DNA from: Tricholomella constricta
Lineage: Eukaryota; Basidiomycota; Agaricomycetes; Agaricales; Lyophyllaceae
Reading direction: 5' to 3'
DNA: 64,000 nucleotides
Assembly (NCBI GenBank): GCA_013368375.1
Contig: JAACJP010000030.1
Coordinates: 513,597 to 577,596 of the forward strand
Positions 1 to 64,000 of the stretch are shown one piece after another (the stretch's first letter is position 1; each line of letters opens with the position of its first letter). The notes beneath the pieces were generated by a model. It did not search any database and was not told the origin of the DNA. It saw only the letters and a list, made by a program, of their open reading frames with translations. The position numbers and the translations under genes were made by a program.

Positions 1-1
1 C

Positions 2-1494
2 TATGATATTGCCTGCCAATACATGGTACACTTTCTAAAGCACATCGGCCACCTACTTCCCCCAGGAATGATGACTACTCCATCCATGTTCATGGTCACA
101 AAGATGATTGCTTTAACCGCTTTGCAACTTCATTCATTCCGGGGGCTGCTATAGTTGCGGTTGAAATTCTGGAGAGTTTGTGGGCTGAACACTGTGTCAC
201 CAATGACCAGAACTGCAACATTGGCACACCGAGCGGAGATCCTGGATGATCATATAAATGATTCTAACTGGAAGAAACTCCTGCAGATGCGTTAGTAAAA
301 TTTCATCTATTCTGTTACAATAATTGACCCTGTCCGCGGCCGCGGAGTAGCGGTCACATTGTGTCAGACATACAAAAAGGCGACGGAGATGTTGGAGACT
401 GCTCAAGAATATTTCAAAGGAGTTGCCCAGGAAATAAGCCACACACAAACTGCTATTTGGGAGGAGATCCAGGAGGCCGAGCGGAGGAGGGTTCATGATG
501 TCAAGGCTATGGACATCCTCAAAGCGCGCACCACGATCGGGCAGCTGGGAGATTCCAATGGACCTGTGCAGCACTCAACAGCTGAAGAGGAGTGGATACA
601 ATCAGGCCTTGATCTTTTGGAGTGCTAGTAAGACATTTTATCTCTATTTGGCTTCCAAAGCGGAATAGTTTGCATCTAGAATTGGACTTCAAGACAAAGT
701 CCGCCAACTTACCCGCGAGCCGCAGGAAGATGTCCACAAGGCCATCAAAACTGAAAGACAAAGACTACATGCGCAAATTGATGTGTTCACGTCAAAACAG
801 CTGAGAAACTTCATTCCTTTGACCGGAGGATGTGCCAGGGACATCGAAGCCTTTGACAACCTAGACGAGAACCCCGCGGACCTGCCACCCTCCGGAGATG
901 CTGTGGTGCTGGCACAATCAGGCCGTCCTGCACCCGCAGACGGACTGCTACCACTAGAGCAGACACCTATTTGCCTGCCATCCTCAGCTGGGAAAACTGA
1001 GACACATCTGGCTAAACTCAAGCTTGCATTGCGCAAGGTTCAAGCGGAGCGCCATCTACAGAACCTCCGTAATGACGGACTGCTACCACTAGAGCAGACA
1101 CCTATTTGCCTGCCATCCTCAGCTGGGGAAACTGAGACACATCTGGCTAAACTCAAGCTTGCATTGCGCAAGGTTCAAGCGGAGCGCCATCTACAGAACC
1201 TCCGTAATGCAATTGCGGAGAAATCATTTTTGTACTCACACATCATCTGAGTTGCTCCACGGAAGGGTGTGGTGACACGCACGCAGGGGAACATCACCAC
1301 CCTCAATTACACAATCATGACCCTTTGTCGGGTGTATGACAAATGCGTCTGGGTGCGGATGAAGGCACACTAGAAAGGTACAAAATTCTCGACAAGAAGC
1401 ATGTGAAATCAAGCACCGCCATACTGGATCCCAACACACCAGGCTCAACTGATATCCGAAGTACCAGTCTTTCCTGGATTTGGCAAATACCTGG
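2..1494 (+). pseudogene. KDZ1: C-terminal half of a KDZ-superfamily transposase
   Basis: The window opens inside a KDZ transposase. The reading starts YDIACQY, the hallmark catalytic-core motif of the family. It continues through an HRAEILDDHINDSNWKKLL block, a long helical segment (about 359-628), a segment with SKQLRNFIPLTGG (783-1250) and a C-terminal block reading STAILDPNTPGST then LSWIWQ near 1400-1490. The pieces lie in several plus-strand frames. Short introns explain some of the jumps, but an early TAG near 154 and frame changes suggest decay. Family knowledge: KDZ proteins are cut-and-paste DNA transposases amplified in basidiomycetes. The coding signal stops exactly where a LINE 3' end is inserted at 1497. 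The N-terminus lies left of the window. The family call is firm; the exon structure is not resolved. Confidence 0.8.
939..1208 (+). repeat. 135-bp in-frame tandem duplication inside KDZ1
   Basis: Two copies, 939-1073 and 1074-1208, are near-identical, with GGGAAAACT versus GGGGAAACT as the visible difference. The unit is 45 codons, so the protein repeats a segment beginning DGLLPLEQTPICLPSS and ending in a helical ERHLQNLRN. The near-identity means the duplication is recent compared with the decay of the rest of the gene. Confidence 0.95.
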
Positions 1495-1496
1495 TC

Positions 1497-1648
1497 TTTT
1501 TTTTTTTTTTTGAAATCCATATTTATACCCCGGCGCCCGGTCGCAGTCCGGCTGGTGTGTAGTACATGGTATATCTACAGTGACAGTAATGGTGTTGCAT
1601 GTAACGTGTGCATCTCGATATGCAGGCCGCTCGGAAGAGTCCCGCGTG
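1497..1648 (-). mobile_element. LINE L0: 3'-end fragment (poly-T plus 3' UTR)
   Basis: A poly-T run is followed by GAAATCCATATTTATACCCC and the rest of the 3' UTR that also ends L1, L2 and L3. Homology stops after CCGCGTG at 1648, so this is a severely 5'-truncated LINE insertion of about 150 bp in reverse orientation. It interrupts the KDZ1 C-terminus. I find no clear target duplication. Confidence 0.9.
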
Positions 1649-2513
1649 CACATGCCCTGACATGACAGTGTGAAAGTCACCATCACTCTATGTGGCTGTG
1701 GGAACAGCTTTTTTCCTCTCGCTATCTGATCCCTTATTGCACCTCATCCAAAGCAAATCAATGACTTCCTCCGCGCTGCACTGGATTGACTCTGAGAGCT
1801 TTTTGCTTCCGATGACGGGCAGGCCCGCAGTTCACCTCCAGGAGGTGCTTTACTACTGCGAATCCTGCTTACGTGTTGCCTTGATGAAGTTTGCAGGTGT
1901 GGATAATGCAGAGGTCCGGGCTTCAATGCAAGTGCGCTTGGCTGCGGAGCTGGTACGTTGCTGACTTGGCCATTTTCTGGATCATGACTTATTTCTCTAC
2001 AGAACTTTGCAATGATATTTGTCGGTGCTGCAACAAGCATGATGATATCGTGCAAAATTCCCAATATCCTTCGGCTTCTCGCTTCCCATTTTCATGGGCA
2101 GCTTGAGCCTCACAGCCCACTCGTCCTTTCCGATTCACTGATTCTCGCGTTGGACGGCTCCATTCCACTCGAGCACCCCGCGGCCGCTGTCTCTGAGTAT
2201 GCCTGTGACTGGTGGCACGAGCACGAAGATAATGAGCTCAACCACTCAGTCATGACACGTTGGAGGAATGCCTTGTCCTTCACCGCTTTCGGCAGCAAGT
2301 GCCACCACTCTGGGTTCCACGGACGAGAGCAACTCCACAAGTCCTGCAAACCCATGTCCAGGGCTTCGAAACAATTTATGAAGCTCAAGCCTATCAGACC
2401 GCCCGCCGTGCTGCGGGATTCCAAATGATTTTTGAGGCAGCAAGGCAACAGGCTGTGGGGGCCGCGGGGGATGACAAAGAAATGAACCCCCATGAGCTCT
2501 TCATCCAGAGGCA
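1649..2513 (+). other. Region after KDZ1, no gene recognised
   Basis: Open stretches occur in several plus frames (for example 1692-1964, 2012-2428 and 2260-2583), but none resembles a protein I know. The 2260-2583 frame (FETIYEAQAYQTARRAAGFQ) leads towards the acidic ORF that follows and could be the tail of the KDZ gene or an upstream exon. CCGCGG palindromes at 2178 and 2462 tie it to the surrounding KDZ element. Confidence 0.4.
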
Positions 2514-3341
2514 ATGGAGGGACCAATCACATCGGAATTTGGGGAGGAGCTGCCATCAGGGACGTACAAGGGAGAGGAATTAGATGAGGAGTTGGGCGTG
2601 AGCTCTGACAGCTCTGAGAGGTATGACCCACTTGGAAGTGACATCCACCAGCCCAGGGAGCTGCTGCGTCACGAGATTCCTGATCACTTCCTCAGGCCGC
2701 CGCTCCAAAATAAAGATGTGGAGTATAAAAGCTATTACCAACGGCCCTTGGCAGGGCATGACAAAGGATCTGACAGTGATCCCGCGGAGGCGGACCTCGC
2801 GGACATTCAAAGTAAGAACAGTGATTCTTGACATTTGAACTGCATTCAAACCTTTTGCATCTGAGGATGAGGACGAGCCCATGGGTGAGTTATATTGCAT
2901 TTGCTTATACTTGCATATAGTTACCTTTCACCATTTTGTAGGCCGATTGAATCACATGAAGACCCCGATATGGTGTTCTCCAATGAGGACAGCCCTGCGG
3001 AGGATGCCTCTGCCGTCCAAGAACCCGATATTGAGTTTTCCGACAAGGACAGCTCTGCAGAGGACACCCCCGCTCTCCTCGAACATCCAGATATTGTGTT
3101 TTCTGACGAAGACAGTCCCGCGGAGCAACGAGACATGGAAGTGCTTTCCCTTTCCGATGACTCAGGTGAGGAAGAGTTTAGGGTCAGGAGGAGACGTAGG
3201 AGACCACCTGTTGAAATGCTTGAGGGCTTATTACGGTTTTCAGATGGTGAAATCAATGAGGAGCTTGCGGTTCAAGTACCCCGCGGACAATACACTGCCG
3301 CCTCCTTTGCTCACATTCCTTCCAACATTCTTGATGATTAG
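2514..3341 (+). CDS. Acidic repeat-bearing hypothetical gene linked to KDZ1
   Basis: I do not recognise the family. A plausible spliced gene has a first exon from about 2514 to 2810, an intron with donor GTAAGA at 2811, a tiny acidic exon DEDEPM (about 2866-2884), an intron 2885-2941 (GTGAGT to TAG) and a last exon 2942-3341 ending at TAG. The last exon carries three copies of an acidic repeat of 20-21 residues (pattern PDIVFSDEDSPAED), then a basic cluster RVRRRRRRPP. This acidic-plus-basic layout suits a nuclear accessory protein, but that is inference. CCGCGG palindromes at 2782, 3118 and 3281 lie inside the coding sequence. It could be the 3' part of the KDZ gene or an independent cargo gene. 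Confidence 0.5.
2964..3125 (+). repeat. Three tandem 60/63-bp units encoding an acidic repeat
   Basis: Units start at 2964, 3024 and 3087 (PDMVFSNEDSPAED, PDIEFSDKDSSAED, PDIVFSDEDSPAE). Periods of 60 and 63 bp keep the frame. Protein similarity between units is higher than expected from the DNA differences alone, which suggests past selection on the peptide. Confidence 0.8.
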
Positions 3342-3344
3342 GGG

Positions 3345-3559
3345 TAGCTTTATCTTGATGTCTGTTTTCCTTTTGCTTTGTGATAATGACTATGTTGCCT
3401 TGTGATAATAAAAATATACCAATACAGATACATCATACTTGTAAATGAAACACGGAGGGGGAACAATTGTGTCCTTGTCTATACATTAAAAGCATCTACC
3501 CGCAGACAATTATGACCATATCCACAGACATTTATGGCCTGGTCTTCTACAGCACCATG
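3345..3559. other. Short AT-richer spacer
   Basis: No gene is visible. It contains A/T-rich sequence with AATAAAAATAT near 3407 that could serve as a 3' processing region for the acidic ORF upstream. Confidence 0.3.
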
Positions 3560-4320
3560 GAGGCCCGCTGCAGCAGCGGGTTTGCCCGCAGACATGGGCA
3601 ATCCCCGCGAGCCCCCCCCCCCTTGCTGCCCTTTGTAGGACCAGATAGGCACGCTGCAGCCCCAGCGGGTCCGCTGGTACCGTCGCCAACGGCTACATGT
3701 AGAGACCTCGCTGGTGCGGTGCCAGATGGTGACATGTAGTGGCCCCGCATCAGCCCCGCTGATGCTGTGCCAGATGGCTACATCTAGTGATCCCGCTGGC
3801 ACGTTGGACATGCTACATGGAGTCTGCCCCACAGACAAGGATTCATGGAGGTAAAAGACGACCCGCGGAGGTCCGTAGAGGGGGCAACCCCCCGTTAGCA
3901 CCCCGCTCCCATATATGCCCGAAAAAAGGCAACCCACGGAGGTCCGCAGAGGTGGGCAACCCACCCCGCTGCCCCCAGGCCCGCTGCGGTGCTGGGTGTG
4001 CCCCCAAAGAAACAACCTGCGGAGGTCCGCAGAGGTGGGCAACCCCCCGCTAGCCCTCCCATTTATGCCCGAAAAAAGGCAACCCGTGGAGGTCCGCAGA
4101 GGTGGGCAACCCCCCGCTAGCCCCCACCCCGCTCCCATTTATGCCCAAAAAAAGGCAATCCGTGGAGGTCCGCAGAGGTGGGCAACCCCCCGCTAGCCCC
4201 CCACCCTGCCCCCACAGCACCATATAGGCCGGCCCGTTGATACCATGCCAGGCAACTACATGTAGAGACCTCGCTGGTACCGTGCAACACAGCTACATGT
4301 AGTGGCCCCGCTGGTGCTGG
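3560..4320. repeat. GC-rich minisatellite and palindrome array, probable subterminal region of KDZ1
   Basis: Five degenerate units begin at 3867, 3938, 4021, 4088 and 4164 with GGAGGTCCGCAGAGG and contain GTGGGCAACCCCCCGCTAGC and GCCCGAAAAAAGGCAACC. The spacing is 67-83 bp. The array is flanked on both sides by copies of GCTACATGTAG with GACCTCGCTGGT or TGGCCCCGCTGGT (about 3690, 3732, 3778, 4255, 4293). The base just before each unit varies as CCGCGG, CCACGG, CTGCGG and CCGTGG. It is non-coding; all frames across it are repeat shadows. Confidence 0.85.
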
Positions 4321-4324
4321 TCAA

Positions 4325-5017
4325 GATTTAACTTCGACATTACATATGTGAAAGGCGAGCTGGATAAGGTCGCCAACTGTCTATCGCAATATTTTGAAAG
4401 CGATAATCATCAAGGTCGGTACGATGTGCACGATTTCGTAACTGCCAATGCGAGAATTGACCCCACTGGTGAGAACTTGCCAGTTCCATGATACCATGAG
4501 ATTGTCGAGAAAGTGGTTGAATTTGAAGCAATGAAAGACGTAGAGATACGTCGCAGCAAGCGGCTTCAAGAGCGCCAAGAAGACCGCGATATTGAAGCCC
4601 AAATAATGGAAGATGCGGCACCAAGTGTCGCATCCAGACAATCATCACACCGTCAGAGAAGCCTGAGTCCAACTGAACATGAACGAACGGTTGGAGATAT
4701 ATTAGGGAGGGATACAGCTGTTCCTCACCCAGATAAGATGGATGAGAAGATACATCATGAGGTTATCCTTGGATACCCGAAGGATAAACTATTCTCAGTT
4801 ATCCTCGAGAACCCCAAGGAATTTCGTGCATTTACCACAAAAAATAAACTGATTTGGACACGAACACAATAAATGACAGCGTTCTATGCATTCCTAGAGA
4901 GCCGGAGCTCATCACATCAATCCTGCAAGCCCATCAAACTATGGGCCATTTCGGTGCGGAATGAACAACGGAGTATATTTGACAATGGTATTGGTGGCCA
5001 TCATTAGCACTCGCACA
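4325..5017 (+). pseudogene. gypsy-E: end of RNase H and start of integrase
   Basis: The frame from 4325 reads FNFDITYVKGELDKVANCLS, the C-terminal end of a Ty3/gypsy RNase H domain (normally ...GKeNkvADaLSR). A basic linker follows (RRSKRLQERQEDRD), then NDSVLCIPREPELITSIL and HQTMGHFGAE, the start of the integrase HHCC zinc-binding domain. Stops (TGA at the GAE position and again after TTEYI) show decay. LINE L1 entered at 5018-5032, in the middle of the zinc finger, and the domain resumes at 8481. The 5' part of pol and its LTR are absent here. Confidence 0.8.
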
Positions 5018-5032
5018 TTCTGTAAGATGTGC

Positions 5033-8000
5033 TTTTTTTTTTTTTTTTTTTTTGAAATCCATATTTATACCCCGGCGCCCGGTCGCAGTCCGGCTGGTGT
5101 GTAGTACATGTGATATATCTACAGTGACAGTAGTGGTGTTGCATGTAACGTGTGCATCTCGATATGCAGGCCGCTCGGAAGAGTCCCGCGTGGAGGCAGA
5201 ATCTGCCAAATAGCGAGGGTGTCCTCGCTGAGAGGTTCCAAGTCGTAGAAGGACCCCTCCGCCTTGGCAGTGGGGCTAGCTTAGCCCTCCCGAGGGAAGG
5301 TACCGCAGGAATGACCCCGAGGCCCCCTTCTGACGGTTAGGTACCAATCAGTCGAGTAGCCCGGCGCCTTGTTGCTGGTCGGCAAATACCAGTCCAGCAG
5401 CAATGTCTCGCCTTAGCAAGCGGAATAATTCAGGTACCCAGATGAGATCTTCTGGGTGTGCTGGTTGATCGTGCAGGCCTTCGTCAGGCTGTATGCGATG
5501 TGCTAATCTGCGGTGATGCACCTCACGGCCGTTGCGGTTACGCGCAGGCTGGTCTGGTGGTTTACGCTTTGGTCTGGCCTTGGGAAAGGGTGGAGGTGGA
5601 TTTTCGCTTGGGAAAGCAAAGGTCCGTGGGTTAGCCTCGAGGAATTCGAGGTAATTCTTATGTACGAGGCGCGCCGGGGCCCGGCGCTTTCTCGTGTATT
5701 TGGGACATTGGTCCAGGATGTGGGCTCTGGTTTCGAGCCCTCCGTTGCGACAGGAGCAGTTCACCTCCTCAGAAAGGTTAAACCGCCTCCGGTACTCGCC
5801 AATAGGGGCGTGATTGAATGCTACGAGACATCCGAGCAGTGTGGGCATTTGACTTGCCCATTACTTTAAGCCATGGGCTACCATCAAGGTGTGATGGTGC
5901 TATTGGCTTGCCTTTCCTCTTTGTTCGAAGGAATGATCTGCCGCTGTATTCAGGCTGCTGGAATAGACGAGTCCATTCCTTCAGCATCTGTTCAACAGTG
6001 CGTTTGCGCGCATAATCTAGTGATGTGCGTGAGCGAGGTCCTTGTGGCACTTTCAGCTGCGTAGCAGCCTCATGCGACGAGAAGTGGATATCCCACCGCA
6101 AACGGCTTGGGACGTGGATGAATTGCACATGGCGGTCTGGATGGTCAGACAACCAAGTACGAAGTTTGGAGCAGATTGCAATCGAATGCATCTGACCTGA
6201 ATGTAGACTGGCATCCAAAGCCCACTTAATGGCCTTGGTTGAGTCCGAGAAGACTAGAATTCTGTCCGAGTCTGGTCGTTGAAGTGCTTTGCCTACAGCC
6301 ATTGCGATGGCTGCGAGTTCAGCATCGTCTGAGGTAGCTTTGCCGGCCACCTGCCGGGATACACTGGGACCTACGTCCCCGTGGATGAGGGTGCAGGCAA
6401 TAATTGCCTGGAGTCGATTGTCAGTGGGGACCGAGGCGTCCGCTGCAACCATGACGGTTCGCGGATCCAGGCCTCCCTCAGTGCGAAGCGCATCCAAGTG
6501 GTTGCGTCGATCAGCTAGGGCCTCTTTATCCCGGGGGATGTCAAGGTCATAGGTGATTTGGGCTCCAAACAAGTCGGAAACCCGTTGCCCTGGTGTGGCC
6601 TCCTCGTGGAGGGGGTTCATGGGCTCATTGACAACAGAGGCGTTAGCTTCCGCGTCCATCACAGAAGATTTAACTCGCTTCTGTAATGAGGGTGCCATAC
6701 TTGATATGGCGCAGGGGTGGAATTCCTCCCCTCTGAACAGACCATGCCGCGTACTCATGAGAGAGAGTGTTGGATGGGTGTTCAGGAGTGTACGAGTCCG
6801 GGCGAAAGAGCGATCGACCAGTTTCTTGATGTGCAGATGGACAGGTGGTAAGCCTGCAAGGGTTTCCACCCCTCCACCAGGAGATGTGCGAAATGCACCA
6901 AGTATCCAGAGCGCCGCCTTGCGTTGCATCTGGGCGAGTGACTTCATAACCATTGTGTTACGAGCGCCTTTATATGTCCATAACCTGCACCCGTACACAG
7001 GCGCGGTAAAGGAGACGTTTTTGAGAGGGGGTAATCCCCCGCGATGAGTTGCCAAGCATCACCATGGCTTTCACCGTGGTGAGTGACTTGGTAGCGTAGT
7101 ATTTGACATGGTCTTTGAATGTAAGACCTCTGTCAAAATAGAACCCAAGGTAGCGCCAGACGCGCTTTGGCTTGAGTGGGGTGTCCTCTGTGTAAGGGGC
7201 ATAGCCTAAGTCAATCGATGGGTTATCATCGGTTGCTTTGCGGGAGAAATGAAAGACTTCAGTTTTGTCGTGTTCAAGGAGTAAACCAATCGCATCCACC
7301 AGTTCATTGATGACTGCGTAAGTTTCCTTAAGTTTAATGAGATTTGTATTTCATGTTTTAGATTGGACAATGAGGGAGCCATCGTCCACGTATGACATTA
7401 GAGTGCAGAGGTCCACCTCGATTCTCTTCTGGAAAATTCTCATCACTGGCACAAGGTACAGTGCAGAGAGGAAAGAAGTTAACAACAGCCGGGGAGAAGC
7501 CTAGCCGCTCCAGCGTTGCGATGAGAACCTCATGGTTCAAGGAGGGAAAGAATTGTGCCAGGTCAAAGGCAACAACGCTTGTTTTCAATCCACGGGCCCA
7601 GCCCGTCTTGACGATGTGGGTAAGGTACACCCCAGCATCTTCAGTGGAATGCTGACGCACTCCTCCGAACTGGTTGGGATGGAAGATACCATGCTTTGCT
7701 GCTTCAAACTGCATACGGTTTGCGAGCATTTTCTCAAACAGCTTCCCGAGCGTGTTCAATAGCACAATAGGCCTGAATGCTTTGGGAGCGGAATATGAGG
7801 GCTTGTTCGGTTTTGGGAGAATGACCGAGCGAGACTCTTTAAAGTGAGATGGCCAGTAACCCACGCGGAGGCAGGCACTGGCAATCTTGGTGAACTTGTC
7901 AGCAACATCGTTGTCAATGACAAGTTTTTTGAGCTGGTACCAGGTCAAATGATCTGGTCCCGGCGCAGACGTGTTTGAACACTTTGCTAATTCTTCCCGG

Positions 8001-8465
8001 AGTTCTGCAGTGCTGAAGTCCACCCACTCGTGTGGGGGCTCTTGCTCCACCTCCTCCAGTACTTCCACTTTGACTGGTCAATCTGACGCAGCATTATATG
8101 TGGCGTGAAGGGCCTGCCAAATGTCATCCATCATATTACAGGGCGCTTCGTTGCAGCGAATTGCCTCATATGTGAGAGGGAAGGTAGCATTGCTTGGTCC
8201 AGTTCATCGGGTCCCAAGGTCGCTTGTTCTTGGTGGCAATGTCCGATGCGTTCATCAAAGAATTGCCATTTAGCCGCCTTTGTGGCGCGCCTAAGAGCCC
8301 CATAGTCTGCAGGGGACCGCGACTGTCTGTACTGCCTCATCGCAGTGGCGCAGTCAGCATTCCACCAGGCTTTTGACCGGGTGTTCACTTTGACTGTTTT
8401 GGCATTTGAGTTCCATGCGTCGTTGCAAGCTCTTGCAAGGCCTGCAATCAGGTCTTCTAGAGCGT
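5033..8465 (-). mobile_element. LINE L1: 5'-truncated Tad-like LINE in gypsy-E
   Basis: A reverse-oriented non-LTR retrotransposon with a poly-T start. It is flanked by a perfect 15-bp target duplication, TTCTGTAAGATGTGC, at 5018-5032 and 8466-8480. Reading the minus strand it holds the linker before RT (KAWWNADCATAMRQYRQS), RT, RNase H, a CCHC-like C-terminal finger and the shared 3' UTR. The 5' half with ORF1 and endonuclease is missing, a typical 5' truncation. Two internal deletions damage it: about 98 bp at 7478 removes the RT segment around QGSALSPILS, and about 20 bp near 7000 removes residues around ATYGCR. It cannot encode an active RT. Confidence 0.95.
5348..8388 (-). pseudogene. 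L1 ORF2 remnant: RT - RNase H - zinc finger
   Basis: The minus-strand fragments in order are: pre-RT linker 8388-8131, RT fingers/palm 8068-7358 (FRPIVLLNTLGKLFEK, VAFDLAQFFPSLNH), RT thumb 7299-6970, connection and RNase H 7055-5778 (AADAS, DAELAAI, VFSDSTKAI carry the catalytic acids) and a C-terminal CSCRNGGLETRAHILDQC finger 5848-5348. In this copy the RNase H reads DHPDRHVQFIHVPSRLRWD without the 2-nt loss seen in L2 and L3, so it keeps the ancestral frame at that point. The YVDD region is disrupted by the RT deletion. Confidence 0.85.
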
Positions 8466-8480
8466 TTCTGTAAGATGTGC

Positions 8481-9135
8481 GAGTACTGCCAGCAAATCAA
8501 GACGTCGAATCAGAAACCGTCAGGGAAACTTCATTCCCTGCCAGTGCCGACGAAGCCTTGGGACTCAATCGGAATGGACTTTATCGGTCCATTCCCAGAA
8601 TCTAAGGCATATAACTACTCATGGGTAGTAATATGTTGTATGACCAGTATGGTGCATATGATACCCATACATACGACTATGACAGCATCTCAATTATCTT
8701 GGGTATATATCTACGGGAAATCGTCAGGCTACGTGGCCTGCCAAGCTTGATCGTAAGTGATTGAGATTCTAAGTTTACTTCGCGCTGGTGGCGCGAACTA
8801 CATAAACTATTAGGAGCTAAGCTCCTAATGTCGACATCATTCCATCCTCAGACGGATGGACAGACGGAGCGGGCCAATCATAGCATTGGCCAGATATTTC
8901 GCACCGTCGTGAGACACAACCAAAAGGATTGGGTAGATCGTGTACCCATGGCCGAGTTCGCAATAAATGCGAGCGTATTCACTACTAAGTTCGCTCCATT
9001 TGAACTTAATGGTGGCTACATGCCATCCATGCTGAAAGAAATACGCTCAGACAGCGTAATACTGAAGGGAATTCGGGAGTATGCTGAGCGAGCCCTACAG
9101 AAGATAGCAGAGGCTCACGACGCTATAATAGAGGC
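8481..9135 (+). pseudogene. gypsy-E integrase, second half
   Basis: It resumes the HHCC finger with CEYCQQIKTSNQKPSGKLHS and then the catalytic core: GMDFIGPFPES (first Asp) and, after a frame change near 8750, SDRDSKF-like sequence and FHPQTDGQTERANHSIGQ (catalytic Glu). The C-terminal part runs to AHDAIIEAIV at 9135, where LINE L2 abuts directly. The integrase C-terminus, any chromodomain and the 3' LTR are missing, because the right flank of L2 is KDZ2 and not gypsy-E. Confidence 0.85.
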
Positions 9136-11315
9136 CATCGTTTCTTGATCCAGCACCACCACGTGCACAGCCACAAGTCGCAACCTCGCAACCTCTTCTA
9201 GCCTCTCTAGCCTCTATTTCTCGCTCGATCTCAGTCAGATCTGCACCTATGAGCACACCCGACCCAAAGCGTTGGAAGGGAGATAAGGACGGATCGGACG
9301 ATGCTGACGATGAAAACGCGTCCCAGGTGAGCAGGGACAGTACACCCATGCATACAGATGACCCTGTTGCATTCTATGGACAATCAGGCGACGGGTCCCC
9401 CATAGGCCTCACTGGAGGTGATGGGGACATCAACAGCGATGCCAAGGCCGTCTTCGATTCCCTCTTATCGATCATGGTGCATTTCGCACATCTCCTGGTG
9501 GAGGGGTGGAAACCCTTGCAGGCTTACCACCTGTCCATCTGCACATCAAGAAACTGGTCGATCGCTCTTTCGCCCGGACTCGTACACTCCTGAGCACCCA
9601 TCCAACACTCTCTCTCATGAGTACGCGGCATGGTCTGTTCAGAGGGGAGGAATTCCACCCCTGCGCCATATCAAGTATGGCACCCTCATTACAGAAGCGA
9701 GTTAAATCTTCTGTGATGGACGCGGAGGCTAACGCCTCTGTTGTCAATGAGCCCATGAACCCCCTCCACAAGGAGGCCACACCAGGGCAACGGGTTTCCG
9801 ACTTGTTTGGAGCCCAAATCACCTATGACCTTGACATCCCCCGGGATAAAGAGGCCCTAGCTGATCGACGCAACCACTTGGATGCGCTTCGCACTGAGGG
9901 AGGCCTGGATCCGCGAACCGTCATGGTTGCAGCGGACGCCTCGGTCCCCACTGACAATCGACTCCAGGCAATTATTGCCTGCACCCTTATCCACGGGGAC
10001 GTAGGTCCCAGTGTATCCCGGCAGGTGGCCGGCAAAGCTACCTCAGACGATGCTGAACTCGCAGCCATCGCAATGGCTGTAGGCAAAGCACTGCAACGAC
10101 CAGACTCGGACAGAATTCTGGTCTTCTCGGACTCAACCAAGGCCATTAAATGGGCCTTGGATGCCAGTCTACATTCAGGTCAGATGCATTCGATTGCAAT
10201 CTGCTCCAAACTTCGTACTTGGTTGTCTGACCACCCACCGCCATGTGCAATTCATACACGTCCCAAGCCGTTTGCGGTGGGATATCCACTTCTCGTCGCA
10301 TGAGGCTGCTACGCAGCTGAAAGTGCCACAAGGACCTCGCTCACGCACATCACTAGATTATGCGCGCAAACGCACTGTTGAACAGATACTGAAGGAATGG
10401 ACTCGTCTGTTCCAGCAGCCTGAATACAGCGGCAGATCATTCCTTCGAACAAAGAGAGGCAAGCCAATAGCACCATCACATCTTGATGGTAGCCCATGGC
10501 TTAAAGTAATGGGCAAGTCAAATGCCCACAGTGCTCGGATGTCTCGTAGCATCCTCAATCACGCCCCTATTGGCGAATACCGGAGGCGGTTTAACCTTTC
10601 TGAGGAGGTGAACTGCTCCTGTTGCAACGGCGGGCTCGAAACCAGAGCCCACATCCCTGGACCAATGTCCCAAATACACGAGGAAGCGCCCGGCGCGCCT
10701 CGAACATAAGAATTACCTCGAATTCCTCGAGGTTAACGGACATTTGCTTTCCCAAGCGAAAATCCACCTCCACCCTTTCCCAAGGCCAGACCAAAGCGTA
10801 AACCACCAGACCAGCCTGCACGTAACCGCAACAGCCGTGAGGTGCATCACCGCAGATTAACACATCACATGCAGCACGATCAACCAGCACGCCCAGAAGA
10901 TCTCATCTGGGTACCTGAATTATTCCGCTTGCTAAGGCGAGACGAAGCAATTGCTGCTGGACTGGTATGTGCCGACCAGCAACAAGGCGCCGGGCTACTC
11001 GACTGATTGGTACCTAACTGTCAGAAGGGGGCCTCGGGGTCATTCCTGTGGTACCTTCCCTCGCGAGGGCTAAGCTAGCCTCACCGCCAAGGCGGAGGGG
11101 TCCTTCTGCAACTTGGAAGCTCTCAGCGAGCACACCCTCGCTATTTGGCAGATTCTGCCTTCACGCGGGACTCTTCCGAGTGGCCTGCATATCGAGATGC
11201 ACACGTTACATGCAACACCATCACTGTCACTGTAGATATATCATGTACTACACACCAGCCGGACTGCGACCGGGCGCCGGGTATAAATATGGATTTCAAA
11301 AAAAAAAAAAAAAAA
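9136..11315 (+). mobile_element. LINE L2: internally deleted, with complete 5' and 3' ends
   Basis: It starts CATCGTTTCTTGATCC, the same 5' terminus as L3, and ends with the shared 3' UTR and an A-tract to 11315. Two internal deletions leave 2.2 kb. The first removes most of the ORF1 N-terminus (ATGAGC fused to ACACCCGACC near 9249). The second fuses ORF1 (FDSLLSI) to the end of RT in ORF2 near 9470, deleting the endonuclease and all RT motifs. RNase H and the C-terminal finger remain. The left flank is gypsy-E and the right flank is KDZ2, with no target duplication, unlike L1 and L3. Confidence 0.93.
9506..10303 (+). pseudogene. L2 ORF2 remnant: RNase H part
   Basis: An open frame of about 265 codons spans the thumb/connection region and RNase H (AADAS, DAELAAI, VFSDSTKAI). 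It then runs out of frame at PPPCAIHTRP because of a 2-nt loss relative to L1. The true frame continues at 10161-10709 (HVQFIHVPSRLRWDIHFSSH) to the zinc finger, where RNGG is mutated to CNGG. L2 and L3 share the 2-nt loss and so descend from one defective source or share a sub-family. Confidence 0.8.
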
Positions 11316-12161
11316 GCTTCCTTCAAAAACTCATTATAATTGGCCCGGTTAGCCATCATACCTGACCCTTCCGACAGCCAAACATCCATTGCATTGTTCT
11401 TTTGGCGAACATGATCCGCTTTGAAGTTGCCGTCCCTCATGTATACTTTTCTGCATCTAATGTCAATAACATGATCAGTCGTCACTTAATGCACTCACTT
11501 ATTTGGGTGCGCGGACCACCCTGCGGGGAGATTCACACCTGGCTGTGGACATGTTGGACAAAAGATGGCAAGCTCCCCTGTGGTCTGCATTGGATCTCTG
11601 TTATTGCTGCCAAATCCACCCCATTTGAGCTTCTTGAGCCACCTCCAGGAACGCGAGAGCCGGCGGAGTTCGCGATAAAAGTTGTCAATGTCCGCGGAGC
11701 TTGTTGCTGCAGCCGTAGTCTGGCTGAGCTTGTGCCAATACTAAAATGCAGATGCCTTGCATTGCAGGTTTGCGAGGCGATAATCATCAAGGACTGCAGT
11801 GGTGAAGAGCGTATTGTATCGTGTGAAGCTAGCAGGCACCAATCGTTTGTGCATCAGGTCTGTATTGACCTGGCTGACTCCGCAGCATAGACAGCAGGCA
11901 AGTGGAATGTAGTGAATTCCATTGACATGGACAATGCACACATAACGATTGTTGAATGCATCATGCCGTGGCATTCTCGCCGGAAGGTCATCATCGAGAC
12001 CAGTGTCATCGTCATCTTCCTCGTCTACTTCAACTTCAATTGTGTCCACAGTAGACCCTGCTAGCTATCGGATGAAATTCTGGCTGTTGACCATAAGCAC
12101 GGCTCAGGCGCGCCATATAATCATCATCCTCTGCATCATAGGAAGTCTGCTCAGTCATGTC
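11316..12161 (-). pseudogene. KDZ2 transposase, middle part
   Basis: The minus-strand reading continues the KDZ2 gene from 16303 across the L3 insertion. It gives VHVNGIHYIPLACCLCCG, then LVPASFTRYNTLFTTAVLDD and LANLQCKASA, a helical ELRRLSRSWRWLKKLKW block, ELAIFCPTCPQPGVNLP and DGNFKADHVRQKN...DVWLSEG. These are successive conserved blocks of CxC2-type KDZ transposases between the cysteine cluster and the catalytic core. The gene is cut at YNEFLKEA by the A-tail of L2, so the catalytic core is missing. Frame changes at about 11740 and 11500 may be introns or indels. Confidence 0.85.
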
Positions 12162-12486
12162 TTTTTTTTTTTTTTTTTTTTTTTTGAAATCCATATTTAT
12201 ACCCCGGCGCCCGGTCGCAGTCCGGCTGGTGTGTAGTACATGTGATATATCTACAGTGACAGTAGTGGTGTTGCATGTAACATGTGCATCTCGATATGCA
12301 GGCCGCTCGGAAGAGTCCCGCGTGGAGGCAGAATCTGCCAAATAGCGAGGGTGTCCTCGCTGAGAGGTTCCAAGTCGTAGAAGGACCCCTCCGCCTTGGC
12401 AGTGGGGCTAGCTTAGCCCTCCCGAGGGAAGGTACCGCAGGTATGACCCCGAGGCCCCCTTCTGACGGTTAGGTACCAATCAGTCG

Positions 12487-15184
12487 AGTAACCCGGCGCC
12501 TTGTTGCTGGTCGGCAAATACCAGTCCAGCAGCAATTGCTTCGTCTCGCCTTAGCAAGCGGAATAATTCAGGTACCCAGATGAGATCTTCTGGGCGTGCT
12601 GATTGATCGTGCAGGCCTTCGTCAGGCTGCATGCGATGTGCTAATCTGCGGTGATGCACCTCACGGCCGTTGCGGTTACGCGCAGGCTGATCTGGTGGTT
12701 TACGCTTTGGTCTGGCGTTGGGAAAGGGTGGAGGTGGATTTTCGCTTGGGAAAGCAAAGGTCCGTGGGTTAGCCTCGAGGAATTCGAGGTAATTCTTATG
12801 TTCGAGGCGCGCCGGGGCCCGGCGCTTCCTCGTGTATTTGGGACATTAGTCCAGGATGTGGGCTCTGGTTTCGAGCCCGCCGTTGCGACAGGAGCAGTTC
12901 ACCTCCTCAGAAAGGTTAAACCGCCTCCGGTACTCGCCAATAGGGGCGTGATTGAGGATGCTACGAGACATCCGAGCAGTGTGGGCATTTGACTTGCCCA
13001 TTACTTTGAGCCATGGGCTACCATCAAGATGTGATGGTGCTATTGGCTTGCCTCTCTTTGTTCGAAGGAATGATCTGCCGCTGTATTCAGGCTGCTGGAA
13101 CAGACGAGTCCATTCCTTCAGTATCTGTTCAACAGTGCGTTTGCGCGCATAATCTAGTGATGTGCGTGAGCGAGGTCCTTGTGGCACTTTCAGCTGCGTA
13201 GCAGCCTCATGCGACGAGAAGTGGATATCCCACCGCAAACGGCTTGGGACGTGTATGAATTGCACATGGCGGTGGGTGGTCAGACAACCAAGTACGAAGT
13301 TTGGAGCAGATTGCAATCGAATGCATCTGACCTGAATGTAGACTGGCATCCAAGGCCCATTTAATGGCCTTGGTTGAGTCCGAGAAGACCAGAATTCTGT
13401 CCGAGTCTGGTCGTTGCAGTGCTTTGCCTACAGCCATTGCGATGGCTGCGAGTTCAGCATCGTCTGAGGTAGCTTTGCCGGCCACCTGCCGGGATACACT
13501 GGGACCTACGTCCCCGTGGATAAGGGTGCAGGCAATAATTGCCTGGAGTCGATTGTCAGTGGGGACCGAGGCGTCCGCTGCAACCATGACGGTTCGCGGA
13601 TCCAGGCCTCCCTCAGTGCGAAGCGCATCCAAGTGGTTGCGTCGATCAGCTAGGGCCTCTTTATCCCGGGGGATGTCAAGGTCATAGGTGATTTGGGCTC
13701 CAAACAAGTCGGAAACCCGTTGCCCTGGTGTGGCCTCCTTGTGGAGGGGGTTCATGGGCTCATTGACAACAGAGGCGTTAGCCTCCGCGTCCATCACAGA
13801 AGATTTAACTCGCTTCTGTAATGAGGGTGCCATACTTGATATGGCGCAGGGGTGGAATTCCTCCCCTCTGAACAGACCATGCCGCGTACTCATGAGAGAG
13901 AGTGTTGGATGGGTGCTCAGGAGTGTACGAGTCCGGGCGAAAGAGCGATCGACCAGTTTCTTGATGTGCAGATGGACAGGTGGTAAGCCTGCAAGGGTTT
14001 CCACCCCTCCACCAGGAGATGTGCGAAATGCACCAAGTATCCAGAGCGCCGCCTTGCGTTGCATCTGGGCGAGTGACTTCATAACCATTTTGTTACGAGC
14101 GCCTTTATATGTCCACAACCTGCACCCGTACGTGGCCAAGGGCAGCACACAGGCGCGGTAAAGGAGACGTTTTTGAGAGGGGGTAATCCCCCGCGATGAG
14201 TTGCCAAGCATCACCATGGCTTTCACCGTGGTGAGTGACTTGGTAGCGTAGTATTTGACATGGTCTTTGAATGTAAGACCTCTGTCAAAATAGAACCCAA
14301 GGTAGCGCCAGACGCGCTTTGGCTTGAGTGGGGTGTCCTCTGTGTAAGGGGCATAGCCTAAGTCAATCGATGGGTTATCATCGGTTGCTTTGCGGGAGAA
14401 ATGAAAGACTTCAGTTTTGTCGTGTTCAAGGAGTAAACCAATCGCATCCACCAGTTCATTGATGACTGCGTAGGCTTCCTTGAGTTTAATGAGATTTGTA
14501 TCCCATGTTTTAGATTGGACAATGAGGGAGCCATCGTCCACGTATGACATTAGAGTGCAGAGGTCCACCTCGATTCTCTTCTGGAAAATTCTCATCACTG
14601 GCACAAGGTACAGTGCAGAGAGGATTGGAGACAGAGCGGACCCTTGGCCAACCCAGACATCAGCGCGCATCCTGGGCGAGGACTCTGTGTTCCACGCATA
14701 GGAAGTATAACGATCCACTAGGTAGGATCGAAAGAAGTTAACAACAGCCGGGGAGAAGCCTAGCCGCTCCAGCGTTGCGATGAGAACCTCATGGTTCAAG
14801 GAGGGAAAGAATTGTGCCAGGTCAAAGGCAACAACGCTTGTTTTCAATCCACGGGCCCAGCCCGTCTTGACGATGTGGGTAAGGTACACCCCAGCATCTT
14901 CAGTGGAATGCTGACGCACTCCTCCGAACTGGTTGGGATGGAAGATACCATGCTTTGCTGCTTCAAACTGCATACGGTTTGCGAGCATTTTCTCAAACAG
15001 CTTCCCGAGCGTGTTCAATAGCACAATAGGCCTGAATGCTTTGGGAGCGGAATATGAGGGCTTGTTCGGTTTTGGGAGAATGACCGAGCGAGACTCTTTA
15101 AAGTGAGATGGCCAGTAACCCACGCGGAGGCAGGCACTGGCAATCTTGGTGAACTTGTCAGCAACATCGTTGTCGATGACAAGG
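12487..15184 (-). pseudogene. L3 ORF2: RT - RNase H - zinc finger, endonuclease deleted
   Basis: The open frame 15123-13207 (about 638 codons) carries an almost complete RT: FRPIVLLNTLGKLFEK, VAFDLAQFFPSLNH (motif A), QGSALSPILSALYL (motif B) and SYVDDGSLIVQS (motif C, YVDD). A connection region and RNase H with AADAS, DAELAAI and VFSDSTKAI follow. A 2-nt loss near 13275 shifts the frame; the C-terminus continues at 13349-12846 and beyond (HVQFIHVPSRLRWDIHFSSH, then the CSCRNGGLETRAHILDQC finger) to a stop near 12487. RT followed by RNase H places the LINE near the Tad/R1 side of non-LTR elements. Confidence 0.88.
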
Positions 15185-16172
15185 AGCGCTTTATGTTCTG
15201 TTGGTACAAAGTCGAGATCTCTGAGGCAGAGAGCTCGGGGAACACCTTAGCAAGGGCAAGGATGCCCTCCACTGAAGTGTTTGTTGTAGGTGCTGGCGTT
15301 TTGGCAGGTGCCCGACGCGCAGCAGCAGCGAACGTTCCCCCAGGGAGGGGGCGCGAATGGCAAGGGATAGGGGGTGGGGGACCTCCTGGAGTGGGGCGCG
15401 CGTAGCTGCGCTTAAGGACCGGCTTAGTGGCTGCAGGAGCCGCATCAGTCTGTTTGGAGTTCGGTGTAGCTGGGGGCTTCGCGCCATCGCGCTGCTTGCC
15501 CTTAGCTGCAGAAGAAGTCGACGGACCCGCTCCCCCAGATGGTGCAGGGAACGGGGGCGACGGTAGTGGGTTCCCTGGGTAGGGAACGTGAAGAATACAC
15601 GCATCGCGCACTGCACACAGTGTCTCGATGGTGCGGGGGTCGTTGCCAGCATCTTTGGCAAGGAGATTGATCAGGCCTAGATCAGCAGCGCCCTCGAAGA
15701 GCTCTGTGATGCGATGGGCCAGTGCGACGCACATTTGTGCGGTAAGGGGCGATGTAGAGCGCTCCCGGTAGTGGAGCCACTCCTTGATCGATAAGAGGGA
15801 ATCGAAGACGGCCTTGGCATCGCTGTTGATGTCCCCATCACCTCCAGTGAGGCCTATGGGGGACCTGTCGCCTGATTGTCCATAGAATGCAACAGGATCA
15901 TCTGTATGCATGGGTGTACTGTCCCTGCTCACCTGGGACGCGTTTTCATCGTCAGCATCGTCCGATCCGTCCTTATCTCCCTTCCAACGCTTTGGGTCGG
16001 GTGTTGGGGCAGAGGGCGACGCTGGTCGCGATGATTTCATCGAGGGAGGCGCCGCGGGCGCCTGGGGGCGTTGGGGGGTGGTTTCGAGGTCATCCCCCCC
16101 CCAATCCATTGGATCCACTGGGATCTCCGAGGATCCCGGTGGTGTAGTAGTGAAAAAGGCGTCAGAGCTGCT
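15185..16172 (-). CDS. L3 ORF1 (gag-like), C-terminally truncated
   Basis: It starts at ATG 16172 (MSSSDAFFTTTPPGSSEIPV) just after the 5' UTR. The protein is Pro/Ser/Asp-rich and low in structure up to about residue 100, then has a helical segment (KEWLHYRERSTSPLTAQMC, ITELFEGAADLGLI), then a Pro/Ala-rich basic tail. LINE ORF1 proteins bind RNA and form the transposition particle; no zinc knuckle is left here because the deletion at about 15184 removed the C-terminus. Beyond it the frame runs on out of phase through ORF2 DNA to 15015. L4 at 43.9 kb is a second copy of the same ORF1. Confidence 0.85.
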
Positions 16173-16302
16173 CATAGGTGCAGATCTGACTGAGATCGAG
16201 CGAGAAATAGAGGCTAGAGAGGCTAGAAGAGGTTGCGAGGTTGCGACTTGTGGCTGTGCACGTGGTGGTGCTGGATCAAGAAGCGATGTGCTCAGTCATG
16301 TC

Positions 16303-17048
16303 CGCGGAGTCCGCGGAGTTGCCATGTTGACCTGCGGGGTCGTTCCGCTGCTCTGTGCGGTGATTCTTCTGTTCTTCATTGTCATATTCTACCTGGTATC
16401 TCTCCAACTGCTCCTGTTGCAGCTGTAGCGTATCACAGAGTGCTTTCCCGGAGGAGTGAGGGACCAGCAAGTAGGTACCAACCTCCTGCAGCTGAGCTGT
16501 CTGGAAGTATTGACCGGTCCAGAACTCAATGTGATGCAGAGGATTGTCCCGAGTTGTCCACATGCAACCCCGGCAGAGTATCCTGTCACTGAGACAATCT
16601 CGGCAACGCCAACGTCCATAGTTGCCCTTGGGACAATCAGAACATTGAGTTTGATTCTCAATGTACTCTCTCCCAAAGAGCCCCTCCAACAGCTCTGGAA
16701 CATGGTTCACAAACTCTTGAAGGTAATCAGCTTGTGTCTGTGCTTTGATTCAGTTACATGTACACAATACATCAAAGAACAATTCACCTTGGGCAACCTC
16801 ATCAGTGGTGTCATCCAGCTCTGTTGAGTGAATGTCCGAATGCTCAAAGGGTTGGACATAGGTTTGCACACCCTGAGGGGCAGATGTAGCAGGGTCCAGT
16901 GACCTCTTGCGCAAAGGGACACTCCTGGATTCCACGATGTCATCTGGGTATGCCTGACTGTTGTCTCGACATCCATGGCATGTGAACGAGAACTTTTCTG
17001 AAGGACTTCATCCTTCTTGCGACGTGTGCGCTTTACTGCACGCAACAT
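16303..17048 (-). pseudogene. KDZ2 transposase N-terminus with CxC2 cysteine cluster
   Basis: It begins at ATG 17048 (MLRAVKRTRRKKDEVLQ, a basic start). A segment of about 60 residues follows in another frame (16935-16750, RSLDPATSAPQG...). After an intron-like gap comes the cluster EYIENQTQCSDCPKGNYGRW...RCRDC...CRGC...HHIEFWTGQYF, the CxC2 domain typical of basidiomycete KDZ transposases, thought to bind zinc and probably DNA. It is cut by LINE L3 at 16302 and resumes at 12161. A tandem CCGCGGAGTCCGCGGAGTT sits at the break (16302-16319). It is head-to-head with the gene starting at 17306. Confidence 0.88.
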
Positions 17049-17305
17049 GGTGGGTAAGGGTGAGATCTGATTTGGTGGAAAAATCAGAACCTGTCTACTG
17101 ATGTATCACTGATTACTCTTGGACATGTCCTCATGGTTGTGCAAAGGTCAGCTGCACTCACAATCGGTGCCATCGATGTACCCGTGCCTCATATTACCCA
17201 AACTGGAAACTTCCTTGCCAAATGCGGGTACTGTGGGACAATTGTCAAGTGTGAAGTTCAACACTTTTTGACCCAAATAGGAAATCTTTTTTACGGAGCT
17301 GCATC
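17049..17305. promoter_or_regulatory. Divergent intergenic region between KDZ2 and its partner gene
   Basis: About 257 bp lie between the KDZ2 start codon (minus) and the ATG at 17306 (plus). Two genes read outward from it, so it is the likely bidirectional promoter of the element. I see no clear TATA box. An upstream plus-strand frame (17133-17360) overlaps it but looks like a shadow. Confidence 0.4.
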
Positions 17306-19445
17306 ATGTCCAAAAATATTTTTACACCGGAAACAGTCCCACATGCCCCTGGGGCGCTGAAGAAGACAAGCAAGGAGCCCCGTTACCCAGCTGACGAGTG
17401 CGCGGTCCTCAACAAGTACCGAGAGGAGTACTGGTCAGAGTCAGACAAGGCAAAAAGGGCGGCCAATTTTAGGGACAAAGTCTTGGTTGAAATTTTTAAT
17501 TTCTGGAAGGCAAAGGGAACAGAGCCAAAGACCGACAAGAAGTCCGTGTCAGCTACTACGGTCCGTCAGGCTAGAGTGTGTATCTCTGTATCATCACACT
17601 GATCAGCATACAGAAACTGGCAGATTGGGTGAGGAACAACTGGAGGCCCTACCCATCATATAACCAGTCATCGGGTAATTTGAAGGTTACTGCATGCCAG
17701 GTAGTCAATCGGACAATGCGCGGCTTGATTACCGAAGAGTTGAAAGAGATACTGGAGGAGGTCGATGAATCTCCCACCGCGGCCTTCCAGCAACGCAACA
17801 AGGCTTTGGCATGGGTGATGAACAAACTCACTCCGCAACAACTCCAGGAGGCAGAGGCCACTGCCCGTGAGTGGAGCACCAAGGGCTTTCTCCCTGAGGA
17901 GCAGCGCAAGTGAGTAACTCCGCGGGGTCCAACATCTCGGAGTTGATACCTTCTTATCTCAGGAATGCGGATAAGCGGGGCTTTCAACGAGTGGAGAATG
18001 AGGATGCCAACAGGTGGCGAGAGATGGGCATGCTGTCCCTTACCTTTGTGGTATGGAAAGGGCAAGATGGGCAACTGAATGTCCGGGCGTGAGTTGTTCA
18101 TCGACTCCGCGGACTTGTGCTGATGTTCACCGCGGAGCAGTCATGACAGCATTGCGGTAAATGCAGGAGTGATCAGAAAAGGTTTCATTGATACCTTTCC
18201 GCACATGGTGAAGGACTTCAAAAGAAAGCTTATGGACTATGTCCTTTCCCTCCAAGAATCTAGTGCACCAGAACCAGACTGATACAGTAATTCAGCCATG
18301 TCCAGACCTACAGCTGGATCAACAAAATGACAGTTTTCCCATTCTATCGGAGTTGGTAGAAGGTGTGCAACAGAGCAAAGATGACATGGAGCTTCTGGTC
18401 CGCACATTCCTAAAACATCATTATAGTATGTGATAATGTCATATGAGACCACCCATACTAATTTTTTACAGAACTAGCATCGGGACACCTCTACTCATCC
18501 CCTCCATTCACTTCCATAAAGGTGGACAATGAAATGTTCATCTCTGCGGAGTACGTGCCCGCGGAATCCGAATTCAAGACCCACGGAACCTCTGACTGAA
18601 TGAACTCCGGGAGTTGCTCAACTTCTGGTGCTCTCTTGCCAGAAGAGGCTTGGACCCTCAGCGACCTTTTGCTGGTCCTGTTACTTGAACAAGAAAAAGG
18701 AGAGAATGGAGGCAGTCTATGGGGCCTGCAAGGACCAGGAAGCTTTGGCTGCCGCGGCAGCAGCAAAGAAAGCAAGGCGGAAGAAGGGCAAAAAAAAGCA
18801 CCGGCTCTGGACCCCTTAGAAAGCCTTATTTCGATGTCAGACCTGGAAGGCGGTGACGGTGAAGGTGAACACGGCAGTCCAGCACCAAATGAAAACCAAC
18901 GTCTGTCACTCCTCAGAGGACTTTCACCAAATCAATTCAGTCCATCACCAGATAACGAACCCCACGGACCACCCGATGAACTCTCAGAACAGAATCAATA
19001 CCAGCAGAGTCAATCACCAAATAACAACCCCCACAGAACACACAACGCACCCCGCGGAGCACCCAACGAACCCCGCGGACCTGGAGAACAGACTAATGAA
19101 TACAGTCTCAACATCAATGAAAGTCAGGTCACCATTGACGAAACAACAATGCACTGCTTAAATGCCCGCGGACGTCTGACACAGCCACCCATCGATGGGC
19201 CTGGTGAAGGGCTGCCACAGGATATGGTGCCGGCAACAATGCAGCTCCTCAATCCACCGCCCAACACTCCTACTCCCTCTGTGCCTGCACCAACTCCGCC
19301 TCAACCTCCGGTTACATGCAAGCACAAGCATGTTGAAGGACAGACTAGGCGAAAGAAATCAAAGCAGGATTTACTGCTTGCAGAAGCCGCGGACTTTGGT
19401 GCCAATACCAGGGGCAGCTGCACACGCAATGGGATCACAACGTGA
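17306..19445 (+). CDS. KDZ2-linked multi-exon hypothetical gene
   Basis: The first exon from ATG 17306 encodes a helical domain (CAVLNKYREEYWSESDKAKR, FRDKVLVEIFNFWKAKG). Likely introns are 17576-17613, 17910-17962, 18089-18166 and 18426-18471, all GT-AG. Exons 2 and 3 read KLADWVRNNWRPYPSYN, ALAWVMNKLTPQQLQEAEA and WREMGMLSLTFVVWKGQDG. I have seen similar exon strings in basidiomycete hypothetical proteins near KDZ elements, but I know no function. The last exon (from about 18600) is Pro/Asn/Gln-rich with a basic KHKHVEGQTRRKKSKQ near the end, possibly a nuclear signal. Stops and a frame change near 18290 and 18600 suggest damage. At least ten CCGCGG palindromes lie in its exons and introns. 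Confidence 0.6.
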
Positions 19446-19784
19446 GCCACAACAAAGAAGTCCGTGGGGGTTGGCATCGGAAGATCAAAGCGCCGCTAGT
19501 CTTTTGCTTGTACTTGAATTCACATTTTACTTACTTGAGAAAATTCTGATTTTGGAGAGCACTATTATTTTGTACAAAGTACTTTGAATATATAATACAA
19601 TTTACTTCTTCTACTTGCTAATATTTGAAGAAGTGTTACAAGATATTGGTAAGCTTGGTAAAAAAAAAAGTATAAGGTCCGCGGGTTTGCAAAAAAAAGG
19701 TTGTCCACAGGTCGCCAAAAAATCATGTCTGCAGGGTGCACATTACTTTTTAGAGGGCCTATCACCACCACCTTCATCCAAGGT
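19446..19784. other. Spacer between KDZ2 region and KDZ3 left end
   Basis: AT-rich sequence with no gene visible. It ends about 100 bp after two more CCGCGG-type sites (19679; a variant TCCGTGGGGG near 19462), so the KDZ2 element probably extends to about 19.7 kb. Confidence 0.4.
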
Positions 19785-20030
19785 CTTTACACTCTCCCAC
19801 CTAATCCTATCGGAGTCCGTCGGACTCCGACGGACTCCTAGGACATCCTAGGACTCCGGTCGGACTAGTTGTTACTACAAATCATCAATAAATGATAGAC
19901 TTTGGAGTGTCCGAGTCCGAGAGAATCCTATCGGAGTCCAATTGGACGTCGGATCGGATGTGGACTCCAATCGGATTTTGTGCTATCAGACTCTGATAGG
20001 ACTCCTAGGACAACCAGTTAGGACTACTAG
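19785..20030. repeat. KDZ3 left TIR and subterminal palindrome array
   Basis: Seven or more degenerate copies of (G)GAGTCCGATCGGACTCC-like sequence, for example ATCGGAGTCCGTCGGACTCC and GACTCCTAGGAC, occur in about 200 bp. Subterminal repeat arrays of this kind are usually transposase binding sites in large DNA transposons; that role is inferred here. Confidence 0.85.
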
Positions 20031-20059
20031 TAGCTACCAATGTCATTACCAGTGTTTAC

Positions 20060-21058
20060 TATGTTTACTAATAACTAGTAGTAGTAACAAAATAGTAGCA
20101 TTGTTGAGAGTCAAACACTCGACCTCGCCCACGTGATGACTAATCAATGCTAAGTTGACTACACAAACCGCTGGTCCATGGGACTGTTGTAACCCAAGCT
20201 ACTAAAGGATACAACACATGATGCTCGACGACGGGCCCGTGATGGTTCAAACACTGCCATCATGTCTGTTGTTTGTTCCTCTTCCTCCACCACCACCACC
20301 ATCATTGCTGCCGCCCCCGCTGCGTCCATTCGGCGCCGCCTGCCAGTGCACAGCCCACAATGCACAGGATGCCTCCCAAACCCCCTCAAGACCCGCGTGA
20401 CGGCCAGAGACGACGAGAAGGGCAGGAAAGGCAGGGGAGGTACACAGGGCAGACCCCAGCTGGGGGAGAGCCACGAGGTGCGCCATCGCACCACCCACAC
20501 GTCCACCACTGACCCCCCCCGCATGCAGCATGACCACCAGGGGCAACGACCACGACCCCATGGCCCATGCGAGCCCGACCCGTCCACCGCGGTGCCACGT
20601 CACACGCCAAACGACACAACCACTACCGCCATGTCACCACAGCAACGGCCCCACTGGACGAAGACAGAAAGGAGGCGGCCCCGACACCCCATAACCACTA
20701 CTTCACACGGCAAAACAACACCCACACCCCCCCAACGACCATGACACACAGACACAGGGCCCAACGAACAGACGACGACACCCAACAACGCCACCCAGCA
20801 CCCTCGCCAGTCACATGGGCCAATGCCCGCTGCCACGTCACCAACCTGACAGCCACATCACCCAGCATGACCGACAGCGCACACCCACGGCCACCCACCT
20901 GCCCAACCACCACGACACCCAGCGCGACACGCCCACCACACGTGTGCAACCGCCACGTCACCCAGGGCGATGCCACACAACACCCCGATGCACCCCGCCA
21001 ACGTTCGCCGCATCGACCACCGCCCCCATCCGTGCGGGGCCTTTTTGTTTTCATTTAA
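20060..21058. other. C-rich, strand-asymmetric region of KDZ3
   Basis: The plus strand is strongly enriched in C and A over G from about 20280 to 21030, with CCACC runs and three copies of GCCACGTCAC (20594, 20830, 20951). Plus-strand frames 20262-20744 and 20567-21058 are open but low in complexity (Thr/Pro/His/Arg), and I cannot call them genes. The stretch lies between the left array and the gypsy-A insertion, so in the original element it is the 5' region of the gene that starts at 30551. Confidence 0.45.
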
Positions 21059-21063
21059 GTAGA

Positions 21064-21408
21064 TGTCACGACCGCCTCTGAACTCGCAATCCCTTACGCT
21101 TTCCCACGCACGTCCACCATATATATGATGGCACCACTTCTTTTCAGACTCTTTACCTCGATATTACCAATTGTTAAGACTAGTTCTCGTTCTTGTTTTT
21201 GTTCTCTCTCTCTCTCTCAATTTACTCTGCTCCACACTCGTATCACTTGAGCTCATTCGTTCAAACAAGCCCCGGTGATCGTCTTCGTCAACACTCACGA
21301 CCTCCGAACACCCCTTCAAAGGCCGTCTTCCTTGACGAACGTCAGGCCTGTCCGCCTCAGTGGTCCCAGAATACCTCCGTAACCAGCGTGCTTACACAGG
21401 TCTTAACA
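21064..21408 (+). repeat. gypsy-A 5' LTR
   Basis: 345 bp, TGTCACGACCGCC to GGTCTTAACA, with a TATATATGATGG core-promoter-like stretch near 21121. It matches gypsy-C's LTR along its length and the 3' LTR of gypsy-B. The inverted termini are TGT...ACA. Confidence 0.92.
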
Positions 21409-21437
21409 TAATATCGAGGTTTCCCCACCCACCGGAC

Positions 21438-24262
21438 ATGTCCTCGATGATAGTGGAGCCCAACACCACAGTCCGCTATCAAAACTTCGAAGGTCCCTCT
21501 TTCACACAAAGAAGACCTTCACCACCACCTTTCGAAACCTCCCCTGCCTCAACAGGACACATGATGCAAGGGACTTTTGCATCCAACAGGTCCAGGCTGG
21601 AACACAACATTTTCTAACTAGGCCAACATGAGGGGGACTTTTCCTCAGCCAGTCAGGACCCTCGACGACCTCTACCCCGGACCCCCTCAAACGTATTCAA
21701 CCCGTCCTACCAACTCGCCACCCCCAACTATCCCCCCTTACCACCATCTGCAACGACCTCCGGACCTCCGCCTTCAAGTAACCAGACTCCCGGGTCGTAC
21801 TACGAAAGGTTGAGGCACCCGGAGATGTTCCAGAGGAGGGATAGGGCTTGAGAGGAGGGACAGGGACAGTTCGCTCGTCAACAAAACCCCTTTCTACACG
21901 GTTCAGACCACGAAAGGATACTCTACGAGCTCCGCATGACGCGAGAAGAGTTTTCACGTCAAGCTCACGAACTCTTAGTCGAAACCATGGGGATGGATCA
22001 TCAACCTAGAACACCAGAACAATGGGCCAACCTCGTGCTGTCAACCATGCAACTGCACGAAACCCATCGACTACCCCCACAACTGACGGTGTTGTTGCAA
22101 ATGGGGGGAAACGAAAGAAGATTACGCACCCTGGCTGGAGAAATCCAGACATCCAACGAAGGAAGAAGATTCTCCGACCCCCAAAGCGCGGGACGATCCT
22201 TCCACATGCCGATACAGGAGCCCATTCCCTCCAGGATCGAAACTAAATTCGAAGAGCCTCCACGAGCGACAAGCACTGTCAATACGCAGACAGCTTCGGC
22301 TCTACTCAGGAGGATGAACCAAGGGAACGCACCCCCCAGCCAAGAAGGGTTCGAACCCACTGTCACGCTAGGGGCAGACACTTGAAGAGCTCTGACGTTC
22401 GGGTTCTGGGGAACCCACAACTTACAAAGGATCCCCGAAGAAAACACCTCTCTCGAAGGACCGTTCTCCAGGCCTAACTCGGGTTTTCAAGGCCCACAAA
22501 GGACCTTCGCAATCGAAGAAGGAGCTCCTCCGAGGAAACCCGAGAACATTCCCCTACCCCCATCGGAACAGGGAATCCCAACACCGCTATCGTACGCTCA
22601 CAGCTACAAATTACGCGAAGAAAACCCGGAAGGAGGAGAGGGAACACTCCCTAGAGCACGAGAAGACTGGCGCCAAACACCACCTCACCTGACGAATCAG
22701 AACAGGAGGTCACTGCAAGGCCCACGCCCAATCTCCCCAAGAGAACGACGTGGAATCGGAGCAGACCCCGGCCCCGGTCAGAACGTAAACATGCTCGACG
22801 GAAGGCAATGGGCACAACAACAATTCCCTCAGTTCGAACAATACAGAACTGCCCACAACCTCGGACCAGCGCCACCAATACCCAGCGGACGACCAAACCC
22901 CCAGTACAACGGACCACATCCACAACCCCAAACACCTCCGGGACCTTCGGGACCATCTACCCCAAGAGGATCTCAATGGGGAAATGGCCTCGGGGGACCA
23001 GGAGGGGGAGGAGGAGGTTACGGAGGAGGGGGAGGCCCCGGTGGAGGCGGAGGAGGTCCCAGAGGAGCGGGAGGACCCGGAGGAGGGGGAGGTCACGGAG
23101 GATATGGCCCACCAAGAGGACCAGGTGGCCCGGGAGGCCCCGGAGGTCCCAGATGGGGAGGAGGAGGCCCAGGATGGGGAGGGGGAGGTCACGGAGGAGG
23201 AGGAGGAGGAGGCCCACCCAGAAATTCAGGGGAACGTCACTCCGCAAACCCTCAACAACCCCCACCTCCACCGCAACAACTCTTAGGCCCAAAGCAAAAC
23301 CTGACCCCAGAACAGTACCGACACCTCCTAAACCTAGAATCGAAAATCGACATCCGGAAACCGGACCCCTTCACTGGAAAAGAACCGAGGAGATGGAAAA
23401 CCTTTGTCACGGAATGCCTAGTAACGTTTCAAGCCAAGGCGATTACCTACGAACAGGATCACCTGAAAGTATCATTCGCGAGCTCCTACTTAAAGGACGG
23501 AGCCATGGACTACTTCCGCCTGCAACTCACGTACAACCCGCAACACCCAATGTTCACGAACTGGGAAGGGTTTGTACATGAATTGGGATCACGCTTTGGC
23601 ATACCGAACTCCAGGGTGGAAGCTGAGAATAACATCTCACGACTGAAAATGAAGGAATGGGAGAAATTCACAGCCTTCATCATCAAATTCGAACAAGAAG
23701 CATACGAAACAGGCTGGAACTGGGTAGTGCTACAATTCACGCTCCGAAAAGTGCTCCCCCTGCGAATCCTCAACGTCCTGGCCATCGCACCAAGTCCCGA
23801 AACCTACGAAGTTACAGAGATCTGGTCACTCAAATCGACCGGAGGTACTGGGAACATCGCGTAGAAAATCCAGAGTCCTACAAACCTCTCTGGGCGAATA
23901 ACGCAAACGCCTCCAACACCTCCGCACGACCTCCGATCAGACCTTCGGCGGGACCCGCACACTGCACGACACCGGAAACGACTCAAGGAAATAGGAACGC
24001 ATGCCTGAACGCCAAAAGTCATGATCAGGACCCAGACACAGGTAAGGAAGGTAAGGCGCAGGATCAAGAAATCGCATGGGACGACGAAGAAGCCCTGCAA
24101 GCCAACAATTTCGGTTTCAAGAAGTCAACACGCCCCTGGGTGAAGATCGCCGAAGACGTAAAGCAACAACGGATTTGGGACAAGGCCTGTATCCTATGCG
24201 GTGACCCGGAACACTGGATGCGCGACTGCCCAACAGAAAACGCCATGGGCAGAGCCACCTAG
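21438..24262 (+). pseudogene. gypsy-A gag
   Basis: It starts at MSSMIVEPNTTVRYQNFEG and runs through a Pro-rich N-terminus, a Gly-rich stretch at 22985-23215 (PGGGGGG/RGPGG repeats), a capsid-like helical domain (LTPEQYRHLLNLESKIDIRK through LPLRILNVLAIAPSPETYE) and a CCHC zinc knuckle CILCGDPEHWMRDC near 24190-24231. Stops occur at 21615, 21849 and 22383 and the frame breaks at 23808. The final TAG at 24260 replaces a TAT present in gypsy-B, so gag originally ran on towards pol. Gag packages the RNA; the RGG-like Gly-rich block may add RNA binding. Confidence 0.85.
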
Positions 24263-24313
24263 CTCATCGGCGACGACATCTTCGAATTCCATCACAAGAC
24301 GGAAGAGGGAAAC

Positions 24314-24830
24314 TGTTAGGGCGACCTCCAAGCAGAGCCTAGTCGTACTGGCAGAGGGGAATCCAATGTTATATTATGTACGATAGAGAGAGCGTAAGTA
24401 AACCTACCTGGCAGAGGGGAATCCAATGAGAATAGAGTAAAGGATTCCCCCATGTCAGGAGGATGACTATATACAAGTAAACTACTTGAGGGCCGGCTCT
24501 CTGGGGTGTATAGTACGTAAATGATAACGGATGGGCAGCGGCGCGTGTATGTACATGTTCCCGACGCTGTCCGATCCTTGTGGCTCAGGGTGCGGGTGCA
24601 CGAGGTCGGGCGACCGACGTCGGGACGTCGGGAGTCGGGATCGGGCACGCGCTGGAAGGGGAAGTAACGACAGGAAGTTATAAGTATGTACACCGATGCT
24701 TGGGGCAGGGCGTCGGGGTCGGGATCGCGATCGGTCAGTCAGGCGCGTGATCATCTGAGGATTGGTCGGTCACGTGCTCGTCTGAGGAATCGGATGGTCA
24801 CGTGCTCGCCAAACGGGTGTTTCCCTAACA
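24314..24830 (+). mobile_element. Solo LTR inserted in gypsy-A
   Basis: A 517-bp insert absent from gypsy-B, starting TGTTAGGG and ending CCCTAACA (inverted termini), flanked by the 5-bp duplication GAAAC (24309-24313, 24831-24835). There is no internal coding region, so it is a solo LTR left by LTR-LTR recombination of a third retrotransposon family. It contains a 22-bp direct repeat around GGCAGAGGGGAATCCAATG at 24351 and 24411. Strand is arbitrary. Confidence 0.93.
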
Positions 24831-24835
24831 GAAAC

Positions 24836-27503
24836 GCGGGGGGCGATTCAGGACTTGCCCGGACTCTGAATCGCGAAGATCTAAAACCGGACCTTGACAC
24901 AAAACTACGCGCAACGGCATTATCGACAATGGACACCCGCACAGTAACACTCTCCTCCCACTCGTCACTGGCATTTCTAATACACCTCACGCCAAACGGA
25001 GGAGGAGAAGAACCCGAAAACACGCTTATCGACAGCGGAGCTACCGACAACTTCATGAACTCTGACATGGCGTCATCATGAGGGCTCCACCTTGAGGAGC
25101 TCAACCCTCCAATAAACCTTTGCCTATTTGATGGAGAACTCTCCGCATCGGGCAAAATCACACACTATACCACCAACGACGTCAAATTCAGTGACGGCAC
25201 CACGCAGAGGATAAGATTCCTCCTTACGAAACTCCATGAGACAGCTACGATAGTGCTGGGACTATCATAGTTGAAGGAAGTCAACCCCCGAATAAACTGG
25301 AAAGACCTCTGCATCACGCTACAAAGAGGGTCAAACGGCAAAATCGAAGGATCACTATGGGATCTCCAAAAAAAAAAGGAAGTTGCTCCAACGACGACAG
25401 GCACAGGAACTCAACGCGTACCCTCGCGATCAGCTTGCTCCTTCACGATCGAAGTACAATTGGAAGGATCCTCAACGCGACTACGGGCACTTATTGATAG
25501 TGGGGTGGCGGGCAACTTCATAACACAATCCTCGTGTACAAAGCCGGAACCTCTTGCCAACCCCATGATCGGCGGAAACCCCAGTGGAGGTGGAGCCATT
25601 TCACACCATAGTCCCGAAACAATCAAACTCGAGAACGGACTAGAGTATAAGGTCGGCCTCCTCATAACACAGTTACACCCAGCCACGCCACTAGTGCTCG
25701 GACTACTTGGTTACGGGAAGCAAATCCAGACATCGACTGGCGAGAAATGTCTATGACCATGGAACAAGGAGCAGGACTAGCCGCGATATCGCTTTCCCAG
25801 AAGACACAATGGGGAACCGTGACCCTTGAGGAGGTGGAAGACGTCGAAGCTCCGAAACCAGCCAACCCCCTTTCGGAAAAACAACCCCTCCTCAGGGATC
25901 TCTGGGACAACGATAACGAGCAGAACGACACCTCCAACGACATCAGGAAGAAGACAACCGCCCAAACACCAACAAACCCCAAGAGGAAGTACCAACATCG
26001 ACAACCGAGTCGCAAGAGGAGGTAACAGGTCAGAGACGCACCCGAAAACCACCTCCACTGAACTACTTTCCTCCAAACATTCCCAGGTCAAAATTCAAAC
26101 CCCACCCCAAACGGACATCCGCAACATCCCCAACGACAGAAACACAGGAAGAAGAGGAAACCAACCCGGAAACGGAGGTCGAAGACGAAACCGGAGAGGG
26201 AGAAGAGGATGTCGAAACACAAAACATCCGCCTGAGAGCGGCGCCATTCGCGAACCTCATCAGGGACGGAGCCACAGCGTTCCAACTACACATCTCCCCC
26301 ACCGAAAAGGAAGAACACCTCCATGCCAATAACACCTCCGACGATGAACCCAAGCAACCAAAGACAGAAAAGGAAATCTTCGAGGAAGTCGTACCTTCGG
26401 AGTACAGGGACTTCGAAGACGTATTCTCAGCGGGTGAAGCGAAAACCATCCCCCCACACAGACCTTACAATCACACAGTGGAACTCGATGAAAACACCAC
26501 CCCTCCCTTCGGAAAGATATACAACATGTCCGAACTGGAGTTAAAAGCCCTAAAGGATTACATCGACGAGATGCTCGGCAAAGGGTTCATCCGACCGTCG
26601 AGTTCATCAGCGGGAGCTCCGGTACTGTTCGCAAAGAAGAAGGACAGATCCCTCCGACTATGCGTGGACTATAGAGGATTAAATCAGATCACCAAGAAGA
26701 ACCGTTCAGCAAAGGAACTCGCACAACTATTCCTGGAACACGTCTTCTCCAAACACGGACTGCCCGACGACATCATCTCCAACAGAGGCACCCTCTTTGT
26801 CTCCCGTTTCTGAAGCTCGCTATGTAAAGCCCTGGACATCAAATCGAACCTTTTGACCATGTATCACCTGGAGACCGACGGCCAGATGGAACGAGTAAAT
26901 CGAACACTGGAACAATACCTCCGGATGTACGTGAACTATCTCCAGACCAACTGGCGAACACAGCTCCCTCTGGCGGAGTTCACGTATAACAATACAACAC
27001 ATTCGACCACAGGAGTCTTCCCTTTCTTTGCGAACAAAGGTTATCACCCCCGCCTGACAATCTCTATAAAAGACATACCGGCGAAAGAAGCACAGGAGGT
27101 AGCCGTAGACCTCCGGACCCTCCAAAACTACCTTCACCAAGAAATAAAGATCGCAAACGAAGCCTACAAATGATTCGTGGACAAGAAACAGGACCCCACA
27201 CCAGACTGGGCTGTAGGAACAGAGGTATGGCTCGACTGTTGGAACATCAAGACGAAACGCCCCTCCAAAAAGCTGGACCACCGGAGATCGGGCCCATTCA
27301 AAGTCCTACAAAAGATCTCCAGCCATGCGTATCGACTGGAACCACCTCTGACACTGAAAGGAATTCGCAACGTATTCCACGTCAAGTTATTCGAGAAACA
27401 CGAACATGAGAACTTCCCAGGGCGATCAAAACCACCTCCGCAGACGATCGAAGTCGAAGGCGAAGATCACTATGAAGTAGGACGAATCCCTGACTCCCGA
27501 ACA
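24836..27503 (+). pseudogene. gypsy-A pol with RT deletion
   Basis: Frames in order: protease 1 (LIDSGATDNFM, near 25026), a stop TGA at 25079, protease 2 (ALIDSGVAGNFI, near 25490), a linker, and the RT start (SLRLCVDYRGLNQITKKNR). The sequence then jumps at about 26707 to integrase (AKELAQLFLEHVFSKHGLPD). About 1.66 kb is lost relative to gypsy-B: the rest of RT, RNase H and the integrase zinc finger. The integrase core resumes with ETDGQMERVNRTLEQY and the C-terminus runs to a TGA at 27504. Non-functional. Confidence 0.88.
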
Positions 27504-27506
27504 TGA

Positions 27507-27655
27507 GAGAAACACGTCCTCTACCTGGTACGATGGGAAGGGTATGGCCCTGAAGACGACACCTGGGAACCAGCAAAAAATATAGAAGGAGCAAAGGACA
27601 TGGCCCTTGAATTCCACCGACTATTCCCAAGAAAGCCACGGGACCCCACAATTTA
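27507..27655 (+). pseudogene. gypsy-A chromodomain behind an in-frame TGA
   Basis: Directly after TGA 27504-27506 the same frame reads [21 protein letters not shown] and [13 protein letters not shown], a chromodomain that recognises methylated histone tails and targets chromoviruses to heterochromatin. The first strand of the fold (YEVGRIPDSRT) lies before the stop. The same stop is present in gypsy-B. Confidence 0.85.
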
Positions 27656-27880
27656 AAAGACACTCGACGAACACTCACGCACATCAACACATCACGAAAA
27701 TTATGCAAATTCTCTCAAGATTAAACTCTACTATATGTATTCGACCACCAGCACAACAATATCACAAAAAGAAAAAATATCAAGAAAAAAAAAAAAAAAA
27801 ACAAGTGAACGAACTTCGGACTGTAAATATTTAGCAAAAAAGAAATGGAACGAAGGCCAAGACGCTGCAGAAGGGACCGA

Positions 27881-29860
27881 CTACTCGATGCGACGACGCT
27901 TGGAGGGACCCGCACTGGAAGAAGAACCGCTCTCACGACCACCCCCCACCTCCCCAACCAACCCTACCTCCAGGGGACGCATCGACGCAATGTCCTGCTC
28001 GTCGTCGGCGATCAACTGAGACTGAGATACAAACTCCGCCAAGGCGCCTTCGTGGGTGAGAGAAGGGCGGTGAAGAGCAAGGAAATGCTCGAACGCGGGG
28101 AACGGCGACTCGGGATCGACGGGGGGGCGGAACAGCTCGAGGAGCGAGTGCCGCTCAAGAATCTTGTGGGCGCCATTGATGATACTTCGGACCGGCGACA
28201 CCTCCAACTCGACGAGGGCGCGACGCAGAGCACCATCCGCGATATACATGTCGGACGCGAAGGCGGTACGCACAAGGTCGAGGGCTACGAAAAGTTTCAG
28301 AAACGAGAAGAAGAGAATGAAGGGAATCGAAACTCACCGTCAACACGAGTGCGGAGGTCCAAGGCATGACCACGCCAATAATCCCTAACCTCCTGAAGGT
28401 GGACAACATGCCCCTGCAAACCAGCAACCTCATCCTGAAGAACCGATACCTCCATCCGAAGATCCTCAACCTCCGCATCACAATCGACGTCTACGACCTC
28501 CGAAGTCTGCGCCTGCAGATGAAGGAAGCGCTCGCGTTCATCGGCGAAGTCGGACAATACGCCACAAAGATGGGACTTGGCACGCTGACTCTCGACCCGG
28601 AGAAGCTCGACTTGAACAGAGAGGGCCTGCGCGCGCGCGACCTCCTGGTCATAGAGGCGTTGAAGACGAAGGTACTCCTCAGACGAGGGAGGGGAGGGAA
28701 CCGGGGCAGCAGGGGGGGTCGAAATCAACATGGCGGGGGGGGGAAGGATGCAAAACTGGTGAAGGGGAGTCTGAGGAGGACGACCCTTTTAAAAAGAGAG
28801 GCTCTGAAGGACCGGCGATGGGGAAACCCGGAGACTCGGTGCGCACAACGGGCCCAGAACGACAAACGGGGAAAGGCGAAACCGAACTATTGCGAGAGGA
28901 GGAGGGAGAAGGGCCAGGGATAGGCGAAGAGTGCACCTCCTGAACGGACAAGCGCGCACCCCTACGACCAACAGGCACAGACTTCGATCCTGGCCTCGCG
29001 TACCGCGAAAAAAGGTGCAAGGCGGGGGAGCACGAGGAGGAGGAACAGCACCGGACCCTTCAAGGGATGTGGAAACAATGGGAAGAGGAGGGGGGAGCGG
29101 TAAACGCAAGGCGCGATGGATGTTGGTAAAGGACATCGCAACGCCAGTGCGAGAGAAAGCAAAACCTTCGGCATGAGAGCGAAGCCATGCCAAGGGGATC
29201 CCCAACTGCCTAGCGGCCACTTCTAGGCCATGGTCCAACGAAAGCGAGCACAGGGAGTGCGCCTCACGGCAATCGACACAGGGCAGGGTCCCGCAAAGAC
29301 GGACCTCTCGAAACTGACAGGACAGCTGACGCTCCCGACAACGATCACACTAACGAAGACCCCAAAATGGAATCAACAATTGATCGCAGAAAAAGGGCGA
29401 CACTTACCAGCGCATGTGTCTCACACCACACCAAGGAAGGAGGAACCCGCACAGCGGTACGCAAGGTCTCCGCCAACAGCTCATCCATCAAAAGGGACCC
29501 CCAAGACAACGAGGTCACTGCCGGACGCGACACAGGATCACTGGCCGGTTAAAACTCAACCTCAGGAGTGGAGGAACGAGGACGCCGGATCTGTCAAGAT
29601 CTAACCGGCAGATGAATGACCAAATGATGATCGGGAATTGAGGGAGGTGTGGGAGAAGATTCGGGGACCGCCCCGACACTCTCATCGACAAGTGTGGCGA
29701 TTCCAGGGAGAGAGGATGCCGGGGAAATGGGTCAGGGGAGGTCAAGGAACGCTACATGCGCCCGATCTTCGACGGACAGATGCGCCAACTCGGAATCGCG
29801 CAAAATTGAGCCATGGTCAACGGAGGCGGGGGCCGCGATATCGGGATTGAAGGACGACAT
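27881..29860 (-). pseudogene. gypsy-A antisense gene: Zn2Cys6 - coiled coil protein
   Basis: Minus-strand gene between chromodomain and 3' LTR. The ATG at 29860 gives MSSFNPDIAAPASVDHGSIL; an intron lies at 29350-29407 and a second at 28285-28337. Exon 2 opens with a zinc cluster, CDRCRERQLSC then CGTLPCVDCREAHSLC, with cysteines spaced C-X2-C-X6-C-X12-C-X2-C-X6-C (29349-29248) plus one extra Cys. A long heptad-rich coiled coil follows (28680-28400). Exon 3 is open to the stop at 27881 and ends GPSKRRRIE, a likely nuclear localisation signal. Exon 1 and the middle of exon 2 carry small frameshifts, so this copy is broken. The design is that of a fungal binuclear-cluster DNA-binding protein. 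Confidence 0.75.
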
Positions 29861-29966
29861 GAGAAGGACAAATAGAAGAGGGAGGAGAAACAAACAACCT
29901 AAGTTTTTTCTCCTTTGATCTCCGAGATCCTCAAAAACACCCACAAGGACCTACAACCGAGACCGA

Positions 29967-29983
29967 CACGTGCCCCTCACGTG
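29967..29983 (-). promoter_or_regulatory. Paired CACGTG boxes upstream of gypsy-A antisense gene
   Basis: Two CACGTG palindromes (E-boxes) at 29967 and 29978, starts 11 bp apart, followed by ACCGCGCGC, 107 bp upstream of the antisense ATG. The arrangement is conserved in gypsy-B and gypsy-C. E-boxes are bHLH binding sites. Confidence 0.6.
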
Positions 29984-30015
29984 ACCGCGCGCAACCCAGA
30001 AAGGAGAATAGCTGC

Positions 30016-30325
30016 CCCCACGCACGTCCATCGTATATATGATGGCACTACTTCTTTTCTGACTCTTTACCTCGATATTACCAATTGTTAAGACTAGACT
30101 AGTTCTTGTTCTCATTTTTGTTCTCTCTCTCTCTCAATTTACTCTGCTCCACACTCGTAACACTTGAGCTCATTCGTTCGAACAAGCCCTGGTGATCGTC
30201 TTCGTCAACGCTCACAACCTCCGAACACCCCTTTGAAGGCCGTCTTCCTTGACAAACGTCAGGCCTGTCCGCCTCGGTGGTCTTGGAATACCTCCGTAAC
30301 CAGCGTGCTTACACAGGTCCTAACA
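30016..30325 (+). repeat. gypsy-A 3' LTR, 5'-truncated
   Basis: It matches the 5' LTR from CCCACGCACGTCCA to GGTCCTAACA. The first 70 bp or so, together with the polypurine tract seen in gypsy-B, is deleted. Its right end is intact and is followed by the GTAGA target duplication. Confidence 0.9.
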
Positions 30326-30550
30326 GTAGACAATCTCAATGTATTAGACATTTTCAAATGATATCTTTTCTGTTCTATTTCATTTTGCAGTAGTATGTAC
30401 CACAAGCACTATAGGCTACTCATTACCATCATGAAACTGGGCCCGTGCGCGTTCATCATTTTGCGCGCGTCACCAGGAATTTCGAACTCCGCTGCTGTTC
30501 ACATTTCCAACCACTCCAGCTATTCCCACCACAACTGCGAAACGACGCCA

Positions 30551-32774
30551 TGGCCACCTGCTCGAACACGTCAACCACCTGCAGCGGCCGAATTCGCGCT
30601 GCGCCACCTCCCTCCACTGCCTCAACCGGCCGAGGTCGCAAACGCGCCACGTCGACTGTCGACGACGCCGCCAAGCAAACGAAAAAACCCAAAAAAGCGA
30701 ACAAGAGCGACGAGGAGGACGAAGACGAGGACAAGGAGGAAGAGGATAGGAACCAGAAGAAGGGGAAGGGGAAGGGCAAGGGGAAAGGGAAGGGCAAGGG
30801 CAGGAAGGCCCCAAGGTGAGTACCCTGACCCCTGGCCGTCGTCGTTGCACTGATGCCATGCAAGAAAACCAGCACCAACGAGGACGCCACTGGCGCTATT
30901 TCCCCAGCACCTCTCACAAGGTAAGTACCCCCGCCCCCTCTGGCACACCCCCCCCTTCATCCATTTCCCAGGGCCGAGCAAGTGCTCGCAACGATGGACA
31001 TAGCCCCGCCAAAATGCGCACGCACTGCCACCACCACCACTGCCACCACCACCACTGCCACCACTGCTGCCACTGCCCCCGTCAGTGCGCGCCAACGTTG
31101 TTCTGACGTCCGCGTGGCTGCAAAGGACAACACGACCGTTGCAGCCAAGCAGCAGGACGAGGACGCGAGCGAAAGCGGGACCGATGGCAACACCCCGGTC
31201 ACCAACACCACCACGGAGCACAACAGCAAAGGCCCGCCAACGAGACCGAAGATGATAAGGACACTGCCAATGAGGACGAGGACGCCAACGACGCTGCCAA
31301 TGCCAACAAGGCCGATGACACCGATGACGAGGATGCCAACAACTAGGACGTGGCCGACCTCGAAGACGACAACGATGCTGAGGATGAAGCTGACAATGCC
31401 AACAATGTCGAGCATACCCCCTCTCATTGTAAGAAGGCCGCCACTGCTACTGACCGTACACCCATCCATCGATGTGCAGTGGCTGTCGTCACAAGCATGG
31501 ATGATGGTAGGTTTGACTTCTTTACTCTCGTCGCTAGTCATTTAGATTATCATGTATTAGGTTTGACTTTACCAAGTGCTTTGTCCCTGAATGCTACACA
31601 GGATGAGGGTAAGTAAGATTTAATAGACATCGCTGTCTTGATTCATCGTCTTTTCGACAGATGTTCGCATGACGAGTCCACCCAACAGTCCTCCTCGTGA
31701 CTTACAGCGTGCATCTCGTACCACTGTGGATTCTCTCGTGGACGTGCCCATGGGAATGTGTTCAACTTTGCAGATTTCGATCCGCTCCCTGGTAATGCCT
31801 TGGAGCATCCTACTGGGAACGTTCAGCTTTATACCACCAGTGACAAACCGTCAAAGATCAATCCATCGGAGGACAAACCAACCATGTTTATCAAACAAGA
31901 CGTATCGATATTCACTTTGGGACCTGTTTTGGAGAAGCTTAGCCGTCGTTATTCACCTATTTGAAGTATGTTTCATTTTGTAGTGTACTAACTTTGCTCA
32001 TTTAATATTTAGAGACCAACTCGCGGATTTTTGTATGGGAGGAGGATATGTGGAATGTGAAAGGCAAATTTGAGGAGGCTTTGGAAGACGATGAAGATGT
32101 CGCTTGGACCTAGGAGAAAGGGAAGTATATTCTGCGTTTACTTGCTGTGCGTTTTATGCTTTTCAGTTTTATCTGCTGATAACTAGTGATTTATGACAAC
32201 TATATTTTACATAGCAAACTGATAGGGATGCCAGTACTTCTCTTGGTTCTGTGTCAGGCCAGACTCCTGCTGCTGTGTCTAACTCTCGCTCTGGCTCTGT
32301 TGCTCGTTCTCGCTTCGCTTCGAATGCGAGATCCCTTGACGCATCGCAGCTCGATCTTATTGATCGTCTTGAGGTTGACTTAGCTCTTGCTCAGACTTCT
32401 AATCGAGGCCTTCATGTCCCTTGGAAGAAGTATAAGGAATTTTTGCTGGCGGACAAAAATCTCCGTGACCAAGTAGCTGATCATACTTGGGAAGGCGAGA
32501 AGCCTATTAAGAAGGATCTCATCGAGCTTTTTGTGTCAAACTCTATGTGGCATTCACATTATGCTCTGAATTTTCCCAAAGTTGCTCAACATCCACTTCT
32601 TCAAAAGTGGTTGGAGGACAACGGCGATCGTCCTAGTGACTTTAAACTTTGGGGCTTTGACAAAGCCAACTATAATTTCAAAGACCTGGCGAGTTATCTC
32701 GCTGCTGCTGGTTCATCTTCTGGGACACGTTCACTGCACAGAAGAGTAAGGGGAAGAAGAAAGCCAAGGAGGTA
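30551..32774 (+). CDS. KDZ3 accessory gene, multi-exon, acidic/basic low complexity then folded domain
   Basis: ATG 30551 opens MATCSNTSTTCSGRIRAA, then a charged run (KSDEEDEDEDKEEED) and GKGKGKGKGKGRKAPR. Likely introns begin at GTGAGT 30815 and GTAAGT 30920. A Thr-rich exon (TATTTTATTTTATTAATAPV), an acidic exon and exons at about 31665-32110 follow (NVFNFADFDPLPGNALEHPT, TMFIKQDVSIFTLGP, RIFVWEEDMWNVKGKFEEAL). A TAG after DVAWT at 32111 and frame changes suggest decay. The last part (32251-32774) is a clean helical domain (HVPWKKYKEFLLADKNLRDQ, WEGEKPIKKDLIELFVSN). I do not recognise a function; its position before the transposase suggests an element-encoded partner. Confidence 0.55.
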
Positions 32775-32986
32775 GATACCGTCTCAGATGACAGCAAGAA
32801 ATCATCTTGTAGTAAGAAATAGTCAAAGTAAGTAGCTTGGTAGTTAACTTTGTATTATTTGGACACATATCTCGTTACCGCTCTAGGTTTTTTTGTAACA
32901 GCTTTTGCTCTTGGCTACTCTATGCTCAATTTCCAGTTCTATTCTGGCTTGTTATCTGGCTGGCATGGCTACCAACTGTCGCAGCA

Positions 32987-35333
32987 ATGCCAACTGTTGA
33001 TCTTTTTGCTGAAGTTACATTTAAGGCTTTCTCAAAATTCATTACTGAGAATTTCAGCTCCAAAGTCTCACTTGCGACTGTACTGGTTCTCTTGTTCACT
33101 ATGACCAAAAATCCTGAACTGCTAAGTTTGCATGCTCGTCAACAGAATCCCCGATATCATGGGGAGTACAAAGCAGAAAAATCTGCATGGATGAACTCTT
33201 CCACTCGTGCTTTGATTGAGCGGCTACGCACTGACACAAAGCACTTGTTTCGACATAATGAACCTGAGAAAGGTGCTTTGAAAGAGACACAAGTCAATGC
33301 AATTAGCATGAAACTTAATGTGTTTTCGAAAGTACTCAAACTCTATCCATATGATGAGAGTGGCAATTAAAACTAGAAACTTGTTCTCAAAAATCAATTC
33401 AACCTGTCTATATGATTTGCCCTGACTCAATAGAATGTGAAACTATGACTTGTAGTGCACGCTCTCTGCATCAGATAACAAAGTCCAGAGATGTTCCAAA
33501 GATTACTCTTATCAAAGGCTCAGTTCTCCATGAACATGCACACGTGCTTACAGGGCAATGTCCAACATGCAAAACAATGTATATGGCTGATCATGAACAA
33601 GCTAAACAATCCGAAACAACCTGGAGTAAAGTCTACCTGAACTCAGCAAGATATATCAAAGTTGGACAGAGTGTATGGGTTGATCGACAATTTGCAAAGG
33701 CAGTAATAAGTGGAACATATAGTTTTCATGCATCAGCTGCTGCATATTCACAGTACTGGACCAATAGCTTTGGCAATCAGAATGAACAAATCTTTAAGCT
33801 CTCACGACGGCAAACATGGCATGCTTTTGTTCAGGAATCAATACGGTCCATCACATCTGCTTCTGGGAAAAACTTGGTGCTACAAGATGGACTTCCAATT
33901 GATGAAGTCACTAAAGAGGCTTTTTATGCTTTGGGTAGGGAAGGAATTATAGAACCTGGACATACGCACAAGTACAAAGATACTGCAGATACTCTCACAT
34001 CCAACAACACCGAGGCAAGTGCTGAGGCAAGTGAGTCAGAGTCTGCCATGAATGTCGATACTGCATATGTAAAAATGATTGTGATAGATGGAAATGTGAT
34101 GGGCCCATATGTACGTATATCTCGTTGTTGTTTTGAAATATTCTCTAATAAACCTTAGCATTGTGCATATGACAGCTGTACTGCGGATCTTTTGAATGCT
34201 CCTCGTGGCTCATTTTGTGCTTATCATGAAACCCAATTTGGAGCTAGGTGCTGTGTGCATGACTGCACAAATAATAAAGAGCCTGGAACACAGGCCTGTA
34301 CAAGGCACCAAGCATCTTGGAACAAACACGTACAACAGCATAGTCGTGCTAATTTAACTGGTGTACAAAGGGTTCTTCAACGCCCTAATGAAAGACTTCC
34401 TTGGCAGCCTGTGATTGGTGAAAGAAATACCCAACCACATGACCAACAGCCCCTGAAGAACAAGTTCGAAAGAATTACTTCAGATTTTGTGCTTATCATG
34501 AAACCCAATTTGGAGCTAGGTGCTGTGTGCATGACTGCACAAATAATAAAGAGCCTGGAACACAGGCCTGTACAAGGCACCAAGCATCTTGGAACAAACA
34601 CGTACAACAGCATAGTCGTGCTAATTTAACTGGTGTACAAAGGGTTCTTCAACGCCCTAATGAAAGACTTCCTTGGCAGCCTGTGATTGGTGAAAGAAAT
34701 ACCCAACCACATGACCAACAGCCCCTGAAGAACAAGTTCGAAAGAATTACTTCAGTCTATCACGATTTTACTGTGTTGAAACAATCTGTGCGCCTTGCGG
34801 AGTTGTAATTGCGTGGGCAAAGTTCGCAAAATCAGAATCACCAACAAACATATTGCAGTTTATAGATTTGGTGTATCCAACTGCAGATTCTTGCCCAGAT
34901 TGTGTGTGCATTGATAAAGCCTGCCTAGTCCTGTGGACTGTTGCTGTAAATCCCAATTTTTGAAGCTGGATTGACACCAGCCGGTTTCTTGTTGATGCAT
35001 TATAGAAATCATCGCACAACTGACAGAATGTGTCAGGAATATTGCAATCCTGCTCCTACAGACGGATCTGCTCCAAACCTGGTAATTGTAGACAAGGATA
35101 GGCAGGGTAGACCACAGTATAAATGTGCTTTTAATACACAAGCATGTGAACAGCTAAATGCTTGGATGGGTGGTTTTGAATCAATTCTGAAAAGAATGGT
35201 TCCTAGCAACTTCAATTGGTTTTTGCATACTATGTTGTTCTATCATACAAGTGTTGTAATTCAAAAGCAGCAGCAAAGTGCTGAAGATGTAGAGGAAAAT
35301 GATGATGCACAGGAAGTTGAGGAGGACTTGTAA
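32987..35333 (+). pseudogene. KDZ3 transposase with CxC5 and CxC6 clusters, degenerate
   Basis: Starting at MPTVDLFAEVTFKAFSKF, the plus-strand frames give the N-terminal helical region, a first cysteine cluster (CPDSIECETMTCSARSL ... CPTCKTMY, CxC5-like; 33412-33600), a conserved middle (NSARYIKVGQSVWVDRQFAK), the VIDGNVMGP block, a second cluster (FCAYHETQFGARCCVHDC, CxC6-like, 34200-34290) and the catalytic half: ICAPCGVVIAWAKFAKSES, VCIDKACLVL (first Asp), NHRTTDRMCQEYCNPAP and FNTQACEQLNAWMGGFE. An acidic tail ends at TAA 35333. A 272-bp tandem duplication and a frame change near 35000 break it. Confidence 0.85.
34212..34755 (+). repeat. 272-bp tandem duplication in the CxC6 region of KDZ3
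   Basis: Copies 34212-34483 and 34484-34755 look identical throughout. As 272 is not a multiple of three, the second copy is read out of frame, so the event by itself inactivates the transposase. The identity means it happened recently. Confidence 0.95.
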
Positions 35334-35384
35334 ATACTTTTGTATCTAACTATGTTTGACAGCAATTAAATTGTTGCTAAGTGC

Positions 35385-35813
35385 AAGTCCGATAAGACAG
35401 TGACAAATTCTATATAGAACCACTAAGCCTGTTGTTGATGGTCAGGATAGTGTTTATATGTAGCAACGTCCGATTGGACTCCTAGGAGTCCGATCAGACA
35501 GTGACAAGTTCTATATAGAACCACTAAGCCTCTTGTTGATGGTAAGGATAGTGCTTATATGTAGTAAAGTCCGATTGGACTCCTACTGGACAGTCTGATC
35601 AGATCAGATGATAACCTGCATAGAACTATTGATAAAGGACTAGTAGGAGTCCGATCGGAGTCCTAAGACAGTCCAATCAGATCACAACGGAATTTGTATT
35701 GAACTACTGATATATAGTAGACCTACTAAGAGTCTGATCGGACTCCTAGGATGATCCGATTGGAGTCTCAGGAGTCCTAGGAGTCCGATCGGACTAGGTG
35801 GGGGAGTGTAAAG
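35385..35813. repeat. KDZ3 right subterminal palindrome array and TIR
   Basis: Repeated GTCCGATTGGACTCCTAGGA, GAGTCCGATCGGAGTCC and GAGTCCGATCGGACTAGG, plus a 101-bp tandem unit (35396-35496, 35497 onward) containing GACAGTGACAA and TTCTATATAGAACCACTAAG. It ends in the TIR at 35793-35813. It mirrors the left array at 19.8-20.0 kb. Confidence 0.88.
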
Positions 35814-37000
35814 TACTGGCCTGAACCTAGCTTTGCTTGCAAAATGTCGATTACATTAGAAAATGCAAAGTCACCGCTCGCCACCCAGTTGGATGTGTGC
35901 AAGGAGTGCTGTGGTTGTATTTACAGGCTGACGAGAAGCCAACATATCAATGACAATTTATTGTATTATAAAAATAGATGATGTACCTTGAGAAGAGAGC
36001 GGTGATAGAGCTAGAAGGCCTGTAGGTGCTGTGCACAACAACAAAATAACTAACAACTATAGGGGGCGAGAAGTGTTAAAAGTTCCCAAACACGCAAGTG
36101 TGCAGGGCTGAAAGGATGGTTTGGACGAAGGTAAAGGCGATCCGACTCGTAATTAGTCGAACCGACGACGATGCGACGAGCGTGATAGGATGCAATCGTC
36201 CTCAGCTGAAACGGGTCAGCGACACGACTGCTTGTGTCGCTGGCACGACAACGAGACGAACGATGTTAATACGGAGAACTCACGGGTTCGGGCGATGAGT
36301 ACGAGCAAACAGATATGGCAGTTTACGAGTTTTACGACGGTGGCAACAGTTTATGAGTTTTACGACGGTGGCGACAGTTGCGGCGGGTTGCGACAAGTTT
36401 ATACGACGAGGACGGTTCAGAGACGACAGAGACAATGGTTTTTGAACTGTTAACTCTGAATATGAGGGAAAATACGGGCTATAATTCACTGGGGGTTGTA
36501 TCTAGTACATGGGCTTGTTTTTATGGTAAGATAATATTATTGATCTTGACGTGACCGCGCGCGTGTTTCATGTCAGGTTATCGCCAAGTCCGGTGCCACT
36601 CGATCCATTGGCTGAGGGGGGTGGTCGGTGTGACTCGTTATTGATCGGTTAGTAGGGTCGGATCGGATATGAGTCAGAGAAGTTGGGCGTTGCGGAGCTC
36701 CGTGAGGCAAGCGGATCTGTGCCATGAAATAGGGGACGAAGAGGCACTGGGCAAACATGTCATGAGTAGTGTACCTGATTGATTGTTGATGCTTTGACAG
36801 GCGAACGTGCGTCGTTCCTGGTTGGTTACGTGGGTTATTTTGTATCCCGAAGGCCGAAGGAAGGTCAGCCGACACAAGTAGATCTTGTTCGGTCGGTGGG
36901 TCGGTCAGTGTCGTCACGAGCGCTTCTGAGCTTGTTTACCGTGGGAGGAAGGTTGGTCGGTGATCAGCCACGAAGGGTGTATATCATCTCCTCCTTACTT
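35814..37000. other. Non-coding region right of KDZ3
   Basis: No protein is recognisable. Part of it (about 36550-36985) may be an LTR of a reverse-oriented element: a pyrimidine-rich TCTCCTCCTTAC at 36986-36998 looks like a polypurine tract on the minus strand, and ACGTGACCGCGCGC at about 36548 recalls the box region of gypsy-A, -B and -C. A short direct repeat GTTTACGAGTTTTACGACGGTGGC-like lies at 36320-36375. Confidence 0.3.
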
Positions 37001-37006
37001 GAAATA

Positions 37007-37024
37007 CCGACTGTCCTCAGTCGG
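37007..37024. other. Hairpin CCGACT-GTCCTC-AGTCGG
   Basis: A 6-bp stem with a 6-nt loop, preceded by CTCCTCCTTACTTGA. The same module with a compensated stem occurs at 38673-38690. Confidence 0.55.
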
Positions 37025-37161
37025 TTGTGGGGTATCGGAACAGCGTTTCAGTTGGCATGTTACGAAACGATAGGCGTAGAGGGGGTGGCGGTGTGTGTGG
37101 CCTTGGCGAAGAGTCTGAATTCCTTTTTATATCGGCTCTGTTTGTGGTCGTCCGTATCACA

Positions 37162-38277
37162 ATGCCTCGTCCTTCTACCGATTTTGGACAGGTCGTCTGG
37201 AACCTTGACGATGATTGGTCCTCTTGGCGCTCGCTTCCGATTGACGCGAGTCGCGAGGAGTGTACTTCTCTTATAGAGAATATCTTGGATGGCATCGAGG
37301 TGCTGAGGGCCCAGGACCCGGCGTCCAAGCGGTGGGAGTGGCCTAACGAAGACGTTGCCTTCGCCGACATATGGGCGGTTGTTTCGCGCGACGCGGAGTG
37401 GTCTTTTTTTTTTTTTTTTTTTTATTATCCCTGTTTATCGACCGCTGGGCGTAGCCCATGTCGGTCCTCACTACCTAAGTACAAAATAATAAATCGGGGC
37501 CCCTCCGCCACCTTTATTCCTGCACCTGCTGAGCTAGTGAATGCGCACTCTGACGGGCCATGCTCGTCGCCCCCCAGAGGCCCGGGACCCACATGAAGCC
37601 CCGTTTTAGACACCTCGCCCTGATAACGCGGAGTGGTCTGCCTGCTTTAGAGATTGGAGTCCCGAAGTGCGTGTTGCTGTTTGTTTTGTCATTCCTTCAG
37701 GTTCTAATAGACACCTTGTTCTGGTCTTCTAGGATGATTATACGCGTCGCCGGCGAGAGCGGTGGCTTTGTTTGGCGGTCACTTTGGACAAGGCGATAGA
37801 CGAGGAAACCGCTCGTGTTGCATTGACACCCGTTGTTTGCAAGCGTAAGCGGGATCTCGCTGATGGCGAGAGTCAGGGGTCGGAGGGACAGGGAGTTTCG
37901 TGTGATATCTCCCACTCGTCGGGTCCGAGATCCGAGCATGCGGAAGTCGGGGCTCTACAGTGGGGAGTACCCTCAGTCCTAGATCGCGATCTTGTGGTTG
38001 TCGCGCGCCGCCTCGCGGTGGAACAAGTCGTTGGTCTTTCGTCTGTGATCTCCGCTACTCCTCGTGATGAAGACCTGCACGATTCAAGCTACGTGCAACC
38101 ACTGTCGGTTGTGTCGCACTTCGATCTTGCCGTCATGGATCGCGCTCTGTCTGTCCGTTGTACCTTTCTGCAGTCTTTGATTCGGGAATCCCATTATGGA
38201 CCCTTGAGTCGCGACAGGACATCTTACTCTTGTCGGGCCGACAGCTCTATCAGCAGGTTGTAGCGATGTCGACTGCT
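37162..38277 (+). pseudogene. Orphan plus-strand gene, split by a retroposon
   Basis: ATG 37162 gives MPRPSTDFGQVVWNLDDDW, then NILDGIEVLRAQDPASKRWE and FADIWAVVSRDAEWS. A poly-T insertion (37405-37625) interrupts it; past the second target copy it continues ACFRDWSPE. An intron of 66 nt (37667-37732) leads to DDYTRRRRERWLCLAVTLDK, then VVCKRKRDLADGESQGSEG and a long exon ending at a stop near 38263. Another open stretch to 38439 (STALDILRARRTELVGEV) may be a last exon. I do not know the family. The basic KRKR and the position beside a reverse-oriented polypurine-like tract resemble the antisense gene of gypsy-C, but I see no cysteine cluster. Confidence 0.5.
37405..37625 (-). mobile_element. 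Short poly(A) retroposon (SINE or truncated LINE)
   Basis: An insertion of about 221 bp starting with poly-T, flanked by a perfect 14-bp target duplication ACGCGGAGTGGTCT (37391-37404, 37626-37639). The minus-strand sequence ends AAACAGGGATAAT then poly-A. It is unrelated to the L0-L4 3' UTR, so it is a second non-LTR family. It is too short to tell a SINE from a 5'-truncated LINE. Confidence 0.92.
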
Positions 38278-38672
38278 TTAGACATACTCCGAGCACGTCG
38301 TACCGAGTTAGTTGGTGAGGTTTCAGGGAATAGTACGGAGAGCGGGGTTGAGGGACACGGTAGGGATGGAAGTTTTGGAGATGTCGTTGAAGAAAGCGAT
38401 GGTTTTGCGGAGGGAGGGAATGCTGGCGACGGTGTTTAGTGATCGGTGTCATCGGCTCTCGGTCGATCTTAGTCTGTATATCATTTATCCTTTGTCGTCG
38501 TGTCGGTTTTTTGCTTCAGTCTTTTTAGCATCCAGTATGTGTTGTCTGTCGTTTCATGTCATTTGCGCCCCTTTGTAACACAGCGAGATAGGTTTCAGGT
38601 TACATAACTCCTTGATTGTCGGTCCATGTGGGTGCCATGTGTGTGTCACGTCTCTCCTCCTTACTTGAGGCG

Positions 38673-38690
38673 CTGACTGTCCTTAGTCAG
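38673..38690. other. Hairpin CTGACT-GTCCTT-AGTCAG
   Basis: Same module as 37007-37024, again following CTCCTCCTTACTTGA. The stem keeps pairing through a T-A to C-G double change. It overlaps the 3' end of the gag remnant. Confidence 0.55.
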
Positions 38691-40879
38691 CCCAGGTGGG
38701 CACGTCGCGTGTGTGGCGTGGGATGTTGAAGTGGCGGTGCATCTGGTTTCCTCAGCTGACTCGAGTGAGTTCGTTGAGCGGATATATTCCTCTCAAAATA
38801 ATCAGCCGTTTTCTGGGCTGCTTGATATGCTAAGCCCAGAGCTAAGAACTCTTGTGCTGTGTTAATTTCAGGTGATAACCCGTCATCGAATAGCGACTTC
38901 CGCATCTCACGTGGAAGCGTCTTGAGAAATTTCTCCAAGAACGTCCAATCGTCCGTTCTTGCTGCCATGTTCATGGCGTGATCAACAAGGTCGTCATACA
39001 GACCTTGTATGCCTTTGCTCGCTGAATAGGTAACAGCGTTAAAGTCGTTACGAGCGTCCTGCATGGTTGAGGGCAACACGAACCGGTCGTACAGCCCTAA
39101 GATGACCTCTTCAAACGTCCAGGACTGCTTCTCGCGGTTCACCTGTATAACGTGGCGATTGTACCACTTCCGAGCTTCACCATCAAGATACTCAGATGTT
39201 AATAGAATGCGCTCTTGGTCGCGTTCTGCTCCTCCAAACTGGCTCACAGCCAGCATAATGACAAGGCTCGACAGCCATTCTTCCAGGCGCCGAACTTCGC
39301 ACTTCCACTGTAAGTGCCTACAGACTTTGAGTCCGCACGACGAGATTTCATCCCGTCAGGAAGCGATAGTCGTACCGCCAGATGCTCATGTATGAGTTGA
39401 TGCAACCGTTTGTGCATCTTAGTCTTATGCTGCTCTCTGGCAGCATGTATCCCATCCGCAATCGATTGACTCCTGCAGATCGGATCAGGCATTGAGTAGC
39501 CCGACTTTGAGATCGAGGCTGTACATAGGCAGCGGGTTCACTTATATGAACCCGCATGTCTTGACGGCCGTTAGCCGTCGCCGTCGTATTATGTTTTCCG
39601 ACGGCCCCAGTTCCCAGTCCACCATCCGAACCTTGAGTTTGCGAGGCCCATTGCCTCGCCATCTCATCCACGGGCATATGTCCTTCAAAGACGACTCCTT
39701 GATCGTCATAATTCATGAACTTGCTCCATGATAGATCAGCATTTCTCAAACGCTGATATGCGACCCGGTTGTTCCAATCTTTCGCTAATGAAACACGACC
39801 ATCCTTAGCTTCCATAGGTACTTGAATAGCTGGCGCGCTTTCGTTGCCAGCTGGTTGTGTGATTGTATCCTTATGCTCAGTGGGTGGGTCTAACGTAGAC
39901 TCACTAACAGAGGCCCATTTGGATCCCTGTGGTTGCACAAGATGCTCCTCACGAGTCATTCTTTCGTGTTTCGCTGCCGCTGCCCGACGACGATAATTGT
40001 CGTCAGATTCTCCTAATTGCCGTGCTTGATGCAGCGCTGATACTGCCATGGCCGCCTCATCAAGGGGCTGATTCGATCCTGAGGCCACTGCTTGAGGCGT
40101 GAAAAGGTCGTCCCAATGACCTTTTCCTTTGTTGAGGACGCTTTCTTAGTTACGGGTGTCCCAGCAATTGAACTGACTGCTGAATTTGAAGTTCCCTTAG
40201 GGAACTTCTTCCTGTATTCTGTAAATACTACGGACAATGCTTCCAAGTATCGGTCGGCATAATCTTATGCAACCATTTCTCCAACTGCTTGTGCTCCGGT
40301 TGATCGTAGAACAAGCCTATCGGCTCGTTCCTCCAGTCGCCTTCGTCGATGCTTGCTAAGGACATTGGTGGTGTCCCAGAATTGCTTTACTTGTAATGCA
40401 AGCAATTCCTGGTCGCTGGCTTCCTCTTCGTTGGTGTCGGGGTCAGACAAATCGTCTTTGTCTGACTCCATCTTGACTACGTTCAGGGTAGATGCCCCAA
40501 ACGCTCTGATTAAAAGATGGCTGCCTGGCCATCTGCTTGCGGTAGTAGAGCCAGGTTGTTGTGACCTGGCCAATTCGTCGGCCCAGCTCCCAGGCACATT
40601 GGTGTGTATTGTCGGCCAAAGTCCCTCCTCTTCTGGTCCTAGGGTATTCTGCGCTGGTGGACTTTGTCCACCAGCTGCTAATCCGACTTCCACTGGTTGC
40701 AGTGGAAGTTGTGATAGAGGATGCGCTGTGAGCGCATCCTCGGGGACCGGAGTTCGGCTCTTTCCGGATGTGGGTGTTGGTGTCATTGGGTCTGGGTCTC
40801 GTGGGTTCTTTTGATGATGGTTGTTCAAAATAGGATTTGGGTTTGCGTGACTGCGTGGGTACGCAGCAATAGAAAGCAA
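38687..40879 (-). pseudogene. Degenerate gag of a Ty3/gypsy element
   Basis: Three minus-strand frames in series: 40879-40265 (Pro/Ser/Glu-rich N-terminus, TPTPTSGKSRTPVPEDALTA), 40088-39348 (ARQLGESDDNYRRRAAAAKH, LSWSKFMNYDDQGVVFEGHM) and 39256-38687 with the clearest family signal: YLDGEARKWYNRHVIQ, WTFEEVILGLYDRFV, EFLALGLAYQAAQKTADYF. The LDGEARKWY...F..VI..LYDRFV pattern is the retrotransposon gag capsid domain. No zinc knuckle, protease or RT follows, so pol is missing. Confidence 0.75.
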
Positions 40880-41300
40880 GGTAGCTTAAAAAAATGTAAC
40901 GGAGTTACAGGATTGGGAACCTTGCTGTTCACGCTAGACGTAAGCTTGACAAGTCTGTCGATTGCTACGTATAGGTGTACAAGGTTGTTTATACTTATTT
41001 AATATAATGAAATAAATAGGCAACACCAGAAGGTGTTGCCAAACAATAGCGTAATTGTCTCGATAAGATACGATTAGATGATATTAGTAGATTAGATAGT
41101 AAGTGCCCTTACACACTTGGAGCAGTCAGGTGTATCTGAAAAGGAAGATCAGTCAGTGAGAGATGCAAACATGCCTTAAAGTAACGAAAGCGGACTACTC
41201 TGAAGGACGGGAACTGACTGGAACCGAAAATCAAAAATTTATGACAATTATCCGATGTCAGAATCAACCTGAGCAACAAGTTCCAACCCTTACCAACATT
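40880..41300. other. AT-rich spacer with a perfect hairpin
   Basis: No gene is seen. A perfect inverted repeat GGCAACACC-AGAA-GGTGTTGCC lies at 41019-41040 and could be an intrinsic stem-loop or the end of a small element. Confidence 0.4.
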
Positions 41301-41339
41301 GAATGGCCTTAGATCGCACAGGGAGCCGTCTGCCACTGT

Positions 41340-41650
41340 TTACCGCAATTACAGGAGGCCTCTCGAAGTCCTTGTGACCCCACTGGGCACGGGTGTACTC
41401 CTCAAACTCGCCAAGGATGCTTTGGATCTTGAGGCACTCCTTGAGGTAGTTGCTGTGGTTCGCGTCGATGAGCTGCAGGTACTCGCCAAGGTAGAAGATG
41501 ATCACATGGTTCTGGTTGTCCAACTTGCCGTCGCTGAGGATGGGAGCCCAAACCGGAACTTGGGGCAGAGTGTTGCCACCGAAAAGCTGCACAACCTCGG
41601 GTTTCTCGACGCGGTAAAGCAGCTTGATTGCCTTCGAGTAGTTGCATCAT
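41340..41650 (-). pseudogene. Fragment of fungal 1,3-beta-glucan synthase (FKS family)
   Basis: The minus-strand frame reads NYSKAIKLLYRVEKPEVVQL, FGGNTLPQVPVWAPILSDGK and LDNQNHVIIFYLGEYLQLID, then LKECLKIQSILGEFEEY and AQWGHKDF. These are consecutive conserved blocks of the cytoplasmic glucosyltransferase domain of FKS, the membrane enzyme that makes cell-wall 1,3-beta-glucan. The full protein is about 1,700-1,900 residues; only about 100 remain. The stretch usually found between FGGNT and the next block is absent (internal deletion), and a TGA lies just upstream. This is a dead copy of a host gene, possibly moved here with a transposon. Confidence 0.85.
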
Positions 41651-41664
41651 TCTCAACACTGTTC

Positions 41665-43869
41665 TGTAGAGATCCAATTGCGGTCTTGTGATTATATTAT
41701 TAGCTGAGTGTAGCTACACTCGGCTAATTACACTCAGCTAATACACTCGAGAGCACATTTTGAGCAAGGACTGAAGAGAATGAGAAAGAGTTTTGGACTC
41801 ACTGACACTCTCCATTAGCATGCCACAAAGTTCTACTCACGTTGCGTCAGGACTGGCAACATTGTGTTATGTCTAAAAAGGTGTATGTCCACCCTCTGAA
41901 AGTCAGTTTACATCATCCCCGAGCTAGATTGAGAGTTCTGTCAGGGTGACTAGGATTAGAGAAAGGCCAAGGGACGTTACAGGAGTGCAGCTGACATCAG
42001 AGTGGGTCTGAATAAGACCCAAACAAGACCATTCGCGAGCCCTTTGGTCAAAGTTCAACTCTGAGATCGCCCGATTTTCTCTTGATCGTCCAGGCCCCGT
42101 TGGCCGTCTTTTACAGCAATTTACCATACGACGGTGAATCAAGACAATTATCTGTACTTATTAATGTTCTGTCTCATGTCCTTCTCTTCAAGCCATGAAC
42201 TGTTCCAAGTGCCATAAGGATTCTGTGGGAGCACTTCAGGGTCAATTATAAATGCCACAGACTATTTATGGAGACGGCGAGCAAACCACAAGCTGCATTT
42301 ATCTGCTAATGCTGTTGCAAGGGATGCTGGTGTTTATCTGTTGTAGAAGAGATGTATATAGACATGTAGAAAATGCTTCATAGCTTCTAAATTGTTTTGA
42401 AGAAGCAAATTAACTTCAGGTCCTTGTGGCTGATTCTATTATCTCATTGTAGATTGATAATTTCGATGATCTGTTTATGTGCATCCTGTGCAGCTTCAAT
42501 GGTTGGTAATCATTGCAGCTTCTTCTTATCATCTTGTGCATTTCCTCCCTCCTGCTAGTCACTATCCATTAGTTTCTTCAAGGACATATTCCAGCTCTAC
42601 TTTTGGGACTTCTTTCAGTTGTTGATGTGCCTTGTCTCTACCTCCTTCATCCTTCTCCTCAATCAGTTGATGCCTTGCTTCAGCTTCTTCTGAAGATTTA
42701 TTTGAATAAAATTTGTGAGTCATCAAATCAAGTTCTCAATATCACATACATTTTTCTTGTTAGACTCATTGGATGATCTTTTGAGCTCCTTGATAGCCCA
42801 TTAACCCAAGTTGAGCTTGAAGCCCCTTTTTTGTTTTGATATGCTAGCTATGAGCAAATTTGCGACATGATGCACTTGTTTGGTATCTGTGTGATATCGT
42901 GATTTTAAATGTTTTATCTCCACAGACAAAATGTGATGCCTTCTGGACATCTTTGAAGGAATCACAATCTATAAAGAATTTTTGATTGTAAAATAAAAAG
43001 GCTCTGTGGTTTCCAATTTTTGTGAACTAAGTGGTTGCCATTGCATCTAGCAAAAGCAAAAACAATTCTTATTGCTGTTTTGTAAAATCACATTACATGT
43101 GATGAATATGAAAGTTATCTACTTTATCATGAAGGTACTCAGGCTTGAATCCTATAATAGTGCCAATAGCCTGCTTTCCAACAACTCGGAGAGATAAGGT
43201 CAACATGGAATGGAATAGGAAAGAATGTACATACAACATGGTGAATGAAGTGAAACATTGAAGGATTTTGTGTAAACATCGTCCAAGCTATCCAACTCGG
43301 TGGGCTAACACTGGCATCAACAAAGTTTGTATCATCATCAGGTAGACCAATGATATTGTCTGCAGCTCTACGCTCATATCTGAAGAGGCCAGCTTTGCAA
43401 TTTTCGTTAAGGCCAGCCTGCACTATGCTACTTTCATAAATATCTTTAATATCAATAATAGCAATAGGAAAATATATGTACACAGATATTAAACCACTTG
43501 TTACAGGTCTCATTGACTACATTAATGAACTAAATATAAAGACTATCTAAGAAAGTAGCCTTTGTTTATATTTGTCTCGTAAAAAGCAGATGAAAATAAG
43601 TTGACCTGTTAAACATGTAAATAGATCTGATTATGTCTTTAAGATTTGAGATGGAGCTATCTGTTATCTGCCCCAATTCATTCTTATGAACAACATAGCC
43701 TCATTAATAACAGACATATCTTCATCACTTGTGAGAACTTCAACCATGAATTTATGCCTTGGAATTATTGAAGCTAATCTTTTTTTAAAAGTGATCTTCA
43801 CAAGAAGGTCAGCTTTACTAGGACAACATTTCCTTGACTAAGAATAGTTCTGAGAATCAGCCAAGCATC
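41665..43869. other. AT-rich intergenic region
   Basis: No gene is recognised. It starts with a nested inverted repeat TTAGCTGAGTGTA / TACACTCGGCTAA (41700-41727) followed by a further arm TTACACTCAGCTAA (41728-41741). A minus-strand open frame of 124 codons (43513-43139) with NIIGLPDDDTNFVDASVSPP is unidentified and may be chance. The base composition is much more AT-rich than the flanking elements. Confidence 0.4.
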
Positions 43870-45035
43870 TTTTTTAGCCTTCATATCTCACTCAATCTCA
43901 GTCAGATCTGCACTTATGAGCAGTTCTGACACCTTTTTCACCACCACACCACCGGGATCCTCGGGGATCCCAGTTGATTCAATGGATTGGGGGAGGGATG
44001 ACCTCGAAACCACCCCCCCAATGCCCTCAGACACCCACGGCGCCTTCCTCGATGAAATCATCACGACCAGCATTGCCCTCTGCCCCAACACCCAACCCAA
44101 AGCGTTGGAAGAGAGATAAGGATGGATCGGACGATGCCGATGATGAAAACGTGTCCCAAGTGAGCAGGGACAGTACACCCATGCATACAGATGACCCTGT
44201 TGCATTCTATGAACAATCAGGTGACAAGTCCCCCATAGGCCTCACTGGAGGTGATGGGGACATCAACAACGATGCCAAGGCCGTCTTTGATTCCCACTTA
44301 TCGATCAAGGAGTGGCTCCATTACTGGGAGCGCTCTACATCGCCCCTTACTGCAGAAATGTGTGTCGCATTGGCCCATTGCATTACAGAGCTCTTTGAGG
44401 GTGCTGCTGATCTGGGCCTGATCAATCTCCTTGCCAAAAATGCTGGCAACGACTCCCGCACCATTGAGGCACTATGTGCAGTGCGCGATGCGTGTATTCT
44501 TCACGTTCCCTACCCAGGGAACCCACTACCGTCGCCCCCATTCCCTGCACCATCCAGGGGAGCGGGGCCGTCGAATTCTTCTACAGCCAAGGGCAAGCAG
44601 CGCGCTGGCGCAAAGCCCCCGGCTGCACTGAACTCCAAACAGACTGATGCGGCTCCAGCAGCCACTAAGCCTGTCCTTCAGTGCAGCTACACACACCCCA
44701 CTCCAGGAGGTCCCCACCTCCTATCTCTCCACGCTCTCACTGGGAAAACATTTGCTGTTGCTGCATTGAGCACCTGCCAAAATGCCAGCACCTCCAACCA
44801 ACACTTCAGTTGGCACTATGGGGAGAAGCCGAAAACAATGGGGATTTTATTTTAAATATATCTAAATAATGGGTGTAATATCAAATAACTTCAACACATA
44901 TCTAAAATTTCAAAATATATCCAACGCTTAAATCGGCTCATGCCTGCAGTGTGAGGGCATTCCTTTGCTAAGGTGTTTCCCAAGCTCTCTGCTGCGAAGA
45001 TCTCGATTTTGTACTAACAGAACGTAAAATGTTCT
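43870..45035 (+). mobile_element. LINE L4: 5' UTR end and ORF1 fragment
   Basis: Similarity to L3 starts in the 5' UTR (TAGCCTTCATATCTCACTC against TAGCCTCTATTTCTCGCTC), passes the ATG at 43917 and follows ORF1 for most of its length. It is interrupted by about 130 bp of unrelated AT-rich sequence at about 44816-44945, then resumes (CTTTGCTAAGGTGTTTCCC). The copy is more diverged than L1-L3. It ends near 45035 against a gypsy chromodomain. Confidence 0.85.
43974..44855 (+). pseudogene. L4 ORF1 remnant
   Basis: The open frame from 43974 carries PNPKRWKRDKDGSDDADDEN, PIGLTGGDGDINNDAKAVFD, CITELFEGAADLGLINLLAK and the Pro/Ala-rich tail, aligning with L3 ORF1. The true start MSSSDTFFTTTPPGSSGIPV lies in another frame at 43917, so a frameshift separates the first 20-odd codons. 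The tail is broken by the AT-rich insert at about 44816. Confidence 0.8.
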
Positions 45036-45039
45036 GCAG

Positions 45040-45290
45040 GTTCTCCATCCTCACCGCTGCCATACATAATCAACAATGAACCCCATTATGAAGTCGACAA
45101 GATCGTTGACAGTCACATCTTCCACAAGAACTTCCAGTACAAGGTTCTGTGGAAAGGATACAGCTACAAAAAAGCTTCATGAGAACCTCACGAACATGTC
45201 ACCGCTTCAGATCTGGTATGCAAGTTCCATTGCAACAATCTCGATGCTGCCTGCCACATCTGTAAGATCTTCTTGCTGTTTCCTGCTATC
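45040..45290 (+). pseudogene. gypsy-F chromodomain
   Basis: The frame from 45075 reads NEPHYEVDKIVDSHIFHKNF, QYKVLWKGYSYKKAS, stop, EPHEHVTASDLVCKFH: a chromodomain of the type at the C-terminus of Ty3/gypsy integrases. A TGA at the expected Trp of the SWEP motif inactivates it. The rest of pol is gone, replaced by LINE L4 sequence. A polypurine tract and an LTR follow directly. Confidence 0.82.
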
Positions 45291-45327
45291 TTTGCCACTG
45301 TCACCCCACACTGAGTCATTGTGATTC

Positions 45328-45339
45328 AAAGGGGGAGGA
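45328..45339 (+). other. gypsy-F polypurine tract
   Basis: AAAGGGGGAGGA immediately before the LTR, the usual plus-strand primer of LTR retrotransposons. Confidence 0.7.
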
Positions 45340-45342
45340 TAA

Positions 45343-46044
45343 CGTTAGGAGAACTCCCACTTACACCTTATGATGCTCACTGATTATCCCTGACCAGTGT
45401 GATTGCTTCCTGACAAACTGACACTGATACCGACACTGATGTTGGGTACCTGATCTTGCCTGCACCCTGACCACAAGGTTAGCTAGCATCAGAACATGTC
45501 AATACATATGCTGCACACTATTTTTGATTACATATACAGTACCTCGTATATAGCTGGCCCTCTGGCAATGAGAATTCTTAGTCTATTCTCTTTGGATTCT
45601 GTTAGAATCTGAGCCAGTAGACCGGTAGATAAGGCTGAGTCTGTCTAGATAAAGCCAGATAAGATAAACCTCAGTCCAATATGAGCGACTATATTGACCG
45701 TACCTAGATAAAGACAGATAAGATAAACTACAGGGATATTAGTTACGGTCTCGTGTAAGTAAAATGGTAAAGACTTACCCTCAGTCTAATATAAGCGACT
45801 GAGGGTAGACGGCATGTAGCGTAGGTATATGTATAAGTAAAGTGTCCTTTGTTAGAATAGATAAAGGAATATGTAAATAAAGGAACCTCGGTGGCCGGTC
45901 CAATCACAAAGCATCGTCAGTGGCTCACCTAATTCCAACAGATTCTTCTTTTCCAGGTAAGCCACTCTTACATCTGTTTATTGTACCTAATATAACTTTG
46001 GATTTCCCTTTGCCAGAGTTATATACTGTAAGGTTGCCCTAACA
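45343..46044 (+). repeat. gypsy-F 3' LTR
   Basis: 702 bp, starting CGTTAGGAGAAC (TG mutated to CG) and ending TTGCCCTAACA. It contains a duplicated AGATAAAGCCAGATAAGATAAA / AGATAAAGACAGATAAGATAAA-like motif near 45645 and 45705. The termini resemble the solo LTR in gypsy-A (TGTTAGGG/CCCTAACA), but the interior looks different. Confidence 0.8.
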
Positions 46045-46990
46045 TTTATCAGTTAGCGAGACAGCTGTTCACTCATCAGTAGTCAGTGTTCTTATGTACT
46101 ACCTTGGTCACTGGCATCAATGTAGTATATCAGCCTAGAGTTGAAAATAGGATATCTCTAACCTGAACAATAACAATATCTTCAGGTTTACACATTGATC
46201 GACTTCTAAGCTTACTCTCTTATTGCTCTCATCATGCTTTGTGCTCTTATTGCTGACTTAATCATACTTAGTACTATCTAGGCTTGTATTGGCTTGTAGC
46301 TCTTTGCTCACCGCTGCCCACCAAAAACCCAGTTTGCCCAAAGTTTACATAAGCCTTTTGGGCTTTGATTTTGGCTTTCGCCGCCCTGGGATGCTGAACT
46401 GCAAATGAACACGAAACAGCATGTCCTGGCGCATTAACATCCATGTGTACTTACCTTAAGTCTGCAGTAGATGGACTGCTTTGTTCTTTTACTGATAACA
46501 TGGCTGGCAGATAACTTGTTTCTGGGAGATGTATGCAAGGAATGTGCTTCCTGAACTGCATGAGTTTATCAGTGCAAATCTCTATTTTAAAATCTCCATT
46601 GGCAACGCTTGATGAATAGTGATCTATGCATTGAAGCTTGACCTGTGTTCAATCTTGTGCATTGGCATAGTTTTTTGAGCCTTGGACTTCATGTATAAAT
46701 CCTGTAAATGAACAAATTACCCACAGTGCAACTAAAAGTCATTTTTTTCAGTCAAATGCATTACTTGGAAGGTTAGAGGACACTTACATGAGTAAAATTC
46801 ATGTGCAAAGAGATAGAGCCTGGACTCAGATGACATAGTGAGTAACTTTCTGTAAGGTTTTATTCAAGAGAATAGATTAAACTCTTGTCGGATACTGCTG
46901 CTGCTGCAATGCCGAGCCCCATAAGTGAGATCAGGGGCGCAAAATTCTGCTTCAGGCATCTAAATGAACTGAAGTCTGTTGAGAGGGTCC
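46045..46990. other. Spacer before gypsy-B
   Basis: AT-rich; no gene, tRNA or clear repeat is visible. The last bases before the LTR are GAGAGGGTCC, which do not match the flank on the other side of gypsy-B. Confidence 0.35.
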
Positions 46991-47345
46991 TGTTACGACC
47001 GCCCCTAACAACCACCCCTAAAATCACATCCCACTACGCTTTCCCACGCCTACCCACTGTATATAACATGACACCACTTCTTTCCAGACTCTTCACCTTG
47101 ATATTGCTTATTGTTACGACCAGTCCCGTTCTCGATTCCTTTTGCTCTCAAATCTATTCTATTTCCCCGATTTGTATCCCTTGAGCTCCACACGTTCTCG
47201 TAAATGCTCTTGTGAACACATTCGTCGACGCTCACGACCTCCGGATATCCCATTCGAAGGCCGTCTTGCTCGACAAACGTCAGGCCTGTCCGCTTCGGTG
47301 GTTCCAGAACAACTCTGTAACCGGCATGCTACGCAGGTCCTAACA
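46991..47345 (+). repeat. gypsy-B 5' LTR, mosaic
   Basis: 355 bp, TGTTACGACCGCCCC to CAGGTCCTAACA. The first 110 bp match the 3' LTR almost perfectly, including GTATATAACATG as a TATA-like core. After CTCTTCACCT it diverges strongly (GATATTGCTTATTGTTACGA against GATATTACCTATTGTTAAGA) before regaining similarity at GTCAGGCCTGTCCGCTTCGG. Confidence 0.92.
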
Positions 47346-47374
47346 TAATATCGAGGTCCTCCCACCCACCGGAC

Positions 47375-50123
47375 ATGTCCTCGACAATAGTGGAGCCTAA
47401 CACAACCATCCGCTATCAAAACTTCGAAGGTCCCTCCTTCACTCAAAGGAAACCTTCACCACCACCTTTCGAAACCTCCCCTGCCTCAACAGGACCTCCG
47501 ATGCAAGGGACTTTCGGATCCAACAGGTCCAGGTTGGAACACCAGATCTTCCAACCCGGCCAACATGAGGGGGACTTTTCCTCAGCCAGTCAGGACCCTC
47601 GACAACCCCTACCCCGGACCCCCTCAAACGTATTCAACCCGTCCTACCAACTCACCACCCCCAACTATCCCCCCTTACCACCATCCGCAACGGCCTCCGG
47701 ACCTCCGCCTTCAAGTAACCAGACTCCCGGGTCATACTACGAAAGGTTGAGGCACCCGGAGATGTTCCAGAGGAGGGATAGGGCTAGAGAGGAGGGACAG
47801 GGACATTTCGCTCGTCAACAAAACCCCTTTCTACACGGTTCAGACCACGAAAGGATACTCTACGAGCTCCGCATGACGCGGGAAGAAGTTTTGCGACAAG
47901 CGCACGAGCTCCTAGTTGAAACCATGGGGATGGATCATCAACCCCGAACACCGGAACAATGGGCCAACCTCGTGTTGTCGACTATGCAACTGCACGAAGC
48001 CCATCGATTACCCCCACAACTGACGGTGTTGCTACAAATGGGGGGAAACGAAAGAAGGTTACGCGCCCTGGCTGGAGAAATCCAGACGTCCAACGAGGGA
48101 AGAAGATTCTCCGACCCCCAAAGCACGGGACGTTCCTTCCACATGCCAATTCAGGAGCCCGTCCCCTCCAGAATTGAAACTAGATTCGAAGAACCTCCAC
48201 GAGCGACAAGCACTGTCAATACGCAGACAGCTTCGGCTCTACTCAGGAGGATGAACCAAGGGAACGCACCCCCCAGCCAAGAAGGGTTCGAACCCACTGT
48301 CACGCTAGGGGCAGACACTTGAAGAGCTCCGACGTTCGGGTTCTGGGGAACCCACAACTTACAAAGGATCCCCGAAGAAAACACCTCTCTCGAAGGACCG
48401 TTCTCCAGGCCTAACTCGGGTTTTCAAGGCCCACAAAGGACCTTCGCAATCGAAGAAGGAGCTCCTCCGAGGAAACCCGAGAACATTTCCCTACCTCCGT
48501 CGGAACGGGGAATCCCAACGCCACTGTCGTACGCCCACAGCTACGAATTACGCGAAGAAAACTCGGAAAGAAGAGAGGGAGCACCCCCTAGGGCACGGGA
48601 AGACTGGCACCAAACACCACCTCATCTGGCGAATCAGAACAGGAGGTCACCGCAAGGCCCACGCCCAATCTCCCCAAGAGAACGACGTGGAATCGGAGCG
48701 GACCCCGGCCCCGGTCAAAACATAAACATCCTCGACGGAAGGCAAGGGACCCAACAACAATTCCCCCAGTTCGAACAATACAGAACTGGCTACAACCCCG
48801 GACCAGCCCCACCCATACCCGGCGGACGATCGAACCCCCAGTACAACGGACCACCTCCACAGCCCCAACCACCTCCGGGATCTTCGGGACCACCTACCCC
48901 GAGAGGAACTCAATGGGGAAACGGCCCCGGAGGACCAGGAGGGGAAGGAGGAGGTTATTGGGGAAACGGCCCTGGAGGAACAGGAGGTCCTGGAGGAGGG
49001 GGAGGTCATGGAGGATACGGACCACCACAAGGACCAGGAGGCCTGGGAGGCCCCGGAGGTCCCGGAGGGGGAGGAGGAGGCCACGGAGGAGGAGGAGGAG
49101 GAGGCCCACCCGGAAATCCGGGAGGAGGCCAATTCGCAAACCCTCAACGACCCCCACCTCCACCACAACAATTCTTAGGCCCAAATCAAAACCTGACCCC
49201 AGAACAGTACCGACACCTCCTAAACCTAGAATCGAAAATCGACATCCGGAAACCGGACCCCTTCACTGGAAAAGAACCGAGGAGATGGGAAAACCTTCGT
49301 CACGGAATGCCTAGTAACGTTTCAAGCCAAGGCGATTACCTACGAACAGGACCACCTGAAAGTATCATTCGCGAGCTCCTACTTAAAGGACGGAGCCATG
49401 GACTACTTCCGCCTGCAACTCACGTACAACCCGCAACACCCAATGTTCACGAACTGGGAAGGGTTTGTACATGAATTGGGATCACGCTTTGGCATACCGA
49501 ACTCCAGGGTGGAAGCCGAGAATAACATCTCACGACTGAAAATGAAGGAATGGGAAAAGTTCACAGCTTTCATCATCAAGTTCGAACAGGAAGCATATGA
49601 AACAGGCTGGAACTGGGTAGCGCTACAATTCACGCTGCAAAAAGTGCTCCCCCAACGAATCCTCAACGTCCTAGCCATCGCACCAAGCCCTGAAACCTAC
49701 GAAGGTTACCAAGATCTGATCACTCAAATCAACCGGAGGTACTGGGAACATCGTATAGAAAATCCAGAGTCCTACAAACCCCTTTGGGCGAATAACACAA
49801 ATACCTCCAACACCTCCGCACGACCTCCGATTGGACCTTCGGCCGGACCTGCAAACCGCACGACGCTGCAAACGACCCAAGGGAGCAGGAATGCACGCTT
49901 GAACGCCGAAGGTCACGACCAGGACCCGGACACAGGTAAGGAAGGTAAGGCGCAAGACCAGGAAATCGCATGGGACGACGAGGAGGCCCTACAAGCCAAC
50001 AACTTCGGGTTCAAGAAGTCAACACGCCCCTGGGTGAAGATCGACAAAGACGTAAAGCAACAACGAATTCGAGACAAGGCCTGCATCCTATGCGGTGATC
50101 TGGAACACTGGATGCGCGACTGA
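47375..50123 (+). pseudogene. gypsy-B gag
   Basis: From MSSTIVEPNTTIRYQNFEG, open to TGA 48320. It stays open in the same frame (RAPTFGFWGTHNLQ, then a Gly-rich block at 48920-49125) until a 1-nt insertion near 49289 (GATGGGAAAA against GATGGAAAA in gypsy-A). It continues in a third frame with the capsid-like domain to a TGA at about 50121 inside the zinc knuckle (CILCGDLEHWMRD then stop). So this gag cannot be made whole, though each lesion is small. The TGA at 48320 sits at the same codon as in gypsy-A. Confidence 0.87.
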
Positions 50124-50227
50124 ACAGCAAACACCATGGGCAGAGCCACCTATCTCATCGGCGACGACATCTTCGAATTCCATCACAAGACAGAAGAGGG
50201 AAACGCGGGGGCGATTCAGGACTTGCC

Positions 50228-53200
50228 CGGGCTCTGAATCGCGAAGATCTAAAACCGGACCTTGACACTAAACTACGCGCAACGGCATTATCGACAACGG
50301 ACACCTGCACAGTAACTCTCTCCTCCCATTCGTCACTGGCATTTCTAATACACCTCACGCCAAATGGAGGAGGAGAAGACCCCGAAAACACGCTCATCGA
50401 CAGCGGAGCTACCGACAACTTCATGGACTCCGTCATGGCGACATCACGTGGGCTCCACCTCGAGGAGCTCAACCCCCCAATAAACCTCTGCCTATTCGAC
50501 GGGGAACCCTCCGCATCAGGCAAAATCACACACTATACCACCAACGACGTCAAATTCAGTGACGGCACCACTCAGAGGATAAGATTCCTCATAACGAAAC
50601 TCCACGAGACAGCGACGATAGTGCTGGGACTATCATGGCTGAGGGAGGTCAACCCCCGCATAAATTGGAAAGACCTCTGCATCACGCTACGACGGGGGTC
50701 AAACGGCAAAATTGAAGGATCACTACGGGACCTCCGAAGGAAAAAGGAAGTCGTCCCAACGACAACAGGCACAGGAAATCAACGCTTACCCTCGCGGTCA
50801 ACTCGCTCCTTCACGATCGAAGTACAGTTAGAAGGATCCTCAACGCGACTACGGGCACTTATCGATAGTGGAGCGGCGGGAAATTTCATAGCACAATTCT
50901 CGTGTACGAAACCGGAACCTCTCGCCAGCCCCATGACCTTACAACTGTTCGACGGAAACCCCAGCGGAGGTGGAACCATTTCACACCATAGTCCCGAAAC
51001 AATCAAACTCGAGAACGGACTAGAGTATAAGGTCGACCTCCTCATAACACAATTACATCCAGCCACACCAGTAGTGCTTGGATTATCTTGGTTACGAGAA
51101 GCAAATCCGGACATCGACTGGCGGGAAATGTCCATGACCATGGAACAAGGGGCAGGACTAGCCGCGATATCGCTTTCCCAGAAGACGCAATGGGGAACCG
51201 TGACCCTTGAGGAGGAGGAAGACGTCGAAGCTCCGAAACCAGCCAACCCCCTTTCGGAGAAACAACACCTCCTCAGGGACCTCCTGGACGACGACAACGA
51301 TCAGAACGACACCCCCAGCGACAACATGAAGGAGGAAGACACCCGCCCAAACACCAACGAACCCCAAGAGGAAGTACCAACACCGACAACCGAGTCGCCA
51401 GAGGAGGTAACGGGACGGAAACGCACCCGAAAACCACCCCCACCGAACTACTTCCCTCCAAACATTCCCAGGTCAAAATTCAAACCCCACCCCAAACGGA
51501 AATCCGCAACATCCCCAACGACAGAAACACAGGAAGAAGAGGAAACCAACCCGGAAACGGAGGTCGAAGACGAAACCGGAGAGGGAGAAGAGGATGTCGA
51601 AACACAAAACATCCGCCTGATTAGAGCGGCGCCATTCGCGAACCTCATCAGGGACAGAGCCACAGCGTTCCAACTACACATCTCCCCCACTGAAAAGGAA
51701 GAACACCTCCATGCCAATAACACCTCCGACGATGAACCCAAGCAACCAAAGACAGAAAAGGAAATCTTCGAGGAAGTCATACCTCCGGAGTACAGGGACT
51801 TCGAAGACGTATTCTCAGCGGGTGAAGCAAAAACCATCCCCCCACACCGACCTTACGATCACACAGTGGAACTCGACGAAAACACTACCCCTCCCTTCGG
51901 AAAGATATACAACATGTCCGAACTGGAGTTGAAAGCATTGAAGGATTACATCGATGAGATGCTTGGAAAAGGGTTCACCCGACCTTCGAGTTCGTCAGCG
52001 GGAGCTCCGGTACTGTTCGCAAAGAAGAAGGACGGATCACTCCGGCTATGCGTGGACTATAGAGGATTAAATCGGATCACCAAGAAGAACCGTTACCCTC
52101 TACCTCTGATCGGAGACCTCATAGACCGACTTCAAAAAGCGAAAGTATACTCGAAGATCGACCTCCGAGTGGGCTACAACAACGTCCGTATAGCTCCGGG
52201 ACACGAATGGAAGACAGCCTTCCGCACTCGTTATGGACTTTTCGAATACCTGGTAATGCCTTTCGGCATGACAAACTCACCCGCGACATTCCAACACTTC
52301 ATGAACGACATCTTCCACGACATGAACGACGTGTTCGTAGTGATCTATCTCGACGACATTCTGGTTTTCTCGGAGACCTTAGAGGAACATCACGGACACG
52401 TTTGGAAGGTCCTCGAGAGGCTCCGGAAACACAACCTTCATGCGAAACCGGAGAAATGCACGTTTCACACTACGGAGATCGAATACCTAGGCGTCATCGT
52501 ATCCCCTGGCGGAGTAAAGATGGATCCAGGAAAAGTCGACGCGATCCGGAAGTGGCCTAGACCGACGAAGGTCAAGGAACTCCAATCTTTCCTAGGCTTT
52601 GCAAACTTCTATCGGCGGTTTATCGACAATTACTCGGGCATAACGAAGAGGTTAAACAAACTCACGCAAAAGGACACAATCTGGAAATGGGATTTCGAAT
52701 GCGAAGGAGTCTTCGAGCTATTGAAGAAAGCATTCTCCTCCGCACCCATCCTACGACACTTCGATCCTCAACTACCGGTGATATTAGAGTGCGACGCTTC
52801 CGACTTCGCCATAGCGGGGATCATCTCCCAATTTGACGAGACATCACAAGACTTACGTCCTGTCGCCTTCTACGCGAGAACTATGATAGACGCGGAGCTC
52901 AACTACGACATCTATGACAAGGAGCTCCTAGCAATCGTGGAAGCGTTTAAGCAATGGAGGGCCTACCTAGAGGGATCTCCCCACCGCATTCAAGTGTACT
53001 CTGACCACAACAACCTACAGTATTTCTCTACGACCAAGCAACTCAGTCGCAGACAAGCACGATGGTCGGAATGCCTGGCAAACTTCGACTTCCAAATAAA
53101 CTACAGACCCGGAAGATTAGGAGCGAAACCAGATGCCCTCACGCGACGGCCAGACGTGTATCCCAAGAAAGGGTTCGAACAGGATCATAATTCGTTCAAC

Positions 53201-54550
53201 AACCGCATCATTTTACCCCCCGAACGATTGAACGCGGCCCTAATACTGAACGAGGAGCTCCTACTAAACAACATCCGGAACACACCCCGAGACGAATTCT
53301 TCGAGAGACATGCACCCAGACCCGGAGATGAGACCTCCGCGTTCTCCCTATCCGATGATCACAAACTACTCCTTCGCGACGGAAGAATCTACGTACCGGA
53401 CCATTCCAGATTATGCCTCGACATCCTGCAGCAACATCACGATCACAAACTGCGCGGACATCCAGGGATCAGAAAGACCACACAACTCATCATGAGGACT
53501 TATTTCTGGCCCGGATTACGGAAGGAGGTCACTCGATACGTCCGAAGCTGTTATACCTGTAAAAGAGCGAAGGTCCCACGCCATAGCCCATATGGACTAT
53601 TGAAACCACTCCAGATTGGGCGAAGGGCGTGGGCCTCCATATCCATGGTCCACATTGTAGAACTACCGGAATCGGATGGGTACGACGCCATACTGGTCGT
53701 AGTATGCCGCCTCACCAAGCAAGGCATCTTCATACCCTGTCACACAACGGACACAGCAAAGGAACTTGCTCAACTATCCTTGGAACATGTCTTCTCCAAG
53801 CACGGACTGCCCGACGACATCATATCGGACAGGGGCACCCTCTTCGTCTCCTGTTTCTGGAGCTCGCTGTGTAAAGCCCTGGACATTAAATCGAACCTTT
53901 CGACCGCGTATCACCCGGAGACCGACGGCCAGACGGAACGAGTAAATCAGACACTGGAACAGTACCTCCGGATATACGTGAACTACTTCCAGACCAACTG
54001 GCGAACACAGCTCCCACTGGCGGAATTCACGTATAACAATATGACCCATTCGACCACGGGAGTCTCTCCTTTCTTTGCGAACAAGGGTTATCACCCCCGC
54101 CTGACAATCTCTATAAAAGACATACCGGCAAAGGAAGCCCAGGAGGTAGCCGTAGACCTCCGGACCCTCCAGGACTACCTCCGCCAAGAGATAGAGATCG
54201 CAAACGAAGCCTACAAACGATTCGCGGACAAGAAACGGGACCCTACACCAGATTGGGCCGTAGGAACGGAGGTATGGCTTGATTGCCGGAACATCAAAAC
54301 GAAACGCCCCTCCAAAAAGCTGGACCACCGGAGACTGGGCCCCTTCAAAATCCTACAGAAGATCTCCAGCCACGCGTATCGACTGGAACTACCTCCGACA
54401 CTGAAGGGAATTCACAATGTGTTCCACGTCAAGTTACTCGAAAAACACGAACACGAGAACTTCCCAGGACGATCAAAGCCACCTCCGCAGACAATCGAAA
54501 TCAAGGGCGAGGAGCACTACGAAGTAGAACGAATCCTAGACTCCCGAACA
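50228..54550 (+). CDS. gypsy-B pol polyprotein: PR-PR-RT-RNase H-integrase
   Basis: One uninterrupted frame (first ATG 50423, 1,376 codons to the TGA). Domains: retropepsin-like 1 with DSGA at 50399-50410; a second retropepsin-like copy with DSGA at 50864-50875, each followed by a VLGLSWLRE motif; an acidic linker; RT with SLRLCVDYRGLN, SKIDLRVGY and YLDD at 52346-52357; RNase H with ECDASDFAIAG, YDKELLAIVEAFKQWR and VYSDHNNLQYF; integrase with an HHCC finger (GHPGIRKTTQLIM...CYTCKRAK), SDRGTLF and HPETDGQTERVN. The expected first catalytic Asp (SMDxI) reads Val (SMVHIVELP, 53648-53650), so integration is probably lost. Pol lies out of frame with gag because a G-run at about 50206 has five G where gypsy-A has six. 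Confidence 0.93.
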
Positions 54551-54688
54551 TGAGGGAAACACGTGCTCTACTTGGTACGATGGGAAGGATATGGCCCTGA
54601 GGACGACACATGGGAACCAGCAGGAAACATAGAGGGAGCAAAAGACATGGCCCTCGAATTCCATCGTCTATTCCCAAGGAAACCATGA
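54551..54688 (+). CDS. gypsy-B chromodomain behind in-frame TGA
   Basis: TGA 54551-54553 separates YEVERILDSRT from [20 protein letters not shown] and [17 protein letters not shown], which stays open to TGA 54686-54688. The first strand of the chromodomain fold is before the stop and the rest after. The context ACA-TGA-GGG would be CGA (Arg) before a C-to-T change. The reading frame beyond is fully preserved. Confidence 0.82.
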
Positions 54689-54908
54689 GACCCCACAATC
54701 TAGAATCCGACGAAATTCACGCACTTCACAAAATTTATGAAAAACCCCTTCAAGAAAACGATTTCTATCACCAAATGTATTTCGAACACCGTGACAACGA
54801 CACTACAAGAAAAAGAAAACACCAAGGAAAAAGAATTAACGAACTTCAGATGTAAATATTCAACAAAAAGAAAGCAAAGAAGGTCCTAGACACCACCAAG
54901 AAGACCGA

Positions 54909-56917
54909 CTAGTCAATGCGACGACGTTTGGACGGACCCGCGCTCGGAGTGGAACCCTCCCCGCGACCAAACCCGACCTCCCCATCCAACTTCCCCTCCA
55001 ACGGACGCATCGAAGCAATATCCTGCTCATCGTCGGCGATTAATTGGGATCGAGACATGAAGTCCGCAAGGGCGTCTTCACGAGTGAGCGAAGTTGCAAA
55101 GCAAGGAAATGATCGAACGCAGGGAAGAGTACCTCGGGGTCGACGGGAGGGGGGAAGAGCTCGAGGAGCGAATGCCGCTCCAGGACCTTATGGGCGGCGT
55201 CGACAATATCCCGGGCCGGCGACACCTCCATCTCGACGAGGGCGCGACGCAAGGCACCGTCGGCGACAAACATGTCCGACGCAAAGGCGGTACGCGCAAG
55301 TTCAAGGGCTATGACAAACTCAGACAACGAGAGAGGAACGACACGAATCAAAAAACTCACCGTCGACATGAACGCGAAGGTCCAAGGCATGACCACGCCA
55401 ATGGTCCCGGACCTCCTGAAGATGGACGACGTGCTCCTGAAGACCCGCTACCTCATCCTCGAGACCCGCAACCTGCATCCGCAGATCCTCAACCTCAGCG
55501 TCACGATCGACGTCGACGACCTCCACGGCACGCGATGTCTGCGCCTGCAGATGAAGAAGGCGTTCACGCTCGTCAGCGACTTGGGATAGGACTCCGTGAA
55601 AACGACCTTTGTGGCGTTCACCCTCGACCTCGAGACGCTCGACCTGGGAGGAAAGGACCTGAGCACGCGCGACCTCCTGGTCGTAGAGACGCTGGAGATG
55701 GAGAAACGCCTCCGGCGAAGGAACGGAAGGAGCAGGGGTAGCGAGGGGGGACGACAGCAACATGGAGGGAGGGCAGGACTGCAGGGCTGGCGATGGCAAA
55801 ACTGAATTGGACGAGCTCTTTAAAAAGAGAGGTCGTCAGGGGTCGTATCGGGGGACACCGCACGCGTAGCGCCCGACAAAGGAGGAACCAAAAGAGGAGA
55901 AGTCGGCGCCGTGGAGAAAGGGAGGGGGAACGAGGCAAAGGACACCCCCTAGACCCCTGCAGACCAGACCGCATACCCCCACGACCAACAGACGCTAATT
56001 TTCGACCCTGTCCTCGGGTACCACGAAAGATAGCACGCGCAGGCGGAGCACGGCTAAGGCGAACGGCGGCCTCGTCCCCAGAAGAAGAGGAAAGGGAAAG
56101 GACCTCCGTAGAAGGCACGGAGACAAGAGAGGAGTCGAAGGAGGGGGACGTCACACGCAAGATACGACGGATAGCGGAAAAGGACATAGCGACGCCGGTG
56201 CGGGAGAAGGAAAAACCTTCGGTACGGGTCCGCAACCACGCCAAGGGGATCGCCAATTCCCTAGATGCCACCTCTAGACCATGGTCAAGCGACAGGGAGC
56301 ACAAGGCGTGCGCCGCGCGGCAATCGACGCAGGGCAAGGTCCCACGAAGACGAACCTCCTGAAAACGGCAAGACTGATGACGACCCCGACACCGATCACA
56401 CTAGCAAAGAGCCAAAAAAGAGAATCAGCGGAAGGATCCAGCCCGATCGCGAACGAAAGACGATACTTACCGGTCCGTGCGCCTCACACCAAGCCAAAGA
56501 GGGAGGAACCCGCACAGCGGTACGCATCACCTCCGCCAGAACCGCATCTGTCAAGAGGGGCCCCCAAGACAATGAAGTCGCCGCCGGACGCGACACGGGA
56601 TCACTGGAAAATTCGAAAAGGGCCTCCGGAGTGGTCGAACGGGGGCGACGGATCTGCGGAGCCCTGACCGGAAGACGAATAACCAGTCGAGGGAAGGAGG
56701 GCGTAGGAGGAACGGGGGAAGAACTGGGGACGGCCCCGACGCTTCCATCTCGGAGAACGGCGATCCCAGGGAGAGAAGGAGTAGGGGAGACGGGTCGGGG
56801 CATGTCCAAGAACGCGACGCGCGCCCGATCTTCTTCGGATAAACGCGCCAACTCTTGATCGCGCAAAATTTGGGCAGCGGAGGCAGACGGTGCAAATTCT
56901 CGATTGAAGACCGACAT
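54909..56917 (-). CDS. gypsy-B antisense gene: Zn2Cys6 - coiled coil protein
   Basis: The ATG at 56917 (MSVFNREFAPSASAAQ) opens a 149-codon exon 1 without breaks. An intron lies at 56401-56470 (GTAAGT to TAG). Exon 2 begins CDRCRGRHQSCRF and CVDCRAAHALC, an exact C-X2-C-X6-C-X12-C-X2-C-X6-C cluster (56400-56299). A basic/Ser-rich linker (IFRGTRGQGRK) follows, then a long coiled coil (LHLQRLYDQEVARAQVLSSQ ... EVVDVDRDAEVEDLRMQVAG, about 55720-55400). The second intron is 55309-55360. Exon 3 has ASDMFVADGALRRALVEMEV and ends GPSKRRRID before TAG 54909-54911. One or two 1-nt shifts in the linker and exon 3 break the frame. The role is inferred: a nuclear DNA-binding regulator or silencer encoded by the retrotransposon. 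Confidence 0.75.
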
Positions 56918-57027
56918 GGAGATGATAAAAAGAAATTAGAGGAGAAAAAACAACCAGAGCTCTCCTCTTTTTCGATCTCCGAGATCCTCCAAATCACCCA
57001 CATGGACCCACAATCGACCTAGACCCG

Positions 57028-57044
57028 CACGTGCCCCTCACGTG
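57028..57044 (-). promoter_or_regulatory. Paired CACGTG boxes upstream of gypsy-B antisense gene
   Basis: CACGTG at 57028 and 57039 (starts 11 bp apart), followed by ACCGCGCGCG, 111 bp upstream of the antisense ATG. Same layout in gypsy-A and gypsy-C. Confidence 0.62.
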
Positions 57045-57125
57045 ACCGCGCGCGACCCAGAAAGAAAAACAACCGCCACACTATCCGTATTCGAACATCT
57101 CCCCGCGTCTCAGTGGCTCGACGCT

Positions 57126-57136
57126 TGAGGAGGGGG
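57126..57136 (+). other. gypsy-B polypurine tract
   Basis: TGAGGAGGGGG, three bases before the 3' LTR: the plus-strand priming site. Confidence 0.8.
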
Positions 57137-57139
57137 TAA

Positions 57140-57498
57140 TGTCACGACCGCCCCTAACAACCACCCCTAAAATCACATCCCACTACGCTTTCCCACGCCT
57201 ACCCACTGTATATAACATGACACCACTTCTTTCCAGACTCTTCACCTCGATATTACCTATTGTTAAGACTAGTTCTCGATTCTCGTTCTCGTTTCTCTCT
57301 CTCTCTCTCAATCTATTTGGCTTCACACCCGTATCACTTGAGCTCGTTCGTTCGAATCAGCCCCGGTGAACACCTCCGTCAACGCTCACGACCTCCGAAT
57401 ACTCCTTCGTAGGCCGTCTTCCTTGACGGACGTCAGGCCTGTCCGCTTCGGTGGTTCCAGAATAACTCTGTAACCGGCGTGCTACACAGGTCCTAACA
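57140..57498 (+). repeat. gypsy-B 3' LTR
   Basis: 359 bp, TGTCACGACCGCCCC to CAGGTCCTAACA, with a (TC)n stretch CTCTCTCTCTCTC absent from the 5' LTR but present in the LTRs of gypsy-A and gypsy-C. It is inserted into ORF3 of gypsy-D and followed by GTTTG. Confidence 0.93.
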
Positions 57499-59671
57499 GT
57501 TTGGAGGCGTGGTGGGTAGAGGGTAAGTATCCCGAAGAACCGCAGCACCCTCAGGAGTAGCGACAGCGATCCAAAGAGTCCGCCGGAACGTGGTCGAAGT
57601 TCCGCGTACGTCTAGAATCTGAACCTCCGGCATTTCTCTAGCTGCAGCTCGTACGGATTCCTCGACGACTTTTAGCGGCGTGGAAAGAGGGAAGGCCGTC
57701 GAACGAAGGTATGGCGGGTCAAGACAGACGGGAGCGGCGACCTCGAGTTTGTCGGCCGTCATAGGCACCTCATTCGCAATTGCCGGCACGGGGTCAAGGT
57801 CCATGGGGGAATGTGCCCGCGAGGTCTCAGATCCTAACGAGATCGGGGAGTCTTCGTCGTCTACTCTTTGCGGTTTGACGATACTCGACAGGAAGGCAAG
57901 GATCTCTTCTGCTGTGCGAAGAGTCTTGTCGCCTTCCTCCTCGACTCGCATTCCCGACGCTTCGTCTTCGGACCGAACAATAGGAGGGTCGTTCGCGGGA
58001 GGGGGACGGTCGTCGGTGGCCGCGAGAGGAGTGACCTCGGTGACGGGGCCCGGTGCCGCTACCTGTTCACCCGTCTTTTCGATGGCGCGCGCAGGCAGCT
58101 GTTCCGCTCTGGGAGGCTCCGCTACTCTTCCTACGTCCGAACGCTTAGGATCTCGTGTGAAGTACACCCATCGTGAGGATTTCAGCTGGTGCTCGCTGTT
58201 CACCGTCCAGTATTCCACGTTCGGGGCGGGTAGGCCAAAGACCTTCACGTCCGTCGTCAGGCCCTCGGGAACGGGGAGCTCAGAGTCGGTAGATAACTCT
58301 CGCCAGAATTCCCGATCGTAATAGGTATACTCGAAGTCGGTGTCTTTGTTCTTCCCAACCTGGACCCAACAGCCCTCCGAATCCTCTTCCCACTTGGTCC
58401 ATTTACCCGCTAGTCCCTGCGCACTTTTTTACCGGGGGTGGTTTTAACCAGGCGCCTCGGTTGTCGAAGAGTTCGACGAAGTCGGGTGGTGGCGCTAAGA
58501 ATTTAGGGTTGGGTGGAACCCGTCGTTTGATTCTCGTTTCTTCGGGGATTTCATCAGAGGCAGCTCTGGGCGAGAAGGGGCGCGGGGACTCGGGGCGGAA
58601 CGTCCATAGTCCTGTTCGTTCTCCCGGCCATCCCTGTCGTGTAGCCGATGACTCTTCTCGATGTTCTTTCCGGACTAGCGGGGCGGGGTGCCGATACGGC
58701 GTTCGATACAGACACCGGGGGCTCCCATTGCGGATGGCGACGTGATCGTAAGGATTCACAGTTTCGGAGAGAACCCGTACGTCAGTGCCGCTCGTCCAGC
58801 TATCCCGGATGTCCGACGCGATTCCCGTAGTCCATCGGTCTAAAGGGTCGAGGCGATGAGCTATGAAACAGGGAACACCTTGGCTAAGGAGCCAGAGCGA
58901 ATCTTGTTCTCGATTGCCGTTGATCCAGGCGCCCAGGAGGTCGTCGTTCGCGGCGGGGATCCCGTTTTCTCTCACAGCTGTAATGGAATCGCTCCAACTT
59001 CGAGCGACGAGTCGTCGAGCGAATTCCGTCCAAGCCGCCTTGTCCTTCAAATTCCGCTGGACCTCGACGCCCACATCAACTGCTTCTTCCCATGACGTGA
59101 TTCGGGCCAAGCTATCGATCTCACTTTTCAATGGACGAACGGGTCGGATAGTCCAGTAATTGGTGTAGGTGTTCTCCATCCTCGAGTAACTCCGCACAAT
59201 CGCGTCGAGGGCATCGAGTCGTTTTCGTAGACGCGCGATGTACTCGGGCTTGACGTAGCCGGTGTTAGGCCCATCGCTATCCCACTGCCAGCATAGGATT
59301 TCGTACTCCGGGCAGTTTTCCCGTCTCTGATATCCCGCTTGTGGCCGAGGGATGAAGCCCCGCCAGACTTGACCGTTCACCATTTGGGGTGAGACGGTGA
59401 AGTCATATCTCCCGAGATGTCCATCGAAGCGTCGTTGCGTACGATCCCTAAGGACGGCGTTCGCGAAGTCCTTGGGGACAACTCCGGGTAGGAAAGGGGT
59501 CTGAAAAGAGTTGGGGGACCAGGCTTCGACGTCTGGCTTCACCAACCGTCCGCACAATTGATTGATAGCGGGGAGTCGGAAAGCGAGGGAATCGTCTATG
59601 ACGGGAGGTTCCTCGTAACCCGAATCGCTTGGGACTCGCGGGGTCCCGAAGGATCGGCTGTCGTATCCCAT
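57499..59671 (-). pseudogene. gypsy-D ORF3 downstream of pol, unknown function
   Basis: From ATG 59671 (MGYDSRSFGTPRVPSDSGYE) the minus strand is open for 422 codons to 58403. Conserved-looking blocks are QVWRGFIPRPQAGYQRRENC, EYEILCWQWDSDGPNTGYVK and a helical middle (IARLRKRLDALDAIVRSYS). A 1-nt shift in an A6 run near 58424 stops it; the next frame continues GKWTKWEEDSEGCWVQVGKN and YYDREFWRELSTDSELPVPE to 57499, where the gypsy-B LTR cuts it. Total length would exceed 700 residues. It is on the same strand as pol, 355 bp after it, so it is an extra gene of gypsy-D. I do not recognise a catalytic domain. Confidence 0.65.
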
Positions 59672-59674
59672 CAC

Positions 59675-60029
59675 GGCAAGAGGAATAAAAGGTCGGGAGG
59701 GGGATTCGGTTTCGGTTAAGACGCGTAGTCTCGGCTCTCGATGCTCAGAAAGGCTACCTTCTGTCGATTCACAGACACCTCAGTGCTGGCTCAGAATTCA
59801 GAAGTAGCCCAGCGAGGGACGCGACGGAGTAGGGCTCGAAGTTTGTTGTTTGATCAGCAAGACCGCAACTCTAAACGCTACTGTGGCGCAGGTACGGTTC
59901 AAGTGATCGTTGGTGATGGGACGTAATGGTACCGGTATGATTGGATGGTGTCAAAGCAAAAGTGAGGGACGCAAGGGAGAAGTAAAAGATTTTGATGGCG
60001 CGTTTGAAAACTTCTCAGGGGTTCTCAGA
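59675..60029. other. Spacer between gypsy-D pol and ORF3
   Basis: About 355 bp with no gene. It would hold the promoter or internal start for ORF3 if ORF3 has its own transcript; I see no clear motif. Confidence 0.35.
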
Positions 60030-61745
60030 TTACTTAAGCTTTCTCATCACGTGATACTCGCGTTTGAGAGCGGGCGCGTTGCGTAAAGCGTATTCGGAGA
60101 CCCAGCTGTCGTCGGCAGGTTCGAATCCCTTCCAGCGGATCAAATACATTCGTCGGTTTCCGTCCTTGCGGTTGGTGAGCTTATGTCCCAGGATGGCCTC
60201 AACTTCATACTCCTCCGAGGCCATGAAGTCGCGTGTAGGCGGTAAGGTGGTTCGCTCTCCGAATCGAGCATCCGAAGGAGTGTATTTTCGAAGGTGTTCC
60301 AGGTTGAAGATCGGGTGCATGGGATAAGAGTCGGGGAGTCTAAGGCGATATACCATAGGATTGACCTTCTCCATAACTTCGAAGGGCCCAATGCTACGTT
60401 GTATTAATTTTCTTCCCGTCCCTTCGACGTCTACGAGCTCCAAAGAATGAGGGTTCACCAGCGCGTAATCCCCTTCCTTGAGTTCTTCTACTGGGCGGCG
60501 TCCTTTGTTGTAGGCCTTAGCTTGTCTCTCCTGAGCTAAGATAACCGCATCACGGGCGTTCTTTCTGTGGAGCTCTAGCTCTTCCAAGAATCCTTCGCTC
60601 TTCTGACTCGCCAAAAACGGTCTCCGTACGGGGTCCGCCGCGGGTACTACGACGCCGGCGGTCGTTTGCGGCTTGTAACCCATGAGTAAGAAGTTGGGAG
60701 AATAGGTAGTGGTAGAATGTACAGCGGAGTTGTAGGCGTGCGCAAGGGCAGACAACCACCTAGCCCAGGAGGTTCTGTCGTTAGCCACGTAGGCTCGCAG
60801 CATTTGCTCTAAGGTCGCGTTAAGGATTTCTGTTTGTCCGTCGGTCTGCGGATGATGGGCCGACGATAGAGCCATTACACCGCCCTAGCTTTCTACTACG
60901 GATCTCCAAAAAGCGGTGGACCATCGTCGATCCCGGTCAGCGATGATTCGTTCGGGCAAACCGTAAACGTTCGCTATTTTCTCTACGAATATCCGGGCGA
61001 ATCCTTCTTGTGACAACGTCTCATGAGTGGGTATGAATAGGCCGTATTTCGTGAGCTTATCAACGATAACTAGCACCGCGGTGTATTTCTGCTCTCTGGA
61101 GGGGGGAAGACCCGTGATAAGGTCAAGGGATACGGTCGCAAAGGGACGTGCAGGTACGTGCGCGGGTCTAAGTCCTCCCATTTTCTTCAGCCTACTGGTC
61201 TTAATCTTCTGACAGACATCGCATGAAGAGACGAAGTCGTGGGCGTCTTTAGCCATCGTAGACCAGAAGAATAGTTCTTTTAATCGGAGTAATAGTCTTC
61301 TCGTCCCTTCGTGCGCGCCTTCGAAAGGGGATTCGTGTATCCATTTCAAGATAAATCCGATTTCACTCCTTGGTACACATAGTCTAGTGTTCCAATCAGC
61401 GTCGATGAAGTAAAGGAGCCCGTTGCTTCCTCGCTGAAATCGGGAAGGGGTGAGGACCTTTTGGGCGTTAGGAACTTCCTCAGGATATTTACTTGCGAGG
61501 TGAGAGTCTTCAGGGTAAGCTTTACGGAACCGCTCGACGAGGTCAGGGTGCATTGAGACTAGGAGATGAGATTTCTTGCTCCAGCTATCATCCAGAGTCT
61601 CTAGAGGCACTTTGACTCCAGCTGGGTAAGTCCAGTGATCCCCGTTAGAGAAGGGGAGACCCTCGCGGACGGATTCATGGCCTTCCACCAGCTCGCTCTG
61701 CCGGTTAGCTGTCGCGTCACCGTCGCAGAGGTCATTCTCCCGCAG
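60030..61745 (-). pseudogene. gypsy-D pol C-terminal half: integrase and chromodomain
   Basis: Minus-strand frame: a segment with SMHPDLVERFRKAYPEDSHL, the integrase HHCC finger (HESPFEGAHEGTRRLLLRL ... CDVCQKIKTSRLKKMGG), the catalytic core (SLDLITGLPPSREQKYTAVL, IIADRDRRWS), then a TAG at about 60885, then HHPQTDGQTEILNATLEQML (catalytic Glu). An SH3-like C-terminal region and a chromodomain follow (EEYEVEAILGHKL, RRMYLIRWKGFEPADDSW), ending at TAA 60030. The single TAG is the only break in about 570 codons. RT and everything upstream are cut off by gypsy-C at 61750. The sequence differs clearly from gypsy-A/B integrase, so it is a separate family. Confidence 0.87.
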
Positions 61746-61750
61746 GTTTG

Positions 61751-62097
61751 TGTTAGGACCTGTGTAGCACGCCGGTTACAGAGTTATTCTGGAACCACCG
61801 AAGCGGACAGGCCTGACGTCCGTCAAGGAAGACGGCCTACGAAGGAGTATTCGGAGGTCGTGAGCGTCGACGGAGGTGTTCACCGGGGCTGATTCGAACG
61901 AACGAGCTCAAGTGATACGGGTGTGAAGCCAAATAGATTGAGAGAGAGAGAGAGAAACGAGAACGAGAATCGAGAACTAGTCTTAACAATAGGTAATATC
62001 GAGGTAAGGAGTCTGAAAAGAAGTGGTGCCATCATATATACGGTGGACGTGCGTGGGAAAGCGTAAGTGATTGCGAGTTTTAGGGGCGGTCGTGACA
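61751..62097 (-). repeat. gypsy-C 3' LTR (reverse orientation)
   Basis: 347 bp, the reverse complement of TGTCACGACCGCCCC...GGTCCTAACA, close to gypsy-A's 5' LTR (TATATATGATGG core, TC-run) and gypsy-B's 3' LTR. The element body lies to the right, so this is the 3' LTR. The base run next to it is GTTTG (61746-61750). Confidence 0.92.
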
Positions 62098-62110
62098 TTA
62101 CCCCCTTCTC
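62098..62110 (-). other. gypsy-C polypurine tract
   Basis: TTACCCCCTTCTC on the plus strand, read as GAGAAGGGGGTAA before the LTR on the minus strand, equivalent to the tract in gypsy-B. Confidence 0.75.
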
Positions 62111-62196
62111 AAGCGTCGAGCCACTGAGACGCGGAAAAGGAAATGTTCGAATACGGGGAGTGTGGCGGTTATTCTCCTTTCTGGGTCGCGCGCGGT

Positions 62197-62213
62197 CACG
62201 TGAGGGGCACGTG
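62197..62213 (+). promoter_or_regulatory. Paired CACGTG boxes upstream of gypsy-C antisense gene
   Basis: GCGCGCGGT then CACGTG at 62197 and 62208 (starts 11 bp apart), 112 bp before ATG 62320. Third conserved instance of the same arrangement. Confidence 0.62.
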
Positions 62214-62319
62214 TCGGTCTCGGTTGTAGGTCCTTGTGGGTGTTTTTGAGGATCTCGGAGATCGAAAGAGAAAAAACTTAGGTTGTTTGTTCCTCCTCCA
62301 TCTTCTCTTCGTCCTGCTC

Positions 62320-64000
62320 ATGTCGTCCTTCAATCTCGATATCGCGGCCCCCGCCTCCGTTGACCCTAGCACGATTTTGCGCGATTCCGAGTTGGCGCAG
62401 CTGTCCGTCGAAGATCGGGCGCGTGTGGCGTTCCTTGGCGTACCCCGACCCGTTTCCCCGACGTCCTCTCTTCCTGGGATCGTCACACTTGTCGATGGGA
62501 GTGTCGGGGCGGTCCCCGAATCTTCTCCCGCACCTCCCTCAATTCCCGATCATCGGCTGGTCATCCGTCTGCCGGTTCGATCTCGACAGATCCGGCGTCC
62601 TCGTTCCTCCACTCCAGAGGTTGAGTTCGAACCGGCCAGCGATCCTGTGTCGCGTCCGGCGGCGACTTCGTTGTCCTGGGGGTCCCTTTTGACGGATGAG
62701 CTGTTGGCGGAGATCCTGCGTACCGCTGTGCGGGTTCCCCCTTCCTTGGCGTGGTGTGAGACGCATGCACCGGTAAGTGTTGCCCTTTTTCTGCGATCGA
62801 TTGTTGATTCCATTTTGGGGTCTTCGTTAGTGTGATCGTTGTCGGGAGCGTCGGCTGTCCTGTCGATTTCAGGAGGTCCGTCTTCGCGGGACCCTGCCCT
62901 GTGTCGACTGCCGTGCGGCACACTCCCTGTGTTCGCTTTCGTTGGAGCATGGCCTAGAAGTGGCCGCTAGGCAGTTGGGGATTCCCTTGGCGTGGTTGCG
63001 CTCTCGTGCGGAAGGCTTTGCTTTCTCTCGCACTGGCGTCGCGATGTCCTTTACCAGTATCCGTCGCGCCTTGCGTTTACCGCTCCCCCCTCCTCTTCCT
63101 GTTGTTTCCACATCCCCTGAAGGGTCCGGTGCTGTTCCTCCTCCTCGTGCTCCCCCGCCTCGCGCCTTTTTTCGCGGTACGCGAGGCCAGGGTCGAAAGT
63201 CTGTGCCTGTTGGCCGTAGGGGTGCGCGCTTGTCCGTTCAGGAGGTGCGCTCTTCGCCTATCCCTGGCCCTTCTCCCTCCTCCTCCCGCGGATAGTTCGG
63301 TTTCGCTTGTCCCCGTTCGTCGTTCTGGGCCCATTGTGCGCACCGAGTCTCCGGATTCCCCCATCGCCGGCCCTTCGGAGCCTCTCTTTTTTAAAAGGGT
63401 CATCCTCCTCAGGCTCTTCTTCACCCGTTTTGCCCTCTTCCCCCCCCGCCATGTTGATTTCGACCCCCCCTGCTTGCTCGGTTTCCCTCCCCTCCCTCGT
63501 CTGAGGAGTACCTCCGTCTTCAACGTCTCTATGACCAGGAGGTCGCGCGCGCGCAGGCCCTCTCTGTTCAAGTCGAGCTTCTCCGGGTCGAGGGTCAACG
63601 TGCCAAGTCCCATCTTCGTGGCGTATTGGCCGACTTCACCGATGAACGTGAGCGTTTCCTTCATCTGCAGGCGCAGACTTCGGAGGTCGTAGACGTCGAT
63701 CGTGACGCGGAGGTTGAGGATCTTCGGATGGAGGTGTCGGTTCTTCAGGATGAGGTTGCTGGTTTGCAGGGGCACGTTGTCCACCTTCAGGAGGTTAGGG
63801 ATCATTGCGTGGTCACGCCTTGACCTCCGTACTCGCGTTGACGGTGAGTTTCGATTCCCTTCATTTTCTCCTTCTTGTTTCTAAGACTTTTCGTAGCCCT
63901 CGACCTTGCGCGTACCGCCTTCGCGTCCGATATGTATATCGCGGATGGTGCTTTGCGTCGCCACCCTCGTCGAGTTGGAGGCGTCGCCAGTCCGAAGTAT
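62320..64000 (+). CDS. gypsy-C antisense gene: Zn2Cys6 - coiled coil protein (runs off the window)
   Basis: ATG 62320 opens exon 1 (MSSFNLDIAAPASVDPSTIL ... LLTDELLAEILRTAVRVPP), unbroken to 62772. Intron 62773-62830 (GTAAGT to TAG) joins in phase. Exon 2 starts CDRCRERRLSCRFQEVRLRG then CVDCRAAHSLC, the cleanest zinc cluster of the three (62831-62932). It stays open to 63295 through the AFFRGTRGQGRKSVPVGRRG basic linker. Frameshifts in homopolymer runs near 63390 and 63480 disturb the linker. The coiled coil follows (63510-63800: LYDQEVARAQALSVQVELL, AEVEDLRMEVSVLQDEVAGL). Intron 2 is 63844-63896; exon 3 starts ALDLARTAFASDMYIADGAL and leaves the window. It is antisense to the host element; function inferred as for gypsy-B. 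Confidence 0.78.

Follow-up and report, generated by a model that had tools for sequence, protein, structure and literature searches.

The window analysed here, a 64,000-nt stretch of the 44.1-Mb Tricholomella constricta genome (contig JAACJP010000030.1, C30, positions 513597-577596, the last being the contig end), raises the question of why chromodomain Ty3/gypsy retrotransposons should carry a gene with introns antisense to gag-pol, where that gene came from, and what its product might do. With moderate confidence, we propose that a chromodomain Ty3/gypsy family carries an antisense gene whose probable source is a captured cellular gene and which would likely act as the element's own transcription regulator.

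Three copies of the antisense gene in the window

A sequence-only reading of the window had described three copies (A, B and C) of one three-exon gene, each placed between the chromodomain and the 3' LTR of its element. Re-reading of the sequence bore out the coordinates, the strand, the three exons and both introns of every copy (Table 1). The layout was the same throughout, with an MS-F- start, a GT-AG intron, an exon started by CDRCR and a second GT-AG intron. The exon 1 junction of copy C matched that in the NCBI models P0001 and P0002, in which both introns lie at the same sites as in the element gene. The proposed siting held in that the gene is antisense between pol and the 3' LTR, but the pol and chromodomain of copy C lie outside the window, this copy being truncated by the contig end and not merely by the window end. 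The chromodomain at 60033-60884 (minus) belongs to another gypsy fragment. The integrase and chromodomain at 60033-61775 (minus), which adjoin the 3' LTR of C, are of another Ty3/gypsy lineage (~31% to the B pol).

All three window copies have broken frames. In copy A, exon 1 contains three stops and the frame of exon 2 is disrupted; the frame of copy B is disrupted in both exon 2 and exon 3, and that of copy C in exon 2, after 63292. Element A is a simple, degraded insertion. Element B is not a simple insertion, since its LTRs are only ~83% alike and no matching target-site repeat was found; it is a recombinant or rearranged element. Its chromodomain stretch runs to ~54664, past an in-frame stop. 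We also observed that the B pol is stop-free over 1483 codons despite the diverged LTRs and mismatched flanks.

Table 1. Coordinates of the antisense gene copies and associated element features in the window.
Feature	Position	Strand	Remarks
Copy C exon 1	62320..62772	+	151 codons, ATG at 62320
Copy C intron 1	62773..62830	+	GT-AG, 58 nt, phase 0
Copy C exon 2	62831..63843	+	six-cysteine domain 62831-62932, linker, most of predicted coiled coil
Copy C intron 2	63844..63896	+	GT-AG, 53 nt
Copy C exon 3 start	63897..64000	+	ends with contig
Near-palindrome GAGGATCTCGGAGATC upstream of ATG	62248..62263	+	conserved; candidate operator
Module with two CACGTG boxes	62194..62213	+	conserved; candidate antisense promoter element
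Polypurine tract (PPT) adjoining 3' LTR of element C	62098..62110	-	
3' LTR of element C	61751..62097	-	
Copy B exon 1	56471..56917	-	
Copy B exon 2	55361..56400	-	frame broken, six cysteines retained
Copy B exon 3	54909..55308	-	frame broken, ends with SKRRRID-stop
3' LTR of element B	57140..57498	+	PPT at 57127-57139
pol of element B	50102..54550	+	protease, RT, RNase H, integrase; antisense gene is on the other strand
gag region of element B	47324..48319	+	
Element B	46991-57498	+	flanks GGTCC and GTTTG differ
Copy A, degraded	27881..29860	-	exon 1 29408-29860, exon 2 28338-29349, exon 3 27881-28284
Copy A introns	29350-29407; 28285-28337	-	intron 1; intron 2
Element A, LTR to LTR	21064..30325	+	TSD GTAGA on both sides

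The gene belongs to one element family

The exon 2 query gave 138 matches in the genome; about ten rows come from paralogs that lie outside the element, and some broken copies account for two rows each. By hand count, 128 rows had no in-frame stop. For pol, the B integrase end was used as a query, 150 of 673 first candidates were scored, and 150 of 151 matches were listed: 103 at ≥84% identity, 3 at 50-83%, and 44 at 46-48%. The last group is a sister gypsy family of at least 44 copies, and it is probably larger. Exon 2 lay antisense within 6 kb downstream of pol in 100 of the 103 listed copies at ≥84% identity (median 1389 bp) and in two of the three listed intermediate copies, while among the 44 listed sister copies no antisense exon 2 was found within that distance. 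Two of the three copies without such a match in the ≥84% group retain later parts of the gene. The antisense gene is integral to the element family; presence in most copies of a family, by which LTR elements with an antisense ORF are recognised, is what the listed copies display.

The family has the features of Ty3/gypsy chromoviruses. The order PR-RT-RH-INT was found in the B pol and a chromodomain in L010, another copy of the family (Chromo match, E = 8e-15), along with LTR pairs, 5-bp TSDs and a PPT (at B and C). Besides that of element A, TSDs were GCGTC in s2 and GATGG in s4, and one was also found for s1 (L010 copy).

For each of five subfamily representatives (s1, L013; s2, L039; s3, L040; s3b, L041; s4, L042), splicing would give an uninterrupted protein 622-635 aa long; the first intron measures 58-73 nt and the second 52-60 nt. 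A pattern-based check, which altered splice sites can escape, covered the 30 best-scoring matches, all s1-like, and four copies picked as open; 21 of these 34 had an open spliced frame of 622-635 codons. Among the best 30 s1-like loci, 17 had a full frame closed by KRRRI, one more ended with KRCRI, and 12 did not retain it. Within-copy LTR identity in open-gene copies was 100% for s2, 98-99% for s4 and 99.5% over the 192 bp compared for s3; the s4 pol has one stop, though its antisense gene is open. The other LTR pairs were 99.7% (s1, L010 copy), 91% (A) and 83% (B) identical, and exon 1 of the L010 copy is interrupted despite its nearly identical LTRs. The LTR pairs and the frame states together mean that the gene is whole in some young elements and already lost in others.

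In L010 and L012, whose elements otherwise look young, exon 1 measures 590 nt versus 453 nt; part of it is repeated and the frame is lost. In the model P0002, the antisense gene is joined to a piece of copia RT and the sequence deviates near the end of exon 3, and the flank at L013:3-359 reads like a copia integrase; these copia pieces possibly reflect an insertion preference.

Selection on the antisense protein

Over the 10 subfamily pairs, dN/dS by NG86 was 0.20-0.30 (bootstrap upper limits ≤0.37; dS among the five subfamilies 0.42-0.87), and hence not near 1. In the four pairs with s1, the lowest ratios were those of exon 3 (0.10-0.13) and of the six-cysteine domain with the next 50 residues (0.08-0.21), followed by the coil (0.14-0.26) and the second half of exon 1 (0.18-0.23). 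The last 26 residues (0.22-0.46), the first half of exon 1 (0.30-0.47) and the linker (0.37-0.49) had higher values. Just over half of the changes fell at third codon positions in each of the 10 pairs (202 of 358 for s1-s2).

All six cysteines, noted earlier as kept in the three window copies, were retained in 50 of the 51 distinct element copies examined, the exception being L054, a degraded copy that has lost one. The 57 rows of this survey comprised the 51 element copies, five cellular paralogs and a second row for one locus (L009, which is copy C). The sample was non-random, with the 30 best-scoring matches and the rest picked for diversity, and L047 and L063-L065 gave no row. The antisense gene evolves as a protein under purifying selection, and such selection is silent about the role of the protein.

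These values bear on the view that the captured gene is a passive passenger, hitch-hiking with recent copies. LTR elements that have transduced genes are on record (PMC7264820), and the full frame or the KRRRI end is missing in 13 of the 34 copies checked. Nevertheless, the gene accompanies nearly all listed pol copies, and purifying selection acts at dS up to 0.87; the passenger view is contradicted by dN/dS, and we regard it as highly improbable.

The six-cysteine domain, coil and C-terminus

The C-X2-C-X6-C-X12-C-X2-C-X6-C motif that opens exon 2 with CDRCR was found as described in the sequence-only reading, which had matched it to the fungal Zn2Cys6 cluster. The cysteine spacing agrees with that identity, but the element proteins fall under the Pfam cut-off, so that the profile argues only weakly for membership. 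Against a Zn_clus (PF00172) gathering score of 21 bits, the element proteins reached 11.2-17.0 bits where a score was shown. Isolated domains matched Zn_clus in 12 of 13 cases (best E = 9.4e-4; first member 17.0 bits), and full-length element proteins scored below the isolated domains. In a profile search of PDB chains, the LEU3 zinc cluster was the best match (E = 0.017) with the six cysteines aligned, and an unrelated protein came next (0.072). Of 30 distinct domain sequences, 25 fitted a PROSITE-like Zn2Cys6 pattern. The AlphaFold2 model of the domain (pLDDT 75.8) has a helix at each CxxC; the matches listed in fold searches included no zinc cluster. A Pfam scan at E ≤ 1 gave neither TRP28 (PF04195) nor bZIP. 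We describe the domain as zinc-cluster-like and keep it out of PF00172.

The coiled coil proposed to follow the domain is compatible with a long helix predicted by AlphaFold2 at 372-499. The full protein model is poor (mean pLDDT 50.6), and the heptad periodicity is moderate, being matched by 4 to 19 of 300 shuffles. The terminal KRRRI(E/D) reported for A and B was confirmed, and a C-terminal SKRRRI is invariant across the five subfamily representatives. The protein resembles Leu3-type Zn2Cys6 factors in the cysteine spacing, the basic first half and a coiled coil further on; it differs from them in falling below the Pfam cut-off, in the ~190 residues that separate the predicted coil from the domain, and in being retrotransposon-borne.

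Cellular paralogs and a probable capture

Weaker exon 2 matches were located on C15, C63, C71, C75, C82 and C10, none of them beside a listed pol copy. Neither gag and pol of the gene-bearing element nor the end of a second element, used as queries, gave a match in L043-L047 (from C63, C15, C75 and C10). The exact six-cysteine spacing is common to all these paralogs except that of C10, and a P-x2-W-x3-R stretch stands behind the cysteines in all of them, C10 included. In the four paralog genes read in the DNA, an intron occupies the identical place, between Pro and the first Cys, in phase 0; P0003 is the NCBI model of one paralog. Since the paralogs share the six-cysteine spacing and the exact position of intron 1, capture from a cellular gene is probable. 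The element gene most likely derives from this paralog family, intron included, and the direction of capture would be from cell to element. The retained intron fits an antisense capture: with the gene antisense, the genomic RNA would keep its introns, and these would thus persist through retrotransposition, which suggests how a spliced gene can live in a retrotransposon.

Near-identical paralog matches occur on C15, C71, C82 and C75, some near contig ends, and are possibly due to recent or subtelomeric duplication.

Two of four cellular paralog domains scored above the Zn_clus cut-off (22.2 and 21.5 bits), each as two stretches in swapped profile order; in the printed alignment, the second half lay on the profile start and the first half on the profile end. 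After the halves were swapped in silico, these two rose to 25.2 and 24.9 bits in one stretch, while the other two went from 13.4 to 16.8 and from 13.7 to 13.1. Judged by these alignments, the cellular paralogs may have a zinc cluster in permuted form, its basic half standing second. In the element domain, the basic CDRCRERR half comes first. Full-length P0003 scored 16.6 bits. Reverse-order Pfam stretches were seen at L045:1539-1724, at L045:6868-7053 and in P0003.

Conserved motifs upstream of the gene

Two motifs in the spacer upstream of the ATG, GGTCACGTGAGGG(G/A)CACGTG and GAGGATCTCGGAGA(T/C)C, were retained in 8 of 8 aligned copies, the spacer being otherwise variable. The CACGTG module has 99 exact places in the genome (reversed control, 0), 97 of which precede an exon-1 match on its upstream side by no more than 1 kb. 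The 19-bp palindrome pattern has 106 places (reversed control, 0).

A conserved upstream module would also suit a role for the antisense RNA instead of the protein, in which convergent transcription would yield dsRNA that limits the element; a role of that kind is discussed for plant antisense ORFs (PMC7264820). However, the dN/dS range together with the open frames in five divergent subfamilies points to a selected protein, and the remaining five frames hold 6-30 stops each in these subfamilies. An RNA-only role is therefore improbable in our view.

Divergent alleles on near-identical backbones

Among B, s2 and s4, dS was 0.036-0.139 in pol and 0.42-0.76 in the antisense gene, with s3 standing for B in the gene comparison (97-100% identical in tiles). 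For s2-s4, the values were 0.036 in pol versus 0.763 in the gene, with non-overlapping bootstrap ranges. Tiled along B, identity to other elements was mostly 90-99% up to ~54480, and mostly 65-90% from the gene on into U3; for s1, s2 and s3 it returned to high values in R-U5. The pattern is a mosaic: the B gene is common to s3, s4 is 93-99% identical to B from the chromodomain to ~55050 and then mostly 66-92%, and s3b is 94-96% identical to B around 55540-55640. As the gene is far more diverged than pol between elements, divergent alleles have been exchanged between near-identical backbones, and the identity mosaic is the footprint of between-lineage recombination, either by template switching or through gene conversion.

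By analogy with the repressor-operator swaps of lambdoid phages, the antisense gene could be the specificity module of an "immunity region", in which the captured zinc-cluster regulator of each lineage would recognise its own promoter, and lineages would escape mutual control by swapping the module between near-identical gag-pol backbones. We offer this as a tentative idea, on the unlikely side; in the tiled comparison, U3 type and gene type were not in strict agreement.

The chromodomain end diverges along with the gene in several element pairs. This observation, with the basic C-terminal motif, the predicted long helix and the presence of a chromodomain integrase in the same element, speaks for a partner in integration, a protein that would bind to DNA or chromatin and act jointly with the integrase chromodomain to steer the pre-integration complex to its targets or into the nucleus. 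Antisense coding, however, implies a product made apart from gag-pol, and no such gene lies near the 44 listed copies of the sister gypsy family; we consider this role possible but unlikely.

Deeply divergent alleles are also what arms races would yield. Together with the kinship to a cellular family, they would accord with a protein acting mainly on the host, e.g. by blocking a host silencing regulator, or on other elements. On the other hand, no host target is known, and constraint on the protein is strongest in the six-cysteine and exon-3 regions. We find a host or foreign-element target rather improbable, somewhat more so than an integration role.

A putative antisense regulator and its precedents

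In the favoured reading, that of an element-borne transcription regulator, a promoter in the ~210-bp spacer inside the 3' LTR, with its two conserved CACGTG boxes, would read the gene antisense to gag-pol, and the two short introns would be removed from the antisense transcript. The protein would enter the nucleus via the C-terminal KRRRI(E/D) and pair through the coiled coil, and the six-cysteine domain, presumably holding zinc, would bind element DNA beside its own start and in U3. The most likely effect would be that sense transcription is held down or tuned, as by HBZ in HTLV-1. The site by the 3' LTR, the coding selection, the predicted coil, the basic C-terminus and the nucleic-acid-type domain would suit an HBZ-like regulator. 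HBZ likewise comes from an antisense gene starting at the 3' LTR, and its leucine-zipper product lowers sense transcription and supports its own (PMC3185765). HBZ is, however, a retroviral bZIP protein unrelated in sequence, and the likeness is one of functional analogy only.

Both plant elements and the fungal Boty elements provide earlier examples of antisense genes at this site. The sequence-only reading named the plant ORFs; the fungal precedent, the cellular source family and the allele exchange were absent from its account. Zhao et al. 2011 reportedly described Boty-like elements with an antisense gene, brtn, in Botrytis and Sclerotinia. The gene brtn of fungal Boty-like elements also appears in later sources (PMC7264820, PMC8365987, PMC4227169). 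By these descriptions, Boty is, like the present family, a fungal chromodomain Ty3/gypsy element with an extra antisense gene between pol and the 3' LTR, but its host is an ascomycete; the comparison is by description, not by brtn sequence, and these descriptions give brtn no zinc-cluster-like domain or cellular source.

The plant elements Retand, Grande and RIRE2 have antisense ORFs between pol and the 3' LTR, in nearly all recent copies, and a nuclear or DNA-binding role has been proposed for them (PMC11963269, PMC7264820). Retand carries TRP28, which was found to have no similarity outside TEs (PMC11963269); in contrast, the Tricholomella gene gave no TRP28 match, contains introns, encodes a six-cysteine domain and has paralogs that lie outside the element. 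Three features are new in this family: a likely cellular source that shares the intron, the presence of a six-cysteine domain, and divergent alleles that have been exchanged.

Both the source and the role of antisense genes in LTR retrotransposons are unsettled in general; in this family a likely source can be named via the paralogs. With allele exchange on near-identical backbones, the evolution of regulator specificity in a eukaryotic mobile element becomes open to testing, and one mushroom genome offers ~100 copies for comparison.

Other repeats in the window

Three copies of another repeat, one of them inverted, were seen at 5033-7472, 9475-11315 and 12165-14624; its long ORF reads like a non-LTR reverse transcriptase with RNase H. 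Two adjacent 272-bp units at 34212-34755 are 100% identical and constitute a very recent tandem duplication.
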